A stretch of 64,000 nucleotides of DNA from Arthrobacter citreus (GTDB lineage: Bacteria; Bacillota; Bacilli; Bacillales; Bacillaceae_G): positions 2,294,001 through 2,358,000 of the forward strand of contig CP053688.1 of assembly GCA_013200995.1 (NCBI GenBank), written 5' to 3'. A program made the translations under genes and the position numbers. The notes under the pieces were generated by a model. It worked only from the letters and a program-made list of their open reading frames with translations. It was not told where the DNA came from and did not search any database. This document shows, one piece after another, positions 1 through 64,000 of the stretch (position 1 is the stretch's first letter; each line of letters starts with the position of its first letter).

Positions 1-190
1 AAAATAGAAGATTGTCTCATTTTTTGATATTCATCTTCCACTTAAATACATTTTTAAACAAAATTCTAGTTGCTCTTAAAACGAATGACTAAGAAATTTG
101 AATTTTTTCTTCTAAAGCACCTCCTATTTCCGAACCATCTATGATAGGAATACATGAGTAAAACTTATTTCATCTTCCTAATAATGTTTA

Positions 191-207
191 AGCAAAATTC
201 GTGCCAA
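191..207 (-). promoter_or_regulatory. Sigma-54 (-24/-12) promoter, leftward
   Basis: Read on the minus strand, the site is TTGGCACGAATTTTGCTT. It has the invariant TGGCACG of the -24 box, four bases, then TTGCT of the -12 box, an exact fit to the SigL/RpoN consensus. The same element with the same spacing recurs at 20253-20269. Transcription would run out of the window, so the target gene is not visible. In Bacillus such promoters usually serve amino-acid or sugar catabolism genes under an enhancer-binding activator. Confidence 0.8.
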
Positions 208-261
208 CAACAAAACATGATTAAACCAAGAAATAATCTATTCCTTTCATCTAAAACCAAC

Positions 262-304
262 TGATTGATTTTAAAATCTACTCAATTTATTTATTTTAGA
301 CTCA
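262..304 (-). promoter_or_regulatory. Putative enhancer (UAS) of the sigma-54 promoter
   Basis: The run TTTTAAAATCTACTCA (269-284) and a second CTCA exactly 20 bases further on (301-304) are repeated at 20332-20367. The internal spacing is the same, and the distance to the -12 box agrees within 1 bp (77 versus 78 bp). Conservation of spacing across two loci supports a binding site for a sigma-54 activator. The activator itself is not identified. Confidence 0.6.
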
Positions 305-535
305 GTTACTTTATTTCAATTAAAGGTTTTCTTCAAGGAGATCTTTCTTTTTTTTTCTTAAATTATGAATCTTACTACCTTTTTGTCTTTATTTTTATAT
401 CATGTCATAAATAGATAAAATTCTACAAAAACTATGTCATCCCTCCCAATAATTTATTAGGTTATTTTAACCTTGATATTGTTTTTGATTTTTGTAAAGT
501 GAGTCATCAATCCTTTAATTTGCTGTGATCAATAA

Positions 536-567
536 AAAAGACTCACGAATTATTCCATGAGTCCTTT
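536..567 (-). terminator. Rho-independent terminator of the first S8 protease gene
   Basis: On the minus strand a GGACTCA / TGAGTC stem with a 12-base loop is followed by a run of Ts, just past the stop codon at 596. Confidence 0.8.
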
Positions 568-595
568 TCTCCACCAATTATTTTAATATGTCTTT

Positions 596-3500
596 CTATT
601 TACTTAAACCCAACTTTTCCAAAATACTGTCTAACGTTTCACCTTTATAAGTAGTCTTCGCTTTGGGTACAACTTGAACAGTTTTATTTTGTAGTCCGAA
701 GTTTTTAATAATAAAATCCATATCCTTTTTATCTACTACTTTATCAAAGTTAAAGTCTGCAGTAGCTTTATTTGTACCCCAATATGTTTGGACAGCTAAC
801 GCATCTAAAATATCAATTACGTTATCTTTATTTGAGTCACCTGCGGCAGCAATTGGCATTGCTACAAGTAGATCTTTACCAACCAATTCTCCTCTTACTT
901 CATCAGATAAATTGACTTGTTTGTACATTGTAAAATGACCAGGTACATCTACTTTTATTGTATAATCATTTTTTTCAGCTTTAAAACCATCAGCTTCAAA
1001 TACACCATTTTGATTATTGATTGGTGCTTCGACAATCGTTTTATTGTCATATGAACTAACAGTAACTTTTGCACCTAATGACCTTTGATCTAAATTAACA
1101 TTAGTTTGACTAGTAGAAGGATCCATTGTACCTTCTAAACTTAAAGAACCTTCTAATTTCGAAATTGTTGTTTTCGTTTTATATCCTTCCATATAAGTAT
1201 AAACATTTCCCGTCTCAACATTTGATTGATCAATTGTCGTAGAATTAATGAGATGCCATGAGAACGGGGTACTTACCATATATTTATTTAATGTTTTTAT
1301 ATCGAAATTAAATAATTGTAAATCCTCAGGAAGTTGTTTATTACCTAAATAATTAAAAGTAAATGTGTATTGGAGTACATCTGGCCAATTTGTTGGTGCC
1401 GTTGTTACTGTAACGTTTGCTTCACCATATTGCTTAACGGCGGCATTCACTTTCACATTTTCAATTTCAGCTTGATCTGAAAAAACTGGTAATGAAATTT
1501 TGGTTGTTTTTAAGTTTTTAATATTATTTGAACGAACGCTATAATTAACCGTATCACCCGTCGTGATATTTTGTTTATTTGCTTTTAAATAATAGTATGG
1601 GTACGTATCTTCCACGAAAACTACTTTTAACATATTTGAAGCGTCAGCAGATGGGTTTTTCGCAGCATCCATACCATAAAATTGAACTTGTAATGGTTGA
1701 AATTGACTGTTAACTAGAATTTGATCAGTGTAATTTCCGTTTTTGTCAGTGTTTATTGGATTTGCAGGAAATCCTCCAAAAAACGATACAACTGAATTAC
1801 TAGATTGATCAACAGATATACCATAACGATTTGCCTCTTCAACTTCTGGATCTTTTACATTAATGTTAAAATCATATAGAAACTGTCCGTTTGAATCTAA
1901 TTGACTATTATTATATTCAATTACTTTTTGTTCTAAATGATCAAAACTGCTTGTAAGTGATGGTGCTCCAAGTTCGTATAAGAAATCTGAAGCTGCTGAA
2001 AATATTTTGCCATTTTCATTAGTACCTACTAACCTTAACTTATAATGTCCCGTTTTTATTGTCTCCGTTTCACTACTAATTGGATTTTTTGAATCTCCAG
2101 TAAATGGATAGTAAACAGTACTAAACCCTCTTGGGATAAAATATGATTGGTTTTCATTTAATTGTAAAGCATCAAATGAACCTACTAATCCAAGATCCTG
2201 TCCAGTAATTGGATCTTGGATGACTACATCTAAAGTTTTCATATGTGACTTTAATTCAAATGAGAAACCGAGAAATGGAACCATAGTTTCTGGCCATGAA
2301 TAGTCAGTTGAAAATAATGGATTCTCTACTTTAAATGACTCAATTCCCTCGTTGACTACCCTCACTCCGAACGGTATTTGATATTGCTCCGTTTGATCTT
2401 CATTATTTGTAAAAACTACATATCCTTCATAAGTTCCTTTTTCAGCTGTTTTAGGAATGTTCAAATCAAATTTAACAGACTTTTGACTGATTCCGTTTAA
2501 TTTTATCGAAGTAGGTCCTGACAACGTTACATTATTTAATGCAGCATCTTTTGATCCTCTCTGACCAGTTTGAAATTTAACATTAACATTAAATGTTTTA
2601 GCTTTTTCACTTCGGTTTTTTAATGTAATATTTCTAGAGTCAGAAATGTCTTGGTCATTAAAACTAAATGATCCAAAGCTCATTCCACCCGTCAGTTCCT
2701 CAATGAATTTTTGTTTACCGTTAATCATATTTGGTGTTTTATCCTTTACTATTAATTCCACATTCGAATGAATAGCTTCATACGCATCTACTCTACCACT
2801 TCCCACCTCGAATACACTATATGCTTTTGACAATGGATCAGCCGTATTCATCAGAATCGACTTCACATCAGACGGGGTGAGGTCTTTATTCGATTGAAGT
2901 AATAAAGCAGACACCCCAGTAACATAAGGTGTTGCCATGGATGTACCAGATAAGCGCTCATATGCAAATTGATAATCCTTTGCTTTTGTACCATCCACAG
3001 TTTTATCGTTGATGTAAAATGGAACTGTAGAAAGTATTGAAACGCCTGGTGCAGTCAGTTCAGGTTTAATATCATAATTAATCCTAGATGGTCCCCTTGA
3101 ACTAAAATTAGCTAAATCATCTGATGCAGTTTGAAGCTTTGAAAAATCACCAAATGTAAAATCTGATTTCCCTTCTTTTATTGAAGCAGAAATCGATAAG
3201 CCATCTTCATTAGATATTGAAAAGGTTGGAATTGCGTCCATCGATTCACCTAATAACTCTTTGATGGCACCTTCTGATTTATTTGCTTCATCATTATACA
3301 TAATGACTCCAGCAGCACCGTTTGCTTTTGCATTTTTAATTTTATCCATTAAAGCAATTGATCCCCGTTTTATAAAGGCAATCTTCCCTTTAACATCTTT
3401 TCCTGTAAAATTATACATATTACCTAATCCTACATCTACAAGTTGATATGTTTTACCTTTTAATGTCGTTAAGTCATCTAAATAGTTTTGAGCCATTTGC

Positions 3501-4765
3501 CTTAATAAGTAATTTTTATTGTTATTTACTCCAGCGTATTGATATAGATTGATTGCTACTGAAGAAGCACCAACAGTTAATGCTAAGGCTGCTGTTCCAG
3601 GGGCTCCAACTGTGTACATATTATCGCCACTATTTCCAACGGCTACAACAGTCGTCACTCCACTAATTACAGCATTATTTACAGCGATAGATGTAGGGAA
3701 TAAAGGATTATTAATTGTCGCACCTAATGACATGTTTATGACATCCATACCATCTTTTACAGCTTGATCAATTGCTGCAATAATTCCATCACTGTCACCA
3801 CCACCGTATGGTCCAAGTACACGATATGCATAAATATCTGCATCAGGCGCTACTCCAACCTTTTTATATTCACTATCTGCTACACCTTGTCCGGCGATTA
3901 TTCCAGCTACATGGGTGCCATGCTCGGTATAATAAGCTGATGTTCCATCAAATTCTGGCTCTCCAGATTTCTTCCAATCTTCATAAGTTGTTTCCATCGG
4001 ATCATTATCATTGTCAATAAAGTCATAACCGCCCTTATAAGCGTCTTTTAAATCAGGGTGGTTGTAATCAATTCCTGTATCTAAAATACCGATTTTTATT
4101 CCTTTTCCCGTAAATCCTTCAGCATGTAAGCGATCTACTCCATCATATGGCGTGTAATTTGCAATGTTGGACTCGTCCGTTTTGAGTGAACCACTTTTGT
4201 CATCTTCAGGGGGTGGATCAATTGTAAATTTTTGATTACTCCAAACTTTCTTTACTGCTTTCAATTTTAATAGTTTACTAATTTGATTAGCTGGCAAACT
4301 CATTGAAACACCATTAAACGCATTTTTATATGTACGTTTAATCTTAAAATCTACTTTTTTATTATCATCAGCTAACTGTTGAAGATCTTGTTTGAATGTT
4401 TCATGATCATGTTCAACTAAATTATTCGCTTCAGCTTCAGGCAGTTGTTTACCTTCAATACTGGCTTCGAGTCTAGCAATTTTAGCCGGTTTATTAACAA
4501 ACTCAACTATGACAGGAGTTTGCACTGCTGACGATAGATTAATATCTGAAGAAATTTTAAGTCCAGTTTCATCAGTCGTTGATAACTGGTGTAAGGCTGC
4601 TCTTTGAGCTGAAGTTAAATTAGCAAGTAGATCCTCCGCTTTTGAGTAACTATTTGCCTTTGTGACAATTGAATTTTGACCAATTGAACCAAAAACTACG
4701 CTAGTTGATAAAGCCAATATTGTTAACACTTTTATAATCTTATGTCTTTGCACATGCTTATTCAT
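596..4765 (-). CDS. Secreted S8 subtilisin-family serine protease with cohesin-like and dockerin-like C-terminus (1389 aa)
   Basis: Extracellular endoprotease. It has an N-terminal signal peptide (about 1-37, basic then hydrophobic) and an LTSAQRAAL motif near 50-58. An I9-type propeptide spans about 80-180. The S8 catalytic domain has Asp229 (ILDTGID), His282 (HGTHVAG), Asn378 and Ser609 (SGTSMATP). A PA-type insert lies between Asn378 and Ser609 (about 420-545). The remaining 700 residues are beta-rich: an Fn3-like block, a cohesin-like stretch (about 1060-1195) and a carboxypeptidase-regulatory-like block with VPGHF. A dockerin-like pair of Ca-binding loops follows (about 1309-1358), then a conserved tail YKGETLDSI. 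It resembles B. subtilis Vpr in its N-terminal half but is about 580 residues longer. It is separated from the upstream paralogue by a terminator, so it is probably transcribed alone. The domain names beyond S8, PA and dockerin are my reading of fold patterns. Confidence 0.93.
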   Translation of the reverse strand: MNKHVQRHKIIKVLTILALSTSVVFGSIGQNSIVTKANSYSKAEDLLANLTSAQRAALHQLSTTDETGLKISSDINLSSAVQTPVIVEFVNKPAKIARLEASIEGKQLPEAEANNLVEHDHETFKQDLQQLADDNKKVDFKIKRTYKNAFNGVSMSLPANQISKLLKLKAVKKVWSNQKFTIDPPPEDDKSGSLKTDESNIANYTPYDGVDRLHAEGFTGKGIKIGILDTGIDYNHPDLKDAYKGGYDFIDNDNDPMETTYEDWKKSGEPEFDGTSAYYTEHGTHVAGIIAGQGVADSEYKKVGVAPDADIYAYRVLGPYGGGDSDGIIAAIDQAVKDGMDVINMSLGATINNPLFPTSIAVNNAVISGVTTVVAVGNSGDNMYTVGAPGTAALALTVGASSVAINLYQYAGVNNNKNYLLRQMAQNYLDDLTTLKGKTYQLVDVGLGNMYNFTGKDVKGKIAFIKRGSIALMDKIKNAKANGAAGVIMYNDEANKSEGAIKELLGESMDAIPTFSISNEDGLSISASIKEGKSDFTFGDFSKLQTASDDLANFSSRGPSRINYDIKPELTAPGVSILSTVPFYINDKTVDGTKAKDYQFAYERLSGTSMATPYVTGVSALLLQSNKDLTPSDVKSILMNTADPLSKAYSVFEVGSGRVDAYEAIHSNVELIVKDKTPNMINGKQKFIEELTGGMSFGSFSFNDQDISDSRNITLKNRSEKAKTFNVNVKFQTGQRGSKDAALNNVTLSGPTSIKLNGISQKSVKFDLNIPKTAEKGTYEGYVVFTNNEDQTEQYQIPFGVRVVNEGIESFKVENPLFSTDYSWPETMVPFLGFSFELKSHMKTLDVVIQDPITGQDLGLVGSFDALQLNENQSYFIPRGFSTVYYPFTGDSKNPISSETETIKTGHYKLRLVGTNENGKIFSAASDFLYELGAPSLTSSFDHLEQKVIEYNNSQLDSNGQFLYDFNINVKDPEVEEANRYGISVDQSSNSVVSFFGGFPANPINTDKNGNYTDQILVNSQFQPLQVQFYGMDAAKNPSADASNMLKVVFVEDTYPYYYLKANKQNITTGDTVNYSVRSNNIKNLKTTKISLPVFSDQAEIENVKVNAAVKQYGEANVTVTTAPTNWPDVLQYTFTFNYLGNKQLPEDLQLFNFDIKTLNKYMVSTPFSWHLINSTTIDQSNVETGNVYTYMEGYKTKTTISKLEGSLSLEGTMDPSTSQTNVNLDQRSLGAKVTVSSYDNKTIVEAPINNQNGVFEADGFKAEKNDYTIKVDVPGHFTMYKQVNLSDEVRGELVGKDLLVAMPIAAAGDSNKDNVIDILDALAVQTYWGTNKATADFNFDKVVDKKDMDFIIKNFGLQNKTVQVVPKAKTTYKGETLDSILEKLGLSK

Positions 4766-4826
4766 TGTCTTCCTCCAAGGTCATTTAAGATAAATAGAGA
4801 CATTCATTTTTCTTTCAAATACTTCT

Positions 4827-4858
4827 AAAAAAAGAAAAGCCACTCATCGACTTTTCTT
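4827..4858 (-). terminator. Terminator between two S8 protease genes
   Basis: An AGAAAAG / CTTTTCT stem followed by a T-run on the minus strand sits just after the stop codon at 4866. The two adjacent proteases are therefore probably separate transcription units. Confidence 0.7.
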
Positions 4859-4865
4859 TCTTTTA

Positions 4866-7800
4866 TTAAATTCCTAATTCTTTTAATAAGTCTTCTAATG
4901 ATTTGCCTTTATATTTTTTTAGAGGGTTGGGCGCATTATCAACTGATTTATTTTGTAGTAAGTAGTTCTTCTGAACAAATTTCAAATCATTTCCATCAAC
5001 TGTACCGTCAAAATTAATATCTGCACTTCGCTTGTTAGTTCCCCAATATGTCTGAATAGCCAATGCATCCAAAATATCAATAACTTGGTCTTGGTTTACA
5101 TCTCCTGCTATAAGATCAGGTGCAGTGATATATTGATTTTTTGCATAGACCGTTCCGTTATATTCATAGCCAATATTTGTTCTAATCTTCGTTAAAAAAT
5201 GACCTGGAACATTAAATTCAATTGTAAATAAGTCCTTACTTAGGGGGATTTTATCAAAAACATATCTTCCATAAGTATCAATCGGTGCATTGTATTTTGT
5301 TCCATTTGAGTCATAAATATTAACTGTTGCCCCAACTTTATCCCAATCTCTTGAACCAGGATATCCTCCGTTTTCAGGGTCACCTTCATAAAATCCCTGA
5401 GGATTAACATATCCGTTTACTCTAGAAAGCTTCGGAAATACTTTAAAACTATATCCACCGTTTAATACTTCTAAGTTTTCATTACTAGAATTTGTGACAT
5501 TTACGGTTGGATTAATAGTCCCTCCTGTGTAAAATTCTTTTTCTTGAACTTTTAATGTTACCTCTGCAACCTCCGAGTGATCTAACTGACCACTAGGGAT
5601 GTTAAAGTTAACGATTACATCATCACCTTTAACATCAATTGAAGCCTTGCTTGCATAATTGTCAGCAAGTTTTGCGTCAACTAACTGTACACTCTTCATT
5701 CCAAAATAATCACCAAAAGTCCATTTCACATTTTTAATATCATTTAAATTATCCAAATAAATTTTAGCTTTAATTGTATCTCCCGCTGTTGCCGTAACTA
5801 CATCACTTTTAGCATAAGTAACTGGAGTACCTTCTTTCACAAAATAATACTGTTTAGACTCTTTGTTTCCGGACATATCATAACCATCAAATCGAAGAGG
5901 CAACTCATTTAATGTATCGTCTATAGTAATTTCATCTTTATATTTGCCTTCAGCATCCATTGAGATTGGTGAAGAAGGGAAAGCCCACTCACCATAGTAA
6001 TAAACGAGCGAATTAGATGATTGGTCGATTGAAATTCCTTGATTCTTCATTTCATCAACTTTTGAATCTTGAATCTGAATCTCAAATGGGTATGTTTTTT
6101 GACCTGGTTTATACTCAATAAATGGAGATAAACCATCAAGTGAACTTTTAAAGGTCGGTGTATCTAAATCTATAAATAAGTCCTCAGTTTCGATGAATTT
6201 TTTTCCAGAAAAACTAGTGCCAATGAATTTTAATTTATACTGTCCTGGTTGAATATCGCTTGTTTCATCTGAGATAGGCTGTTTTGAGTTTCCTGTAAAT
6301 TTATAATACTGTCCATTAAATGCTATTAAGTCATAATCGACATTGTCATATGCATATGTTAAATCGACCGTTCCAACAAACCCAATATCTTTACCAGTTT
6401 TAGCGTCTTGTAAAACAATATCCATTTTCTCCATTGGTGATTTCAAGTTAAATTTAGTATAGATCCATTGAGCTCGCATAAAATCCCATCCACCTTGATT
6501 TAATTGATCAGGAGAATAGGCTGGATTTAAAACCTCCATGGTATTAAACCCTTCTTCAGATGTTCGTACACTAAATGGAATTCGATATACTTCTGATGAA
6601 TTAGCATTATTTGTTAATGTGATATAGCCTTCATAAATTCCTTTTTTTGCATCTTTAGGTACGGTCATTCTTACATTAATTGTTTTTGAGCCATTACCAT
6701 TAATATCGATTTTATTTGGAATATTTAGCTCTACTCCATTGTCTTTTAAACTGTTTGAGCCTTTCGTTTCGCTAATTGAAAGAGTAAATGATTTTTTTTC
6801 ATTTTTATTGTTTTCGATTTTTATTGATTTTGAAACATTTATTTTGCCATTTTCATAATGATTGTCAAAGCTAAGCCCACCAGTAAATTCTTTCACCTTC
6901 ATTAAGCGTTCTGCTCCTGGTACATAGGCCTTATCCTTGATTTTAAGAATTAGATCACTATGTATAGCCTGGTAAGGATCTACTCGTCCAGCACCTACTT
7001 CAAAAACACTATAATCACCATTTAGTGGATCAGCTGTATTCATCAAAATCGATTTAATATCTTCAGGCTGCAACTTAGGATTGGCTTGAAGCATTAAAGC
7101 TGCAACACCAGCTGTAAATGGAGTAGCCATTGATGTACCTGAATACCTTGAATAAGCATATTGATAATTATCTTGATTTTCTGGGTTAATCATATAAGAA
7201 GGAACAGTTGAAAGAACACTTACCCCCGGAGCAGTAATTTCAGGCTTCATATCAAAAGTTTGTCTTGCAGGTCCTCTTGAACTGAAATCAACTAAATGAT
7301 CTCCTTCAGTCCGTTTTTCCGAATAATTTGAGAAACTGATTGTGTTCTTTCCAGCTGCTAACATGGACCTAACTTTTTCTCCATCATTTTTTGTTAAAGA
7401 AAATGATTGTACATAGTTAACAGACTCTCCAAGATTTACCCCTATTTGACCATCAATATTATTCGTAATTAAGACCCCTACTGCACCTTTTTCTTTTGCG
7501 TTCATTATTTTTTCATCAAAGGTAATATCCCCTCGATTAATAAGTGCAATTTTTCCATTTAAATCTTTATCTGCAAAGTCAGATGCATAACCTAATCCAA
7601 CATCCACTATCTCATAAGACTTACCAACTAGATTTTTAAATTGTTCATCGTAATGTCGGGCCATTCCTACTAATTCAATTGGCGATTCACTTCCTATATT
7701 TCCATTCAAAGTTGATTCTTGTATTGGAACATCACTTGCTCCTACAGTCAAAGCAAGTGCAGCTGATCCAGGTGAGCCTAATGAATAAGCACCCGGTCCT

Positions 7801-8921
7801 TCATTACCCGCTGCTACAACTGCAGTAACTCCATTTAGTACCGCATAATTAATGGCTGTACTAGTTGGAAAATACGGATCATTTACTGCTGCTCCTAATG
7901 ACAAATTAATGACATCCATTCCATCATGTACTGCTCTTTCAATCCCCTCAATAACGGCTTCAGTAGTACCAGAACCATATGGGCCGAGCACGCGATAAGC
8001 ATATAAATCTACATCAGGAGCTACTCCTTCAACAGTAATTTTATCGTTAGTACTCTGACCAGCTATCGTACCAGCTACATGTGTACCATGTGAGGTGTAA
8101 TAAGTTGAACCATTTATTTCTGGATAGCCAGAAGCTTGCCAATCTTTATAAGTTGTCTCCATGGGATCATTATCTTGATCAACAACATCGTAACCACCTT
8201 TGTATGCTTTCTTTAAATCAGGGTGGTTATAATCGATTCCTGTATCAATTACCCCTACTTTTATGCCCTTACCAGTAATACCTTCTTTATGTAATTTATC
8301 AATCTTTAAATAAGAAAGGCTCTCAACCGAAGTGTTTCCACTAGTAGTCGTACTTTTAGTTTCCACATTTTGAATAGGATCGACCTTGTATTCAACATTC
8401 TTATAGACTGCTTTCACAACTTTAGAAGACAACAGCTGTTTAATTTGATTTGCTGGCAGTTTCATTGCAACACCATTTAAAACAGTATTAAAATTTGTTG
8501 TAATTTGATGATTTACTTTTTTACTTTTTGAAGTAGGAAAAATGGTTTGAATATCTTTTTTAAACTGTTCATGTTCTTGTACAACTTGCTCGTCCGCTTT
8601 TTCTTTTGATAGTTTTTTACCTGCTAACTCAGCATCAATTAATGCAACTTTTGAAGGTTTTGCTTGAAATTGGACGATAACAGAAACTTCATTGTCTTTT
8701 TTTAACTCATCTTTTTTAAAGCCAATCAATCCGGACTGATCGTTATATTCTATTTTATTTAAAGCATTTCTTTGCTCAGTAGTTAAAGAAGAAAGTACAT
8801 CTTCAGCTTTTATCTCTGCAGCTTTAGCCACTGTATTGAAAGGATGATTCACGGCAGGAAATATCATGCCTAAAGTTAAGGAGATAGCTGCTGCTTGTTT
8901 AATGAGTTTATTGTTCTTCAT
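4866..8921 (-). CDS. Secreted S8 serine protease, second paralogue (1351 aa)
   Basis: Same architecture as its neighbour at 596-4765. A signal peptide ends near residue 34, followed by LTTEQRNAL at about 46-54 and an I9-like propeptide. The catalytic residues are Asp226, His278, Asn373 and Ser597, all in canonical motifs, with a PA insert between Asn373 and Ser597. The cohesin-like stretch is about 1034-1163 (GDTIKAKIYLDNL start). A VPGHF-containing beta block and a dockerin-like pair (GDVNQDQVID, then DINFDGTVD; about 1273-1321) follow. The tail ends in KKYKGKSLEDLLKELGI. The start is an ATG preceded by AAGATGG. It is a tandem duplicate of the adjacent gene, but diverged enough to be old. 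All catalytic residues are retained, so it is expected to be active. Its substrate is unknown. Confidence 0.93.
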   Translation of the reverse strand: MKNNKLIKQAAAISLTLGMIFPAVNHPFNTVAKAAEIKAEDVLSSLTTEQRNALNKIEYNDQSGLIGFKKDELKKDNEVSVIVQFQAKPSKVALIDAELAGKKLSKEKADEQVVQEHEQFKKDIQTIFPTSKSKKVNHQITTNFNTVLNGVAMKLPANQIKQLLSSKVVKAVYKNVEYKVDPIQNVETKSTTTSGNTSVESLSYLKIDKLHKEGITGKGIKVGVIDTGIDYNHPDLKKAYKGGYDVVDQDNDPMETTYKDWQASGYPEINGSTYYTSHGTHVAGTIAGQSTNDKITVEGVAPDVDLYAYRVLGPYGSGTTEAVIEGIERAVHDGMDVINLSLGAAVNDPYFPTSTAINYAVLNGVTAVVAAGNEGPGAYSLGSPGSAALALTVGASDVPIQESTLNGNIGSESPIELVGMARHYDEQFKNLVGKSYEIVDVGLGYASDFADKDLNGKIALINRGDITFDEKIMNAKEKGAVGVLITNNIDGQIGVNLGESVNYVQSFSLTKNDGEKVRSMLAAGKNTISFSNYSEKRTEGDHLVDFSSRGPARQTFDMKPEITAPGVSVLSTVPSYMINPENQDNYQYAYSRYSGTSMATPFTAGVAALMLQANPKLQPEDIKSILMNTADPLNGDYSVFEVGAGRVDPYQAIHSDLILKIKDKAYVPGAERLMKVKEFTGGLSFDNHYENGKINVSKSIKIENNKNEKKSFTLSISETKGSNSLKDNGVELNIPNKIDINGNGSKTINVRMTVPKDAKKGIYEGYITLTNNANSSEVYRIPFSVRTSEEGFNTMEVLNPAYSPDQLNQGGWDFMRAQWIYTKFNLKSPMEKMDIVLQDAKTGKDIGFVGTVDLTYAYDNVDYDLIAFNGQYYKFTGNSKQPISDETSDIQPGQYKLKFIGTSFSGKKFIETEDLFIDLDTPTFKSSLDGLSPFIEYKPGQKTYPFEIQIQDSKVDEMKNQGISIDQSSNSLVYYYGEWAFPSSPISMDAEGKYKDEITIDDTLNELPLRFDGYDMSGNKESKQYYFVKEGTPVTYAKSDVVTATAGDTIKAKIYLDNLNDIKNVKWTFGDYFGMKSVQLVDAKLADNYASKASIDVKGDDVIVNFNIPSGQLDHSEVAEVTLKVQEKEFYTGGTINPTVNVTNSSNENLEVLNGGYSFKVFPKLSRVNGYVNPQGFYEGDPENGGYPGSRDWDKVGATVNIYDSNGTKYNAPIDTYGRYVFDKIPLSKDLFTIEFNVPGHFLTKIRTNIGYEYNGTVYAKNQYITAPDLIAGDVNQDQVIDILDALAIQTYWGTNKRSADINFDGTVDGNDLKFVQKNYLLQNKSVDNAPNPLKKYKGKSLEDLLKELGI

Positions 8922-9261
8922 TCGACACCATCTTTCTTAAATTTTCAATAAACGATCGTATAATATTCCTTTCTAAATTTTCAGAAAAATCTTTATAAAT
9001 TTATGATAAATTACTTAAATAGTCACCAGCAATGGGGGTTATTGATTCTAGAAATCTCCTACTTTAGTAACAAAGAGACTTAAATAGCGGATTGATTTAG
9101 ATGAAAAATAACCGAAGTGAGTCGAACTTATTTATTAAAATGGGGTTATTACCAAATAAGGTGATATTTTTTTAAGAAGTAGTTGCATATAAACATAAAA
9201 TTATAAAATTGGCCCCACTTAACGTACAATTACCTGCAAAAAAATAGATATTTTTTAACAT
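8922..9261. other. Intergenic region upstream of the second protease
   Basis: Non-coding and AT-rich. It holds the promoter region of the leftward protease gene, including an imperfect palindrome TTTCTAAATTTTCAGAAA (8970-8987) next to a possible -10 (TATTAT on the minus strand). Nothing else was recognised. Confidence 0.4.
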
Positions 9262-9294
9262 AAAAAAAGCCTTGCATTCTAATACAAGACTTTT
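9262..9294 (-). terminator. Terminator of the RRNPP regulator gene
   Basis: An AAAGTCTTG / CAAGGCTTT stem with a T-run on the minus strand, about 17 bases after the stop codon at 9311. It leaves little room for a co-transcribed signal-peptide gene of the NprX type. Confidence 0.75.
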
Positions 9295-9310
9295 AATTGA
9301 ATCTATTTTT

Positions 9311-10555
9311 TTAAACAAGCTCATTGTTTTTCCTGAATCTATTTACAATTGACTGAGTGAACTGATTAGCTCGTTCGACATCGCCTTTTTTGAAATAGTA
9401 ATCAAACAATTTAATTTCATATGTCTCTTCGGCAAGCCCATAACCCTTATTCTTAAAAAATGGATACGCAGCCGACTCTAAATAATCATAATATTCGTCT
9501 TTCAAATTTTGAATTTTAAATACATGTAACTGAAAATAATGTAAATACATTGTATCATTTAACTTCTTAGCTAATGAAAGACCTTCGTGTGCTACTTTTA
9601 GCAACTCTGTTTCAGATTGTAGACCTAACTTTGTAGCAGTATTTAGATAACCTTCTAATGTTACGAGATAATGTGGATGACTAGGATCACGTAGCATCAA
9701 AGACTGACTATAATTTTCGAATGCTTTTTCGTAGTACCCATTTCGAAATAGTTGATAAGCGTAATTATGAAGAAGTTTTGCCTTTTGATCAATTAATCCT
9801 AAATTGTCGGCCATTTCTATTAGTCTTGGGTAACCAGACTCCTTTGTATCAAAAATTTCTTCTTGTTCAACTTGGATTAGCATTAGCATTTCTGTTTCAA
9901 GTACTCTATTAAAGCTGTTTGCACTAGTAAAAAATTGAAGTGCTTTATTAGCATAATGATAAGCTAGTATTCGGGAATTCATACACATATAAGCAACAGC
10001 TAAATCATAATAATATTCAGGATTATTATAATAAATTAGATTAATTTTCTTCAAATAAGAAATAGCTTGATTATATTCACCTTGATAATCGAGGTAAAAC
10101 TTACCTTTAATATGATTTCGCATGTTTTGATCATATAGCGAAAGTTCGCGCCAACAGTCCATTTCCTCTATCAAAGATTTAGCAATCTTACTTTCTCCAA
10201 TTAATAAATAATATCTAGTTAAAATTAACGTGTATGCTTGATAGAAATCCGGGATTTTTAATAGATTGATTCTTTCTAACTTAGTTTTTATGCTATTTGC
10301 CTTTGAATTTAGCTTTAAAATAATTGAATCATGCCATTCATTTAATAATGAGTCCAAGCTTAAGTATGCATCAATCTCATCTTGCATATCGATTTGTAAT
10401 CTTTTAGCTAACAACTCGATTGTTTCTTCTGATACTTCTGTAATACCACGTTCAATTTTGCTAACATGGGTACTTGAACAAATTTGGTTCCCTAAATCCG
10501 CTTGCCTTAATCCTTGAAGTTCACGGTAAAATTTAATGATTTTCCCTTGGATCAT
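9311..10555 (-). CDS. NprR/RRNPP-type HTH-TPR transcriptional regulator (414 aa)
   Basis: Cytoplasmic DNA-binding regulator. Residues about 1-60 form an XRE-type helix-turn-helix (RELQGLRQADLGNQICSSTHVSKIERG, split by the turn). The rest is all-helical with tetratricopeptide-like repeats, for example the YNQAISYLKK and YYEKAFENYSQSL regions. Length and layout match NprR (about 420 aa) rather than PlcR (about 285 aa). Family members bind imported oligopeptides and control exoproteases, virulence or sporulation. The gene sits between exported protease genes and is divergent from the one at 10981. The start is ATG after a GGGGAG ribosome site. No cognate pre-peptide gene was found directly downstream, where a terminator follows at once. 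Control of the neighbouring proteases is inference from family and position. Confidence 0.8.
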   Translation of the reverse strand: MIQGKIIKFYRELQGLRQADLGNQICSSTHVSKIERGITEVSEETIELLAKRLQIDMQDEIDAYLSLDSLLNEWHDSIILKLNSKANSIKTKLERINLLKIPDFYQAYTLILTRYYLLIGESKIAKSLIEEMDCWRELSLYDQNMRNHIKGKFYLDYQGEYNQAISYLKKINLIYYNNPEYYYDLAVAYMCMNSRILAYHYANKALQFFTSANSFNRVLETEMLMLIQVEQEEIFDTKESGYPRLIEMADNLGLIDQKAKLLHNYAYQLFRNGYYEKAFENYSQSLMLRDPSHPHYLVTLEGYLNTATKLGLQSETELLKVAHEGLSLAKKLNDTMYLHYFQLHVFKIQNLKDEYYDYLESAAYPFFKNKGYGLAEETYEIKLFDYYFKKGDVERANQFTQSIVNRFRKNNELV

Positions 10556-10980
10556 GTTTTTCTCCCCTTGCTTTCTCCTCCTACGAGTATTTAACGTGAT
10601 AAAACAATTTCTCCCAATAACTTTCCTGTACTAAATCGTTTTATTTTATTTATATCACTATTTTTATCTTTTTCAATAACATTATTTAACTCTTACTAAA
10701 TTTCATATTGCCGCTCCCCCGAATAGTTGAAAATATCGCATTAAAAAAAGAAAAACCCCAAAACAGATTGTTACTTTTCTAACCTATTTAAAACAATACA
10801 AGGCAATATTCCCTTACCTTAATACATTTCCCACAAGAATGTTAGGTTAATAGTCCTTACAGAAACCCCATTTGTAATCTATTAATCTAATTATTAACAT
10901 TAATACCGTAGAAATTTTTCGAAAATTTAGAATGTGTTTTTTCGGAATTTTTTTAATTACATAATGAAAAGAGGAAAACT
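10556..10980. other. Divergent intergenic region between the RRNPP regulator and a protease gene
   Basis: 425 bases without a plausible gene. It holds the leader of the rightward protease and a near-palindrome of A and T runs around TCGAAAA at 10913-10933. The related sequence GAAAATTTAGAA is also upstream of the second protease. A GAGG ribosome site lies just before 10981. Confidence 0.4.
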
Positions 10981-13900
10981 ATGAACAAGAAGAAACAAAG
11001 ATGGTTTAGCCAAACAGTAAAAAAATCAACCCCCATTGTATTATCATTAGGGCTAATCCTTCCGTCGACACACTCTGGCTTGACAAAAGCAGCTGCTAAA
11101 ACCAAAAGTAATACAGAAATCAATGCAGAAAAAATTCTTGCCTCCTTAACGGATGAACAACGAGCAGCATTACAAAAGTCTGAAGCAAAGGAGCTATATG
11201 GACTTCAAGGGTTTGATGAGAAAGAGCTAAAAGATAACAAAGAGATTTCCGTTATCGTTCAGTTTAAATCTAAACCAGGACAAGCAGCTGTTGTTGATGC
11301 TGCTTTAGATGGAAAATCGTTAACAAGAGATGTAGCACAAAGCAAGGTCGATCAAGAGCATTCCACATTCTTAAATGATCTCAAACAAATCTTTCCTGCT
11401 AAAGCTGGTATGCTACGATCGCTTCCTTCAACTGGAAAAGGTTTAAATATGGTAGAAACACCTTACCAAATCAAGCGTTCCTTCAAAGCTTCCTATAATG
11501 GAGTTTCAATGACGCTACCAGCAAACCAAGTTGAATCACTTATGCAGTCAGATGTTGTTCAAGCAATTTACAAAGATACAACATTTACAATTGAACCACC
11601 TTCTATTGCAGAATCTAATGGAAAACCTGTTAAATCGGATAAACCGGAGTCAACTGTGACTGGTGATCCTGTTTCATTCTTAGGTGTAGACAAGCTACAC
11701 GAAGAAGGTATCACAGGTAAAGGAGTCAAAGTAGCTGTCATCGATACAGGAATTGACTACAATCATCCTGATCTCAAAGATGCTTACAAAGGTGGCTATG
11801 ACTTTGTAAATAATGACAGTGATCCGATGGAAACGACCTATGAGGATTGGAAAAAATCAGGATTGCCTGAGTTTTATGCTAATGGCTCCGCCTATTACAC
11901 CGAACACGGCACTCATGTATCTGGTACAATCGCTTCACAAGAGAAAAGTAATAGTGATGTTTCCGTCACAGGAATTGCTCCAGACGCTGACTTATATGTT
12001 TACCGCGTACTTGGTCCATACGGTTCGGGCACTTCCTCTAATATTATAGCTGCAATCGACCAAGCAGTAATATCAGGAATGGATGTTATGAATCTTTCAT
12101 TAGGTGCTGACCTTAATGATCCATACTTTCCAACTAGTACAGCGATTAACTATGCTGTTTTAAGTGGCGTAACCGCAGTAATTGCAGCCGGAAACTCCGG
12201 ACCTGGGTTCTATACTTTAGGATCTCCTGGAGCGGCAGCTTTAGCACTTACTGTTGGTGCAAGTGATATATCGATGCCAATTACAACCATGAAGGGTAAC
12301 GTTGCATCTGGATCATCGATTGACCTACAAACGATGGCAAGAAGTTTTTCTGATGATCTCACAACATTCAAAGGAAAAAGTTTTGAAATGGTTGATGTTG
12401 GTTTAGGTGGTGATGATGACTACACCAATAAAGATGTAACAGGCAAAATCGCTTTAGTCGAAAGAGGTACTTATGCACTGGCAGATAAGATTAAGTTTGC
12501 AAAAAAACATGGGGCGAAAGCAGTTCTCCTAACTAACAATGTTGAAGGCCATATTGGGGCTTATCTAGGCGAAGCAAGTGACTTTATTCCTACTTTCTCT
12601 GTAACACAACAAGACGGGCAAGCTTTAAAGACGCAAGTTGCTGGAGGTAACAATAAATTTACCTTTACTGATGTAACTGTTACCGAAACAGAGGGAGATA
12701 AGCTAGCGGATTTTAGTTCTCGCGGTCCTTCATTAGCCAACTTCGATGTAAAACCAGAAGTTGTCGCACCAGGTGTTAGTGTTCTCTCTACTGTACCTGC
12801 TTATATTACTAACACAAGTACACCTACTGATTACTCAAGTGCCTATGCTCGAATGAGTGGAACATCTATGGCGACACCTCATGTTGCAGGTATAGCAGCC
12901 TTAATGTTACAAGCTAATCCAAATTTGCAACCTGAGGATATTAAGACTCTTTTAATGAATACTGCAGATCCACTAAATGGAGACTATCTTCCTTATGAAC
13001 AAGGAGCAGGTCGAGTTGATCCTAATGAAGCGATTCATCCAAAAATGGAAGTTCAAGTTAAAGATGATACCCTCATTCCATTCGGAGAAGAAATGGTAAA
13101 AGTTGACGAAAAGACGGGCGGAATTAGCTTTGGTGAACTTTATACAGGTGAAGACCTTTCAATTAATAAAAAAATGACTTTGCAAAACTTTGAAAAAGAA
13201 AATAAAAAGTTTACAGCAACAGTTCATTTTCAATTGATAAAAGGAACTTCTGACCCAACTACTAGCGGAATAAAATTAGCCGTAGACCCAGTAATTCAAG
13301 TCAAGAAAAACGAATCTAAAAACGTAAACGTATCGCTTACTTTTCCAAAAACAGCAAAAGAAGGCGTCTATACTGGTTATATTATCTTAACTAACCAAAA
13401 AGATAAAAATGAGCAATATCGTATTCCTTTTAGTATACGAGCAGTTGAGGAAGGTTTTTATGGATATGCGCTCAATAAAGCTTCAACAACTTTAGAATAT
13501 AGAATTTCACAAACAGAACCGATGGGAATGGCTTCAGGTGCTGTTTCGCCTGCACTAACTTTTAATATGAAAACACCTATGAAAAAAATGGATATTGTGT
13601 GGCAAGATGGAAAAACCGGTCAAGATCTAGGTTATGCTACATCATTAGATCTATCAAAACTTAACACAAATACACAGATTATCTCTTTTCTAAGCATTCT
13701 TGGAAGCTATTATCCATTTACTGGTGATCCTGATCATCCGATTTCTGCAATTGCTCAAAACGCAAAACCAGGTTATTACAAGTTAAAATTGATTTCAACT
13801 TCAATGACTGGTAAAACATTTACCGGCTATCTTGATCATTATGTAGACATTGAACAGCCAGTAGTTACTACATCTTTAGATCAAGAGTCACCATTTCACG

Positions 13901-15174
13901 AATACAAACCTGGACAAGAAACGTATCCATTTTCAATGCAAATAACTGATCCACAAGTTAAAGAAATGCAAGATGCTGGGATGGATGTAGATTTCTCCGA
14001 TACTTCCTTTCAATATACATTTATAAATTCAGCTGAATCCAATTTTATTAATATGGATAAAGATGGAAAGTTTTCAGAAGACATTGTCATGCATCCAGAA
14101 TACCCAGTTCAAAGTTTCACGGTAAAAGGTAGAGATGTGGCTGTAAATAGTCCTGTTAAAAAACAATACTATTTTATCAAAGAGGGTACACCAAACGCAT
14201 ATATCACCAGCCCAATCAATGAAGTAAGGATGGGTGATACAGTGAAAGCAACTCTGAAATTAGATAATATATCTTCTCTGTCATCAGCTAACTGGACTTT
14301 CGCAAATCTAGATAAAAACTTTGAAATTGTCGATGCCAAACCAAATGCGGAGTTAAGCCAATACGGAGATGCAAAAGTGACTCTTACGAATTCAAGTACT
14401 CCAACTGTACAATTAGATCTACCAACAACAACTCAAATACAAGACAAAGTGGCTGCGGTCGATGTAACCTTAAAAGTGAAAGATGCTATTTTTGGTACAT
14501 CTATTAATCTAGATCCAACAGTTACGATTAACAACTCAGAAGGAACTACTAATTTAATTAAAGCAGGATATACATGGGGGTTATTATCTTCATTCTCTGA
14601 ACTTGAAGGTCCGCTTAATGCTGAAGGATTTTTAAATCCTGGTACAACAAATAATTATAAAAATGTAGATTGGCCAAATTCAGGTGCATCCATTAAACTG
14701 ACACAATCAAATGGAAACGTATTTGATATAACGCCGAATTTAGTGAAGGATGTCAACCGTTTCTCTATTTCAAAATTACCACTGACTGGTGATTCATGGA
14801 CATGGGAATTTACTTTACCAGGTCACTTTATGGTCAAAATTCCTATGATGTCTGGTTTTGAATACGATGGTACTCTGTATGGTCAACAAAAGAAACTTGC
14901 AAGCACCTACTTTATTAAACAGGCTGTTGCAGGAGATGTAAATCAAGATAATGTGATTGATGTTCTAGATGCACTATACATCCAAACATATTGGGGCACT
15001 AGCAAAAGAGAGGCCGATATTAATTTTGATGGAAAAGTTGATGTGAATGATTTGAATTTTGTAGAAAAGAACTATCTAAAACAAAATCAATATGTAGAGA
15101 ATGCACCTGAACCTCAAAAACAATATAAATCTGCTACTTTAGAAAGTATTAAAATTGCTTTAGGCGTACAATAA
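10981..15174 (+). CDS. Secreted S8 serine protease, third paralogue (1397 aa)
   Basis: The only plus-strand member of the family. A long signal peptide (about 1-39) precedes LTDEQRAAL at about 56-64. The catalytic residues are Asp255, His309, Asn405 and Ser629, and a PA insert lies at about 440-570. The propeptide is about 25 residues longer than in the other copies. The C-terminal half has the same order: Fn3-like block, cohesin-like stretch (about 1075-1210, with GDTVKATLKLDNISSL), VPGHF-like block (LPGHF here), dockerin-like pair (from about 1317; GDVNQDNVID and DINFDGKVD) and tail QYKSATLESI. It is transcribed divergently from the RRNPP regulator, making it the best candidate for direct control by that protein. 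A strong terminator follows at 15301. Confidence 0.93.
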   Translation: MNKKKQRWFSQTVKKSTPIVLSLGLILPSTHSGLTKAAAKTKSNTEINAEKILASLTDEQRAALQKSEAKELYGLQGFDEKELKDNKEISVIVQFKSKPGQAAVVDAALDGKSLTRDVAQSKVDQEHSTFLNDLKQIFPAKAGMLRSLPSTGKGLNMVETPYQIKRSFKASYNGVSMTLPANQVESLMQSDVVQAIYKDTTFTIEPPSIAESNGKPVKSDKPESTVTGDPVSFLGVDKLHEEGITGKGVKVAVIDTGIDYNHPDLKDAYKGGYDFVNNDSDPMETTYEDWKKSGLPEFYANGSAYYTEHGTHVSGTIASQEKSNSDVSVTGIAPDADLYVYRVLGPYGSGTSSNIIAAIDQAVISGMDVMNLSLGADLNDPYFPTSTAINYAVLSGVTAVIAAGNSGPGFYTLGSPGAAALALTVGASDISMPITTMKGNVASGSSIDLQTMARSFSDDLTTFKGKSFEMVDVGLGGDDDYTNKDVTGKIALVERGTYALADKIKFAKKHGAKAVLLTNNVEGHIGAYLGEASDFIPTFSVTQQDGQALKTQVAGGNNKFTFTDVTVTETEGDKLADFSSRGPSLANFDVKPEVVAPGVSVLSTVPAYITNTSTPTDYSSAYARMSGTSMATPHVAGIAALMLQANPNLQPEDIKTLLMNTADPLNGDYLPYEQGAGRVDPNEAIHPKMEVQVKDDTLIPFGEEMVKVDEKTGGISFGELYTGEDLSINKKMTLQNFEKENKKFTATVHFQLIKGTSDPTTSGIKLAVDPVIQVKKNESKNVNVSLTFPKTAKEGVYTGYIILTNQKDKNEQYRIPFSIRAVEEGFYGYALNKASTTLEYRISQTEPMGMASGAVSPALTFNMKTPMKKMDIVWQDGKTGQDLGYATSLDLSKLNTNTQIISFLSILGSYYPFTGDPDHPISAIAQNAKPGYYKLKLISTSMTGKTFTGYLDHYVDIEQPVVTTSLDQESPFHEYKPGQETYPFSMQITDPQVKEMQDAGMDVDFSDTSFQYTFINSAESNFINMDKDGKFSEDIVMHPEYPVQSFTVKGRDVAVNSPVKKQYYFIKEGTPNAYITSPINEVRMGDTVKATLKLDNISSLSSANWTFANLDKNFEIVDAKPNAELSQYGDAKVTLTNSSTPTVQLDLPTTTQIQDKVAAVDVTLKVKDAIFGTSINLDPTVTINNSEGTTNLIKAGYTWGLLSSFSELEGPLNAEGFLNPGTTNNYKNVDWPNSGASIKLTQSNGNVFDITPNLVKDVNRFSISKLPLTGDSWTWEFTLPGHFMVKIPMMSGFEYDGTLYGQQKKLASTYFIKQAVAGDVNQDNVIDVLDALYIQTYWGTSKREADINFDGKVDVNDLNFVEKNYLKQNQYVENAPEPQKQYKSATLESIKIALGVQ

Positions 15175-15549
15175 TTAAATATGATGAAATAGAGATTCAA
15201 AAACCTTAGAGATCTATTACTTTTCAAGTAGATATCAAAATAGAATAGTTTCTATCTTTCTCATATTTTCTATAAAAATACGATCGATTTAAAACTACAA
15301 AAAGCCCCCTGTACTTTTCGGGGGCTTTTCAGTGTGTTGAAATATAATGGAAATCAACCACACACAACTTACTTAGCAATGATAAATCTAGACAATTAAT
15401 TGACAAATCCCTATTTCAAATTGTTGAAGCTTGCTATCTCATTTCCAAAGTAAAAAGACAACAACTCCATAAGGTCAATAGTTTGTTTTTTTTAGTGAAT
15501 ATGTTTACTAATTTAACAAAAGATATTACTAACTGGAGGTGGAAAAATA
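15175..15549. other. Intergenic region between the protease and the germination operon
   Basis: Holds the protease terminator (listed separately) and the leader of the ger operon. I could not pick a clear sigma-G promoter by eye. Nothing else was recognised. Confidence 0.4.
15301..15329 (+). terminator. Terminator of the third protease gene
   Basis: An AAAGCCCCC / GGGGGCTTT stem followed by Ts. It is one of the strongest hairpins in the window. Confidence 0.88.
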
Positions 15550-17019
15550 TTGAAAAATGCAGAAACTAATTCCATCCATAAAGATATTAATATTAATTTA
15601 AAAAATATAAAAAATGAATTTTCCAATGTATTTGATTTTAAAACAAGAACAATTACATTCAATAATAAACCTCTATGTATTGCTTTTATCGATACAATTT
15701 CAAATAAAGGTATTATCAACGAAAAAATTATAAAGATTCTTATTAATATAAAACAAGGTCAAATAATGACTGATCTACCGGTTTCAAATATTACCACCAC
15801 TACTGATTTCAATGAAATAAGGACCGCTCTTAGTAGTGGAAATACAATTTTAATAGCTGACGGGTCAAAAGAAGCATTTATTGTAGATACCGTTTCATTT
15901 GAAGTAAGATCATCAGATGAACCTGATAACGAAAAAATTATTACAGGTTCACATGACGGATTTGTTGAGAGTTTAAGTAAAAACATTAATTATCTTAGAA
16001 ATAGAATTAGAAGTTCGGATTTTAAAATAGAAATGGTACAAGTTGGAGAACCTGGTACAAATGTCGCAATTTTATATATAGACAATATCGTAAATAAAGA
16101 TATTCTTAACAATGTAAAAAATCGAATAAATTCTATTTACCTCAAAAATACTCTAACTCCTGGAAAGCTAGAAGAATTTATTGAAGATAAGTCCTATTCA
16201 CCTTTTCCACAATTATTAGAAACTGAACGTCCAGATCGAGTAGTCTCTAATTTAAACGATGGAAAAATTGCCGTGATTGTAGAAGGAAGTCCTACCGTTT
16301 CTGTTATGCCTGCTACATTCTTTATGTTTTTTCAAACTCCAGATGATTATAACGGCAGAGTCTTAATTGGGACATTTCTTCGTTTAACTAGACTTTTTAG
16401 TTTTTTTATTTGTATTTGTTTACCTGCAATTTATATAGCAATTGTTTCGTTTAGCTATGAAATTCTTCCATATGAATTAGTTACTACCATAAAAAATAGT
16501 ATCGAATATGTCCCTTTCCATCCATTTGTAGAAGCTATCCTTATGCAATTAACATTAGAATTATTAAGAGAAGCATCCATTCGACTACCAAGTCCAATTG
16601 CTCAAACCATTGGTATTGTTGGTGGACTCGTTATAGGTACGGCGATTGTAGAGGCAAATTTAGTTTCAAATACCATGACTGTTGTACTTGCAATTACAGC
16701 AGTAGCGTCATTTGTAGTTCCTGTTCACGAAATGAGTTTTTCACTTCGAATACTAAGTTTTCCAATGATGATCGTAGCCTCATTATATGGAATTGTAGGT
16801 ATAATATTTGGATTAATGCTTATTTTCATCCATTTAGTTAAGCTCGAATCATTTGGTTCTCCATATTTTTCTCCTTTGGCACCAATTCGACTTAAGGACT
16901 TAAAGGATACCATTATTCGGGTGCCGTTTTGGAGAATGAAATCTCGACCTACAAATGCACTTCCAAATGATCCTGTTCAAACCGATGGAACGAAGGGGTG
17001 GAAAAATGATAATTCATAA
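15550..17019 (+). CDS. GerA-family spore germination receptor subunit A (489 aa)
   Basis: First subunit of a nutrient germinant receptor of the spore inner membrane. A hydrophilic N-terminal domain (about 1-260) carries the family's GSHDGFVESL and RNRIRSSDFKIE-type motifs. A membrane domain follows, with hydrophobic segments near 280-310, 350-400 and 410-440. The length is typical of GerAA/GerKA proteins. The start is TTG, eight bases after a GGAGGTGG ribosome site; no ATG fits better. The next gene overlaps its end by 14 bases, and the three genes form a classic A-B-C operon. Which germinant it senses cannot be read from the sequence. Expression would be expected in the forespore, from family knowledge. 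Confidence 0.93.
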   Translation: MKNAETNSIHKDININLKNIKNEFSNVFDFKTRTITFNNKPLCIAFIDTISNKGIINEKIIKILINIKQGQIMTDLPVSNITTTTDFNEIRTALSSGNTILIADGSKEAFIVDTVSFEVRSSDEPDNEKIITGSHDGFVESLSKNINYLRNRIRSSDFKIEMVQVGEPGTNVAILYIDNIVNKDILNNVKNRINSIYLKNTLTPGKLEEFIEDKSYSPFPQLLETERPDRVVSNLNDGKIAVIVEGSPTVSVMPATFFMFFQTPDDYNGRVLIGTFLRLTRLFSFFICICLPAIYIAIVSFSYEILPYELVTTIKNSIEYVPFHPFVEAILMQLTLELLREASIRLPSPIAQTIGIVGGLVIGTAIVEANLVSNTMTVVLAITAVASFVVPVHEMSFSLRILSFPMMIVASLYGIVGIIFGLMLIFIHLVKLESFGSPYFSPLAPIRLKDLKDTIIRVPFWRMKSRPTNALPNDPVQTDGTKGWKNDNS

Positions 17020-18118
17020 AAAAGAAACGATTACATCCTTTCAATTATTTTTTTATATGGTAATCGCACAATTAAATATGGGCATTTTCATTATACCGAT
17101 GATTCTCTATAAATATGGTAAACATGATGGATGGATCTCCATACTAGTTTCTTGCTTTTTTTCAATCTGTCTAGTCATTCTTTACTCGTTTATTCATAAG
17201 CGTTTTCCTAATTTGACCATTTATGAAATTTGTAAACTTTTCTTTGGCAAATGGATTGGTGGATTATTGATTATTAGTTATATTTTGTATTTTATTTATA
17301 TAAGTTTTCTTATTAATCAATTTTACCTAAGTAGTTTTTCTAAATGGGTCTTTCCAAATACACCTTATTGGGGCATCTTACTTCTATTATTAGTAATTGG
17401 TGTCTACTTAGGGAAAGAAAGTTTACGTACCATGACTCGCCTCTTCCAGTTAACATTTTGGGCTATTTTTATTATTTTCTTATTTAGTCTAGACGCATAT
17501 CAAAGTATAGATTGGAAGTATTTATTACCGATTGGCCAAGTGAATTCTCTTGATATCTTAAATGGAAGCTATCATACTATTTTTTTGTCAGCTGGATTTG
17601 AATGCCTATTGGTTGTCTATCCATTTGTTAAGGATCACCACAGAAAAACAATTAAAAGTACAGTGTTCTCTGTATTATTTGTCACAATTATTTATCTATT
17701 TATTGTCATTTTATGTATTGGATTCTTCAGTCCAAAAGAAATGAAGCTAATACCGGAACCAACGATTTATTTATTTAAAACATTAACTTTCTTCCAAGAA
17801 TTAGAGCGACTTGATTTATTATTCCTATCAATTTGGTTTGTTGTAATTGCTTCATCATATGTAGTTTATTTATTTTTAGCGAGTGTTGGCATATCAAATT
17901 TATTAAACTTACATAAAAATCAATCTCTACCTATCTTTACGATTTGCTTGATCATCTTTCTAGGTGGAAATTTTCTACCAGTTTCTAGAGATTTTATGCA
18001 AAAACTTTTAACTATTTTTTCGTTTGCTAGTGTCTGTTTTTTAATTGTGATTCCTCTTTTAATATTATGTATTTCCCTTCTTTTTAAAATCAAAAGTAAG
18101 GAAGTTAAAGTTATATGA
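17006..18118 (+). CDS. GerAB-family germination receptor permease-like subunit B (370 aa)
   Basis: Integral membrane subunit of the germinant receptor, related to APC-superfamily transporters. About ten hydrophobic segments run through the chain, beginning QLFFYMVIAQLNMGIFIIPM. The start is the ATG at 17006, because AAGGGGTGG sits just upstream and the N-terminus then matches the family. An in-frame ATG at 16955 lies deeper inside the preceding gene and has no ribosome site. It overlaps the A gene by 14 bases and the C gene by 4 bases (ATGA), indicating translational coupling. Confidence 0.92.
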   Translation: MIIHKKETITSFQLFFYMVIAQLNMGIFIIPMILYKYGKHDGWISILVSCFFSICLVILYSFIHKRFPNLTIYEICKLFFGKWIGGLLIISYILYFIYISFLINQFYLSSFSKWVFPNTPYWGILLLLLVIGVYLGKESLRTMTRLFQLTFWAIFIIFLFSLDAYQSIDWKYLLPIGQVNSLDILNGSYHTIFLSAGFECLLVVYPFVKDHHRKTIKSTVFSVLFVTIIYLFIVILCIGFFSPKEMKLIPEPTIYLFKTLTFFQELERLDLLFLSIWFVVIASSYVVYLFLASVGISNLLNLHKNQSLPIFTICLIIFLGGNFLPVSRDFMQKLLTIFSFASVCFLIVIPLLILCISLLFKIKSKEVKVI

Positions 18119-19212
18119 AAAAATCCCGTTACATTCCTTTTTTATTAGTCTTTTTTTTAACAGGGTGTTGGGATCAGCACTCACTAAAAGACTCTGCTCT
18201 AGTATTAAGTATTGCTTTGGATCAGGCTCCTAAAAATAAAATTAAAACAACTGCACTTATTAGAACTAGTGTTTCTAAAGGTGGTGAAACTGAAGCAATC
18301 AATTACATTGCAAAAGAGGAAGGCTATTCAGTAAGAGATGCACGACATAAAATTGATTATCAAATACCAGGGAACTTTTCTGCCAACAAATTATTAGTTA
18401 TGCTACTTGGCGAAGACCTTGCGAAAAACAATTTGTATCCCTACTTTGATAATTTTTTTCGATATATTAGAAGCTCACTTACCTCGCGTGTAGTTATTGT
18501 ACAGGGTCAGGCATCCAGTATTTTAGAAATGAAAACTTACAAGGATATATTGATCGGCGAATCACTTTTAGAAATGATTGAAAGTGCCGAAAATCTTTCC
18601 TTAATCCCAAAGGAGACTCAAGAATCGATTTATAAAAAAATGGATGATCCAGGTTATGATTTAGTCCTACCCTATTTAGAAAAAACAGATGACGAAACAC
18701 TTAAGATTAAAGGTGTAGGTCTTTTACAAAATAATAAATTCACTGGAAAAATACTCGATGAATACCAGTCCAAATTACTTTTATTAATGCAAGACAAAAA
18801 AGGCACAGCAATGAGCTTTTCTGAACAAATTAATGAGAATAAAGAGGTTGTCTCATTTAAAGTAAAAAACGAAAACAGAAGCCTCAAAACGAAAATTGTA
18901 AACGGTCAACCTGAGGTCAACATTGATATACAAATTAAGATTGATCTAAATGAATACACTGGTGGAAATTTAGCTAGTGATAAAAAGAAAAAAGAAATTG
19001 AAGAAAAAATTACTAGGAAAATGGAAGATGAAATGAAAGAAGTAATAAACATTCTTCAAGAAGCAAATTGTGATGCATTAGGAATTGGCAGGCATTTAAT
19101 GGCATATCATTCAAAAACATGGGAGAAGTTAAATTGGGAAAAAGAATATTCAAAGGTTCCTTTTAAGATCACTAATAAAGTAATTATGACCACACGCGGC
19201 ATTATGTTTTGA
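18115..19212 (+). CDS. Ger(x)C-family germination lipoprotein subunit C (365 aa)
   Basis: Lipoprotein subunit of the germinant receptor. The signal sequence ends in the lipobox LTGC (Cys18), so the mature protein should be diacylglyceryl-anchored by Lgt and LspA. The chain has the family opening CWDQHSLKDSALVLSIALDQ (Cys-Trp-Asp) and a C-terminal domain with LGIGRHL, as in GerAC/GerKC. It is coupled to the B gene by an ATGA overlap and is the last gene of the operon; a hairpin follows at 19243. Confidence 0.92.
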   Translation: MKKSRYIPFLLVFFLTGCWDQHSLKDSALVLSIALDQAPKNKIKTTALIRTSVSKGGETEAINYIAKEEGYSVRDARHKIDYQIPGNFSANKLLVMLLGEDLAKNNLYPYFDNFFRYIRSSLTSRVVIVQGQASSILEMKTYKDILIGESLLEMIESAENLSLIPKETQESIYKKMDDPGYDLVLPYLEKTDDETLKIKGVGLLQNNKFTGKILDEYQSKLLLLMQDKKGTAMSFSEQINENKEVVSFKVKNENRSLKTKIVNGQPEVNIDIQIKIDLNEYTGGNLASDKKKKEIEEKITRKMEDEMKEVINILQEANCDALGIGRHLMAYHSKTWEKLNWEKEYSKVPFKITNKVIMTTRGIMF

Positions 19213-19242
19213 GGAAAATAAATTTAACTTCTCAATTAATCT

Positions 19243-19280
19243 AATGCAGCGACCCATTTTGGGGCGTTGCATTTAATTTT
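19243..19280 (+). terminator. Terminator of the ger operon
   Basis: AATGCAGCGACCC pairs with GGGGCGTTGCATT around a short TTTT-containing loop, with a T-rich tail. It lies 30 bases after the C-subunit stop codon. Confidence 0.75.
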
Positions 19281-19351
19281 CATCACACAAAAAAGCCCAT
19301 CCCTTTATACACTTAGGTTTGAGTTTCTTCATCTTTATGATCCCATCTTAC

Positions 19352-19561
19352 TTAACTTAGCAATAATTCACAAAGTTCATCATGAATACACTGCCCTCTT
19401 AAACCTTTTAATAGATATGTATATTCAACGTCTATATCTGCTTTTTGTAAAGCGTTTTTAAATGAATCAAATGTGACATTAAAATCTGCATCTAATATGC
19501 CTTCAAGTCCTTCTAATTCTTCCTCAATATCTTTTCTTTTACCTTCAAAAATCTGTAGCAA
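19352..19561 (-). pseudogene. C-terminal fragment of an unrecognised acidic protein
   Basis: An open frame of 69 codons (TTG start at best) rich in Glu, Asp and Leu, ending in CIHDELCELLLS. I do not recognise the family. It has no ribosome site, and its beginning lies exactly where similarity to the permease pseudogene stops. I read it as the 3' end of another gene, fused to the permease remnant by a deletion near 19560-19575. An alternative is a small genuine gene. Confidence 0.35.
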
Positions 19562-19982
19562 TTCCAGTATAGAGAATTATAAACACAAGACACCAAATCC
19601 ATACCGGTACATGAGGAAACCATCTTTTCATCAACATTCCAGCTGCAGTAAATTCCAAACCAACAGTTGTCGCCCAACTAAGCCAATACATCCAGCCAAT
19701 CGTAAACCCTGTACTTGGCCCAATATACTTGGTAGCATAAGTCTTAAATGAACCCGTTACTGGCATCGAGACAGAAAGTTAACCTAAACAAACCATCACT
19801 AGATACATAACCAATCCACCAAATAAATAGGCAACGATTGCTCCTCCTGGTCCAGCTTGATTAATGGTTAAACCAGAACCTAAAAATAAACCTGTACCAA
19901 TTACTCCACCGAGTGAAATCATAAATAAATGTCTACTTTTCATGGATCGTTGTAATTCGACTTTATCTTTATTAGATTCCAT
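19560..19982 (-). pseudogene. Amino-acid permease (APC family), broken by a stop codon and truncated
   Basis: The frame starts at an ATG after an AAGGTGG ribosome site and reads as the N-terminus of a LysP/amino-acid permease. An [18 protein letters not shown] lead is followed by the [13 protein letters not shown] motif and two membrane segments. After MVCLG a single TAA (19779-19781) interrupts a frame that continues without a shift as [20 protein letters not shown]. Family members have Glu at the stop position, so GAA-to-TAA is the simplest cause. Similarity ends near FIILYTGI, after about 140 of the usual 450-500 residues, so most of the gene is deleted. A sigma-54 promoter lies about 270 bases upstream. 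Confidence 0.85.
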
Positions 19983-20252
19983 ATTACGCCACCTTTTTAG
20001 AATATTCAGAAAACAAATAGCGAGTTTATTATTAAACATTAATTTACTTAAAAAATTATACTATTTTTGCAAACCCTTTTATTGTATTCACAAGTAAAAA
20101 ACAAACTAAACCCTACACTAGAATCCACACTAGTTGATTACCATTTAAATATTTGATTATAGTATTATTTTACAGTTTACTACCCTTCAAAATCACCTCC
20201 AATATACTAATCTAACTAAACGAAAAAATACCTCCTTATCTATCAACTTAAT

Positions 20253-20269
20253 TGCAAAATCCGTGCCAA
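20253..20269 (-). promoter_or_regulatory. Sigma-54 promoter upstream of the permease pseudogene
   Basis: On the minus strand the site reads TTGGCACGGATTTTGCAA: TGGCACG, four bases, TTGCA. It matches the consensus as well as its twin at 191-207. It points at the permease remnant at 19982. SigL-dependent amino-acid permeases are known in Bacillus (for example RocE), which fits the target. Confidence 0.82.
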
Positions 20270-20324
20270 TATCAAATCATGATGAAACCAATAAAATAAT
20301 TCATATATTTCTCTTCGATTAGAC

Positions 20325-20367
20325 TGAGTTATTTTAAAATCTACTCATTTCAGTTATTTTCGACTCA
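20325..20367 (-). promoter_or_regulatory. Putative enhancer of the second sigma-54 promoter
   Basis: TTTTAAAATCTACTCA (20332-20347) with a second CTCA 20 bases on (20364-20367), as at 262-304. A TGAGT at 20335 and earlier faces ACTCA, giving a TGAGT...ACTCA dyad. Such dyads about 80-110 bases upstream of -12 are typical sites for sigma-54 activators. Confidence 0.6.
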
Positions 20368-20611
20368 ATAATTATTGTTTCTTCTGTTTAATTTCAAACT
20401 ATTGTCTAAAATTCATTATGTATATTTCAATAAACTTTTCTAAATTACCTTGAGTCATATTCCCTATACTCATTTGCTTTATACTTAAAAAATTAGATTC
20501 TTGGGTAGAGGTATCAATTAATCGGTTTTTCAGTATAAGAGTTTCTAATCACGGTTTAGCGGTTGATTGTCATCAATAAACAGTAACATGAATCTCCCTC
20601 TTCTTTTGTAT

Positions 20612-20645
20612 AAAAAAAGACTCCGGTTTAGCACCGAAGCCAATT
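20612..20645 (-). terminator. Terminator of the fourth protease gene
   Basis: A CTTCGGT / ACCGGAG stem followed by a long T-run on the minus strand, about 30 bases after the stop codon at 20675. Confidence 0.8.
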
Positions 20646-20674
20646 AAAATCTAAAGATATTACTTTATTAAATA

Positions 20675-23600
20675 TTAATTTATTCCCAGTTCCTTCTTAA
20701 TACTTTCTAAAGTTTGTGATTTATATTTCTTTTTAGGTGTTGGTGAATTTCCAATTGAAGTATTTCGCATTAAGTAATTATTCTCCACAAATGCCATATC
20801 TTTTTCATCAACTACACCATCATTGTTAATGTCTGCATCTCGTTTATTTGTACCCCAATAAACTTGTAAATAGATTGCATCCATTACATCAATCACTTCG
20901 TCTTTATTTACATCACCTGCATGGTTTTCATCCAAATGTGCTAACATTTGTACCCCAGCAGAATCGCCATTGATGTCTCTATTTATTTTCGTAGTTAATT
21001 TACTTGTAAGATGACCTGGCACTTTCACATATATGTCATAAGCTTTATCAGATAAAGGTATGTTATCAATCGTAAAGTATCCATTTGGAGTAATACTCGA
21101 CGCATTATATGTTTTACCATTTACATCTTGAGCGTAAACTTTTGCTCCAATCTTTGAGAAATCAATCGTCGGATCAAGCTGACCATTTTTCATGAAAGCT
21201 TCCGACATAATATTTCCATTTACAATTGATTGATTTGGTAAAACATTAAACGATTTATCTTTAAAACCGCGAATTAATGTAGTTGCCGTAGCATTTGATG
21301 TTTTCTTATATTTAAATGATGTTACATCAAATAAATAGCCGGTCTTTGAATAAAGTTTATCATTTGTCAATTTAAACGTGACATCTATAAAAGGTAAATC
21401 TTTATCAATAATTAAATCTCCTTGATCAATGGAGGCTCCTACTTTAACAGCTCCTGAACTTAATACAGGTGCTGTTAAATTAACTTTCACACCTTTTTCG
21501 TTGGCATATTTTTGAAAATTGTCGTTAATTTTAACATTTTGTAATGTAAAGTTGTCTTTATAAAAAGGCACAGTGTACTCTCCGGAAGCGAATTGTTTTA
21601 TATTGTTTATATTCAATGTCATTGTTATTTCATCACCAAGTCGGAGCTTATCTTTATTATAGGTTGGTACTGTATATTCAGTCCCCTCTTTTATGAACTT
21701 ATAGTTCTTAATGCCTTGTGGATAGCCATCAGATGCCGTTGCATCATCAAAGGCAAAAAGGTTGGAATCGATGTAACTCATTTTGTCTAATTCACTCTTT
21801 GTTGCAGGCATTCTAAAATTGCCATCTTTATCAATCGTAAGTAAATAATAGTTATAGAAGTTATACTCCCACCAAAGTACACCATTAGTAGATTGATCAA
21901 TATTTACACCTTTCTGTTTGAGTACATCAACCGTTGAATCGTAAATGTTTCCATGTACCCATATTGCAGGACCATCTATACCTGGTTCAGTCGTAAACAT
22001 TGAATCATTTACTTCGTATAGACCAGGTTTCATCGATAACTCTACTTTTGGAGGCGTATTGTCAATCATTACAATCGCATCCTTACTGTACGATTTACCT
22101 AGTTCATCATACCCAATCATTTCAAAAAGATAATCTCCTTCCGGTAGTTTCTTCTTTTCATCGGAAATTGGGTGATTTTTATCATTTGTGAACAAATAAA
22201 CTTCACCAGTAAATAGTGCATTAATGTAATAATCCCTATCTGTTAATAAGTTATCTGCATTCATACTTCCTACAATTCCAATTGGCTCACCTGTTTTTCC
22301 ATCTTTTACCAATACATCAATCGTTTTTAATGGGCTTGACAATTTGAAATAGACAGTTGTATATGGCGTCCAATACGGATGTTGATTATCTGGATTGTTG
22401 GAAATCATTGGTCTTCCCAATCTCATATAATCAAACCCTTTATCTCTTAAACTAATTGAAAATGGAATTTGATAGTTTTCTTCTTTATTCTTTGAATTGA
22501 CAAAACGTATAAATCCTTCATACCTTCCGAATGCCGCATTTTTAGGTATAGAAATCGTCGGATTAATTTCTGCAGATTTTCCTGCTTCTACCGACACTGT
22601 ACTTGGTACCTTTAATTGCACTCCATTTTTGACTGCATCTTGAACATCGCCTTTTGCACTCGATAACTCAACACTAACGTCGTACTTCTTTGACTCTTGT
22701 TTATTGTGATTCTCAATGACAACTTTTCGACTGTCTTCAATTTTCTTAGCTTCTCCTACATAGTGAGTTCCAAAAGCAATTGAACCTGTTTCTTCATCAA
22801 TTTCGACTAAATTGCCGTCTTGTTCATTCATCGTTTTGTCCTTAACTTTTAGTAATATATCAGAGTGGACTGCCTCATATACATCAATTCTACCTGTCCC
22901 AACTTCATTAACAGCATAATCCCCATTCATTTTATCTGCTGTATTCATTAATGCTTCTTTTACTTCAAAAGGTGTATAATCAGGATGTGCCTGCAAGATT
23001 AAAGCTGCAGCTCCAGCTACGTGTGGAGTAGCCATTGATGTTCCTGAAAGACGACCATATGCCATATCGTAATTCGTCCCGTCCTGTTTATCATTCATGT
23101 ATTCAGGAAGTGTAGAGAATATCGCTACACCAGGTCCTACGACATCTGGTTTAATGTCATCAGTTCCTTCTGCTGGACCTCTTGAACTAAAATCAGCTAG
23201 GTGATCTCCTTCTGATTTTACGCTACCTAATGTTTCGAATTTAATTTCTTTTTGTCCTTTTAAAAGTTCTCCGTCAGCTTTAGAGATGCGGAAGGTTGGA
23301 ATGTAATTCGGTCCCTCACCAATATAGACATCTATATTTCCATCAACATTGTTATATAAAATGGCTGCTTTTGCACCAGCTGCTTTCGCATTTTGTACTT
23401 TTTCATCTAAAGTATAGGTTCCGCGCTGGATCAGTGCTACCTTACCTGCTACATCTTTATTTGTATAATCGCTTTTTGCTCCTAATCCTACATCAACAAT
23501 CGGTAAAGTCGTATTCTGAAGTTCTTCTAATTTATCTGTATAATTTTCAGCTAATAACTGCATACTAGTAAACTTTTGATCTCCAGCACTTGCATTATAT

Positions 23601-24826
23601 GTTGGAATTGTAAGCGACACATCGCTTGCCCCAACCGTTATTGCTAAGGCAGCTGCTCCAGGAGCACCAAGTGTTTTTTCATCAGGACCCGCATTTCCAG
23701 CAGCAACGCATGCAACAGTACCTGCAAGCATCGCATTGTTAATCGCAATCGATGTCGGATTAAGTGGGTCGTTAACACTTGAACCTAACGATAAGTTAAT
23801 AACATCCATTCCATCTTTAACAGCCTTATCAATCCCTGCAATAACTGCATCATTTGTCCCACTACCATACGGTCCTAATACTCTGTACACATATAGATCA
23901 ACGTCAGGAGCGACTCCCATTACTGCAGAAGGTGAGTTGTTTGTTTTTTGCGCTCCAATAGATCCTGATACGTGTGTTCCATGGAAAGTATAATAACTAT
24001 TACCAGTTGTATCGGTTTCTGGCTTTCCAGAAGCCTTCCAATCTTTATACGTTGTCTCCATTGGATCCGAGTCATTATCAACAAAATCGTAACCGCCTTT
24101 AAAAATTCCTTTTAAATCAGGATGGTTGTAGTCAATACCTGTATCAATTACTCCTACTTTAACTCCTTTACCAGTAATGTTCTCTTCATGAAGCTTGTCC
24201 GCACCGATTTGTGGAAGGCTATCATCTACTTTAGTTGGTGTAGATGTTTGCATTTCATCAGCCTCTTTTGGATCATCAAGCTTCACTGATGTATCTTCCC
24301 AAATTCGTTTAACAACACCCGTACTTAGTAGTTGAGAAACAGCTGTTCCAGGCAATGTCATCGCTACACCATTGAAAGCATTATCGAACTCTCTTGTGAT
24401 CTTAGCGTCATTCATTTTTTCTACTTTCCGCTCATTCTGACTCTTTACTTTTGCCCACTCAGATTTAAATTTAGAATGAACACTTTCCTGTTGATTTTTT
24501 GCGGAAGAAAGCGACAATTCTTTCCCTTTCAATGCTTGTTTTAAAACTTCTACCTTTGCAGGAGCCTGATTAAACTCAACAATAACTTTTACTAACTCTG
24601 AACTATCCTGGTTAATATTAGGAGAAATAACGAATCCAGGAGAAGCGTCGAGATCTTTTAATGCCTTCCGTTGTTCATCCGTTAAGTTTAATAACATTTT
24701 TCTAACATCTTTTTCATTATTCTGACTTTTAGTTTCAGCAATTACCTTATAATGAACTCCTGTAGAAAATAATAAACTAGTGATGATTGTACTAGTTAGT
24801 ACATGTCTAATATTTAGTATTTTCAT
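20675..24826 (-). CDS. Secreted S8 serine protease, fourth paralogue (1383 aa)
   Basis: The start is ATG behind a perfect AGGAGG. The signal peptide is about 1-30, followed by LTDEQRKAL at about 48-56 and an I9-like propeptide. Catalytic residues are Asp228, His282, Asn378 and Ser597, with a PA insert between Asn378 and Ser597. The C-terminal half contains an Fn3-like block, an LKTIDVLVKDGKTGEPIG block shared by all copies, and a cohesin-like stretch (about 1055-1195; GDEITMTLNINNI). A VPGHLTSK-type block follows, then a dockerin-like pair (from about 1303; GDVNKDEVID, DINNDGVVD) and the tail KKYKSQTLESIKKELG. Like the first paralogue it has a sigma-54 promoter unit about 300-420 bases beyond its stop codon, which hints that the duplicated segment extended past the gene. 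Confidence 0.93.
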   Translation of the reverse strand: MKILNIRHVLTSTIITSLLFSTGVHYKVIAETKSQNNEKDVRKMLLNLTDEQRKALKDLDASPGFVISPNINQDSSELVKVIVEFNQAPAKVEVLKQALKGKELSLSSAKNQQESVHSKFKSEWAKVKSQNERKVEKMNDAKITREFDNAFNGVAMTLPGTAVSQLLSTGVVKRIWEDTSVKLDDPKEADEMQTSTPTKVDDSLPQIGADKLHEENITGKGVKVGVIDTGIDYNHPDLKGIFKGGYDFVDNDSDPMETTYKDWKASGKPETDTTGNSYYTFHGTHVSGSIGAQKTNNSPSAVMGVAPDVDLYVYRVLGPYGSGTNDAVIAGIDKAVKDGMDVINLSLGSSVNDPLNPTSIAINNAMLAGTVACVAAGNAGPDEKTLGAPGAAALAITVGASDVSLTIPTYNASAGDQKFTSMQLLAENYTDKLEELQNTTLPIVDVGLGAKSDYTNKDVAGKVALIQRGTYTLDEKVQNAKAAGAKAAILYNNVDGNIDVYIGEGPNYIPTFRISKADGELLKGQKEIKFETLGSVKSEGDHLADFSSRGPAEGTDDIKPDVVGPGVAIFSTLPEYMNDKQDGTNYDMAYGRLSGTSMATPHVAGAAALILQAHPDYTPFEVKEALMNTADKMNGDYAVNEVGTGRIDVYEAVHSDILLKVKDKTMNEQDGNLVEIDEETGSIAFGTHYVGEAKKIEDSRKVVIENHNKQESKKYDVSVELSSAKGDVQDAVKNGVQLKVPSTVSVEAGKSAEINPTISIPKNAAFGRYEGFIRFVNSKNKEENYQIPFSISLRDKGFDYMRLGRPMISNNPDNQHPYWTPYTTVYFKLSSPLKTIDVLVKDGKTGEPIGIVGSMNADNLLTDRDYYINALFTGEVYLFTNDKNHPISDEKKKLPEGDYLFEMIGYDELGKSYSKDAIVMIDNTPPKVELSMKPGLYEVNDSMFTTEPGIDGPAIWVHGNIYDSTVDVLKQKGVNIDQSTNGVLWWEYNFYNYYLLTIDKDGNFRMPATKSELDKMSYIDSNLFAFDDATASDGYPQGIKNYKFIKEGTEYTVPTYNKDKLRLGDEITMTLNINNIKQFASGEYTVPFYKDNFTLQNVKINDNFQKYANEKGVKVNLTAPVLSSGAVKVGASIDQGDLIIDKDLPFIDVTFKLTNDKLYSKTGYLFDVTSFKYKKTSNATATTLIRGFKDKSFNVLPNQSIVNGNIMSEAFMKNGQLDPTIDFSKIGAKVYAQDVNGKTYNASSITPNGYFTIDNIPLSDKAYDIYVKVPGHLTSKLTTKINRDINGDSAGVQMLAHLDENHAGDVNKDEVIDVMDAIYLQVYWGTNKRDADINNDGVVDEKDMAFVENNYLMRNTSIGNSPTPKKKYKSQTLESIKKELGIN

Positions 24827-25298
24827 ATCTTTCCTCCTGATTATTAATATTTGTTAAACATAACTAAACTTGTTAAATACATGTTTAAAAATACACACCA
24901 ACAAAAAAGTATGTTCAAAACGAATGGGTAACAACAGAACTAACTTTATTCGAACACTTAAAAAGAGTATGTACTGCAAAACTACTAATAATTTAATTTT
25001 CACAACTCCTATGTGATTCATTTACTACTAGTTTTGACATTTACAAGGAACATACACTTATGGAACACTGTTTGAAGACGGTAGACATCATTTGTCTTTC
25101 AAAAGAAAAAAAGTTTAAAATTATTTACTCTACTCCCCCCTTCTTGGTTTCATTCCCATTCTAACTTGATTATATGGAAAGTTGACTGTTTCCATATTTT
25201 GTAAAAAACTATCATTTCAACTATATTTATCGACAAAATTCAAAATATTCAGTTTTATATTCCGTTGATTTTATAAGCAATTGAATAAAACATAAAAA
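24827..25298. other. Intergenic region upstream of the fourth protease
   Basis: About 470 AT-rich bases. Two TTGTTAAA runs about 19 bases apart (near 24851 and 24870) and an ATGTTTAAA lie close to the protease start and may be regulator sites. No gene was seen. Confidence 0.35.
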
Positions 25299-25328
25299 CC
25301 CCTGACTTCCAATAAGGAAATCAGAGGA
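25292..25328 (-). terminator. Terminator of the aldo/keto reductase gene
   Basis: CCTCTGATTTCC pairs with GGAAGTCAGGGG around a five-base loop, followed by Ts on the minus strand. Confidence 0.85.
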
Positions 25329-25355
25329 TGTTAACACTTTATCTTTGAGATTACA

Positions 25356-26345
25356 TTAATTAATAGCTAAAGCACCGACTACCGGATGTGGAACATAAGG
25401 CTCTTCCAAATAAGCAACTTCTTCTGCTGTTAACTTAACCGATAAAGCCACCACTGAATCTTCTAAATGAGAAATTTTAGTGGCACCAATAATTGGAGCA
25501 GTAACTGGTTGCTTCTGTAGTAACCAGGCAAGTGCGATTTGTGATTTTGATACGCCTTGTTTTTCGGCGATTTCTGCAACTCGCTCTACTACAAGTCTGT
25601 CAGTATTTTCAGTAGCTCCATATTTAGATTTCTGAGTTTCATCCGTTTCAGATCTTAGTGTCGTATTAGACCAATCACGTGTTAATCTACCTGAAGCAAG
25701 AGGACTATATGGAATTACACCAATTTTTTCTTCTTTACAAAGAGGTAGCATCTCTCTTTCCTCTTCGCGGTATATAAGGTTAAGATGATTTTGCATTGTT
25801 ACAAATCTAGTCCAACCATTTTTTTCAGCGACATGTAAAGCTTTCAAGAATTGCCATGCATACATAGCAGAAGCACCGATATATCTTACCTTTCCAGCCT
25901 TCACTAAATCATGCAGTGCCTCCATTGTTTCTTCAATTGGAGTATGATAATCCCAACGATGGATTTGGTATAAATCCACATAATCTGTTCCTAGACGCTT
26001 AAGACTTTTATCAATTTCGCTCATAATATGCTTTCGGGAAAGTCCTGAGCCGTTAGCACCTTGATGCATAGGAAAATAAACTTTCGTTGCAAGAACGATT
26101 TCGTCTCTATTTGCATAATCTTTTAAGGCTCGACCTACAAACTCTTCACTAGTTCCGTCTGAATATACGTTCGCTGTATCAAAAAAATTAATTCCTAAAT
26201 CAAGTGCTTTTTTTATGATTGTCCGGCTGCTTTCTTCATCAATAACCCATGGATGGATCCAACGATTTGCATCTCCAAACCCCATACAACCAAGGCAAAG
26301 TCTAGATACTTCTAATCCTGTATTTCCAAGTTTTGTATATTCCAT
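25356..26345 (-). CDS. Aldo/keto reductase (329 aa)
   Basis: Soluble NADPH-dependent carbonyl reductase with a TIM-barrel fold. The catalytic tetrad is visible: Asp and Tyr in FFDTANVYSDG (about 56-62), Lys in LATKVYFP (about 90) and His in YQIHRWDY (about 130). The coenzyme-binding end IIGATKISHLEDSV is present. It is closest in pattern to the YajO/Tas-like group. The start is the ATG at 26345, behind GGTGAGG; a TTG one codon upstream is also in frame. It follows the phosphatase gene by 56 bases on the same strand and may share its transcript. The substrate is unknown. Confidence 0.88.
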   Translation of the reverse strand: MEYTKLGNTGLEVSRLCLGCMGFGDANRWIHPWVIDEESSRTIIKKALDLGINFFDTANVYSDGTSEEFVGRALKDYANRDEIVLATKVYFPMHQGANGSGLSRKHIMSEIDKSLKRLGTDYVDLYQIHRWDYHTPIEETMEALHDLVKAGKVRYIGASAMYAWQFLKALHVAEKNGWTRFVTMQNHLNLIYREEEREMLPLCKEEKIGVIPYSPLASGRLTRDWSNTTLRSETDETQKSKYGATENTDRLVVERVAEIAEKQGVSKSQIALAWLLQKQPVTAPIIGATKISHLEDSVVALSVKLTAEEVAYLEEPYVPHPVVGALAIN

Positions 26346-26401
26346 CAAAATATCCTCACCTTCAATAATATGTAATCTATTAATATTAAAACTAACCCAA
26401 T

Positions 26402-26986
26402 CTATACTTGGACTATATCGCTTAAATTATGATTAATAATCTCTACTAATTTAAATTCTTTTTTCTCATATTCAAATTTCAAAATGCAACAATTCCCGAT
26501 TCTTACTTGTTGTGAAATTGAACTAGTATGCTCCCAATATCTCATAAAATTTCTACAAGCCGCTCCATGAGATACCGCTAAAACTACTTCGTTATCCTCT
26601 TCCATTATTTTTTGGCAAGTAGTAGCAATTCTTATTTGGAGGTCTTTTTGATCTTCCCCGCCAAACTGAACAAAGAAGTCACCGTATGGTAACTGTGGAT
26701 TTAAATCTTCACTTTCACCTTCAAACGTTCCAAAGTTCCATTCCTTTAATCCTTTTAATCTCGTATACGGCAAATCCGTCACAAGCTCTAACGTATCACT
26801 TGCTCTTTCAGATGTAGAGCAATAGGCGTGATCAAAAACAATATTATTGTCTTTAAAGTATGCACCAGCAGTCTCTGCTTGTTTAATTCCTAACTCTGTA
26901 AGTGGTGAATCGCACCAACCTTGAATTTTCCTTCTACTATTAAATAATGTTTGCCCATGCCTCATTAGATACAAAGTCTTTTTCAT
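26402..26986 (-). CDS. Histidine phosphatase family protein (phosphoglycerate-mutase-like, 194 aa)
   Basis: Small phosphatase with the RHG motif (LYLMRHGQTLFNSRRKIQGW, nucleophile His at about residue 10). It also has the PLTELG segment, a central Glu in LKEWNFGTFEGE and the second catalytic His in VLAVSHGAACRNFM. The family includes cofactor-dependent phosphoglycerate mutases and broad-specificity phosphatases; its length fits the latter. The ATG at 26986 is chosen because AGGGGG lies six bases before it. An ATG two codons upstream is too close to that site. Confidence 0.85.
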   Translation of the reverse strand: MKKTLYLMRHGQTLFNSRRKIQGWCDSPLTELGIKQAETAGAYFKDNNIVFDHAYCSTSERASDTLELVTDLPYTRLKGLKEWNFGTFEGESEDLNPQLPYGDFFVQFGGEDQKDLQIRIATTCQKIMEEDNEVVLAVSHGAACRNFMRYWEHTSSISQQVRIGNCCILKFEYEKKEFKLVEIINHNLSDIVQV

Positions 26987-27401
26987 TTGCATCCCCCTAT
27001 TTGAATGTTAATAGAACCTTTTCATAATCAAGTCCTCAGAAACGGAGCCAATTGAACTACTTTCATTTCTAGCTTAAAAATTCAGATCAACTTACAATCT
27101 TATATTATCAATATATTAAATTTAATCGTTAGCATATTCCTCTCAATTAATTGCCTATTTCTCTTAATTCAATAAAGTGATTCGTAAATTTTTCTATTCA
27201 ACTATGAAATTAAATCAATCGAACTCTTTTTTTAATTGAGAACTTTGTTAATCAAACGAAAGGAAGGGTATTTTTCATATTAATTGCGATTCTCTAAATA
27301 CTCTCCGATAAGTGTGCCTGTAGTTTAATAAAAAGCCTAATTGCACCTATACTTATACCTAAAATTGGAATCTACTTCAATTTCCCCTCACAGTTGCCCA
27401 T
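26987..27401. other. Intergenic region, no gene seen
   Basis: AT-rich, with stop codons in all frames. I recognise neither a gene nor an RNA here. Confidence 0.4.
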
Positions 27402-27439
27402 AAAAAAAGGCCAAACCTCATTTTTCATAGGTTTAGGCC
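27402..27439 (-). terminator. Terminator of the SAM-riboswitch operon
   Basis: GGCCTAAACC pairs with GGTTTGGCC, followed by seven Ts on the minus strand, just after the stop codon at 27465. Confidence 0.88.
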
Positions 27440-27464
27440 ATTAGCTATTCATTCTTTTTCTAAA

Positions 27465-28418
27465 TTAAGCATTTACGTTAGTATAATTTTCTTCCAACGT
27501 TTTCTTTAAATATAAAGCTGCTTCGAGCATACCAAATTTCCCTGCTTTTTCTTCTGCATCAGAATTATAGTTCGTGTTTGTATTAATATCGTAAGTATAA
27601 ATTTCACCTTCAGCATTTCTTATAAATTCGATTCCAGCAATCTGGATACTGTTGTTAGCTAGAACTTCTTTATATTTAGTTAAAATTTCCTCATCAAATC
27701 CTTCAATGACTTGGAACTTAGGTTTTTCTTCTACTTCTTCACCTACTGGACAGAATAAATCTCCAATTTGGCATGCGTCTGCTGGACAAAGTTCAAATCC
27801 TTCTGAAGTATCAACTTTAACAGCATAAACAAAGTTTCCACCTACAAACTCACAACGAGTGATGTAGCTTTCTGGGGATAGAATGTATTCTTGAATAAGT
27901 GTAATGCCATCGACTGGCTCTTCGAAAGTAGGCCCTTCCACATAAGCTTTTAATGCTTCTACACTATGGAATAATTGAACAGCTAATCCTTTACCAGCAC
28001 GATTATGCTTTGTGATAAATGACTGTCCTGCAAATTTTTCAGCCGCGTTAATAATATTTTGTTTTCCAACAGCTGCAATTGTTTTTGGCGTCTTTACACC
28101 ATATTTATTTAATTCTAAGTATTGTAAAACCTTACTAACTTCTAGCTTTAAAGCGCCTGTTCCATTTAATACCGTACGCCCATGTGCCTCAAGCCAAGCT
28201 AATACTTGCCCTGTTAATTCTGCTGCAAAACGATGATCACGTGTATGAGAAGAAGCGCTCATTCGACTGTAGAAGATTCCTTCTGGAGGTGCTACTGATA
28301 AATCAACCGTTCCTTCATCTAGATGCCATTCTTCATAAGGAACACCTAGCTCCTCTAATCTTTTTGTTAAATGTACTGTCCATTCACTATTTTCATGTAT
28401 AACGTATACTTTGCTCAT
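27465..28418 (-). CDS. ATP-grasp ligase, RimK/alpha-L-glutamate-ligase-like (317 aa)
   Basis: Cytoplasmic ATP-dependent carboxylate-amine ligase by fold. A pre-ATP-grasp domain covers about 1-90. Then come LNGTGALKLEVSKVLQYLEL, the nucleotide-binding FITKHNRAGKGLAVQLF stretch (about 130-150), the IQEYILSP hinge and the Mg-binding end GEIYTYDINTNTNYN (Asp and Asn ligands). The substrate cannot be read off. It lies nine bases behind the LLM monooxygenase gene in a SAM-riboswitch operon, so a role in handling a sulfur compound is likely by context. The ATG at 28418 fits the AGGGG site better than the one two codons upstream. Confidence 0.85.
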   Translation of the reverse strand: MSKVYVIHENSEWTVHLTKRLEELGVPYEEWHLDEGTVDLSVAPPEGIFYSRMSASSHTRDHRFAAELTGQVLAWLEAHGRTVLNGTGALKLEVSKVLQYLELNKYGVKTPKTIAAVGKQNIINAAEKFAGQSFITKHNRAGKGLAVQLFHSVEALKAYVEGPTFEEPVDGITLIQEYILSPESYITRCEFVGGNFVYAVKVDTSEGFELCPADACQIGDLFCPVGEEVEEKPKFQVIEGFDEEILTKYKEVLANNSIQIAGIEFIRNAEGEIYTYDINTNTNYNSDAEEKAGKFGMLEAALYLKKTLEENYTNVNA

Positions 28419-28433
28419 TTTCATATCCCCTAT

Positions 28434-29483
28434 CTAGCTATTTATTAAACTACGTTTTTGTTCTACTAAAGGCATAACTTGCCTAGAAAAGCGTTCCATT
28501 TCCTCTAGTTGAGGAGAGAATTGTAATAATAGTAAGTCTAAGCCCACTTCTTCGTATTGTAAAATTCGATCTGCAATTTGTTCAGGGGTTCCAACTAAGT
28601 TTGGTCGTAACCCTCGATTTGAAACCGAATAATCTTGTAATTGTATTTGTTGCTCTAATTGTGATTTTGTTGTGAAATCTTTAAACCCTGCATAACCGCT
28701 AGATTCCTTTACGGATGTTATTTTTTCAAGCTCTGCAAAAGCTTCTTCTTCTGTATCGCGGCAAATAACATAAGCAGCCATACCGAAAGAACTAAATGGT
28801 GCATTAGTAGTTTGTTCGCGGCGAACTCTCATATCATTTATTTTTCGAGCAATCTCTTCAACTGTTCCACCATGCATCACATAAGCATCACATTTTTCAG
28901 CAATTGTTTGCTTACCTTTTTCACTTTCACCTCCAGCATAGAGAAGTGGATTAGGTCTTTGAACAGGTTTTGGAGCAAGCTTCGTTTCTTTTAAATCATA
29001 AAATTGGCCAGAATAATTGAAGGTTTCTTCTGTCCATAACCCTTTTAGAACATCAATAAACTCTTCAGTTCGCGCATAACGCTCATCGTGCTCTGTAAAA
29101 ATGCCACCGTATTGACGCGCTTCTTCTGCCCACCAAGCAGAAACTACGTTTAACGTAAAACGGCCATTACTGATTTGATCGATATTTGCTGCCATTTTCG
29201 CTGTTACAGCTGGATTATGAAAACCAGGGCGTATTGCTGTCATAATTTCAATTTTTTCCGTCACTGCTGCTAGAGCAGCTGCAGTCGACCAAGCTTCAAG
29301 TGAATCATGTTCTGGTCCTTTTATATCATTTAAATATAATTCAGCTATTAAAGTAGTTGAGTAACCCCATTTTTCTGCTGATTGAATAACTTCTTTAGCA
29401 TAATCAAAGGTTGGTGGCATCTTTTCGTCGTCCACATTTCTTAACCATCCTCCAAAAATCGGTAACCAAAAACCATATTTCAT
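28434..29483 (-). CDS. LLM-class flavin-dependent monooxygenase, SsuD-like (349 aa)
   Basis: FMN-dependent two-component monooxygenase of the bacterial luciferase family. It begins KYGFWLPIFGGWLRN. Family signatures include AALAAVTEKIEIMTAIRPG, the RFTLNVVSAWWAEEARQYG segment and PLLYAGGESEKGKQT. Relatives cleave C-S bonds of alkanesulfonates, dimethyl sulfone derivatives or similar compounds using FMNH2 made by a partner reductase. No reductase gene is adjacent. It is the first gene after a SAM-I riboswitch, which strongly suggests induction when sulfur or methionine is short. The exact substrate is unknown. Confidence 0.9.
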   Translation of the reverse strand: MKYGFWLPIFGGWLRNVDDEKMPPTFDYAKEVIQSAEKWGYSTTLIAELYLNDIKGPEHDSLEAWSTAAALAAVTEKIEIMTAIRPGFHNPAVTAKMAANIDQISNGRFTLNVVSAWWAEEARQYGGIFTEHDERYARTEEFIDVLKGLWTEETFNYSGQFYDLKETKLAPKPVQRPNPLLYAGGESEKGKQTIAEKCDAYVMHGGTVEEIARKINDMRVRREQTTNAPFSSFGMAAYVICRDTEEEAFAELEKITSVKESSGYAGFKDFTTKSQLEQQIQLQDYSVSNRGLRPNLVGTPEQIADRILQYEEVGLDLLLLQFSPQLEEMERFSRQVMPLVEQKRSLINS

Positions 29484-29647
29484 TTTTATTCTCTCCCTTA
29501 TTATTCAAATAAACAAGTTAACTATCAACTAAGCTTGCATTTTGTTTAAATAAAAAATTTTATAAAAGTAAGTTATAAAACAAATTCCTTAACATCTTGT
29601 AGAATGATTAAGAGATCCCCCCTGTAATTGAAAAATATATAAAAACA

Positions 29648-29677
29648 TAAAAAGCCTCTTTCATTCAGAAAGAGGCA
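29648..29677 (-). terminator. Riboswitch-controlled terminator upstream of the LLM monooxygenase gene
   Basis: GCCTCTTTC pairs with GAAAGAGGC around a short loop, followed by five Ts on the minus strand. It lies directly after the SAM-I aptamer and 165 bases before the coding start, so it is the expression platform. Confidence 0.9.
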
Positions 29678-29695
29678 TCGGAAACGATTGTTTTC

Positions 29696-29803
29696 GACTT
29701 ATCTATCAGAATGATTTCATTCTGCAGGAAGTGGCACCGTTCCTTTTCAAGGAGGTTGCCGGACGTCATAGGGCCTGATCCCTCGGTCACTCTCGATAAG
29801 TTT
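29696..29803 (-). promoter_or_regulatory. SAM-I (S-box) riboswitch aptamer
   Basis: The minus strand reads CTTATCGAGAG, then GACCGAGGGATCAGGCCCTA, GACGTCCGGCAACC, GGTGCCA, TTCCTGCAG and GATAAG. This is the S-box consensus in the right order. P1 is formed by CTTATC with GATAAG. SAM binding should favour the terminator at 29654 and turn the operon off when methionine/SAM is plentiful. Confidence 0.95.
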
Positions 29804-29827
29804 CTGTTATGTAATTTCATTAATTGA

Positions 29828-29856
29828 ATAATAAATCCTAGTAAACTGATTGTCAA
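29828..29856 (-). promoter_or_regulatory. Sigma-A promoter of the SAM-riboswitch operon
   Basis: On the minus strand TTGACA (29856-29851), exactly 17 bases, then TATTAT (29833-29828), ending about 25 bases before the aptamer. Confidence 0.85.
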
Positions 29857-30103
29857 TATCGGATTTCAAATCTCTCTATATTGATAACGCTTTCATCGTT
29901 GTTATTATTAGAAAAAATAAAATTTTATAAATTTTTTATAATATATAATAATTGTTTGTTTACGAGTTGAGATTTGCCTTTACATTTGTGTAGATGTTTA
30001 GATTTTTGGAGTCATCGATCAACAACAAAATCAGATGTACATACTGATCAAGTTTAAATTGATTAGTTGACTCAAAAAAATAATGACCACCACGATTCAT
30101 AAC

Positions 30104-30550
30104 TCATTTATGAATCGGTGAGGGGCTTTTGGTTACTGACAATTCAAAGTTTTTTTTATTGTTTTTTAAAATATTTTCCGTTCCTGCTTCTAAAGCAATT
30201 TGATAATATGAACATTTGTACTCGATGATTTCCATTGTTTTTTTTAATTCTTCCATCTGTGCCTCTACATTCGCTTTTCTTTCCATAAACAAGTCATATC
30301 TTAGTTGTAATGTGGAATCTCCGTCAGAACACCATTCTATGAAATTTTTAATTTCCTTTATTGGCATCCCTGTAGATTTCAGACACTCAATTATTTTTAA
30401 CGCCTCTATATCAGATTCTTTAAAAACTCGTATACCACTGGTTGTCCGTTTCACAAAAGGCATAAGCCCTTCTTTGTCATAGTATCGCAAAGTATATACA
30501 GTAAGTTTCAATTCTTTTGCTACTTCCCCGATTGAATATGTTTTCAACAC
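30104..30550 (-). CDS. adhR: MerR-family regulator, AdhR-like (148 aa)
   Basis: DNA-binding regulator with an N-terminal MerR helix-turn-helix (YSIGEVAKELKLTVYTLRYY), the wing TSGIRVF and a long coiled dimerisation helix. Cys56 (IIECLKST) sits where B. subtilis AdhR has its aldehyde-reactive Cys52; that alignment is by eye. It is divergent from an alcohol dehydrogenase very like AdhA, as expected for an AdhR-AdhA pair responding to formaldehyde or methylglyoxal. The promoter of the dehydrogenase has the 19-base spacer typical of MerR control. Confidence 0.82.
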   Translation of the reverse strand: MLKTYSIGEVAKELKLTVYTLRYYDKEGLMPFVKRTTSGIRVFKESDIEALKIIECLKSTGMPIKEIKNFIEWCSDGDSTLQLRYDLFMERKANVEAQMEELKKTMEIIEYKCSYYQIALEAGTENILKNNKKNFELSVTKSPSPIHK

Positions 30551-30675
30551 TTATCTTCCTCTCTTTATGATTTAGCCCCTGAGCCAACTCTATTATTATG
30601 AAGGGATTTTATCATGTTATTTTTTTTATGTCACAAAAAAGAAACTTGGATTCCTCAAAAAAATAATTTAATCGC

Positions 30676-30706
30676 TTGACCTAGAGTTAACTAGAGGGAT
30701 TATGAT
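30676..30706 (+). promoter_or_regulatory. MerR-type promoter of the alcohol dehydrogenase with operator in a 19-bp spacer
   Basis: TTGACC and TATGAT are separated by 19 bases instead of 17, and the spacer holds a partial dyad centred on AGTTAACT. MerR proteins untwist such over-long spacers to activate transcription. Confidence 0.8.
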
Positions 30707-30807
30707 GATGGTGCAAGAGAATAAATTTAAGATAAATATCTATGTAGAGTTTAACCTGAGTGATTTGTTTTGTTCTCTTTATAAATATTTTTTAGGAGGT
30801 TTTATTT

Positions 30808-31848
30808 ATGATAACTGCAAAAGCAAGAGCTGTAGATGGTCCTGACAAGTCCTTTCGAGCTGCTGAGATTAAACGACGTGATCTTGATTTAAATGATGTT
30901 CTAATTGAAATAAAATACGCTGGAATTTGCCATTCCGACATTCATACTGCACATGGAGAATGGGGTCATGTGCACTACCCACTTGTACCGGGACATGAAA
31001 TTGCCGGAATAGTAACGGATGTAGGAGCAGAGGTAGCGAAATACAAGGCTGGCGATCGAGTTGGTGTTGGTTGTATGGTTGACTCATGCGGCGATTGTGC
31101 AAACTGCCGTAAAGGAGAAGAACAATACTGTCTTAAAGGAAATACACCTACTTATGCTGGCGTTGACAAATATGGCGAGCCAACTCAGGGTGGTTACTCA
31201 ACCCACATTGTTGTAACAGAAGATTTCGTGGTTAAAATACCTGATAACATTGAACTTGATGTTGCTGCACCATTACTTTGTGCAGGTATCACTACATATT
31301 CTCCATTAAACCATTGGGGAGCAGGGCCTGGTAAGAAGGTCGCTGTAATTGGTATGGGTGGACTTGGGCATATGGCAGTTAAAATTGCACATGCACTCGG
31401 TGCAGAGGTAACCGTTCTGTCACAAACATTGAACAAAAAAGACGACGGTTTACAATTTGGAGCAAGCCACTATTACGCTACAAACGATCCAGAAACATTT
31501 AAAAATCTTGCAGGAACCTTTGATTTAATTATTAACACTGTAAGTGCAAAAATAAATATGGATGCTTATTTAAGGCTACTCAGTCTAGATGGTACGCTAG
31601 TAAATGTCGGTGCCCCAGCAGAGCCGTTATCTCTAAGTGTTTTTTCACTTATAGGTCATCGTCGTTCATTTGCAGGCTCTATGATTGGAGGAATTCGTGA
31701 GACTCAAGAGATGTTAGACTTCTGTGGAAAACATAACATTGTCCCTAACATTGAAGTTATTTCTGCCGATCACATTGAGGAAGCATACAAGCGAGTTTTA
31801 GCATCAGATGTGAAATATCGATTCGTGATCGACACTAGCACAATTTAA
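30808..31848 (+). CDS. adhA: Zinc-dependent NAD(P) alcohol dehydrogenase, AdhA-like (346 aa)
   Basis: Cytosolic medium-chain dehydrogenase. Catalytic zinc ligands are in GICHSDIHTAHGEWG and PGHEIAG. The structural zinc lobe has four Cys in CGDCANCRKGEEQYC. The Rossmann motif is GMGGLGHMAVKIA. Length and sequence pattern are those of B. subtilis AdhA, which reduces or detoxifies aldehydes. The start is ATG after TTAGGAGG. It is divergent from the MerR regulator and is followed by its own terminator. Confidence 0.92.
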   Translation: MITAKARAVDGPDKSFRAAEIKRRDLDLNDVLIEIKYAGICHSDIHTAHGEWGHVHYPLVPGHEIAGIVTDVGAEVAKYKAGDRVGVGCMVDSCGDCANCRKGEEQYCLKGNTPTYAGVDKYGEPTQGGYSTHIVVTEDFVVKIPDNIELDVAAPLLCAGITTYSPLNHWGAGPGKKVAVIGMGGLGHMAVKIAHALGAEVTVLSQTLNKKDDGLQFGASHYYATNDPETFKNLAGTFDLIINTVSAKINMDAYLRLLSLDGTLVNVGAPAEPLSLSVFSLIGHRRSFAGSMIGGIRETQEMLDFCGKHNIVPNIEVISADHIEEAYKRVLASDVKYRFVIDTSTI

Positions 31849-31860
31849 TAGTTTTTAAAG

Positions 31861-31897
31861 AGATGTCCCAAAAGCATAGTTTTTGAGACATCTTTTT
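31861..31897 (+). terminator. Terminator of the alcohol dehydrogenase gene
   Basis: AGATGTC and GACATCT with flanking A/T pairs form the stem, followed by five Ts. Confidence 0.85.
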
Positions 31898-32000
31898 ACT
31901 ATAGACTGGCTAAAGAAATAACTTATTTAAAACAACAGATGTAGCCATTAATGATATTCGTCCAACTGTTTGATTAGATATAAGTTTAAGAGAAAATAAA

Positions 32001-32415
32001 ATGATAAAACATGAAGAAGTAAAAAATGGTGTCATATTCCCTGTCGGCTAAAAAAATGAAGCATTTGCACAATTTTTTGTAGGACAAAGTTATCTTAAAA
32101 GCTTAATTGCCGATCCAAATGTAAATGTTGGTGTTGGTAATGTGACCTTTGAGCCAGGTTGCAGAAATAATTGGCATGTCCATCGAGATGGATTTCAAAT
32201 TTTATTAGTAACTGATGGAGAAGGTTGGTACCAAGAAGAAGGGAAGCCCGCACAATTCTTAAAGGCCGGGGATGTAATCATCACTCACGATGGCGTGAAC
32301 CATTGGCATGGTGCTGCGAAAGATAGTTGGTTTTTAGCACATTGCAATAACTGCAGGTACCCCAGAATGGTTGGAACCTGTTACAGATGAAGGATATGAA
32401 ACTTCTACTAAATAA
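32001..32415 (+). pseudogene. Cupin-domain protein, inactivated by a stop codon and a frameshift
   Basis: The frame starts MIKHEEVKNGVIFPVG and meets TAA (32049-32051), then continues in frame as KNEAFAQFFVGQSYL. The cupin metal site is still readable in NWHVHRDGFQILLVTDG (two His) and VNHWHGAAKDSW. Near 32345 two bases appear to be missing; the natural ending TAGTPEWLEPVTDEGYETS is in another frame and stops at 32415. The pattern resembles small cupins of the hydroxynitrile-lyase/carboxymuconolactone-associated type. With two lesions it is not expected to make protein, although the second half has an open frame of 82 codons. Confidence 0.85.
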
Positions 32416-32424
32416 ATTTCAAAT

Positions 32425-32460
32425 AGTAACGCGTCGAAACATTGTATTCGATGCGTTACT
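32425..32460. terminator. Strong stem-loop between the cupin pseudogene and the GNAT gene
   Basis: AGTAACGC-TCGA arms face TCGA-GCGTTACT around a seven-base loop. No clear T-run follows on either side, so its role as a terminator is likely but not certain. Confidence 0.5.
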
Positions 32461-32525
32461 ATTGTCGATGATTCATTGACCAAACTGTGACCAACTTTTC
32501 ATCTCAATATTTGTTATACAATCTA

Positions 32526-33023
32526 TTAATTGGCCTCTTTTAATTTAACTAAATTATACCAACTCACTCCACCATGTTTTGAATCAGATAAACCATGATT
32601 TACAAATCCTAGCTTTTCATAAAAAGAAACTAATTCCTGTTTGCATGTTAAAGTAATTCCTAATCTTTCGTTTTCCTCTACAAGCTCGTCCATTTTTTCA
32701 ATTAAGCTTTTTGCAATCCCTTGTTTTCTTGCCTGTTTGGAAACTGCCAATCCTAAAATACTTTGATAGCCACCTTGATCCGGATTCAATTTAATTTTCT
32801 CAAAAAGATCATCTGTTATATACGGTTGGTTAATGATTGGGCCATTAATATAACCAAGAATCTCCCCGTCTTTTTCGGCAACAATAAATGTATCGGGGAT
32901 TAATTGAATCCTCTCTATAAATGCTTCTTTTGTAGCAGCTTCTTCTTTTGAAAAGCCTTCATTTTCAATCGTTATTAACTGTTTTAAATCTGAACTTTGA
33001 ACATTTCTTAAAGATAATACCAT
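32526..33023 (-). CDS. GNAT-family N-acetyltransferase (165 aa)
   Basis: Acetyl-CoA-dependent acyltransferase. The coenzyme-binding core is in LGLAVSKQARKQGIAKSLIEKM (about 92-113; QARKQGIA corresponds to the Q/R-x-x-G-x-G/A loop). LGITLTCKQELVSFYEKLGFVNHG is typical of the fold's end. The substrate is not predictable, although the pattern is near arylalkylamine/aminoglycoside-type members. The start is ATG after AAAGGGGAT. It is a single-gene unit. Confidence 0.85.
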   Translation of the reverse strand: MVLSLRNVQSSDLKQLITIENEGFSKEEAATKEAFIERIQLIPDTFIVAEKDGEILGYINGPIINQPYITDDLFEKIKLNPDQGGYQSILGLAVSKQARKQGIAKSLIEKMDELVEENERLGITLTCKQELVSFYEKLGFVNHGLSDSKHGGVSWYNLVKLKEAN

Positions 33024-33255
33024 TGCTTGATCCCCTTTTTATGACTTTACTTTTCGAGTACTGATTATATTATATATCACCGTTCAATAAATAAGGATTC
33101 TTTTAAAATATGTATTGAATGATAAACCCTAGTGGTGTATTCATTTTAAAAGCATACACGTAAACCCATATGGGCCACCCATATTCTCAGTTTTTAGGAC
33201 GGCCCTTTGTATGTTTCTTAATGAAATACAATTTTCCCTTTTGAGTAGACAATTT

Positions 33256-33882
33256 TTAAATGCTAGTAGTGATCAGTTTTAATCCTAATGCGAAGAAAAT
33301 AATTGTAGCTGTGATATTCATATATTCGTTAAATCGTGGATTTTTTAATAATCGATCTCGAAATGTTCCTGAGAAATAGCCTAAAGAGCTAAATATTAAT
33401 GCCGTTAAAATGATAAAAATTAAACCTAGAATACACATTTGTAACGCGACGTGTGGTGCTTTGTAGTCTACAAATTGTGGAAGAAAGGTAAGGTAAAAAA
33501 TGGCTACTTTTGGATTTAATATATTCATTAGCAATCCTTTAAAAAACAAACCTTTTGTTTCACTATTATTCTCATTGTTAAGACTTAGTACTCCCTTTCG
33601 ATGTTTCAGAGATTTATATGCGAGATAAAATAAATAAATTGCTCCCAACGATTTGAAGATCGTAAATAACACAACTGAAGTTTTTATAATAAGGGAAAGA
33701 CCAAGCGCTGCTGCTAATGTGTGTACGATATTCCCTAAACTTAACCCCATCGCAGTGACCACTCCAGCTCTCCTACCATTTGTCATTCCTTGTGTAAGAG
33801 TAAAAATTAAATCTGGACCGGGAATAATAATTAAAATAATGGCTGTTCCAATAAAAAGTAATAATGTTGTTGAATCAAACAT
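33256..33882 (-). CDS. LysE/RhtB-family amino-acid exporter (208 aa)
   Basis: Inner-membrane efflux protein with about six hydrophobic segments. The family opening IIIPGPDLIFTLTQGMTNGRRAG and the central GLLMNILNPKVAIFYLTFLPQF are clear. The start is placed at the ATG at 33882, behind GAAAGGGG. An in-frame ATG 11 codons upstream has no ribosome site. It follows the MerR gene by 60 bases on the same strand, so the pair may be a sensor and its exporter. Confidence 0.88.
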   Translation of the reverse strand: MFDSTTLLLFIGTAIILIIIPGPDLIFTLTQGMTNGRRAGVVTAMGLSLGNIVHTLAAALGLSLIIKTSVVLFTIFKSLGAIYLFYLAYKSLKHRKGVLSLNNENNSETKGLFFKGLLMNILNPKVAIFYLTFLPQFVDYKAPHVALQMCILGLIFIILTALIFSSLGYFSGTFRDRLLKNPRFNEYMNITATIIFFALGLKLITTSI

Positions 33883-33921
33883 TTGAAAACCCCTTTCAAA
33901 ATTAGTCATAAACAAAATATA

Positions 33922-33943
33922 AACCCTCCGGTTACAGGAGGGT
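33922..33943 (-). terminator. Short hairpin between the MerR and LysE genes
   Basis: ACCCTCC and GGAGGGT form a stem on the minus strand, followed by a weak T/A tail. It may attenuate read-through into the exporter gene. Confidence 0.4.
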
Positions 33944-34761
33944 CAATAGCTTATTGGGATTTGCAATTCAGTTAAATAATCAGCTTTGTTTTTTGAAATA
34001 TAATGATCAATAATCGTCCGTTCAATCGAGTCACCTATTATTTCAAGTCCATTTTCTGCAATATAATTCAATAAAATTTTGTAATACATCGAAGATTCCA
34101 TATGGTTTCCTCTATAATAAATACAGGCGTATTTCCCTTCCTGAAGTGTAGAAATAAGTGGACTTTGAAGATCATCATCCTCCGTAAATAATAGAATTGA
34201 ATTATATTCGTCAAACTTAGTATTTTTTATATGATCTAGACTAACAGTTAGACCTACCCCTCCAATAAAGATAGAAGAACTTAAATTTGACAAATCCTCT
34301 AATCTTCTCAAAGTAACTTCAAGCTCTGGTTCCGAACTGATTCTTTCCATTAATCTTACAATCGTTTTTTCTTTCATTTCTTTTATGAAAGGAACTTCTA
34401 ATTCCTTTATTTCTCTTGCTGTTCTTATATCCATAATTCGATTTTGAAATCGTTGTTTTACTCTTTCTAATTCTCTTATCTTTTGCTCAGTTAATTGTTT
34501 TTGTTCCTCAAGTAGAAACAAAAAACTGTCAATATCTCGGTTTTCTAAATGTTGTTTGATTTCCTTTAAAGAAAAGCCTAATTCCTTTAAATAGTGAATG
34601 GTGTTTAGGTGCTCAAATTGTTCGGTGGAATAGTATCGATAACCGTTGTTTTTGTCTGTATGTATTGGTTTTAACAAACTAATTTCATCATAATATCTAA
34701 GGGTTTTTATAGTCGTATTATGGAGCTTTGCCATTTCTCCAATTGAAAATCGATTCTTCAT
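33943..34761 (-). CDS. MerR-family regulator with GyrI-like effector domain, BmrR/BltR type (272 aa)
   Basis: Multidrug-sensing type of transcription factor. An N-terminal MerR domain (RFSIGEMAKLHNTTIKTLRYY, then the wing NNGYRYYS) is followed by a coiled linker at about 80-120. The C-terminal effector domain of about 140 residues is of the GyrI/BmrR kind. It is adjacent to a LysE-type exporter on the same strand, which may be its target. The ligand is unknown. Confidence 0.85.
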   Translation of the reverse strand: MKNRFSIGEMAKLHNTTIKTLRYYDEISLLKPIHTDKNNGYRYYSTEQFEHLNTIHYLKELGFSLKEIKQHLENRDIDSFLFLLEEQKQLTEQKIRELERVKQRFQNRIMDIRTAREIKELEVPFIKEMKEKTIVRLMERISSEPELEVTLRRLEDLSNLSSSIFIGGVGLTVSLDHIKNTKFDEYNSILLFTEDDDLQSPLISTLQEGKYACIYYRGNHMESSMYYKILLNYIAENGLEIIGDSIERTIIDHYISKNKADYLTELQIPISY

Positions 34762-35060
34762 TATAATCTTCCTTTAGTACAAAATTATATTATTTCTATC
34801 ATACTTGATTTTGAGTTATTAAACTAACTCAATTCGTATCCAAAATTGTTTTCTCCCCCAATTCTCCTTAAACAAGTGCCTTTTAAACTTTTTAAACAGA
34901 TTAAAAGAATACAAAAGTAAGAGTTAGCTGTTCTATAGTTTTGTTTTGTAAGGTTCGAAATGTTGTCACACTTTTTATATTTTATACACATCTTTTTTTG
35001 TTAAAATTCAATAAAACTTTAATGAATTTTTAATAAACGAATAAGAACACGGAGATGTAT
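34762..35060. other. Intergenic region, nothing recognised
   Basis: 299 AT-rich bases between the MerR start and a broken small secreted-protein gene. No clear feature apart from likely promoters of the flanking genes. Confidence 0.3.
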
Positions 35061-35278
35061 ATGAAAAAAATTTTATACTCATTTTTAACACTGTTATTCG
35101 TTTTTAGTTTTATAAAACCGGTATTTGCAATAGAATAAAATTTTAGTAATGATAGTAGTTTAAATGATTACACAAAAGAAGAATGCCATGGTATTCAATT
35201 TATTGGAGCATAGAAGGAACTGGTACAGCTAAAAAAGCTTTTGGCGTGGAATTTAAAAAAACATACACTTATAAATAA
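35061..35278 (+). pseudogene. Small secreted protein, inactivated
   Basis: An ATG after a GGAGATG ribosome site begins a clean signal peptide, KKILYSFLTLLFVFSFIKP, with cleavage after VFA. It meets TAA right after Glu25. The frame then continues as NFSNDSSLNDYTKEE, and a shift near 35190 leads to SIEGTGTAKKAFGVEFKKTY and a stop at 35278. I do not recognise the family. The two lesions suggest a recently decayed gene of about 70 codons. Confidence 0.6.
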
Positions 35279-35296
35279 TTATTGAGGTATTTAAAC

Positions 35297-35515
35297 ATGA
35301 AAAAAAACTACATATTTATATTTTTGATGTTCATTATACTTATCGGAAGTTTAAAAATCCCTAGTATATTAGAAACGGCATATCCATTAGATAAAGAAGA
35401 TATGGGACAAGCTTTTTATAACATTAAATATTTAGTACAAAATCTATTTTATTTGGTTTTTATTATTTTTATTAATATATTTTTATTGATTTGTTTTTAT
35501 AAGAATAAGAAGTAA
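35297..35515 (+). CDS. Small membrane protein of unknown function (72 aa)
   Basis: Two hydrophobic segments (about 4-22 and 48-67) flank a short polar loop with PLDKEDMGQAFYNIKYL. It starts with ATG at 35297 after GAGG; an in-frame TTG lies five codons upstream. It follows the broken secreted-protein gene by 18 bases and may have formed a pair with it. No family was recognised. Confidence 0.5.
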   Translation: MKKNYIFIFLMFIILIGSLKIPSILETAYPLDKEDMGQAFYNIKYLVQNLFYLVFIIFINIFLLICFYKNKK

Positions 35516-35595
35516 TACTGAAGTTACTTGTAAATCTAGTCCTTATAATCAAAGGTTTCAGGAGTTAAGCGTATTTTATCTAAGTTGTTCTAACT

Positions 35596-35637
35596 AAAAA
35601 GATTACCACTTTGAATAGTTCATAGTAGTAATCTTTT
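35596..35637. terminator. Bidirectional terminator-like hairpin
   Basis: AAAAAGATTAC and GTAATCTTTTT arms lie between convergent units, so the stem can end transcription from either side. Confidence 0.75.
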
Positions 35638-35713
35638 TCTATTTAATATTATCAGTTCGTGGACTTATTCCAACGTCTCTACATATTTTTCTTTGTATAA
35701 CATTTTGCCAAAT

Positions 35714-35753
35714 TAAAAAAAGTACAAACTGAGAGATTCTCCAGTCCGTACTT
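35714..35753 (-). terminator. Terminator of the PadR/ABC operon
   Basis: AAGTACGGACTG pairs with CAGTTTGTACTT, followed by seven Ts on the minus strand, just after the permease stop codon at 35761. Confidence 0.88.
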
Positions 35754-35760
35754 CGATATT

Positions 35761-36525
35761 TTATTTCATTCTTTTTTTATATACCTTCATTGAAATCATA
35801 TAAAATAAAATTCCAATTCCAACTAACCATAATACAGCAGTTAATATACTACCATAGTCCGGTTGCCCAGCTAAAAGTGAACGCACACTTTCAGCAATTG
35901 GTGTCATTGGTTGATTTTCGGCAAATGCTCTAAGTTTGCTACCCATATTATTTGTTGGAACGAAGGCAGAACTTACAAACATTAAGCCCATAAGCAGATA
36001 AGAGAATACGCTCGCACCTTCATACGATTTTGACATAAGTCCACATGCCACTGCAATCCAAGTGAAAGAAAATACGGTAAGCAAAATCATACCAATTGCT
36101 AATAACCATTCCACAAAATCAGCGTGAGGACGGAATCCCATGATAAAAGAAATGAGAATCACTGCAGCAACTGATAATAAATTTAATATTAAAGTTGAGA
36201 TAACATGCCCTCCAAGTATCGATGATTTAGCGATTGGCATGGAATGAAATCGATCAAATATTCCCTTTGTCATGTCTGTGTTCACTCGAACTGCTGTATA
36301 GGAAATTCCCATTCCAATACACATAAGCAACACACCTGGAACGATAAAATTCACGTAATCAACTTTATTCATTGTCATGGCACTACCGAAAATATAGACA
36401 AAAGCGAGCATAAGCATAATCGGCAAGAGGATCGTTGTAATAATAGTATCAATACTTCGAAGCGAATGCTTCATCACTCGACTGCACATTGTAAACGTAT
36501 CGCTGAAAAAATGATTTCCATTCAT
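35761..36525 (-). CDS. ABC-2 type drug exporter permease (254 aa)
   Basis: Membrane subunit of a DrrAB-like exporter. It has six hydrophobic segments with the ABC-2 pattern NFIVPGVLLMCIGMGISYTAV and AFVPTNNMGSKLRAFAENQPMTPI near the end. It begins two bases after the ATPase stop and is the last gene of a five-gene operon headed by PadR. The substrate is probably a lipophilic drug, a peptide antibiotic or a membrane component; the sequence does not say which. Confidence 0.88.
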   Translation of the reverse strand: MNGNHFFSDTFTMCSRVMKHSLRSIDTIITTILLPIMLMLAFVYIFGSAMTMNKVDYVNFIVPGVLLMCIGMGISYTAVRVNTDMTKGIFDRFHSMPIAKSSILGGHVISTLILNLLSVAAVILISFIMGFRPHADFVEWLLAIGMILLTVFSFTWIAVACGLMSKSYEGASVFSYLLMGLMFVSSAFVPTNNMGSKLRAFAENQPMTPIAESVRSLLAGQPDYGSILTAVLWLVGIGILFYMISMKVYKKRMK

Positions 36526-36527
36526 TT

Positions 36528-37286
36528 CTATTCCCCTCTCTTTCCAGTAACAACTAGGAAAATTTCCTCAAGTGTTGGCTGTTTTTCCACGTATTCTACT
36601 TTTTTAGGCGGAAGAATTGCTTTTAATTCATCCATCGTACCTTCTACAAGAATTTTTCCTTCATGTAAAATGGCGATTCGGTCAGCTAGTTGTTCGGCTT
36701 CTTCCAAATATTGTGTAGTGAGAAACACAGTAATTCCCGCTTTTGCCATATCACGAATCACATCCCACAAAGCTAATCGTGCTTCCGGGTCAAGTCCAAC
36801 AGAAGGCTCATCAAGAAAAACAAGTTCCGGTGAGCCAAGTACTGTCATGGCTAAATCCAATCGTCTTTTCATACCGCCAGAATAAGTAGCAAGAGCTCGA
36901 TCACCAGCTTCAATTAAATCAAAACGGCGTAGACTTTCCTCCACAGCTTTTTTTCGATCAGGCAAGTGGCGGAGTTTTGCTACTAAGTCGAGATTTTCAC
37001 GCCCAGTCAAAATGTCATCTACTGCTACGTTTTGTCCGGTTAGACTGATTTTCTTACGAACTTGCCCTGGATTTGTTTGAATATTCAAACTACAAACTTC
37101 AATTTCCCCCTTATCCGCTTGTATTAATGTAGTTAAGATTTTAATAATAGTCGTTTTACCAGCACCATTGGAGCCCAGTAAAGCGAAAACACTGCCTCTT
37201 TTCACCTCAAAATCTACACCTTTTAGCACCTCTATATTTTTATAGGATTTTTTCAATCCTTTCACTGAAATTGCAGTATTACTCAT
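36528..37286 (-). CDS. ABC transporter ATP-binding protein, DrrA-like (252 aa)
   Basis: Nucleotide-binding subunit. The Walker A is GSNGAGKTT (about 37-45), the Q-loop is SLTGQNVAVDD, the signature is YSGGMKRRLDLA and the Walker B is LVFLDEPSVGLD. A switch-region TTQYLEEAEQLADR has Gln in place of the common His (TTHYMEEAE in many DrrA proteins), which is also seen in this subfamily. The ATG at 37286 has GGGAGGG eight bases upstream and is preferred to one two codons earlier. It is paired with the permease at 35761. Confidence 0.92.
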   Translation of the reverse strand: MSNTAISVKGLKKSYKNIEVLKGVDFEVKRGSVFALLGSNGAGKTTIIKILTTLIQADKGEIEVCSLNIQTNPGQVRKKISLTGQNVAVDDILTGRENLDLVAKLRHLPDRKKAVEESLRRFDLIEAGDRALATYSGGMKRRLDLAMTVLGSPELVFLDEPSVGLDPEARLALWDVIRDMAKAGITVFLTTQYLEEAEQLADRIAILHEGKILVEGTMDELKAILPPKKVEYVEKQPTLEEIFLVVTGKRGE

Positions 37287-37310
37287 AATCATTTCCCTCC
37301 CATATATAAA

Positions 37311-37350
37311 GCTGAAGGCGCGCGCTCTAAGCGTAAGTTGCGCCTGCAGC
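37311..37350. repeat. GC-rich stem-loop inside the PadR/ABC operon
   Basis: GCTG-AGGCGC on the left pairs with GCGCCT-CAGC on the right, with a smaller GCG...CGC possible in the loop. It is strikingly GC-rich against its surroundings, has no T-run and lies between the second DUF1048 gene and the ATPase gene. A transcript-stabilising or processing role is possible. Confidence 0.45.
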
Positions 37351-37419
37351 TGGATTTATCTATACAGACATACAAATATCACTTATGAAATACTTATTTG
37401 ATAAATGTAACTGATGATT

Positions 37420-37764
37420 TTATTTTTTCTTACCCAATCGATCTAGAATGCTTTTGTTCAAATTATTACGTAATTTATCATCCCATCTTTTCGCTTGATC
37501 AGTAAGTTCATTAGCGAATGCTGTAACGTCTTCACCTGTCACTTCTAATACGTCTTTGCTATCTGCTGCACCTGCTTCAAACAAATCAATAAGATCATAC
37601 TGAATTCTCAACATATCCATGCCACTTCCAGAAGCAAAACTCCACATATAGTTGCAGATTTTTTTATAGGCTTCTTGGTAATCGACTGGCAATGCTTCTA
37701 CTCGCGCCATCATTTCTTTGTATTCTTTTTTGTCATCAAGTATCTTTTTGAAAAAATTCACCAT
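37420..37764 (-). CDS. DUF1048-family protein (114 aa)
   Basis: Small helical protein of the DUF1048 family, which is almost always found next to PadR regulators. It carries the family's DYQEAYKKICNYMWSFASGS core and the DVLEVTGEDVTAFANEL segment. It is a paralogue of the next upstream gene, sharing the YKxxMxxVxxLPxDY and VTGEDV motifs. Its function is not established. Confidence 0.8.
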   Translation of the reverse strand: MVNFFKKILDDKKEYKEMMARVEALPVDYQEAYKKICNYMWSFASGSGMDMLRIQYDLIDLFEAGAADSKDVLEVTGEDVTAFANELTDQAKRWDDKLRNNLNKSILDRLGKKK

Positions 37765-37782
37765 TTTTTTAGCCCCCTACTT

Positions 37783-38160
37783 TTATTTTTTATTCGTCCA
37801 TATCTTTACTTGCTGTTCGACTCTACTCTCAATATCTTTTTCCAACTCTACTTTACCTCCGAAAAAGCCTGACGATTCTCCACCTAGTTTAGAGAGAGCC
37901 ATCAATTCGTCGGCAAATGCTGCTACGTCTTCACCGGTTACATCTAGCACATGCTTTCCTTCTGCTGAACTAGCCTCAAACAGTTCATACAAATTAATGA
38001 TTTCTTCACCAAATCCATAACCGAAATTCCACATGTACTTTTGAATCTTTTTGAACACAAATGCGTAATCTTTCGGTAGAGAATTTACCTTTTTCATAAA
38101 TGCTTTATATTCTTTTTTGCTTTCTATATCACCAATGATTAACTCAATAAATTTTTTCAT
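37783..38160 (-). CDS. DUF1048-family protein, second copy (125 aa)
   Basis: Paralogue of the protein encoded at 37420. Shared stretches are FKKIQKYMWNFGYG and HVLDVTGEDVAAFADEL. It starts one base after the PadR stop, behind GGGGGAACG, so the two are translationally coupled. Coupling to PadR suggests a role in modulating the regulator or the exporter, by context only. Confidence 0.8.
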   Translation of the reverse strand: MKKFIELIIGDIESKKEYKAFMKKVNSLPKDYAFVFKKIQKYMWNFGYGFGEEIINLYELFEASSAEGKHVLDVTGEDVAAFADELMALSKLGGESSGFFGGKVELEKDIESRVEQQVKIWTNKK

Positions 38161-38161
38161 A

Positions 38162-38485
38162 CTATCGTTCCCCCTTTAGTATATTGATTTTTGATGAAAC
38201 AAAATTCCATCTTTTCCAAAATTGTTGTAATTCCTCACGCCCTGCTTCGTTTAATGAATAAAACTTACGAGGCGGTCCCATTTCAGACCGTTTTTTCTCG
38301 ATATTTACCATCTCTTTCTTTTCCAACCGAATCAAAATGGTGTAGACTGTTCCTTCGACAACTTCAGTGAATCCTAAGTCATTAAGAAGACGAGTAATTT
38401 CGTAGCCGTAAGTATCACCGCGACTGATGATTTCAAGTACACAACCTTCCAATGAACCTTTAAGCATTTCTGTTAAATTTTCCAT
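38162..38485 (-). CDS. PadR-family transcriptional regulator (107 aa)
   Basis: Winged-helix repressor. It begins ENLTEMLKGSLEGCVLEIIS, the PadR hallmark, then YGYEITRLLNDLGF, the recognition region EGTVYTILIRLEKK and the wing PPRKFYSL. It lacks the long C-terminal dimerisation arm of big PadR proteins, as in the PadR-s2 group. The ATG at 38485 is eight bases after AGGAGG; a GTG three codons earlier overlaps that site. It heads the operon and likely represses it through the repeated motif upstream. Confidence 0.9.
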   Translation of the reverse strand: MENLTEMLKGSLEGCVLEIISRGDTYGYEITRLLNDLGFTEVVEGTVYTILIRLEKKEMVNIEKKRSEMGPPRKFYSLNEAGREELQQFWKRWNFVSSKINILKGER

Positions 38486-38593
38486 AGCGTACACCTCCTT
38501 TTTACTTTTGTGAAATAATTTTTAGGTCTATTAACTTAAACAGCAATTAGCTGAGCACAAAACACACTTCCCACTAATTAGTGATACAGATAT

Positions 38594-38842
38594 TCAGTAA
38601 TACTTAGTACCGGACAATAGAAAAACTAAATAGCCTATAGATCAATGCTTTTACTGTTCATTTTTATATGAACTCTTTTTCAGCTATCTAGTGCGACTGA
38701 TACTCCGTATTACTTAGTAATAGTATATAGTATTACTAAGTAGAAGAAATGTGAACCTTTTTTTAAAAAAAATTTAACTATTTAGTATTACTGGTATTCA
38801 GTATTGCTAAGTACAGGTACATTGTATCACCGAGTAGTAGGA
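38594..38842. promoter_or_regulatory. Cluster of repeated operator-like motifs upstream of padR
   Basis: At least six variants of GTATTACTAAGTA occur in both orientations: near 38597, 38707, 38729, 38784, 38799 and 38824. The pair at 38707-38742 faces head to head across a short TATATA-containing centre. They overlap the proposed operon promoter. I infer binding by the PadR product. Confidence 0.6.
38727..38755 (-). promoter_or_regulatory. Probable promoter of the padR operon
   Basis: Minus-strand TTCACA (38755-38750), 17 bases, then TACTAT (38732-38727). Both ends of the head-to-head operator pair cover the spacer and -10, which fits repression by occlusion. Confidence 0.55.
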
Positions 38843-39012
38843 TTGTAAAGTTGATCAAAAAAATTTTTAGTTAAGAACTAGATCAAAATAAAATTACTTA
38901 GACCACTGAATCTAACCGTGTTCTGGATTGATTCTAATGTATTATCTATATATACAAAATATACATTCCCTCTTTTTTAAACTTTTCTGTAGCGAACATT
39001 TTTTATTTTATT

Positions 39013-39041
39013 TTGACAGACTATGTTTATCATGCTATCAT
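39013..39041 (+). promoter_or_regulatory. Sigma-A promoter of metE
   Basis: TTGACA (39013-39018), 17 bases, TATCAT (39036-39041). The transcript would start about 25 bases before the SAM-I aptamer. Confidence 0.88.
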
Positions 39042-39074
39042 GACAATTAATTCAAAACATTATAAATTATTAAA

Positions 39075-39186
39075 CTCTTATTGAGAGTGGCGGAGGGACT
39101 GGCCCGATGATGCCCGGCAACCATTCAACGTTTTTTGTTGAAAAGGTGCTAATTCCTGCAAAGCAAATTGCTTTGGAAAATAAGAG
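39075..39186 (+). promoter_or_regulatory. SAM-I (S-box) riboswitch, first of a tandem pair upstream of metE
   Basis: CTCTTATTGAGAG opens the aptamer. GGAGGGACTGGCCCGATGA, GCCCGGCAACC, AAAGGTGCTAATTCCTGC and the closing TAAGAG follow in canonical order. P1 pairs CTCTTA with TAAGAG. The 3' side GAGAGG can instead pair with CCTCTC of the next hairpin, giving the expected antiterminator. Confidence 0.95.
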
Positions 39187-39206
39187 AGGATTCCATAAAT
39201 TTTGTA

Positions 39207-39239
39207 GCCCTCTCACTTTTAAAGTAGTGAGGGCTTTTG
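39207..39239 (+). terminator. Terminator controlled by the SAM-I riboswitch
   Basis: GCCCTCTCACT pairs with AGTGAGGGC, followed by a T-run. It lies 20 bases after the SAM aptamer and upstream of the cobalamin riboswitch, so premature termination happens before the second aptamer is made. Confidence 0.9.
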
Positions 39240-39298
39240 TCGTTTTGAAGGTTTGTTAGAAATGATCATCTTTAATTTTCTTAATAATAATTTCATAA

Positions 39299-39520
39299 AA
39301 ATGCAAAAGGTGCTGTTAAGAATTATTTACACAGCTTAAAAGGGAAGTCGGTTAGAATCCGACACGGTCCCGCCACTGTATTGGGGAGCAACTTATCATT
39401 CAACCACTGTTTCATTCTCTGAAATGGGAAGGGATAAGAAGCGTTTGATCCTAAGTCAGGAGACCTGCCTATTGTATGCGCTTGTACCTACGGATGTATA
39501 GGGGGGAGTGAGGAATACGT
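39299..39520 (+). promoter_or_regulatory. Cobalamin (AdoCbl) riboswitch, second of the tandem pair
   Basis: AAAAGGTGCTGTT, then TTAAAAGGGAAGTCGG, GAATCCGACACGGTCCCGCC and ACTGT, and the B12 box AAGTCAGGAGACCTGCCT (39453-39470) occur in consensus order. The 3' boundary is approximate. It should sense adenosylcobalamin and shut off the B12-independent enzyme when B12 is present. Confidence 0.93.
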
Positions 39521-39566
39521 GATTTGGGATCAGCAATGTCTCAACTCTAGTTAGTTATGCGTATGA

Positions 39567-39601
39567 GTCTCTCTTTTCTATTTGAAAAGGGAGACTTTTT
39601 T
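39567..39601 (+). terminator. Terminator controlled by the cobalamin riboswitch
   Basis: GTCTCTCTTTTC pairs with GAAAAGGGAGAC around five bases, followed by six Ts, ending 45 bases before the metE start codon. Confidence 0.9.
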
Positions 39602-39646
39602 GTTGGGAAGAAAATACAAAAGCAAACATATAAGGAGTGTATTAGA

Positions 39647-41944
39647 ATGGTAAACAGTGTAAAAAGTTCAAATATAGGTTATCCAAGAATTGGTGAAAAG
39701 CGTGAATGGAAAAAAGCACTTGAACAATTTTGGGCAGGTAAACTAGAAAAAGAAGATTTTTTAAAGCAAATTGAAGCGATTCGTTTGCAGCATCTTCAAA
39801 AGCAAAAAAATCAAGGTATTGATTTAATTCCAGTAGGAGATTTTAGCTTGTATGACCATGTTCTCGACACAGCTGTTATGTTCGGTCTCGTACCTAAGCG
39901 CTTTGAATATGCAGGAGGAAAAGTATCACTTGAAACTTATTTTGAAATAGCACGCGGTTCAAAAAGTGCAGTTGCATCTGAAATGACAAAATGGTTTAAC
40001 ACAAACTATCACTATATTGTTCCAGAATTGGGAGAAGTAGCACCTACTCTTGTCGATAACCGTCCACTACAATTTTATAAAGAGGCTAAACAAAAGCTTG
40101 GTATTGAAGGGAAACCAGTTATCTTGGGGCCAGTAACATTTGTAAAACTGTCTAAAGGATATAAAGAAACTGAGTTTAAAAAGATTGTAAATCAATTTGT
40201 ACCACTTTATGCCGATCTATTACGAGAATTACAAACAGAAGGTGTTGAGTGGGTTCAAATAGATGAACCAATCTTATCTACATCTATTTCAAAAGAAGAA
40301 TTTGCATTATTTAACGATATATATGAAGCATTGCATGAAGCTGCACCTAATGTGAAAGTGATTCTTCAAACTTATTTTGAGAGCGTTGATTTCTACGAAG
40401 AAGTAGTTTCACTCCCTGTTCAAGGAATTGGTCTTGATTTTATTTATGATAACGGTCGTAACCTTGCTGCAATTAAAAAATACGGTTTCCCAAAAGATAA
40501 AGTACTTGCTGCTGGTGTGATTGACGGACGTAACATATGGCGTGCAAATCTTGAGCATAAATATGCCCTTCTTGAAGAAATCACTGAGTTCGTTTCAAAG
40601 GATCAGCTTATTGTCCAACCTTCATCAAGCTTATTGCATTCTCCTGTAACAGCGAATAATGAAAGTACAATTGATGATGTGCTAAAGGATGCGCTATCTT
40701 TTGCTGATGAAAAACTAAATGAAATTTTTGTATTAGCAAAGGGTTTACAAGATGGGAAAACTTCGATTCAAACAGAAATTGAAGCAAGTACAAATGCAAT
40801 TCGAGCATTAAATGAATCATCCGTTCGAAACAATAAACAAGTTCAGAAAGCCATTCAAAACTTGCATACGTATAGTGTGGAGCGTGAAGAATCCTATAAA
40901 GTTCGTCAAGCCATTCAAGAAAAGTCTTTTCAATTACCGCTTCTACCAACTACAACAATTGGTAGTTTCCCTCAAACACAAGAAGTAAGAGGTCAGCGTT
41001 CAAAATGGCGTAAAGGTGAATTAACGAATGCGCAATATGAAGAGTTTATTTATGCAGAAATCAAAAGATGGATTGCGATTCAAGAAGAACTTGGCTTAGA
41101 TGTGTTTGTACATGGTGAATTTGAACGAACTGATATGGTTGAATATTTTGGAGAAAAATTAGCTGGTTTCCAATTCACAAAATTTGGTTGGGTACAGTCA
41201 TACGGCTCTCGTTGCGTGAAACCCCCACTTATTTATGGAGATGTATCTTATCTAGAACCAATGACAGTTAAAGAATCCGTGTATGCCCAATCATTAACAA
41301 CTAAGCCTGTTAAAGGCATGTTAACAGGTCCAATAACAATTTTAAACTGGTCATTTGTACGAGATGATATTTCACGTTACGATGTTGCAAATCAAATTGC
41401 ACTTGCACTTAGAACAGAAGTTGAAACGCTCGAGAAAAACGGAATTCGTATGATTCAAGTCGATGAACCAGCAATTCGTGAAGGGCTACCATTAAAACGC
41501 GAAAACTGGGAAAGCTATCTGAATGTTGCTGTTTATGCATTTAAACTCGCAACAGCATCTGTACAAAACGATACACAAATTCATACTCATATGTGCTACT
41601 CAAACTTTGAAGATATTATCGATGCAATTAATGCGCTCGATGCTGACGTTATTTCGATTGAAACATCAAGAAGTCACGGTGAGTTAATTTTTGCTTTTGA
41701 AGAAAATACATACGAGAAAGGGATTGGCCTTGGCGTATATGATATTCATAGTCCTCGTGTCCCAAAGGTTGAAGAACTCACAAGAAATATTGATCGTGCC
41801 CTTCAAGTAATCAATCCGAAGCTGTTCTGGATTAATCCTGATTGCGGTTTGAAAACGCGAGGTACTGATGAAACGATTGCTGCATTAAAGGTAATGGTTG
41901 AAGCAGCTGAGCAAGCGAGAGAAAAGTTGTTGGTGAAAGAGTAA
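39647..41944 (+). CDS. metE: 5-methyltetrahydropteroyltriglutamate-homocysteine methyltransferase, B12-independent methionine synthase (765 aa)
   Basis: Cytosolic enzyme of the last step of methionine synthesis, moving the methyl group from methyl-tetrahydrofolate polyglutamate to homocysteine. It begins with the family's [20 protein letters not shown]. The catalytic C-terminal barrel shows [25 protein letters not shown] and the zinc ligands in [10 protein letters not shown] and [11 protein letters not shown]. Length is typical (about 760). The ATG at 39647 is chosen because of AAGGAGTG just upstream; an in-frame ATG at 39557 lies within the riboswitch terminator. It is regulated by tandem SAM-I and cobalamin riboswitches. 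The gene stands alone. Confidence 0.97.
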
Positions 41945-42005
41945 TTAGATCATATATTAAGTGTTCAACGGATTTTTTAAGAGCTATAATTTATAAATAA
42001 AATAA

Positions 42006-42036
42006 GAAAACCACTGAAATGTTTTCAGTGGTTTTC
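42006..42036. terminator. Bidirectional terminator between metE and the VTT gene
   Basis: AAAACCACTGAAA and TTTCAGTGGTTTT form a near-perfect stem with a tiny loop between the convergent genes, usable in both directions. Confidence 0.9.
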
Positions 42037-42041
42037 TACTA

Positions 42042-42650
42042 TTATAAGTGCATTTTCTCTCGCTGCATCGTAAATTTCTTTTCAACCTTTTTACCAACAA
42101 ACCATAATAAAAATATAGCTACCAAAACTAGAATTGACTCAAGAGGTTCTTTGAAGAAATCATCTAAATCCTGGCCAACAAAACTAATGAGCAACAATGC
42201 AACAAGTTTCCCCATTGCGAATCCAAATATATAGATACGAGGTCTGATTTTAGACATCGATGCAAAAATATTCGTTATGAAAGATGGGCAAAACGGGATG
42301 CAAAACCAGAGAAACACTGGACCAAATCCACTGTTATTTAACCAGCTCATACCAGAGTTCCCTTTCTTTTTCTTTTGAATAAAACGCTCTAGCCATTTTG
42401 CGCCAGTCATTTTTAATAAGAAGTACATACCAGTAGTGCCTAAAACACTACCAACATAGGTTGCTAAAAATCCTGTCCAAAATCCGAACGCGTTGACGTT
42501 TGCAGCGCATATTGCCCCAAGTGGAATAATTCCCAAAAAAGAATCCGCAAATGGAATCAAAAACGCGATCAGAACACCTAAGTTTTTATGAACAGTTACG
42601 AAATGTTGTAATTGTTGAAATGATATCCACTGATAAATTTGAAGTTGCAT
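42042..42650 (-). CDS. TVP38/TMEM64 (VTT-domain) membrane protein (202 aa)
   Basis: Integral membrane protein of the DedA-related VTT superfamily, with about five hydrophobic segments. The segments around FLIPFADSFLGIIPLGAICAA, FLATYVGSVLGTTGMYFLL and FWFCIPFCPSFITNIFASMS match the re-entrant-loop signature of the family. A basic C-terminus (KKVEKKF) is expected inside the cell. Family members are linked to lipid scrambling or undecaprenyl-phosphate recycling, but the role here is unknown. The start is ATG behind AGGAGAACC. Confidence 0.82.
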   Translation of the reverse strand: MQLQIYQWISFQQLQHFVTVHKNLGVLIAFLIPFADSFLGIIPLGAICAANVNAFGFWTGFLATYVGSVLGTTGMYFLLKMTGAKWLERFIQKKKKGNSGMSWLNNSGFGPVFLWFCIPFCPSFITNIFASMSKIRPRIYIFGFAMGKLVALLLISFVGQDLDDFFKEPLESILVLVAIFLLWFVGKKVEKKFTMQREKMHL

Positions 42651-43120
42651 TTAGGTTCTCCTTTCACGTTTAATTGTAAAATCATAAATCGTTTCTATTC
42701 ATTCAAGTCGTCATATCAAATAGAATGATATTTCCCCATTTTCTATTTTTAAAATCATCTCCATTATTTTCTTGAACACAATAAAATTCCATTTAAGTTA
42801 AATGTAAATGGAATAGCAATTTATTATCGACCATATATTCCCAACTCATTATTTGGGCAACATGGCCATCTTTTAATTACCTTTTAATTACTTTAAAATT
42901 TTATAATGTTATCCGTTTCTGTTCAATAATCAATTTCCAACAATATGTTGGTTAGTATACAAAAACTTATAGATCTGTCGTATAAACCAAAAATGAGTTC
43001 AATCAAAAAATGGCTGAACAAACCATAAACGATATAGAGTTTAATATTGGAGACCAATTAATGGCTAGAATGATATTGTTGACCCTTTAATCCGCTCAAC
43101 TAGATTTCCAAAAAATAATT
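42651..43120. other. Intergenic region upstream of the VTT gene
   Basis: No gene was seen. A perfect stem ATTCCATTTA / TAAATGGAAT (42786-42814) lies 136 bases before the VTT start and may be an operator or an old terminator. Confidence 0.4.
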
Positions 43121-43154
43121 AAAAGGAGTAGACTCTAAGCCACTCCTTTTTTTT
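43121..43154. terminator. Terminator of the UDP-glucose dehydrogenase gene
   Basis: AAAAGGAGT and ACTCCTTTT arms around a 12-base loop, with T-rich tails on both strands. Confidence 0.7.
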
Positions 43155-43221
43155 AGTTTGTCGTCTGTACCCAGGACTATATGTGTTTACTAGACACTTG
43201 TGAACTATAGTGATCATTCAT

Positions 43222-44568
43222 TTAATTATTCAATACTTGTTTGAAATCGTTTATAAAATCATATTTAAATGACGAAATTTTCTGTCTCCCAATCGAATCA
43301 TAAATGATGTTAGCTTTCTTAGCACTATTAAGATCATAGCAGTTTCTTCCATCAAGAATAATTGGATTTCGCATTAATTTCATATAGTTTAACAAGTCAA
43401 ATTTTTTCACTTCATCCCACTCAGTAAAGATAAAACAAATATCTGCTCCTCTAATCGTTTCTTCAATTGTACTGTAATAATTTATGTGTTCAGGATGTGT
43501 TTTTTGAAAATTTTCAACTCCAACAGGATCCCAAGCTCTTACTTTAGCTCCTTCTTCGATCATAATCGGAATATTCATTAGCGATGGAGACTCTCTTAAA
43601 TCATCTGTATTAGGTTTAAATGTAAGCCCAAGTACCGCAACTTCTAATCCTTTTAAGCTATCAAAATATTTTCTTGATTTCTTTAGTAATATTAGTTTTT
43701 GATTTTCGTTTACATCTATAGCAGCTTTAACAGTTTTCAACTCATATTTATATGAATTAGCTTGCTCGTATAGTGCTTTTGTATCTTTTGGAAAACAGGA
43801 TCCACCGTACCCTATTCCAGCGCTTAAGAACTTATTACCTATACGACTGTCCAAGCCCATCCCATAAGCAACTTCATCAATATTTGCTCCTGTGAATTCA
43901 CAAAGATTTGCTATTTCATTAATATATGAAACTTTTAAAGCCAAAAAATTATTTGAAGCATATTTAATCATCTCAGCACTTTTGCGATTGGTAACGATGA
44001 TGGCAGAATCAAAATCGATATATACATCCCTTAAGATATCTTCTACAACTTTCTCTTCTACGCCAATAACGATTCTAGCAGGATTTAATGTATCAAGAAC
44101 GGCTGTACCTTGAGACAAAAACTCTGGATTTGAAGCAATTCTTATCGCGACATTATTCTTTTTATTAGATTTTATTAATTCCTCAATCAGATCATTTGTT
44201 CCAACAGGTACAGTTGATTTAATTACCACTATACAGTCTTTTTCAACAAACATAGCAATCTGGATAACCGCTTCGTAAATGTAATTTAAATTGACAGAAC
44301 CATCTAGATTTTCCGGAGTTCCTACTCCAATAAATATAACATCCGCATCTTTAAAAGCTTGTTTATGATTTGTTGTAAAGCATAACCTCTTCATATTCTT
44401 TCGCATTAAATCTTCTAAATAAGGTTCATAAAAAGGAGACACTCCTGACTTCAATAAGGCTACTTTTCGATCATCCGTATCGATACAAGAAACTGTATGT
44501 CCTTTTTCTGCTAGACAAACCCCCGTTACCAAGCCAACGTATCCAGTTCCGACAACGGCAATTTCCAT
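43222..44568 (-). CDS. ugd: UDP-glucose 6-dehydrogenase (448 aa)
   Basis: Oxidises UDP-glucose to UDP-glucuronate, the precursor of uronic-acid cell-surface polymers. The N-terminal NAD domain starts VVGTGYVGLVTGVCLAEKGH. The catalytic Cys is in GIGYGGSCFPKDTKAL (near 265-280). The C-terminal UDP-binding domain has GLTFKPNTDDLRESPSL. The length is usual for the TuaD/Ugd family. It is on the same strand as the glycan genes upstream, 192 bases after the LAB_N gene, so it may have its own promoter. It likely supplies UDP-glucuronate to the adjacent epimerase. Confidence 0.93.
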   Translation of the reverse strand: MEIAVVGTGYVGLVTGVCLAEKGHTVSCIDTDDRKVALLKSGVSPFYEPYLEDLMRKNMKRLCFTTNHKQAFKDADVIFIGVGTPENLDGSVNLNYIYEAVIQIAMFVEKDCIVVIKSTVPVGTNDLIEELIKSNKKNNVAIRIASNPEFLSQGTAVLDTLNPARIVIGVEEKVVEDILRDVYIDFDSAIIVTNRKSAEMIKYASNNFLALKVSYINEIANLCEFTGANIDEVAYGMGLDSRIGNKFLSAGIGYGGSCFPKDTKALYEQANSYKYELKTVKAAIDVNENQKLILLKKSRKYFDSLKGLEVAVLGLTFKPNTDDLRESPSLMNIPIMIEEGAKVRAWDPVGVENFQKTHPEHINYYSTIEETIRGADICFIFTEWDEVKKFDLLNYMKLMRNPIILDGRNCYDLNSAKKANIIYDSIGRQKISSFKYDFINDFKQVLNN

Positions 44569-44760
44569 GTATTATTCACCCTTATCTTTTAAAATAATGA
44601 TCTAAATAACCTTCTAGTTATGAATACAGAACTAATAATCTTATTCAGATTTTCACAAAAAGTATTTATACTCCAAAGCACATTTCATCTATAAAAAGAT
44701 GTTCTCATTGTAATGATAAAAATAATAAAGATTGCTCTCGTTACCTAATCGAAGAATTTT

Positions 44761-45069
44761 TTAACCACTTAGAGTTGATGTCTTATTCTCTTCATTCTTT
44801 TTATTATTCCCACGATAGATCATTACATTTCGTATATATACAAATACACTAGGGAGTTGACCGAGAATAAATACAGGGTCTTTACGATAAATAGCATAAA
44901 TCGAAAGAATTATTGATCCTAGAATACTGTAGACCCAAAATGAAAAAGGAATTATCGTCTTTTTAGCCTTTTCACTAGCTAACCATTGAGTTAAAAATCG
45001 TAAGGAAAATAAGGCCTGACCAATAAATCCAAAAGTAATCCAAAGTAAATCTCTAGTGGATATAGTCAT
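44761..45069 (-). CDS. LAB_N (lipid-A-disaccharide-synthase N-terminal) domain membrane protein (102 aa)
   Basis: Small membrane protein with three hydrophobic segments. The family's GFIGQALFSLRFLTQWLASE, IPFSFWVYSILGSIIL and RKDPVFILGQLPSVFVYIRN are all present. In Gram-negatives this domain precedes LpxB or stands beside ArnC-type glycosyltransferases. Here, in an organism without lipid A, it stands alone next to a GT2 gene. It may help a polyprenyl-phosphate sugar cross or dock at the membrane; that is inference. Confidence 0.85.
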   Translation of the reverse strand: MTISTRDLLWITFGFIGQALFSLRFLTQWLASEKAKKTIIPFSFWVYSILGSIILSIYAIYRKDPVFILGQLPSVFVYIRNVMIYRGNNKKNEENKTSTLSG

Positions 45070-45142
45070 TTGATGAAACCCTCTCCTATCTTTTTCTTTT
45101 ATCTGCCTTCATTAAAATGTAAAGATGGATCAGATAACAATG

Positions 45143-45847
45143 CTATGACTTAATTTTATATTGAATCACTCGTTTTTTTAGCCAGCCTATAACAACTGCA
45201 TCCATTAGCCCTACAAAAGCTCTATTAAAAACCCCATACTTTGATACTCCATATTCTCTTTCTCTGTGGCTAACTTCGACCTCAATCACATTGAACCCAT
45301 TCATTTTAGCTAAAGTTGGTAAAAACCGATGCATCCCTTCATGTAAATATAAACTTTGGGCAACCTCTCGTTTCATTAGTTTCATCGGACAACCAGTATC
45401 ATAGATTATGTCGTTAGTTAACTTATTTCTAACACCATTTCCAATACGAGAAGAGATTTTTTTAATATACGTATCTCGACGCTTTAACCTCATCCCGTTT
45501 GCGAAATCATATTCCTTCATATATGGCATTAAAGTGAGTATATCGTGAGGATCAGTTTGTAGATCAGCATCAATTAATGAAATATACTCTCCTTTAGCTT
45601 GCCTCATCCCAGCCCATAGTGCAGCGGTCTGGCCACAATTTTTTTCAAAATAGATAGGCTTGACATGGGAATCTGCTTTTGACAATTGCTCTAGTAAATT
45701 TGCACTATTATCTTTACTACCATCATCAACTAGTATAATTTCATATTCTTTTACTTTGTCTTTTACTGCATTTGTGATCGATTGATAAAGATTTTTTATA
45801 TTTTCTTCTTCATTATAAATTGGTGCTACAACAGATAATTTAGTCAT
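45143..45847 (-). CDS. GT2 glycosyltransferase, polyprenyl-phosphate-sugar synthase type (234 aa)
   Basis: Cytoplasmic-face glycosyltransferase of the ArnC/DPM1-like group. It begins LSVVAPIYNEEENIKNLYQ, has LVDDGSKDNS (nucleotide-sugar site), LIDADLQTDP (DxD) and the acceptor region HREREYGVSKYG. It lacks the two C-terminal membrane spans of ArnC/GtrB, so it probably relies on the neighbouring LAB_N protein for membrane association. The ATG at 45847 follows GGAGGG and overlaps the epimerase stop by eight bases, showing coupling. Confidence 0.88.
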   Translation of the reverse strand: MTKLSVVAPIYNEEENIKNLYQSITNAVKDKVKEYEIILVDDGSKDNSANLLEQLSKADSHVKPIYFEKNCGQTAALWAGMRQAKGEYISLIDADLQTDPHDILTLMPYMKEYDFANGMRLKRRDTYIKKISSRIGNGVRNKLTNDIIYDTGCPMKLMKREVAQSLYLHEGMHRFLPTLAKMNGFNVIEVEVSHREREYGVSKYGVFNRAFVGLMDAVVIGWLKKRVIQYKIKS

Positions 45848-46874
45848 ATTTATCCCTCCTATACCATTTAATAAATTGCTTAATACCATCCTCAAAATTA
45901 GTATTCGGCTTATAATTAACTAATCTCTTTGCTTTCGAAATATCAGCATACGTTTTTTGAACATCACCTGGTTGAGTAGGTAGTTTTTCTAAAGTAGCCT
46001 TTTTACCTAATATATTCTCAATTGTAACGACCATTTGTTTTAGGGTTATTGTCGTGCTCTCACCTAAATTAATAATTTCATAAACATGACTATGTTCTTC
46101 TAAATATCGTAAAGACTTTTCCATTCCATCTATAATATCTCCAATATACGTATAATCCCTTTCAGATAGACCATCTCCATAAAAAGGAATGGGCCTTTCT
46201 TCGTCGATAAATTTCGTAAATTTATGAATCGCAAGATCAGGTCGTTGCCTTTCTCCATAAACTGTGAAAAATCTAAGAAGCATCATATCGATCCCATATA
46301 GATGATGATATGTATGACAAATCACTTCACCACTTTTCTTTGTTGCTGCATATGGAGAAATAGCAAAATCTACATTATCATTTTCTGAAAAAGGTACAGT
46401 TTTATTATTTCCATATACAGAAGAAGATGATGCAAAAATTAATTTTTTGACATTATACTCTTTCATTAATTCTAGTAGTGTTAGAGTTCCTTGAATATTG
46501 ACATCGATATAAATTTTTGGATCCTCAAGTGATGGTCTTACACCAGCATATCCAGCTAAGTGAATTACACAATCAATCGTTTCCTCCTGAAAAACAGCAC
46601 CTAAGCTACCATAATCTCTAATATCAACCAAACATAAACGATAATTAGGTTGATCAACTATTTTAACTAAACGATTCAAATCTTCTGTTTTATTAAGAAA
46701 CTCAAAATTCACATCCATTTGAGTGCTTTCAAGAACATTTTTAATCTTTATTTTGTAATCATAAAAGTTTGTGAAGTTGTCAATATTAATAACCCTATTC
46801 CCTTTCTTTATTAGTTGTTCACAAATATGCGAACCTATAAAGCCAGAGCCACCTGTCACAACATAAGTTTTAAT
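45840..46874 (-). CDS. NAD-dependent epimerase/dehydratase, UDP-glucuronate-epimerase-like, with probable ATT start (344 aa)
   Basis: Extended short-chain dehydrogenase of nucleotide-sugar metabolism. It has TGGSGFIGSHICEQL (NAD site), the FASSSSVYGNNKTVPFSE segment, the catalytic Tyr/Lys in SPYAATKKSGE and RFFTVYGERQRPD. The first conventional start is GTG at 46859, but it would cut off the first beta strand and has no ribosome site. Five codons earlier an ATT (46874-46872) gives the normal family N-terminus KTYVVTGG and lies six bases after GAGGTGA. I therefore place the start at that ATT. It either is a rare non-canonical start or an ATG lost by mutation. It is coupled to the GT2 gene. Confidence 0.82.
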   Translation of the reverse strand: MKTYVVTGGSGFIGSHICEQLIKKGNRVINIDNFTNFYDYKIKIKNVLESTQMDVNFEFLNKTEDLNRLVKIVDQPNYRLCLVDIRDYGSLGAVFQEETIDCVIHLAGYAGVRPSLEDPKIYIDVNIQGTLTLLELMKEYNVKKLIFASSSSVYGNNKTVPFSENDNVDFAISPYAATKKSGEVICHTYHHLYGIDMMLLRFFTVYGERQRPDLAIHKFTKFIDEERPIPFYGDGLSERDYTYIGDIIDGMEKSLRYLEEHSHVYEIINLGESTTITLKQMVVTIENILGKKATLEKLPTQPGDVQKTYADISKAKRLVNYKPNTNFEDGIKQFIKWYRRDKYD

Positions 46875-47030
46875 ATTAAGTCACCTCGATTACGTATATT
46901 AATTTGTATTAACTTTTAGGCGAATAAAGTCCAACATTCTAATATAATTCAAACTATTCTTAAAATTACAGAAATCGCTTCATTTACAATTATTCTTCTA
47001 ATCTTACAAAACGAGATTTTGAGATATTAA

Positions 47031-47468
47031 CTATAATTCAGCTGCTATAGTGGCAATTTTCTCAGTAATCTTTACAAATTGTAAGAGCTCATCTTCTTCA
47101 AAATTGAGCAGAATATTTTCAAACATTTCTTTTCGATCCTGAATCACTAAATCTATCTTTTCTATCCCTTCTTCTGTTAACAAAATATTTACAACACGTC
47201 TATCTTTTTTATCATTCTCTCTATAAACTATGTTGTTATTTTCTAGTCGGTCGATCATAAAAGATACCGCGCTAGGTTTAACTTCCAAGAATTCTACGAT
47301 TTCGGACATTTTGCACCTTTCATGTTTTCGTAAGTAAATTAGTACATGGAATTGCGTAGCTGTAACGCCATGATGCTCCAAAGTATCTATTAACTTAGGC
47401 TGCATCGTTTGGATAGAAGCTTGAAGTGCAAATTGAATTCTTTCAATATAATCGTTCTTTCCTTCCAA
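47031..47468 (-). CDS. MarR-family transcriptional regulator (145 aa)
   Basis: Winged-helix dimeric regulator. The hydrophobic dimer helix is followed by HGVTATQFHVLIYLRKHERC, the recognition helix in EFLEVKPSAVSFMIDRLENN and the wing ENDKKDRRVVNILLTEEG. The start is TTG at 47468 behind GGGGGG. It lies 156 bases upstream of the epimerase on the same strand and may control the glycan genes as well as itself. A palindrome lies upstream at 47514. Confidence 0.88.
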   Translation of the reverse strand: MEGKNDYIERIQFALQASIQTMQPKLIDTLEHHGVTATQFHVLIYLRKHERCKMSEIVEFLEVKPSAVSFMIDRLENNNIVYRENDKKDRRVVNILLTEEGIEKIDLVIQDRKEMFENILLNFEEDELLQFVKITEKIATIAAEL

Positions 47469-47760
47469 CTTATTCCCCCCTTTTATACATTTTATTATCG
47501 TTAAATTTTTAGTAGCATTAAAAATTAATTAATATAAAATTTTAATGCCCATTAATATTTAACGTGCATTAAATTTATATTCCTACAATATAATGATCAA
47601 TATCTATTTTTATTCGTTGAATTTATATTTAAAGGATTGATTACAAAAAGAGGTTATTCAAAGATTGAATAAGTTATTCGGCTAATAAAATGATCGTTTT
47701 AGCACCAAATTGGTACAATTATATTTCGTATTAATTTTATATGTACACTGAATAAATGGA
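47469..47760. other. Intergenic region between the hydrolase operon and the MarR gene
   Basis: AT-rich, with the MarR operator-like palindrome described separately. No gene was seen. Confidence 0.4.
47514..47547. promoter_or_regulatory. Putative MarR operator
   Basis: GCATTAAAA and TTTTAATGC form perfect nine-base arms 46 bases upstream of the MarR start. A further GTGCATTAAA half site follows to the right. Confidence 0.5.
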
Positions 47761-47798
47761 AAAAGCCGTAAACCCTATACTACCAAGGTTTACAGCTT
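47757..47798 (-). terminator. Terminator of the hydrolase/ATP-grasp operon
   Basis: AAGCTGTAAACC pairs with GGTTTACGGCTT on the minus strand, followed by five Ts. Confidence 0.82.
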
Positions 47799-47856
47799 CT
47801 CTATACGTATGATTCCAATTAGAAGCAAATCAACTGCACTAATGATTTTTGACATT

Positions 47857-48597
47857 TTATTGAAATAATTCCTCTAAATAATACGGCATTTGACGTCTCC
47901 ACCAAACCCAATCATGCGAAACATCTTCGCCCCACTCATCAAACCATGCTTTAATTTGTTTTTCTTCAAAAGCCTCTTTTAATGTATTGTATGAAGGCAG
48001 CCCATCTTGTTCCCAATCACCCATCCCAGTACAAATAATGATATCTGCTGAACGATATCGATCAATAAACCAGCCGTCATTTTGATTCCATATGTAATCA
48101 CTCGGTGAATTTTCATATACAAGAGGATCATTTCCGTAATCACCAAAAAAGAAACGCACATCGTAAACACCGCTAAGTGCAACGGTTGTTTGGAAGACAT
48201 CCGGATGTCTCAAGAGAAAATTTAATGCATGGTATGCACCCATACTACAGCCTGTTGTCATCATTGGATCAAACCAACCTGTTTTATGTTTAATAAATGG
48301 AATAGCTTCTGAAATCACATATCGGTCATATGCTTCATGAGCTAATGCACGGTCATGAACCGGTTTTGAATCGTGTAGCCAACTTTCACTATCTACACTA
48401 GCCAATGTAAAAAACTGAACTTTTCCGGATTCAATAAATTCATGACATACATCAATCATTCCAAAATTATTGTATTCAAAATGCGTCCCTCCGGATGAAG
48501 GAAAAACTAAGATTGGCATGCCACTGTGTCCATATCTGTTCAACGGCATTTCACGTCCTAATTCGCCACTCCAATGGGTTAACTGTTCAATATGCAT
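47857..48597 (-). CDS. Alpha/beta-hydrolase esterase (246 aa)
   Basis: Esterase of the D/S-lipase, enterochelin-esterase-like superfamily. The nucleophile elbow is GCSMGAYHA (Ser near 117). The end has a likely acid and His in GEDVSHDWVWWRRQMPYY. No signal peptide, so it is cytoplasmic. It is the last of three genes: two hydrolases flank an ATP-grasp ligase. The 17-base gap to the ligase gene holds an AGGAG ribosome site. The substrate is unknown. Confidence 0.82.
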   Translation of the reverse strand: MHIEQLTHWSGELGREMPLNRYGHSGMPILVFPSSGGTHFEYNNFGMIDVCHEFIESGKVQFFTLASVDSESWLHDSKPVHDRALAHEAYDRYVISEAIPFIKHKTGWFDPMMTTGCSMGAYHALNFLLRHPDVFQTTVALSGVYDVRFFFGDYGNDPLVYENSPSDYIWNQNDGWFIDRYRSADIIICTGMGDWEQDGLPSYNTLKEAFEEKQIKAWFDEWGEDVSHDWVWWRRQMPYYLEELFQ

Positions 48598-48614
48598 CGA
48601 AAAATCTCCTATCC

Positions 48615-49802
48615 CTATACGTTTACAAGGCTGTATTTTTTTCGTTCATGTACAAAACTGATAATTTCATCGACTTCTTCTTGCGAATCTGCATTAATAG
48701 CATAAAATTGATTTCCTTGCAGTTTGGCAAACGCTTCTGGTATTCGCTTTTCAAACTTCACACGGTCACCAAATCGTTCATAAATAGCATTCGTATCATT
48801 TTTATATTCATAAGCATCGCGCTGTGTAACACCGACACAAAACTGGTTTTCGACAGCGGGCTCCTTAAATTCTCCTCCTGTCACAAGGGTGGCATACTGA
48901 GCAAATAAATCGATGGAGTATGCGAAATTGTACATATCGATTGTGTACCCGCCAGCTAAGCGATTATTATATTCAAGTGCAACATAGCTTCCATCTTCTA
49001 ATTTAAAAAACTCAATATGGAAAAAGCGCTCTTTCATGCCAAAAGTTTCCACAATTGCCTTTCCATAATTTTCAAGCTTTGGATCAATTTCTTTTTGAAT
49101 CACATAAGCTAAATCCAACTGATCCTTAACAAGTTCCAGAGTTGGTACATTATATGTAAAGCTTGTTTGGAAAACGATGTTCCCTTTCTGATCCACTAAA
49201 CCATCAAATGTACAAAGTACGCCACCTTCGACATATGGTTCTAAAAAGTAGACCTGTTCCTCTCCCCATTCTTCTTCAAATTGACGCACAGCTTCTTCTG
49301 AACATAATTTAAAGGTTGCAGCTGTTCCAACTCCATTATCTGGTTTAGCAATAACTGGCAAACCTAATTGATCAATGGCTTTAGATAAATCCTTTTTAGT
49401 TTTAACGATTTTTCCATCTACAACAGGCACACCTGCTTTTTTAAACAGCTTCTTCATCTCAGATTTATGTTTAACTTTTTTCAAGTCATTCGTTTTATTC
49501 CCATACACGTTAAATTGCTCACGCAACTGCGCATCAAGTTCTAGCCAGTGTTCGTTATTGGATTCAATGCGATCAATTGGACCATGTTTATAAAATAAAA
49601 AAGCAACAGCACGTTTCACTTCATCTATATCTTCTAGATTATTCACTCGATAATATTCTGTTAGAGAGTTTTGCAATTCGGAACCTAATTGGTCATATAA
49701 CTCTTCGCCAATTCCTAAAACATTAACACCTTCGTCTTTTAAACGATGAGCAAATGCCTGAAAATTACTTGGATAATAAGGTGATATCAAAATATAATTC
49801 AT
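48615..49802 (-). CDS. ATP-grasp domain carboxylate-amine ligase (395 aa)
   Basis: Cytoplasmic ligase of the carbamoyl-phosphate-synthase/BL00235-like ATP-grasp group. It has NYILISPYYPSNFQAFAHRL (pre-ATP-grasp domain), LPVIAKPDNGVGTAATFKL (glycine-rich ATP loop, about 150-168) and FLEPYVEGGVLCTFDGLV. The metal-binding core is FFHIEFFKLEDGSYVALEYNNRLAGG (split by the turn). The partner acids and amines are not predictable. It sits between two esterases in one operon. Confidence 0.87.
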   Translation of the reverse strand: MNYILISPYYPSNFQAFAHRLKDEGVNVLGIGEELYDQLGSELQNSLTEYYRVNNLEDIDEVKRAVAFLFYKHGPIDRIESNNEHWLELDAQLREQFNVYGNKTNDLKKVKHKSEMKKLFKKAGVPVVDGKIVKTKKDLSKAIDQLGLPVIAKPDNGVGTAATFKLCSEEAVRQFEEEWGEEQVYFLEPYVEGGVLCTFDGLVDQKGNIVFQTSFTYNVPTLELVKDQLDLAYVIQKEIDPKLENYGKAIVETFGMKERFFHIEFFKLEDGSYVALEYNNRLAGGYTIDMYNFAYSIDLFAQYATLVTGGEFKEPAVENQFCVGVTQRDAYEYKNDTNAIYERFGDRVKFEKRIPEAFAKLQGNQFYAINADSQEEVDEIISFVHERKKYSLVNV

Positions 49803-49863
49803 TAAAAAGCTCCTCTCACAATATAAAAAATTTAAATATATAATAGCTGAGGTACGCGTTCAT

Positions 49864-50694
49864 TCAAGACCACTTTTCACTTAAGAAACGTAAACATTCT
49901 GGCAAGTGTTTTGCCCAAGCTTTTTCATCATGTTCTTCATCCGCAAAAATATTCAAACAAATATTATCAATCGGAATAGAACCTTTTATTAGTTGTTTAT
50001 AATACTTAAGCGAGCAATCGATATATGCTTGTTTCATATTACCATACATCAATTTCCGATCGGTATCATCGCCTTCTTGAGTCCCAACTTGAATGTACAC
50101 GCGTTGATTGGGATCCAACTCTTCACTAGCAAGATAACTGTCAAAGGCTTTACTTGTAATCCAATTAGCTAAAGAAAAAATACCTAAAGCACCAATTTGA
50201 TCTTTATATTCAATCCCCATAAAAGCCGAGATATTGCCTCCAAGTGAACTACCAATCATCGCTGTATGATATTTATCCGATTTAGTTCGATAATGCTGAT
50301 CGATAAACGGCTTCACGACGGTCATGACAAACTTAGCAAACTCCGCGCCTTTACCTCCTAATTCAATATCTTCAGGAAGTGGACTTTCAGTAATTTTCCA
50401 AGGTGTATATTCATTAATTCGATCTTGATCAGCGTTATCGATACCGACAACAATCATCTTCGGTAAATCGGGGTTTAGTTTAATTGCCGAAATAACTTTC
50501 CATGAATACCCGCTATAAGATTCACTACTGTAGAAAACATTTTGCCCATCATGCATATAGACAACCGGATAATTTTCAGCCTCATCTTCATCATAATTTT
50601 TCGGCAATAAAACACGTACGCGACGTTTTTCATTTTTATATGACATATGTAATTGATGTATTTCTAGTTTTAAATAAAAATAGGATTGATTCAT
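49864..50694 (-). CDS. Alpha/beta-hydrolase, esterase-D/enterochelin-esterase-like (276 aa)
   Basis: Putative esterase. The nucleophile elbow is MIGSSLGGNISAF (Ser near 149). The upstream YPVVYMHDGQNVFYSSESYSG and the terminal ADEEHDEKAWAKHLPE (catalytic His) match the family of bacterial putative esterases. It has no signal peptide. It is the first gene of the three-gene unit, 61 bases before the ATP-grasp gene. Confidence 0.85.
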   Translation of the reverse strand: MNQSYFYLKLEIHQLHMSYKNEKRRVRVLLPKNYDEDEAENYPVVYMHDGQNVFYSSESYSGYSWKVISAIKLNPDLPKMIVVGIDNADQDRINEYTPWKITESPLPEDIELGGKGAEFAKFVMTVVKPFIDQHYRTKSDKYHTAMIGSSLGGNISAFMGIEYKDQIGALGIFSLANWITSKAFDSYLASEELDPNQRVYIQVGTQEGDDTDRKLMYGNMKQAYIDCSLKYYKQLIKGSIPIDNICLNIFADEEHDEKAWAKHLPECLRFLSEKWS

Positions 50695-50824
50695 TTTACC
50701 TTCCTCGCTCCTTTGAAATCACATTAAATATTGACCAGTTACCAAATCAGTTTATAAATGCAATTTGTAACTAATTCAACATAAATAAATTAGATTCCTT
50801 CTTTAACAAACCTGCCATAACGTG

Positions 50825-50858
50825 AAAAAGAGGATAATCGATTTTCTGATCATCCTCT
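50825..50858 (-). terminator. Terminator downstream of the IS200-like remnant
   Basis: AGAGGATGATC and GATTATCCTCT arms are followed by five Ts on the minus strand, 80 bases beyond the end of the transposase fragment. Confidence 0.75.
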
Positions 50859-50929
50859 GAAGTTGTTAAAATAAAGTATGCGATCGATGAATTGCAACTA
50901 AATTATTTAGATACAAAACTTGGATTATT

Positions 50930-51175
50930 TAAATCATTAAACTACTTTTCCCCTTAAAAAATGCTGACACACTGATCTCTGGTGAAATGCTAACTAACAT
51001 ATGAATATGATTCTTACACGCTGCATCTTCTAAAATATTACTGTCTTTTGACATAAAATTTCCTCCGTATGCTGCTATATTGGTTGGCGATCAGAAAATA
51101 GTTTAGCACCTCGGGGGAATTTTTTTAATACCTCGCTGCAAGCTTTTTAGAACCCTAGGCCTAGCCTAGGGTTTA
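50930..51175 (-). mobile_element. IS200/IS605-type insertion sequence remnant
   Basis: A short minus-strand frame (about 51055-50932) reads MSKDSNILEDAACKNHIHML, then VSISPEISVSAFFKGKSSLM. This matches the HUH-motif core (xHxHML) and following SIPPKISVSxFMGYLKGKSS of IS200 TnpA proteins, with most of the protein missing. Upstream, the CGAGGTATT and CGAGGTGCTAAA runs and the perfect hairpin AACCCTAGGC / GCCTAGGGTT (51151-51173) resemble the left end of such elements. About 40 of the normal 140-150 residues remain, so it is dead. Confidence 0.7.
51151..51173. repeat. Perfect GC-rich palindrome at the IS200-like end
   Basis: AACCCTAGGC, three bases, GCCTAGGGTT. Subterminal hairpins are the recognition sites of IS200/IS605 TnpA, and its position beside the tnpA remnant supports this reading. 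Confidence 0.6.
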
Positions 51176-51184
51176 CGTTTCCAC

Positions 51185-51220
51185 AAAAAAATCGGTAACA
51201 ATCATTGATCCTCACCGATT
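51185..51220 (-). terminator. Terminator of the fifth protease gene
   Basis: AATCGGT and ACCGATT arms followed by seven Ts on the minus strand, just after the stop codon at 51241. Confidence 0.82.
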
Positions 51221-51240
51221 AAAGATTACCTATTATTCTA

Positions 51241-54200
51241 TTACTCTAAACCAAGATCAATTAAAACATCATCTACAGTTTCGCCTTTATATTTCTTAAC
51301 TGCTTTTGGTGAATTGTCAACAAATGGGTTTTGCATTAGGTAGTTATTAATTACGTACTGCATATCTTTCTCATCAACCACTCCATCATAGTTGATATCA
51401 GCATCACGTTTATTTGTACCCCAATAAGTTTGAATGTATAAAGCATCTTTTACGTCAATTACATTATCTTTATTGACATCTCCACCAGGGATATAGCTAT
51501 AATCAACTGGTTTAGATCCAGCTGTCACTTTACCGTCTTCTTTCAAACCAACTGTAAAATCTTTCTTGAATGTGAAGTGTCCTGGCACGTCAATTGATAA
51601 TGTAAATGGCTTATCTGTGATTGGTAACCTAGATGTAAAACCATTTGGAGAAATTGAGCTAAATCCTAAAGGATCAGCTACTCCGTATTCTTTTCCATCG
51701 GAATCTTTCACACTAATTTTTGTACCGGCTTTGTTAAAATCAATCTTTTTCGCAACAAGTTCTCCTGCTGTGTTAATTCCTGTAACTAATCCTTCCGCCT
51801 GAACTGCCCCCCTCATTAGAGAATAAGTAGGTGTAATGTAGAAATAAGGTTGAATACCTTGAGTTGTTACCTTACTATCATCTACATTAGTATAGACAGC
51901 ACTAAAGAATCTAGATGACCCATTCGGATCTTCAAACTGCATTCCGCCTTTGTAGTATTTATCTTTTGCTTTAAACGTTAGGTCTACTAAAGAAGTATCT
52001 CCAGTAATTCCTGTAGTCGCTAGGTCACCAAGTGCAGTTGCCGTAATCGTCATTTTATTGTAAGTATTGTTGAATGGTGTAGATGTATATTGAACATCTA
52101 GTTTTCCACTAAATGTACCATGTGACTTAACATTCACAACATCTAGGTACTGGGCTGGATATAGGAATGAGTATTCCGCTTTTTTCACTTTCGTTGCAAT
52201 ATTTTTTGTTGAGAAGGTTAATGTTGTTGAATCACCCATGTTAATTCTTTGTTTATCGGCAATTGCTGTAGAATAAGCAGTACCTTTTTTCACAAAGTAT
52301 ACGTCTTTAAAACTTCCATAATTTTCTACAGTTGATTTATCTCTGTCGTAGAAATCATACTCTGTAATTGGTAATGATATTGGGCCAGCTGTAGCTAATG
52401 GAATTGTCGAATTGAAATTCCCATTTTGGTCTACAGGAATATTAATTTCATTCGAATTATTTGGATTATAATAATACATTTTATTTTCGCCTTGTGAAGC
52501 ACTAATTCCCGCTGCTTGCATTTCAGCTATGTCTTTATCAAACGCATTACCTGTTACTGTAACAGTTTTGTCAGTTGAGTTAGCAGTTTCAACGATTTGT
52601 CCTGCTTCATAGTTCATCGTTACCTTTGGCTCTTTTACTCCATAATAAACTGGAGCGTCACTCGCGAAGGTTTCACCTTTATCATTTGTACCAACCATTC
52701 GTATTTTCCATAATCCAGGGTCAATTTCCTTATAATCAAAAGTAATTGGACTATCTGGGTTTCCTGTTAAAGGATAATATTGACCGTTGTTCAATACACC
52801 GCGGAAATAATACTCAATATTCTCATCCGCACCCATTCCATCAGCTGTGCCTAGGTAACCAATTTCTTCGTTTGTTTTTGGATCGACAAGGAAGAAGTCA
52901 AACGTACGCATGTGAGATTTTAGTTTAAAGTCTACTCCAATTGACCACTTTGTTGCATTGCTACCTGCTTCATAAGGTAGAGTGAACGCAGCTGGGTCTC
53001 CTTTTACATAATCAATACCCGAATCTACTGTATGAATTGCAAATGGTACTTTATACGTTTCATCAGGGTTCTTTTGATTTGTGTACACCACATACCCTTC
53101 ATAAGTACCAAGTTTAGCACTCTTAGGAACGTTGATTGTCGCATCCATATTCGCACTGCTGTATCGTTTCACTTTTATAGATGATTTCACATCTAATGTA
53201 ACGCCATTAGTAGCTGCATCTTGGTCTGCTCTAGAGTCATTTGTAAAGCGTGCATCCAATGTTTGGAATTGTACTTTTACATCATATGTTTTATCTTCAG
53301 AGCTTTTATTAAATAAAGTCATTGAACGTTGATCTGTAATAGCCTTACCATCAGCAGCTTGTTCACCAAAGCTTAAAGCTCCAGTAATATTTTTAATTGT
53401 TTTGATTCCTTTACTTGCAAGTGTAGCACTACCCGCATCTTTTGCATTACTGCTTAACGTTTTCGTCTGGTCTTTCACTTGAATTTCCGTCCCAGCATGA
53501 ACGGCTTTGTACGGATCTACTAGACCTGCCCCTACTTCATATACACTATATTTATCATTTAATGGATCGGCTGTATTCATTAGTGTCGCCTTAATATCTG
53601 CAGGCGTCATATCCGGGTGTGCTTGTTTTAACAATGCCGCTACCCCAGAAACATTCGGTGTAGCCATTGATGTACCAGATAAGCGTTCATATGCATATTG
53701 ATAATCAGTTAATGCATTTCCATTATCATCCTTATGCATATAAGAAGGTACAGTTGAGAAGACAGAAACCCCTGGTGCTGTTACTTCTGGTTTAATATCA
53801 TACAACACACGAGATGGACCTCTAGAACTAAAGTCTGCTAATTTATTACCTTGTGTGACAGTTTGACTCATATTACCGAATGTAAAGTCGATTGAAGCAT
53901 CTAACTTTGCTACTGTTAACGGTAAATCACCAGTAATAGCATAACCTTGTTTACTGCTTATTAAAAAGGTTGGGATATAACCAACTGTATTTCCTAAAAA
54001 TACATCTTGTAATGTATCGTTATCTGCATTGCTTAAAATAACGGCTTTTGCTCCATGCTTTTTAGCAGTAGTGACGATATCTGCTAAAGATACGCTACCA
54101 CGTTTTGCAACAACAATTTTTCCATTCACATCTCTTGGAATCGTATATTGACCATTTGCATCGCGTTTATAGTACGAAACATCTGTGCCAACTCCTACAT

Positions 54201-55536
54201 TTACCAATTTATATGTTTGACCCTGTAAATCTGCTACGTTATCAGAATATCCTTGTGCAGCTAGTTTCATAGCAACTGATGTATCACCTGTTGATGGATG
54301 AGCAGTTCCTGAAAATTGTGGAATGGTAACAGACGTATCACTTGCCCCAACTGTGATTGCCAAAGGAGCATTTCCTGGAGTACCTAATGTATACATTTTA
54401 TTACCAGAATTTCCTGCTGCAACAACTGCTGTTACCCCTGTAAGGACGGCATTATTTACTGCAATAGCCGTAGGGTATAATGGGTCATTATAGTTTGCTC
54501 CAAGTGACATACTGATGATATCCATTCCATCTGAAACTGCTTTGTCAATACCTGCTAAAATTGCTGAAGTTTGACCAGATCCATATGCACCTAGAACACG
54601 ATAAGAGTAAATATCAGCATCAGGTGCAACGCCTGTTACAGAATAGTCCGCATTGTTTTTACCTTGTCCCGCAATGATTCCAGCTACATGTGTTCCATGC
54701 TCTGTATAATAGGCTTCACCACCACTTGTTTCAGGTAGTCCTGATTTCTGCCAATCCGCATATGTTGTTTCCATCGGGTCATTATCATTATCAACAAAAT
54801 CGTATCCACCTTTAAAAGCACCTTTTAAATCTGGATGATTATAATCGATACCAGTATCAATAATACCAACTTTTACGCCTTTTCCTGTATAACCTTCTTG
54901 ATGAAGTTTTTCAACGCCAGGGAACGTTACCATCGAATGAGTTGAAGATTGTTGTTCAGTAGTCGTTAGTTCTTTAGTAGATGGATCATCCAACTGAACT
55001 TGTAAATCGCTCCACACTGCTTGTACCGCACTAGATTTAAGCAAACTTTTTACTTTATTAGAAGGGAGTGTCATAGCAACTCCGTTAAATGCTTTTTTGT
55101 AAGAACGCTTAATTTTGTATGGATTTTTCTTCTCTTTTAACTCTTTACTAAAAATCGTTTTTAAATCATGTTGAAATGTGTCATGAGAAGCATCTACTTT
55201 TGCTTGTGCATCTGCTTCAGAAAGAGTTGATCCATCTACTTGTGCAACCATTACTGCTGTATTTGCTGGCTTGTCCTTAAATTCAACGATAACAGAAGTA
55301 GTCGCATCGCTTGTTAAATCCATATCAGCAGATACTTGAAGCCCTTCTTTATCACTGATTTTTAATTGTTTAATCGCCTCACGTTGTGCTGGTGTAAGAG
55401 CTGATAAAACTTGTTCTACTTTTGAAACTGTTTGTGCATGAACATTGTGTGTAATAGACATCGGATTAAATACGCTAGCTACAAGACCTGTTGTAAGTGC
55501 CACTGTTGTAACATTTTTTTTGATATTGTTTTTCAT
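51241..55536 (-). CDS. Secreted S8 serine protease, fifth paralogue (1431 aa)
   Basis: The longest family member, 26 kb from the others. The signal peptide ends near AQ at 34-35, followed by LTPAQREAI and an I9-like propeptide. Catalytic residues are Asp227, His280, Asn376 and Ser623. The PA insert (about 410-560) is longer than in the other copies, with an extra YYKRDANGQYTIPRD loop. The cohesin-like stretch is about 1090-1235: GDSTTLTFSTKNI, then FLYPAQYLDVVNV and LVDLTFKAKD. The VPGHFTFKKDF block and a dockerin-like pair (from about 1351; GDVNKDNVID and DINYDGVVD) follow. The tail is KKYKGETVDDVLIDLG. An inverted repeat lies upstream at 55582. Function and cleavage targets are unknown. Confidence 0.93.
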   Translation of the reverse strand: MKNNIKKNVTTVALTTGLVASVFNPMSITHNVHAQTVSKVEQVLSALTPAQREAIKQLKISDKEGLQVSADMDLTSDATTSVIVEFKDKPANTAVMVAQVDGSTLSEADAQAKVDASHDTFQHDLKTIFSKELKEKKNPYKIKRSYKKAFNGVAMTLPSNKVKSLLKSSAVQAVWSDLQVQLDDPSTKELTTTEQQSSTHSMVTFPGVEKLHQEGYTGKGVKVGIIDTGIDYNHPDLKGAFKGGYDFVDNDNDPMETTYADWQKSGLPETSGGEAYYTEHGTHVAGIIAGQGKNNADYSVTGVAPDADIYSYRVLGAYGSGQTSAILAGIDKAVSDGMDIISMSLGANYNDPLYPTAIAVNNAVLTGVTAVVAAGNSGNKMYTLGTPGNAPLAITVGASDTSVTIPQFSGTAHPSTGDTSVAMKLAAQGYSDNVADLQGQTYKLVNVGVGTDVSYYKRDANGQYTIPRDVNGKIVVAKRGSVSLADIVTTAKKHGAKAVILSNADNDTLQDVFLGNTVGYIPTFLISSKQGYAITGDLPLTVAKLDASIDFTFGNMSQTVTQGNKLADFSSRGPSRVLYDIKPEVTAPGVSVFSTVPSYMHKDDNGNALTDYQYAYERLSGTSMATPNVSGVAALLKQAHPDMTPADIKATLMNTADPLNDKYSVYEVGAGLVDPYKAVHAGTEIQVKDQTKTLSSNAKDAGSATLASKGIKTIKNITGALSFGEQAADGKAITDQRSMTLFNKSSEDKTYDVKVQFQTLDARFTNDSRADQDAATNGVTLDVKSSIKVKRYSSANMDATINVPKSAKLGTYEGYVVYTNQKNPDETYKVPFAIHTVDSGIDYVKGDPAAFTLPYEAGSNATKWSIGVDFKLKSHMRTFDFFLVDPKTNEEIGYLGTADGMGADENIEYYFRGVLNNGQYYPLTGNPDSPITFDYKEIDPGLWKIRMVGTNDKGETFASDAPVYYGVKEPKVTMNYEAGQIVETANSTDKTVTVTGNAFDKDIAEMQAAGISASQGENKMYYYNPNNSNEINIPVDQNGNFNSTIPLATAGPISLPITEYDFYDRDKSTVENYGSFKDVYFVKKGTAYSTAIADKQRINMGDSTTLTFSTKNIATKVKKAEYSFLYPAQYLDVVNVKSHGTFSGKLDVQYTSTPFNNTYNKMTITATALGDLATTGITGDTSLVDLTFKAKDKYYKGGMQFEDPNGSSRFFSAVYTNVDDSKVTTQGIQPYFYITPTYSLMRGAVQAEGLVTGINTAGELVAKKIDFNKAGTKISVKDSDGKEYGVADPLGFSSISPNGFTSRLPITDKPFTLSIDVPGHFTFKKDFTVGLKEDGKVTAGSKPVDYSYIPGGDVNKDNVIDVKDALYIQTYWGTNKRDADINYDGVVDEKDMQYVINNYLMQNPFVDNSPKAVKKYKGETVDDVLIDLGLE

Positions 55537-55581
55537 CTTTTCCCTTCTTCCTCTCTGTTGATATTTTCATTATATTCAAAA

Positions 55582-55615
55582 TTGACAGAATTTTTAGTTT
55601 CTAAAATTTTGTCAA
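55582..55615. promoter_or_regulatory. 34-bp inverted repeat upstream of the fifth protease
   Basis: TTGACAGAATTTTTAG faces CTAAAATTTTGTCAA across a TTT centre. It lies 46-79 bases before the start codon, next to a TATAAT-like -10 on the minus strand, and lacks a terminator T-tail in either useful direction. An operator for a dimeric regulator is the best reading. Confidence 0.5.
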
Positions 55616-55660
55616 ATTACATTTTTTTCGCATCTAGATTTTTACGAAAAACAAAAAAAT

Positions 55661-55709
55661 AAAAAAAATACACTTTAACTCAACTTATAACAGTTAAATC
55701 TAAAGTGTA
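55661..55709 (-). terminator. Terminator of the short-chain dehydrogenase genes
   Basis: TACACTTTA and TAAAGTGTA arms around a long loop, followed by a T-run on the minus strand. Confidence 0.7.
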
Positions 55710-55766
55710 CTTTCAATTCGTTTGGGCATTTTTATAGATGATTTAAATACTTATTTGAATAAAAGA

Positions 55767-56534
55767 TTAATATTCAGCATGCGCTTTAAAACCAGTAAGA
55801 CCATCATCTAACATAACTGTACTTCCATTTACAACATTTGCTTCTTCCATTGCTAATAAGCAAACCATTCCTGCTATATCTTCTTGTTCAATAAATTCTT
55901 TTCTCATTTGGAAATTTTTATATAAATCTTCTACACCTTTTTCTTTTAATACATTAGTGATTGGTGTTCTAACAAAACCTGGAGCTACACAAACAACACG
56001 GATTCCATGTGGAGCAAGATCAAGAGCTGATGTTTTTGTCATCATTACAACTGCCCCTTTAGAAGCATTGTAAGCTAGTGCCCCTCTATTTGCTAAATAA
56101 CCATAAACTGAACCATTATTAATGATTACACCTTTTACCCCAAGTTCAATCATTTTTTTACTAGCACATGCGATACCATAAGCCACTCCATGTTGGTTTA
56201 CAGCAATAACTTTTTGGTAAATTTCTTCATCAAAATCATTAATTAGATTCGTGGCACCAATACCAGCATTATTAAACATAACGTTGATCGTTCCATAAGT
56301 TTTAACTGTAAAATCTACTAATGACTCTACTTCTGCAAAATTAGTAGTGTCTACCTTAAAAGCAACAGCTTCTCCACCCAATGCTTTAATTTGCTCTACT
56401 GTTTCAATTGCTCCCGCTTCGTTAAAATCAGCTACGACAACCTTTGCACCCTCTTTTGTATATTTTAATGCAGTAGCTTTTCCAATTCCAGAAGCTCCTC
56501 CTGTAATAACTGCAACTTTATCTTTTAATAACAT
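55767..56534 (-). CDS. Short-chain dehydrogenase/reductase (255 aa)
   Basis: NAD(P)-dependent oxidoreductase. It has VAVITGGASGIGKATA (cofactor loop TGxxxGIG), NNAGIG, the catalytic Ser in NNGSVYGYL and Tyr/Lys in YNASKGAV. The ATG at 56534 lies behind GGAGGG; an ATG five codons earlier overlaps that site. It is 46 bases after the other SDR gene on the same strand, and the two probably form one unit. The substrate is unknown; 3-hydroxyacyl or sugar alcohols are possible. Confidence 0.87.
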   Translation of the reverse strand: MLLKDKVAVITGGASGIGKATALKYTKEGAKVVVADFNEAGAIETVEQIKALGGEAVAFKVDTTNFAEVESLVDFTVKTYGTINVMFNNAGIGATNLINDFDEEIYQKVIAVNQHGVAYGIACASKKMIELGVKGVIINNGSVYGYLANRGALAYNASKGAVVMMTKTSALDLAPHGIRVVCVAPGFVRTPITNVLKEKGVEDLYKNFQMRKEFIEQEDIAGMVCLLAMEEANVVNGSTVMLDDGLTGFKAHAEY

Positions 56535-56580
56535 ATAGTTTCCCTCCATTTAACATAGTCCATATTTAAAAACTTATTAT

Positions 56581-57330
56581 TTAAGCGGTCATTCCACCGT
56601 CAGCGACCATTTCTGTTCCAGTAATATAGCTAGACTCATCAGACGCAAGGAATAGTACTAAGTTTGCGATTTCCTCAGGAGTACCTAATCGTTTTAAAGG
56701 AATTGTTTTTGCTAATTGTTCATTAGATGCGTTTACACTAGATGCTAAATCTGAACCCATAGCTGTTTCAATAACACCTGGGTGAATCGAGTTTACACGA
56801 ATTTGATCAGCAGCAACTTCTTTAGCCAAATCTTTTGTCATAATACGTACAGCGCCTTTACTTGCACCATATAAAGTTGCATTAGCAGTACCTTTCAATC
56901 CGGCAACTGAGGACGTATTAATGATTGATCCTCCTTTTTGTTCGCGCATAAATGGTACAGTGTGTTTCATGCCTAAGAAAACACCTGTTACATTGATACC
57001 AAGTAAGCGATTCCATTCTTCTGTTTCATATTCAGTAACAGGTTTTGAACTAAAAATACCTGCATTATTGAATAAAATATCAATTGAACCAAAGTTGTTC
57101 TTTGTTTCATTTACAACATTAATCCAATCCGTCTCTAGCTGCACATTATGTTTAATAAAAACGACAGATTCAGAAATTTTTTTCATTTCATCTAAAGTTT
57201 TATTGCCTGCTTCTTCATTAATATCTGTAAAGACAACTTTAGCGCCTTGTTCTAAAAACTTTTGAACAGTCGCTTTACCAATTCCGTTGGCTCCGCCTGT
57301 TACGATTGCAGTTTTATTTAATAATCTCAA
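56581..57330 (-). CDS. Short-chain dehydrogenase/reductase, FabG/glucose-dehydrogenase-like (249 aa)
   Basis: NAD(P)-dependent oxidoreductase with AIVTGGANGIGKATV, NNAGIF, INTSSVAGLKG (catalytic Ser) and YGASKGAVRIM (Tyr, Lys). It ends in SSYITGTEMVADGGMTA, the usual SDR finish. Start is TTG at 57330 behind AAGGGGATG. It is divergent from a LysR regulator, across a 112-base region with two palindromes, so direct LysR control is likely. Confidence 0.87.
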   Translation of the reverse strand: MRLLNKTAIVTGGANGIGKATVQKFLEQGAKVVFTDINEEAGNKTLDEMKKISESVVFIKHNVQLETDWINVVNETKNNFGSIDILFNNAGIFSSKPVTEYETEEWNRLLGINVTGVFLGMKHTVPFMREQKGGSIINTSSVAGLKGTANATLYGASKGAVRIMTKDLAKEVAADQIRVNSIHPGVIETAMGSDLASSVNASNEQLAKTIPLKRLGTPEEIANLVLFLASDESSYITGTEMVADGGMTA

Positions 57331-57365
57331 TCAAAACATCCCCTTTTTATATTTTCGTTTTTATT

Positions 57366-57428
57366 TTAACAGTATTTTTTGTTAAGATATATTTAAACAT
57401 TCTTATATTTCCATTAGCATAACTAATG
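57366..57428. promoter_or_regulatory. Two palindromes in the LysR/SDR divergent region
   Basis: TTAACA and TGTTAA face each other across eight bases (57366-57385). CATTAG, CATAA, CTAATG (57412-57428) forms a perfect dyad just before the LysR ribosome site. Both are good candidates for LysR-type regulator binding; the second could act in autorepression. Confidence 0.55.
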
Positions 57429-57442
57429 ACAAAGGAGCCAAA

Positions 57443-58351
57443 ATGAATATAGAACAAATTCAATATGTAGTAGAAGTAGCTAAAACAAAATCAATCACAA
57501 CAGCTTCATATAATCTACATGTAACTCAATCTGCTATTAGCCAATCGATTTCTAATTTAGAAACTGAATTAGGTATTAAATTATTTACAAGATCCAGAAA
57601 CGGTGCAGTACCAACATCAGAAGGGAAAAATATTATTTTAAAGATGTTAGACGTCATTTCATCAATAGAGGAAATTAAGGAAGAAGCCAACAATCAAAAT
57701 GGTATAACTGTTGGTGAACTTCGAATCGCAGCAATTCCTATTGGAATGGAGATTTTAATCAATACAATCTCAAATTTCAAAAAGGATTATCCTAATGTTC
57801 AAATTCAAATTTCTGAAAAAGGATCAGGCGATATATTAGAGGATATTCATCAGAATAAGGTGGATATTGGATTAATTGGATTAAATGAAAATATGGATAA
57901 AAAATATGCAGGGCTTACCTTCACAAAATTTTGGGAAGGTCATATTGTTGTTTTTGTTGGTAAAAACTCTCCATTATCTTCATTTAAAAAGGTTCCTGCC
58001 AAGGAGTTGTTAAAGTATCAATTCGTACTATATAACGAGGAATATGTAAATGAATTTGTAGATCATTTTAATCGATCAATTGGTAAAATTGATGTATGGT
58101 TTAAAACAAATAATACTAGTGCATTATCAAGAGCTTTAAAAGATGATTTAGCAATTTCAGCAGGCTATGACCTTTCATTCAGAGGACTTCCCCAAAGTGA
58201 AAAGCATGATCTATCCCTTCTTGAAATTGAAGATTTTGTTCAAGATTCAAAATCTGTTGGTTGGATTCAAAAAGAATCGAAAAGTAATTCTCTCATTTCA
58301 AAAGAATTTATCAATCGGTATATTAATGAATTTAAGAAAAGAAATTTTTAA
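57443..58351 (+). CDS. LysR-family transcriptional regulator (302 aa)
   Basis: An N-terminal winged helix-turn-helix (QIQYVVEVAKTKSITTASYN, then SAISQSISNLETELG) precedes a two-lobed effector domain from about residue 90. The hinge is AIPIGMEILINTISNFKKDY. ATG after AAAGGAG. It is divergent from two SDR genes, which are its probable targets. The inducer is unknown. Confidence 0.9.
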   Translation: MNIEQIQYVVEVAKTKSITTASYNLHVTQSAISQSISNLETELGIKLFTRSRNGAVPTSEGKNIILKMLDVISSIEEIKEEANNQNGITVGELRIAAIPIGMEILINTISNFKKDYPNVQIQISEKGSGDILEDIHQNKVDIGLIGLNENMDKKYAGLTFTKFWEGHIVVFVGKNSPLSSFKKVPAKELLKYQFVLYNEEYVNEFVDHFNRSIGKIDVWFKTNNTSALSRALKDDLAISAGYDLSFRGLPQSEKHDLSLLEIEDFVQDSKSVGWIQKESKSNSLISKEFINRYINEFKKRNF

Positions 58352-58404
58352 CTCAATAAAACTATACTCTCATTTCTGTTTTATACCATTAAAGACCATA
58401 AAAA

Positions 58405-58436
58405 AGACCCAAACCTAAATAGGTTTGAGTCTTCTC
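58405..58436. terminator. Bidirectional terminator between the LysR gene and the phasin-like gene
   Basis: AGACCCAAACCT and AGGTTTGAGTCT arms with a four-base loop, flanked by T- and A-rich runs on both sides. Confidence 0.85.
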
Positions 58437-58535
58437 ATTCTTAAAATCTAGTTTGTAAAAATAAAGATAGATTGCCTAACATAATGGTAGTAGTAGGGTT
58501 CCTTTTTTAAGACAAACTCTCTTCAAACAATTTAA

Positions 58536-59132
58536 TTAAGAATGAGTTTGATTGTTAAAGCGATAGATATTATTTACTTGTGTGAATAACAAACGAACAC
58601 GATCTTCCATTCGATGATTGATATTTTGATGACTTGTTCTAAATTTGTTTAAATAATTATCTGTAACAACAGACCATTCATTGCTTCTTTCAATTACATA
58701 GTCAATGTACGTTTCACTATTTTCCTTCAAATTCTTTTCTACTTTATCAATCAAATTAAATGATGAATTTAATGGAGTTAACATTATTTTTTCTAATTTA
58801 CGATTTGTTCCATCAGCTGGTTGTTCAATCGTTTCTGTATCAGATGAATCACTTGTTTTTTCAATCTTGTTTTTAAATCGTTTTAAGATAGAACTATTAT
58901 TCATATTACTAACATCAACTAAAAAAGCTTTTAATGTTTCACGATATTCTTCATTAAACTTTGTTGTTTTATTTAGTGTATCTACAATCCCTCTAAGTCT
59001 TTGCTCTCGACGACTTCTTGAAAGTGATAAAGAGTTTTCATATTGATCCCACAATGTTTCAAAAAATGGATCTAAAAAATATTGTTCCTCTGTTTTTTTG
59101 TTTTCTTTTGATTTATTCACTTTTTGACTCAT
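58536..59132 (-). CDS. Helical protein, possible polyhydroxyalkanoate phasin (198 aa)
   Basis: Predicted mostly alpha-helical and soluble. It is charged at both ends, with a low-complexity Asp/Ser/Thr stretch at about 90-108. The N-terminal FFETLWDQYENSLSLSRSR and the middle TPLNSSFNLIDKVEKNLK recall PhaP-type granule proteins of Bacillus, which open with a W-x-x-SL helix and have TPTKTSLSIL in the middle. I am not sure of the match. Fatty-acid/acetoacetyl-CoA genes of the mmg type lie just upstream on the same strand, which would suit PHB granules. ATG after GGAGGAG. Confidence 0.45.
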   Translation of the reverse strand: MSQKVNKSKENKKTEEQYFLDPFFETLWDQYENSLSLSRSRREQRLRGIVDTLNKTTKFNEEYRETLKAFLVDVSNMNNSSILKRFKNKIEKTSDSSDTETIEQPADGTNRKLEKIMLTPLNSSFNLIDKVEKNLKENSETYIDYVIERSNEWSVVTDNYLNKFRTSHQNINHRMEDRVRLLFTQVNNIYRFNNQTHS

Positions 59133-59195
59133 TTTTTCTCCTCCTATTTTCTTTTAGCTGCCAGGATTCTTGACCACATCATTCGACAAGACCAA

Positions 59196-59555
59196 TCATT
59201 TCAACAAGAAATCCTGCCTACTGTATAATTTTTTTATCAATACTCCCTCAATACTAACTTTAGGAAATTTTTCTATTACTTCCATCATCATTTCACTATA
59301 ATTTTTTCTAAGCTCGTTTTCATTTTGAATATTGGATTTTACGATTTCATCAACTAATTCCAAATGAATTTCCTTTGACAACATTTTCATCACCACAGGA
59401 TATCCTATCTGTTTCGCTGCTTGACATGCCTCATCTTCAAATTCGATTTGAAATTCATCATCAAACTGTCCACCACAAATCTGTAATTCCGACTTCCTTT
59501 TCAAATTTATTTTTCCGAGAAAATTCTCATTATTTCGTAGACGCTTATTCTCCAT
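59196..59555 (-). pseudogene. Fragment of an ADP-forming acyl-CoA synthetase ATP-grasp subunit
   Basis: 119 codons. AAKQIGYPVVMKMLSKEIHL and the closing FPKVSIEGVLIKKL match the ATP-grasp_5 core of ADP-forming acetate/acyl-CoA ligases, where the family has GYPVVLKIVSPDILHKSDVGG. Here the H-K-S-D-V-G-G loop is altered to HLELVDEIV and loses its glycines, and the rest of the 220-700 residue protein is absent. It has a ribosome site (AGGAG), so a small product may still be made, but catalytic activity is very unlikely. Confidence 0.6.
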
Positions 59556-59734
59556 GATCGCTTTATTCTCCTACCTAATCTTATTTGGAATTATTTATTT
59601 TTTAAAATTAAATAAAACCTAAAATTAATTAAACTTCATTAGGAGTACAATTTACGGACTATAAGCTTAACCTCCTATCTGTTCACTGAGGAATAAAACT
59701 TTAACAATCTCTTAAGGTATTACCAACTTTATTG

Positions 59735-60874
59735 TTAGTCTCGTAAAATGTGATTACCGATAATAATACGCTGTATTTGGTTCGTCCCCTCATAAATTTG
59801 GGTAATTTTTGCATCGCGCATCATTCTCTCTACTGGATAATCCTTTATATATCCATATCCTCCTAATAACTGAACAGCATCAGTAGTAACCTTCATTGCT
59901 ACATCTGACGCGAAACATTTTGCCATTGAGGAATAAGGTGCTATATTAGTTTCATTCTGATCTATCATACTAGCAGCCTTATAAACAAGTAATCTGGCAG
60001 CTTCAATTTGCATTTTCATATCTGCTAGCATCGATTGGACCATTTGAAAACTAGCGATTGGTTTCCCAAATTGTTTTCGTTCTTTCACATAATTAACAGA
60101 GTAATCAAATGCACCTTTGGCAATCCCAACTGCTTGCGCCCCTACAACTGGTCTAGTTTCATTAAACACATTCATAAGAATCTTAAATCCTTCACCTTCA
60201 TGACCTAGTATGTTATGTTTTGAAACCTTTACTTCTTCTAAAAATACTTCTCTTGTCGTAGAACCTCTAATGCCCATTTTGTCTTCTTTTTTCCCAAACT
60301 TTAAACCAGGTGAATCTTTTTCTACAACAAATAAGGTAATTCCATTTGTTCGATCTTGTGATGTACGTGTGACAAACACATAAATTTCAGAGTCACCCGC
60401 GTTCGTAATAAAAACTTTTTGTCCATTTAAAATATACTCGTCTCCATATCTTTTAGCATTTGTAGTAGCACTTGCTACATCAGAGCCTGCACCAGGTTCA
60501 GTAATACCAAAGGATCCGAGTACCTCACCTTTGGCAAGCGGAGTGACAAATTGCTTCTTTTGTTCATTTGTCCCTGCAATTAAAAAGGGTGCAATCGTTA
60601 ACGCCTGTGTAGATAAAGCAACGGATGTCGATGCGCAAGAAGCTGCTATCTCTTCTATCGTCGCAACATGACTTAGCATATCCCCTCCAGAGCCTCCAAA
60701 CATTTCAGGTACATTTACTCCAAATAATCCATTCTGTGCTAATATTCGGATGTTGTCCCATGGTGTTTCGCCTAATCGGTCTACTTCAGCAGCCTTTGGT
60801 TCAATGTGAGTTTTCGCTATTTTTCGAGCTACTTCTTGTATCATTTGTTGCTCTACTCCAAGAATCAACCCCAT
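59735..60874 (-). CDS. mmgC: Acyl-CoA dehydrogenase, MmgC-like (379 aa)
   Basis: FAD enzyme that oxidises acyl-CoA to enoyl-CoA. It has GSFGITEPGAGSDVASATTNA (FAD/substrate loop), GIRGSTTREVFLEEVKV, RKQFGKPIASFQMVQSMLAD and the catalytic Glu in QIYEGTNQIQRIIIG. The length equals B. subtilis MmgC (379). The annotated ATG abuts GGGAGGG; a TTG two codons later (60868) has better spacing and may be the true start. It is third in an mmgA-mmgB-mmgC order, 9 bases after the dehydrogenase gene. In B. subtilis the operon is expressed in the mother cell. Confidence 0.92.
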   Translation of the reverse strand: MGLILGVEQQMIQEVARKIAKTHIEPKAAEVDRLGETPWDNIRILAQNGLFGVNVPEMFGGSGGDMLSHVATIEEIAASCASTSVALSTQALTIAPFLIAGTNEQKKQFVTPLAKGEVLGSFGITEPGAGSDVASATTNAKRYGDEYILNGQKVFITNAGDSEIYVFVTRTSQDRTNGITLFVVEKDSPGLKFGKKEDKMGIRGSTTREVFLEEVKVSKHNILGHEGEGFKILMNVFNETRPVVGAQAVGIAKGAFDYSVNYVKERKQFGKPIASFQMVQSMLADMKMQIEAARLLVYKAASMIDQNETNIAPYSSMAKCFASDVAMKVTTDAVQLLGGYGYIKDYPVERMMRDAKITQIYEGTNQIQRIIIGNHILRD

Positions 60875-60883
60875 CCCTCCCTT

Positions 60884-61747
60884 TTAATATTTATAAAATC
60901 CTTTACCGCTTTTTTTACCTAAATGTCCCGCTTCTACCATACGTTTTAATAATGGACATGGTCTATATTTTGAATCATTAAACCCTTCATATAAACTTTC
61001 TAAAGTAAATAGTAAAACATCAATTCCTACATAGTCCGATAATCTTAAAGGACCGATTGGATGGTTAGCACCTAACATCATGCCCTTATCTATCTCTTCA
61101 ACTTCATTTCCTTCCATCACTAAAAAAGCCGCTTCGTTTAACATTGGCACTAATACACGATTTACAGTAAATCCAGGATAATCGTTTGCAATGATAATTT
61201 GTTTTTGCAATCTTTCTCCAACTTCGCGAATTACTTGCAACGTTTCATCACTTGTATTGACAGAACGAACAATCTCCACTAGTTTCATTTTAGGAACTGG
61301 GCTAAAAAAGTGCATTCCTACAACCTTATCAGGACGAGAAGTAACAGATCCAATCGCAGCAATAGAAAGTGATGAAGTATTACTTGCAAGAATGGCATGT
61401 TCTGGCATTAACGAATCTAATTCCTTAAATATTTCTTGTTTTATAGCTAGTTTTTCTGGAACTGCTTCAATCGCAAAATCGCAATATTTCGAATTTTGTA
61501 TGTCTGTTGTTGTATAAATGTTGTCTAGAGTTCGTTTCATTTGCGACTCATTAATCTGCTCCATTTGAAACAACTTAAGGAGATTTGTTCTGATTTGATG
61601 CATAGCTCTTTCTAAATCTGCTAAGGTTCGATCAACTAACGTCACCTGAAAACCATTTTGGGCAGCAATTTGAGCAATGCCCGTACCCATTAAACCACTA
61701 CCAACTATTGCGACACGATTAAACGGTTTCGATAATAATTGAGACAC
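60884..61747 (-). CDS. mmgB: 3-hydroxybutyryl-CoA dehydrogenase, MmgB-like (287 aa)
   Basis: NAD-dependent L-3-hydroxyacyl-CoA dehydrogenase. It has [21 protein letters not shown] (NAD site), ASNTSSLSI, the catalytic His in [17 protein letters not shown] and [16 protein letters not shown] choose the GTG at 61747: it is eight bases after AGGAGG and gives 287 aa, the length of MmgB. A GTG three codons upstream overlaps the ribosome site. The gene thus starts inside the thiolase gene, whose Gly-Gly codons double as the Shine-Dalgarno sequence. Confidence 0.92.
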
Positions 61748-62894
61748 CTTGACCACCTCCTACACATAAGGATGCCAACCCTAATTGTTTCTTTTGTCGT
61801 CTTAGTTCGTGAACAAGAGTAACCAATATACGAGCACCTGAACACCCCACTGGATGACCTAGTGCAATCGCTCCACCATTTACATTGATTTTCTCCTCAG
61901 GTAAGCCGAGCTCTTTTTGTACAGCTAATACTTGTACAGCAAACGCTTCATTTAATTCTGCGAGATCAATATCTTCTATTGTAAGATTTGCAAGTGCTAA
62001 TGCTTTCCTAGTTGCCGGAACTGGTCCGATTCCCATAATTGATGGTGAAACAGCAGCACTTGCAACTGAACGAATTTTAGCAAGTGGTTTTAAGTTATAT
62101 TCCCTTACCGCTTGTTCGGAAGCAACGATTAGAGCAGCTGCACCATCATTTATACCTGAGGAATTCCCTGCCGTTACTGTTCCGTTTTGTTTAAATGCTG
62201 GTTTAAGATTTTGTAATTTTTGTAGAGTAGTATCCCTTATATATTCGTCCTCATTAAATAAAATTGTACCTTGCTTTCCTTTAAGCTCTACAGGGACAAT
62301 CTCTTCCTGAAATTTACCAAGCGCTCTAGCAAGTAATGCTTTCTTCTGACTTTCTAAAGCAAAAGCATCCTGCTCTTCACGAGAAATGTTATAGCGTTCT
62401 ACTAAATTTTCTGCTGTAATCCCCATATGATATCCTTCTATAGCACAGTGCAACCCATCATGAAGAAGTGCATCAACTGTAGTTAAATCTCCCATCTTTT
62501 TGCCCCACCTTGAATCAAATAACAAATGAGGCACATTACTCATACTTTCTGTTCCACCTGCTATAACGATATTTGAATCACCGGATACTATTTGGTGGTA
62601 TGCTAATGTAACAGCTCGGAGCCCTGAAGCACATTGTTTGTCAATTGTTATAGCTGGTAAAGACACTGGTAAACCCGCATGGATTGCAGCTTGCCTGGCT
62701 GGATTACCTTTAAGTCCCGCCTTGAAAACATTACCAAGAACTACTTCATCTATGCATTCTGCAGGAAGATTAGAACGTTTCCAAGCCTCCTTTACCACAG
62801 TACTAGCAAGTTGTACTGCTCCTACATTTTTAAGTGAACCTCCAAAATTCCCGATTGGAGTTCTTACTGCCTCTACTAAGTAAACGTCTCTCAT
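61719..62894 (-). CDS. mmgA: Acetyl-CoA acetyltransferase (thiolase), MmgA-like (391 aa)
   Basis: Condenses two acetyl-CoA or cleaves 3-ketoacyl-CoA. The nucleophile Cys is in [10 protein letters not shown] (about 88). Further signatures are [43 protein letters not shown] (His) and [14 protein letters not shown] (second Cys). The length is near B. subtilis MmgA (393). It is first in the thiolase / dehydrogenase / acyl-CoA dehydrogenase unit and overlaps the next gene by 29 bases. It is divergent from an alpha/beta hydrolase. No clear sigma-E promoter was identified by eye. Confidence 0.93.
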
Positions 62895-63069
62895 TTTTTT
62901 ACCTCTCTTTCTTCAATTAATTGTCATCCTTAGCAAAAATGCTCATACTTGTAATTTACATATATGTGTCATATATCAAAAAAAAAGGAAATAATTATAA
63001 TAGATAGAATTTATTTAACAAATATAGTTTATAAAAATTACAAAAAACTATAAATTGGTGGTGGTTTGC

Positions 63070-63855
63070 ATGTATGAAGCCGTAGTTGATCAAAGTAAAA
63101 TGCCATATTTGCGAATGGGCAAAGGTGAACCTTTAGTTCTACTTCATGGGTTATCTTCATGTAAAGAAAGCTGGTTTAAACAATTTGAGTTATCTAGCCA
63201 TTACGATCTTATTATTCCGGATTTTAGAGGTCATGGCGATAACCAAACATTTGAAGGAGTTACAATTGAAAATTTTGCGAAAGACGTTATCTGCTTACTT
63301 GAGCAATTGAAAATTGAAAACGCACACATTTGCGGCTTATCAATGGGTGGTATTGTTGCACAGGAAATTTATCGACAAGCCCCTGAAAAGTGTAAATCTT
63401 TAATTCTTACGTGTACTACTTATTCTGCCTTTAAACCATATAGCAGCCCACTTTTCAAATATGTAAAAGCTCGTTCACAATATTTACCTACAAGTCTTAG
63501 AAAAAAGATTACAGCTAGGAGTTGTTTTTATTCTTGGAATAAAGAAAATATGGATGCAATTGATTATTTTTATAGACCAAAAGAAGGTGTCCCTTTTGCA
63601 ATGGATTCCATAAAAAATATAGAATACCGTTCACTTTTACCAACGATTAAAGTACCGACACTAATCATTGGAGCGCAATATGATACATTACTCCCAGTTT
63701 GGATTCAAATATGCATGCATGAAATGATTCCAAATTCCGAATTAGTCATCCTTAAAAATACAGGTCATGCTGCTAAAATTGAATCAGCAAAAGAATATAA
63801 TGAATCGATAAAAGCTTTTTTAAGTAAACATCCACCTACTAATAAGGCGGGTTAG
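63070..63855 (+). CDS. Alpha/beta-hydrolase (261 aa)
   Basis: Serine hydrolase. The oxyanion segment LVLLHGLSSCKESW, the nucleophile elbow CGLSMGGIVAQEI (Ser near 94), the acid in LIIGAQYDTLLPV and the catalytic His in LKNTGHAAKIE are in the right order. The ATG at 63070 follows GGTGGTGG by five bases; an in-frame GTG lies five codons before it inside that site. It is divergent from the mmgABC-like genes and might act on a related ester or a CoA/PHB derivative, but that is only context. Confidence 0.85.
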   Translation: MYEAVVDQSKMPYLRMGKGEPLVLLHGLSSCKESWFKQFELSSHYDLIIPDFRGHGDNQTFEGVTIENFAKDVICLLEQLKIENAHICGLSMGGIVAQEIYRQAPEKCKSLILTCTTYSAFKPYSSPLFKYVKARSQYLPTSLRKKITARSCFYSWNKENMDAIDYFYRPKEGVPFAMDSIKNIEYRSLLPTIKVPTLIIGAQYDTLLPVWIQICMHEMIPNSELVILKNTGHAAKIESAKEYNESIKAFLSKHPPTNKAG

Positions 63856-63868
63856 AAGCAAAAGGGGG

Positions 63869-63893
63869 GAAAACACCCCTCTTTTTTATTGTC
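63869..63893 (+). terminator. Terminator of the alpha/beta-hydrolase gene
   Basis: AGGGG and CCCCT arms around GGAAAACA, followed by six Ts. Confidence 0.75.
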
Positions 63894-63903
63894 CGCTTTC
63901 CAC

Positions 63904-64000
63904 TTATGAACGTTCTTTTAACCATTGATCTGCTATCCCAGCAAGTTTACCTGTAAGGGCCAAATTTATGTGTCCAGCTTCTACTTTTTGAAAAGTCTTG
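63904..64000 (-). CDS. C-terminal end of an unidentified gene (partial)
   Basis: A minus-strand frame enters from the right edge. It reads KTFQKVEAGHINLALTGKLA and ends GIADQWLKERS before TAA at 63904. 31 codons are visible. They look coding (no stop, balanced composition), but I cannot name the family from this piece. It converges with the hydrolase gene. Confidence 0.5.
   Translation of the reverse strand, partial: KTFQKVEAGHINLALTGKLAGIADQWLKERS

What the first reader, a model, noticed from the sequence alone, without database searches (positions are those of the whole stretch)
596..15174. Family of giant secreted proteases carrying both cohesin-like and dockerin-like modules
Seen: three of five 1351-1431 aa S8 paralogues lie here (others at 20675-24826 and 51241-55536). 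Each ends in a type I dockerin-like pair of Ca-binding repeats (GDxNxDxVIDxxDA and DxNxDxxVDxxD), and each has about 100-250 residues earlier a stretch opening GDTVxxxLxLxNI that reads like a cohesin fold. All Asp/His/Ser triads are intact. Known: cohesin-dockerin pairs assemble cellulosomes; Vpr-type proteases in Bacillus lack both. Inference: these proteases could bind each other, head to tail, into an extracellular protease complex, or anchor to a cell-surface cohesin outside this window. I know of no described Bacillus system of this kind.
Basis: partly seen in the sequence, partly recalled or inferred. Interest (0 to 1): 0.8.

Follow-up and report, generated by a model that had tools for sequence, protein, structure and literature searches.

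The report
Proteases with built-in cohesin and dockerin
A soil bacterium gives about 4% of its genome to one family of large secreted proteases that each end in a cohesin and a dockerin, the socket and plug known from cellulosomes, yet these plugs and sockets do not look made for linking different proteases together.

Summary

The proposed assembly is not established. Family-type cohesins lie only in S8-type frames (59); no SLH domain was found. In 18 of 18 genomes picked for one copy, one ORF holds the only family-type cohesin and the only dockerin above cut-off. Dockerin is the most conserved part, cohesin the least; the presumed docking face is not specially conserved; the dockerin covaries with its own tail, hardly with the cohesin. 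I favour a self-contained C-terminal unit working in cis or between identical subunits. The closest solved relative, Vpr, forms active fibrils (PMC10657474). NprR-like regulators sit beside several members. Binding was not tested.

The parts
596..4765 (-). Protease 1 (P0001), 1389 aa: signal peptide, I9, S8 with PA insert, Ig-like arm, cohesin 1166-1621, X 845-1165, dockerin 683-844, tail 605-682
   Evidence: ORF, Pfam, domain coordinates
4866..8921 (-). Protease 2 (P0002), 1351 aa: same layout; cohesin 5430-5846, X 5109-5429, dockerin 4947-5108, tail 4869-4946
   Evidence: residues 198-1351 modelled
10981..15174 (+). Protease 3 (P0003), 1397 aa: same layout; cohesin 14170-14592, X 14593-14928, dockerin 14929-15090, tail 15091-15171
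20675..24826 (-). Protease 4 (P0004), 1383 aa: same layout; cohesin 21233-21697, X 20921-21232, dockerin 20759-20920, tail 20678-20758
51241..55536 (-). Protease 5 (P0005), 1431 aa: same layout; cohesin 51826-52299, X 51487-51825, dockerin 51325-51486, tail helix 51244-51324
   Evidence: C-terminal 352 residues modelled
9311..10555 (-). NprR-like HTH + TPR regulator, 414 aa, 390 bp upstream of protease 2 on the same strand
   Evidence: HTH_3; PDB NprR 4gpk E 8.8e-10 over residues 69-412; spacing. That it controls the protease is inference

Best explanation
These are Vpr-type secreted subtilases extended at the C-terminus by an Ig-like arm and a cohesin–X–dockerin–tail-helix unit. SHOWN by computation: the domains and their folds; that the unit goes as one block, one cohesin and one dockerin per polypeptide; that no separate scaffoldin or family-type cohesin anchor is detectable in this genome; that the dockerin is the most constrained part; that dockerin and tail covary. 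INFERRED: the dockerin is held by the protein's own tail helix and X module and serves as a calcium-stabilised C-terminal stalk or cap for an enzyme working outside the cell; any cohesin-dockerin contact is in cis or between identical subunits, not a cellulosome-like code that mixes different proteases. In Gottfriedia the whole enzyme, stalk included, was multiplied to 56 copies, with arm and cohesin diversifying while catalytic core and dockerin stayed fixed, which suggests different substrates or partners on one chassis.
For: One cohesin and one dockerin in each of 56 members. 18 of 18 genomes chosen for one copy keep the unit without a second family-type cohesin or a second dockerin above cut-off. 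No SLH, no LPXTG-like motif in the last 60 residues in 56 of 56. Median pairwise identity dockerin 0.68 > S8 0.58 > tail 0.48 > arm 0.33 > X 0.29 > cohesin 0.22; distance correlation of cohesin with dockerin, other domains held fixed, 0.05, of dockerin with tail 0.48. Covariation on 311 sequences: dockerin-tail pairs 3.7 times expectation in the top 100, cohesin-dockerin 0.54 times. Tail helix and a defined tri-module, pTM 0.81.
Against: Twenty polar, non-ligand dockerin residues are strongly conserved (mean JS 0.60), more than a cap alone needs, which points to a common partner. Among the top 40 and 80 cohesin-dockerin pairs the docking strands are somewhat over-represented (0.43 and 0.36 against 0.27; 0.30 in the top 20). 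With strand 9 counted, the docking face is not significantly less conserved than the rest (p 0.14; p 0.006 without it). No positive control from a working cellulosome was run, and coordinates of the models were not available, so tail-over-dockerin contact is read from covariation only.
Confidence: 0.47

Rival explanations
1. Homotypic assembly: the cohesin of one molecule takes the dockerin of the next identical molecule, perhaps reinforcing a Vpr-like fibre, so that active protease is concentrated in the matrix.
Against: Cohesin-dockerin covariation is depleted, where a homotypic contact should leave a signal; depth is limited (Neff 139). Domain arrangement differs from Vpr (rmsd 8.0). Vpr interface residues were not compared.
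Confidence: 0.2
2. The dockerin binds one common non-cohesin receptor (wall, matrix or membrane component), while the variable cohesin and arm bind substrates.
Against: No receptor is known; dockerins known to me bind cohesins (recalled). The polar residues may instead face the X module and tail.
Confidence: 0.18
3. One reading: different paralogues bind each other head to tail into an extracellular protease complex.
For: 56 proteins each with both modules in one genome; near-uniform dockerins could fit many cohesins.
Against: Module pair kept in single-copy genomes; cohesins 22% identical at the median, presumed docking face without special conservation, no cohesin-dockerin covariation.
Confidence: 0.12
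4. A cellulosome-like system whose scaffoldin or anchor lies elsewhere in the genome.
For: Module order as in the CipA C-terminus; peptidase-cohesin-dockerin scaffoldins exist in cellulosome producers (PMC6780208 and PMC11557425, passages).
Against: Pfam and family cohesin profiles over the whole genome show no ORF with two cohesins and no cohesin with an SLH domain.
Confidence: 0.03

Closest known systems
Vpr, minor extracellular subtilase of Bacillus amyloliquefaciens / subtilis (PDB 8jmw; PMC10657474, abstract and sections 9 and 12 read)
   Different: Vpr is about 800 residues and ends before the added arm and cohesin-X-dockerin-tail; its fibrils are shown, none are shown here
C-terminal Coh9-X-DocII of the CipA scaffoldin of Clostridium thermocellum (PDB 3kcp, 4fl4)
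   Same: Same module order and the same three folds
   Different: CipA is a scaffoldin, not an enzyme; the domain arrangement of the model differs (rmsd 11-12 over 282-286 residues); a tail helix is added here
ScaO/ScaP scaffoldins of cellulosome producers and the S8-bearing A. mesophilus scaffoldin (PMC6780208, PMC11557425, passages)
   Same: Peptidase, cohesin and dockerin in one chain; ScaP2 even an X-dockerin
   Different: They sit inside full cellulosome systems with many partners; here no partner system is detectable
'Planctosome' proposal for Planctomycetes (PMC6461901, passages)
   Same: Cohesin and dockerin linked to protein degradation instead of cellulose
   Different: Separate anchor, adaptor and peptidases; metallopeptidases; hypothetical
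Sub_N-Subt-PA-Dockerin protein NP_691157.1 in a 2008 serine protease survey (PMC2605481, passages)
   Same: Same protease-PA-dockerin layout
   Different: One protein in a table, filed under cellulose degradation; the text has no occurrence of 'cohesin'

Membership tests
Cohesin (PF00963) | Profile match | tested here: met
   Protease 5 segment 25.6 bits over cut-off 24.1; 13 of 43 segments at E<=0.01; family profile to PDB cohesins 1.5e-9 (designed Ig proteins also appear, 8.7e-5)
Cohesin (PF00963) | Cohesin fold | tested here: met
Cohesin (PF00963) | Conserved dockerin-binding face | tested here: inconclusive
   Outward docking-strand residues JS 0.31 against 0.45 (without strand 9) or 0.39; no positive control run
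Dockerin (PF00404) with X module | Two calcium-loop repeats and X-dockerin fold | tested here: met
Dockerin (PF00404) with X module | Binds a cohesin | not testable with these tools
   No complex modelling or binding assay available; covariation gives no support
Cellulosome-type cohesin-dockerin system | Scaffoldin with several cohesins | tested here: not met
   59 family-type cohesins, one per family member and three in other S8-type frames; Pfam cohesin adds one in a glycosidase-like protein
Cellulosome-type cohesin-dockerin system | Cell-surface anchor (cohesin with SLH or sortase signal) | tested here: not met
   SLH 0 matches; no LPXTG-like motif in the last 60 residues of 56 members. Other anchor types not searched
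Vpr-type subtilase | I9, S8, PA insert and Vpr-like assembly domains | tested here: met
   501 of 517 Vpr residues aligned, model 1-720
Vpr-type subtilase | Forms active fibrils | not testable with these tools
   Known for Vpr from PMC10657474; interface residues not compared

The most novel reading that the evidence does not exclude
A scaffoldin-free, quorum-controlled protease armoury: each protease self-assembles into a Vpr-like fibre clasped by its own cohesin-dockerin pair between identical subunits, perhaps after the capping tail is removed, and in Gottfriedia this chassis was multiplied to 56 enzymes with diversified arms, some under adjacent NprR-like receptors and possibly maturing pheromone propeptides as well.
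Probability: 0.12. Interest if true: 0.85.

Novelty: new variant of a known kind. Interest (0 to 1): 0.57.

Why it matters
Cohesin and dockerin are kept together in one enzyme in 50 of 397 sampled genomes of the order (14 of 135 genera), often with no other partner, and were multiplied to 56 copies in one genome. What cohesins and dockerins do outside cellulosomes is an open question; here it can be tested in aerobic relatives of Bacillus, with single-copy species as clean controls. The family also offers one protease chassis with many natural variants.

Tried and rejected
Covariation between cohesin and dockerin: run twice (218 sequences, Neff 108; 311 sequences, Neff 139). The first run showed many cross-domain pairs of every sort and was treated as noise; in the second, cohesin-dockerin pairs are depleted overall, with a mild excess of docking strands among the best of them, which I do not count either way.

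X module alone against the PDB: mainly weak hits to designed ankyrin proteins, judged an artefact of composition; its identity rests on the X-dockerin match of the model.

Positive selection on the cohesin docking face: not found, omega 0.35.

NprX-like pheromone gene next to the seven regulators: small frames listed, none convincing.

Positive control for face conservation: no ORF with many cohesins turned up among 398 sampled genomes of the class, so none was run.

Limits: in the 18 single-copy genomes I ran PF00404 and the family cohesin profile, not PF00963 (only G071 was also, where it had no match), so a very different cohesin could be missed. In one search at most five candidates per genome were scored. 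The inward/outward assignment of strand residues is mine, from hydrophobicity; the sheet order of cohesins and the recognition positions of dockerins are recalled.

Literature: ten searches. Among the papers listed I saw none that describes this family as a group; most hits beyond the listings were not seen. Peer et al. 2009 (PMC3035643) is not held and was not read.

Full report
WHAT IS THERE. The five ORFs are as described. Pfam gives I9, S8, PA and Dockerin_1 over cut-off in all five. The genome the window lies in (5,467,583 bases, 3 contigs) has 62 dockerin matches, 78 S8 matches, some of them pieces of one gene, and 17 Pfam cohesin matches at E<=0.001, one of them in the window. As 'family' I took homologues of protease 2 with over 700 bits and over 1240 aa in the fetched regions: 56 proteins, 47 on contig C1 and 9 on the 250-kb contig C2. 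They cover at least 233,664 bp, 4.27% of the genome; catalytic Asp, His, Ser and oxyanion Asn are present in 56 of 56. Of the 62 dockerins 56 lie in the 56 members; the others lie in a gene split by a stop, two giant S8 frames (2827 and 2328 aa) and three short frames. The nearest named relative of protease 2 is in Gottfriedia acidiceleris 1-17 (96%).

WHO COULD BIND WHOM. Here a family-type cohesin occurs 59 times: once in each of 56 members, in the split gene, and in S8 frames of 2328 and 2864 aa. One other cohesin (40.1 bits) lies in a 1244-aa protein with carbohydrate-binding modules and no dockerin match. SLH: none. Dockerins occur in 13 of 13 genomes of the genus, 2 to 62 each; the tri-module profile matches 15 of 19 genomes of the family at E<=1e-5 and 50 of 397 sampled genomes of the order at E<=1e-20, 14 of 135 genera (at most five candidates scored per genome). 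I took all 18 genomes with one match: 18 of 18 have one family-type cohesin and one dockerin over cut-off, in the same frame (G667 has a second dockerin below cut-off). A unit kept where no such partner is found is unlikely to owe its upkeep to paralogue mixing or to a scaffoldin.

CONSTRAINT. Median pairwise identity among the 56: dockerin 0.68, S8 0.58, tail 0.48, propeptide 0.44, arm 0.33, X 0.29, cohesin 0.22. Median dN/dS over 14 close pairs: dockerin 0.048, S8 0.084, propeptide 0.117, tail 0.126 (13 pairs), arm 0.129, cohesin 0.173, X 0.266: purifying selection everywhere. On 311 sequences outward residues of the presumed docking strands have mean JS 0.31; the opposite sheet 0.45 without strand 9 (p 0.006) and 0.39 with it (p 0.14). 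Pooled omega: docking face 0.35, opposite sheet 0.11 (0.14 with strand 9), dockerin 0.08. So the face that should recognise a near-uniform dockerin is not specially kept. Mean-field covariation recovers cohesin strand pairs (9-32, 14-27, 73-81, 74-79) and strong dockerin-tail pairs (298-327, 294-323, 265-315, 264-325); cohesin-dockerin pairs come at 0.54 of expectation in the top 100, with a mild excess of docking strands among the top 40 and 80 of them. Positions 264 and 265 are positions 10 and 11 of the first calcium loop, the canonical recognition pair (recalled), so the tail may cover that surface.

READING. The modules are genuine; assembly is not established. I favour a self-contained C-terminal unit. 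Homotypic assembly on the model of Vpr fibrils is the most interesting rival. The conserved polar dockerin residues (mean JS 0.60 over 20 positions) are not well explained by a cap alone and keep a common receptor open.

REGULATION. The 414-aa protein at 9311-10555 is NprR-like (PDB 4gpk, E 8.8e-10 over residues 69-412), 390 bp upstream of protease 2 on the same strand. Seven such regulators occur in the fetched regions: five lie 264-390 bp upstream of a family member on its strand; the other two lie about 250-270 bp from a split gene and from a fragment of the family (coordinates). No pheromone gene was recognised. NprR is a quorum sensor of the RNPP family (PMC4970707, listing), extracellular proteases mature such pheromones (PMC11343458, listing), and Vpr is said to process a signal peptide precursor (PMC10657474, section 12).

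PRIOR WORK. Peptidase, cohesin and dockerin in one chain are known in ScaO/ScaP scaffoldins (PMC6780208, passages) and in an A. mesophilus scaffoldin with an S8-like domain (PMC11557425, passages). A peptide-degrading cohesin/dockerin complex was proposed for Planctomycetes (PMC6461901, passages); cohesin and dockerin proteins of unknown use are reported in ANME archaea (PMC9012536, passages). A 2008 survey lists one Sub_N-Subt-PA-Dockerin protein (PMC2605481, passages). A Bacillaceae subtilase survey has no occurrence of dockerin, cohesin or Gottfriedia (PMC9549277, term search). Hence a new variant of a known kind.

Noticed in passing
window 9311-10555 (-); also C1:2406829, C2:24863, C1:2893629, C1:1195867, C1:2739429, C1:2254599 of G000: NprR-like quorum-sensing regulators beside the proteases: seven in the fetched regions, five 264-390 bp upstream of a family member on the same strand.
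   Followed up: partly
G000 contig C2 (250,451 bp): Nine of the 56 members lie on a separate 250-kb contig, likely a plasmid (not tested); a relative is named as plasmid-borne in Bacillus sp. N447-1 (P0183).
   Followed up: no
G000 C1:2408331-2412560, C1:1042623, C2:63733, C2:26383, C2:167249-169137: A family gene split by a TAA stop and several family fragments: the family is being lost as well as gained.
   Followed up: no
L104 3748-6396 and 6455-8926 (G004): In the Gottfriedia genome with the fewest dockerins, neighbouring genes encode one secreted protein with a dockerin and one with a clear cohesin (E 4.1e-19): a separate two-protein pair, with an HTH/TPR regulator nearby.
   Followed up: partly
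L066 1980-5714 (-) (G000 C1:1570479-1574213): A 1244-aa secreted protein with carbohydrate-binding modules holds the genome's one clear cohesin outside the proteases (40.1 bits cut out, missed in the whole-protein scan).
   Followed up: partly
window 15550-19212 (+): Three-gene GerA/spore permease/GerAC germination operon directly after protease 3.
   Followed up: no
window 39075-39486 (+) and 39557-41944 (+): A SAM riboswitch followed by a cobalamin riboswitch in tandem upstream of a cobalamin-independent methionine synthase gene.
   Followed up: no
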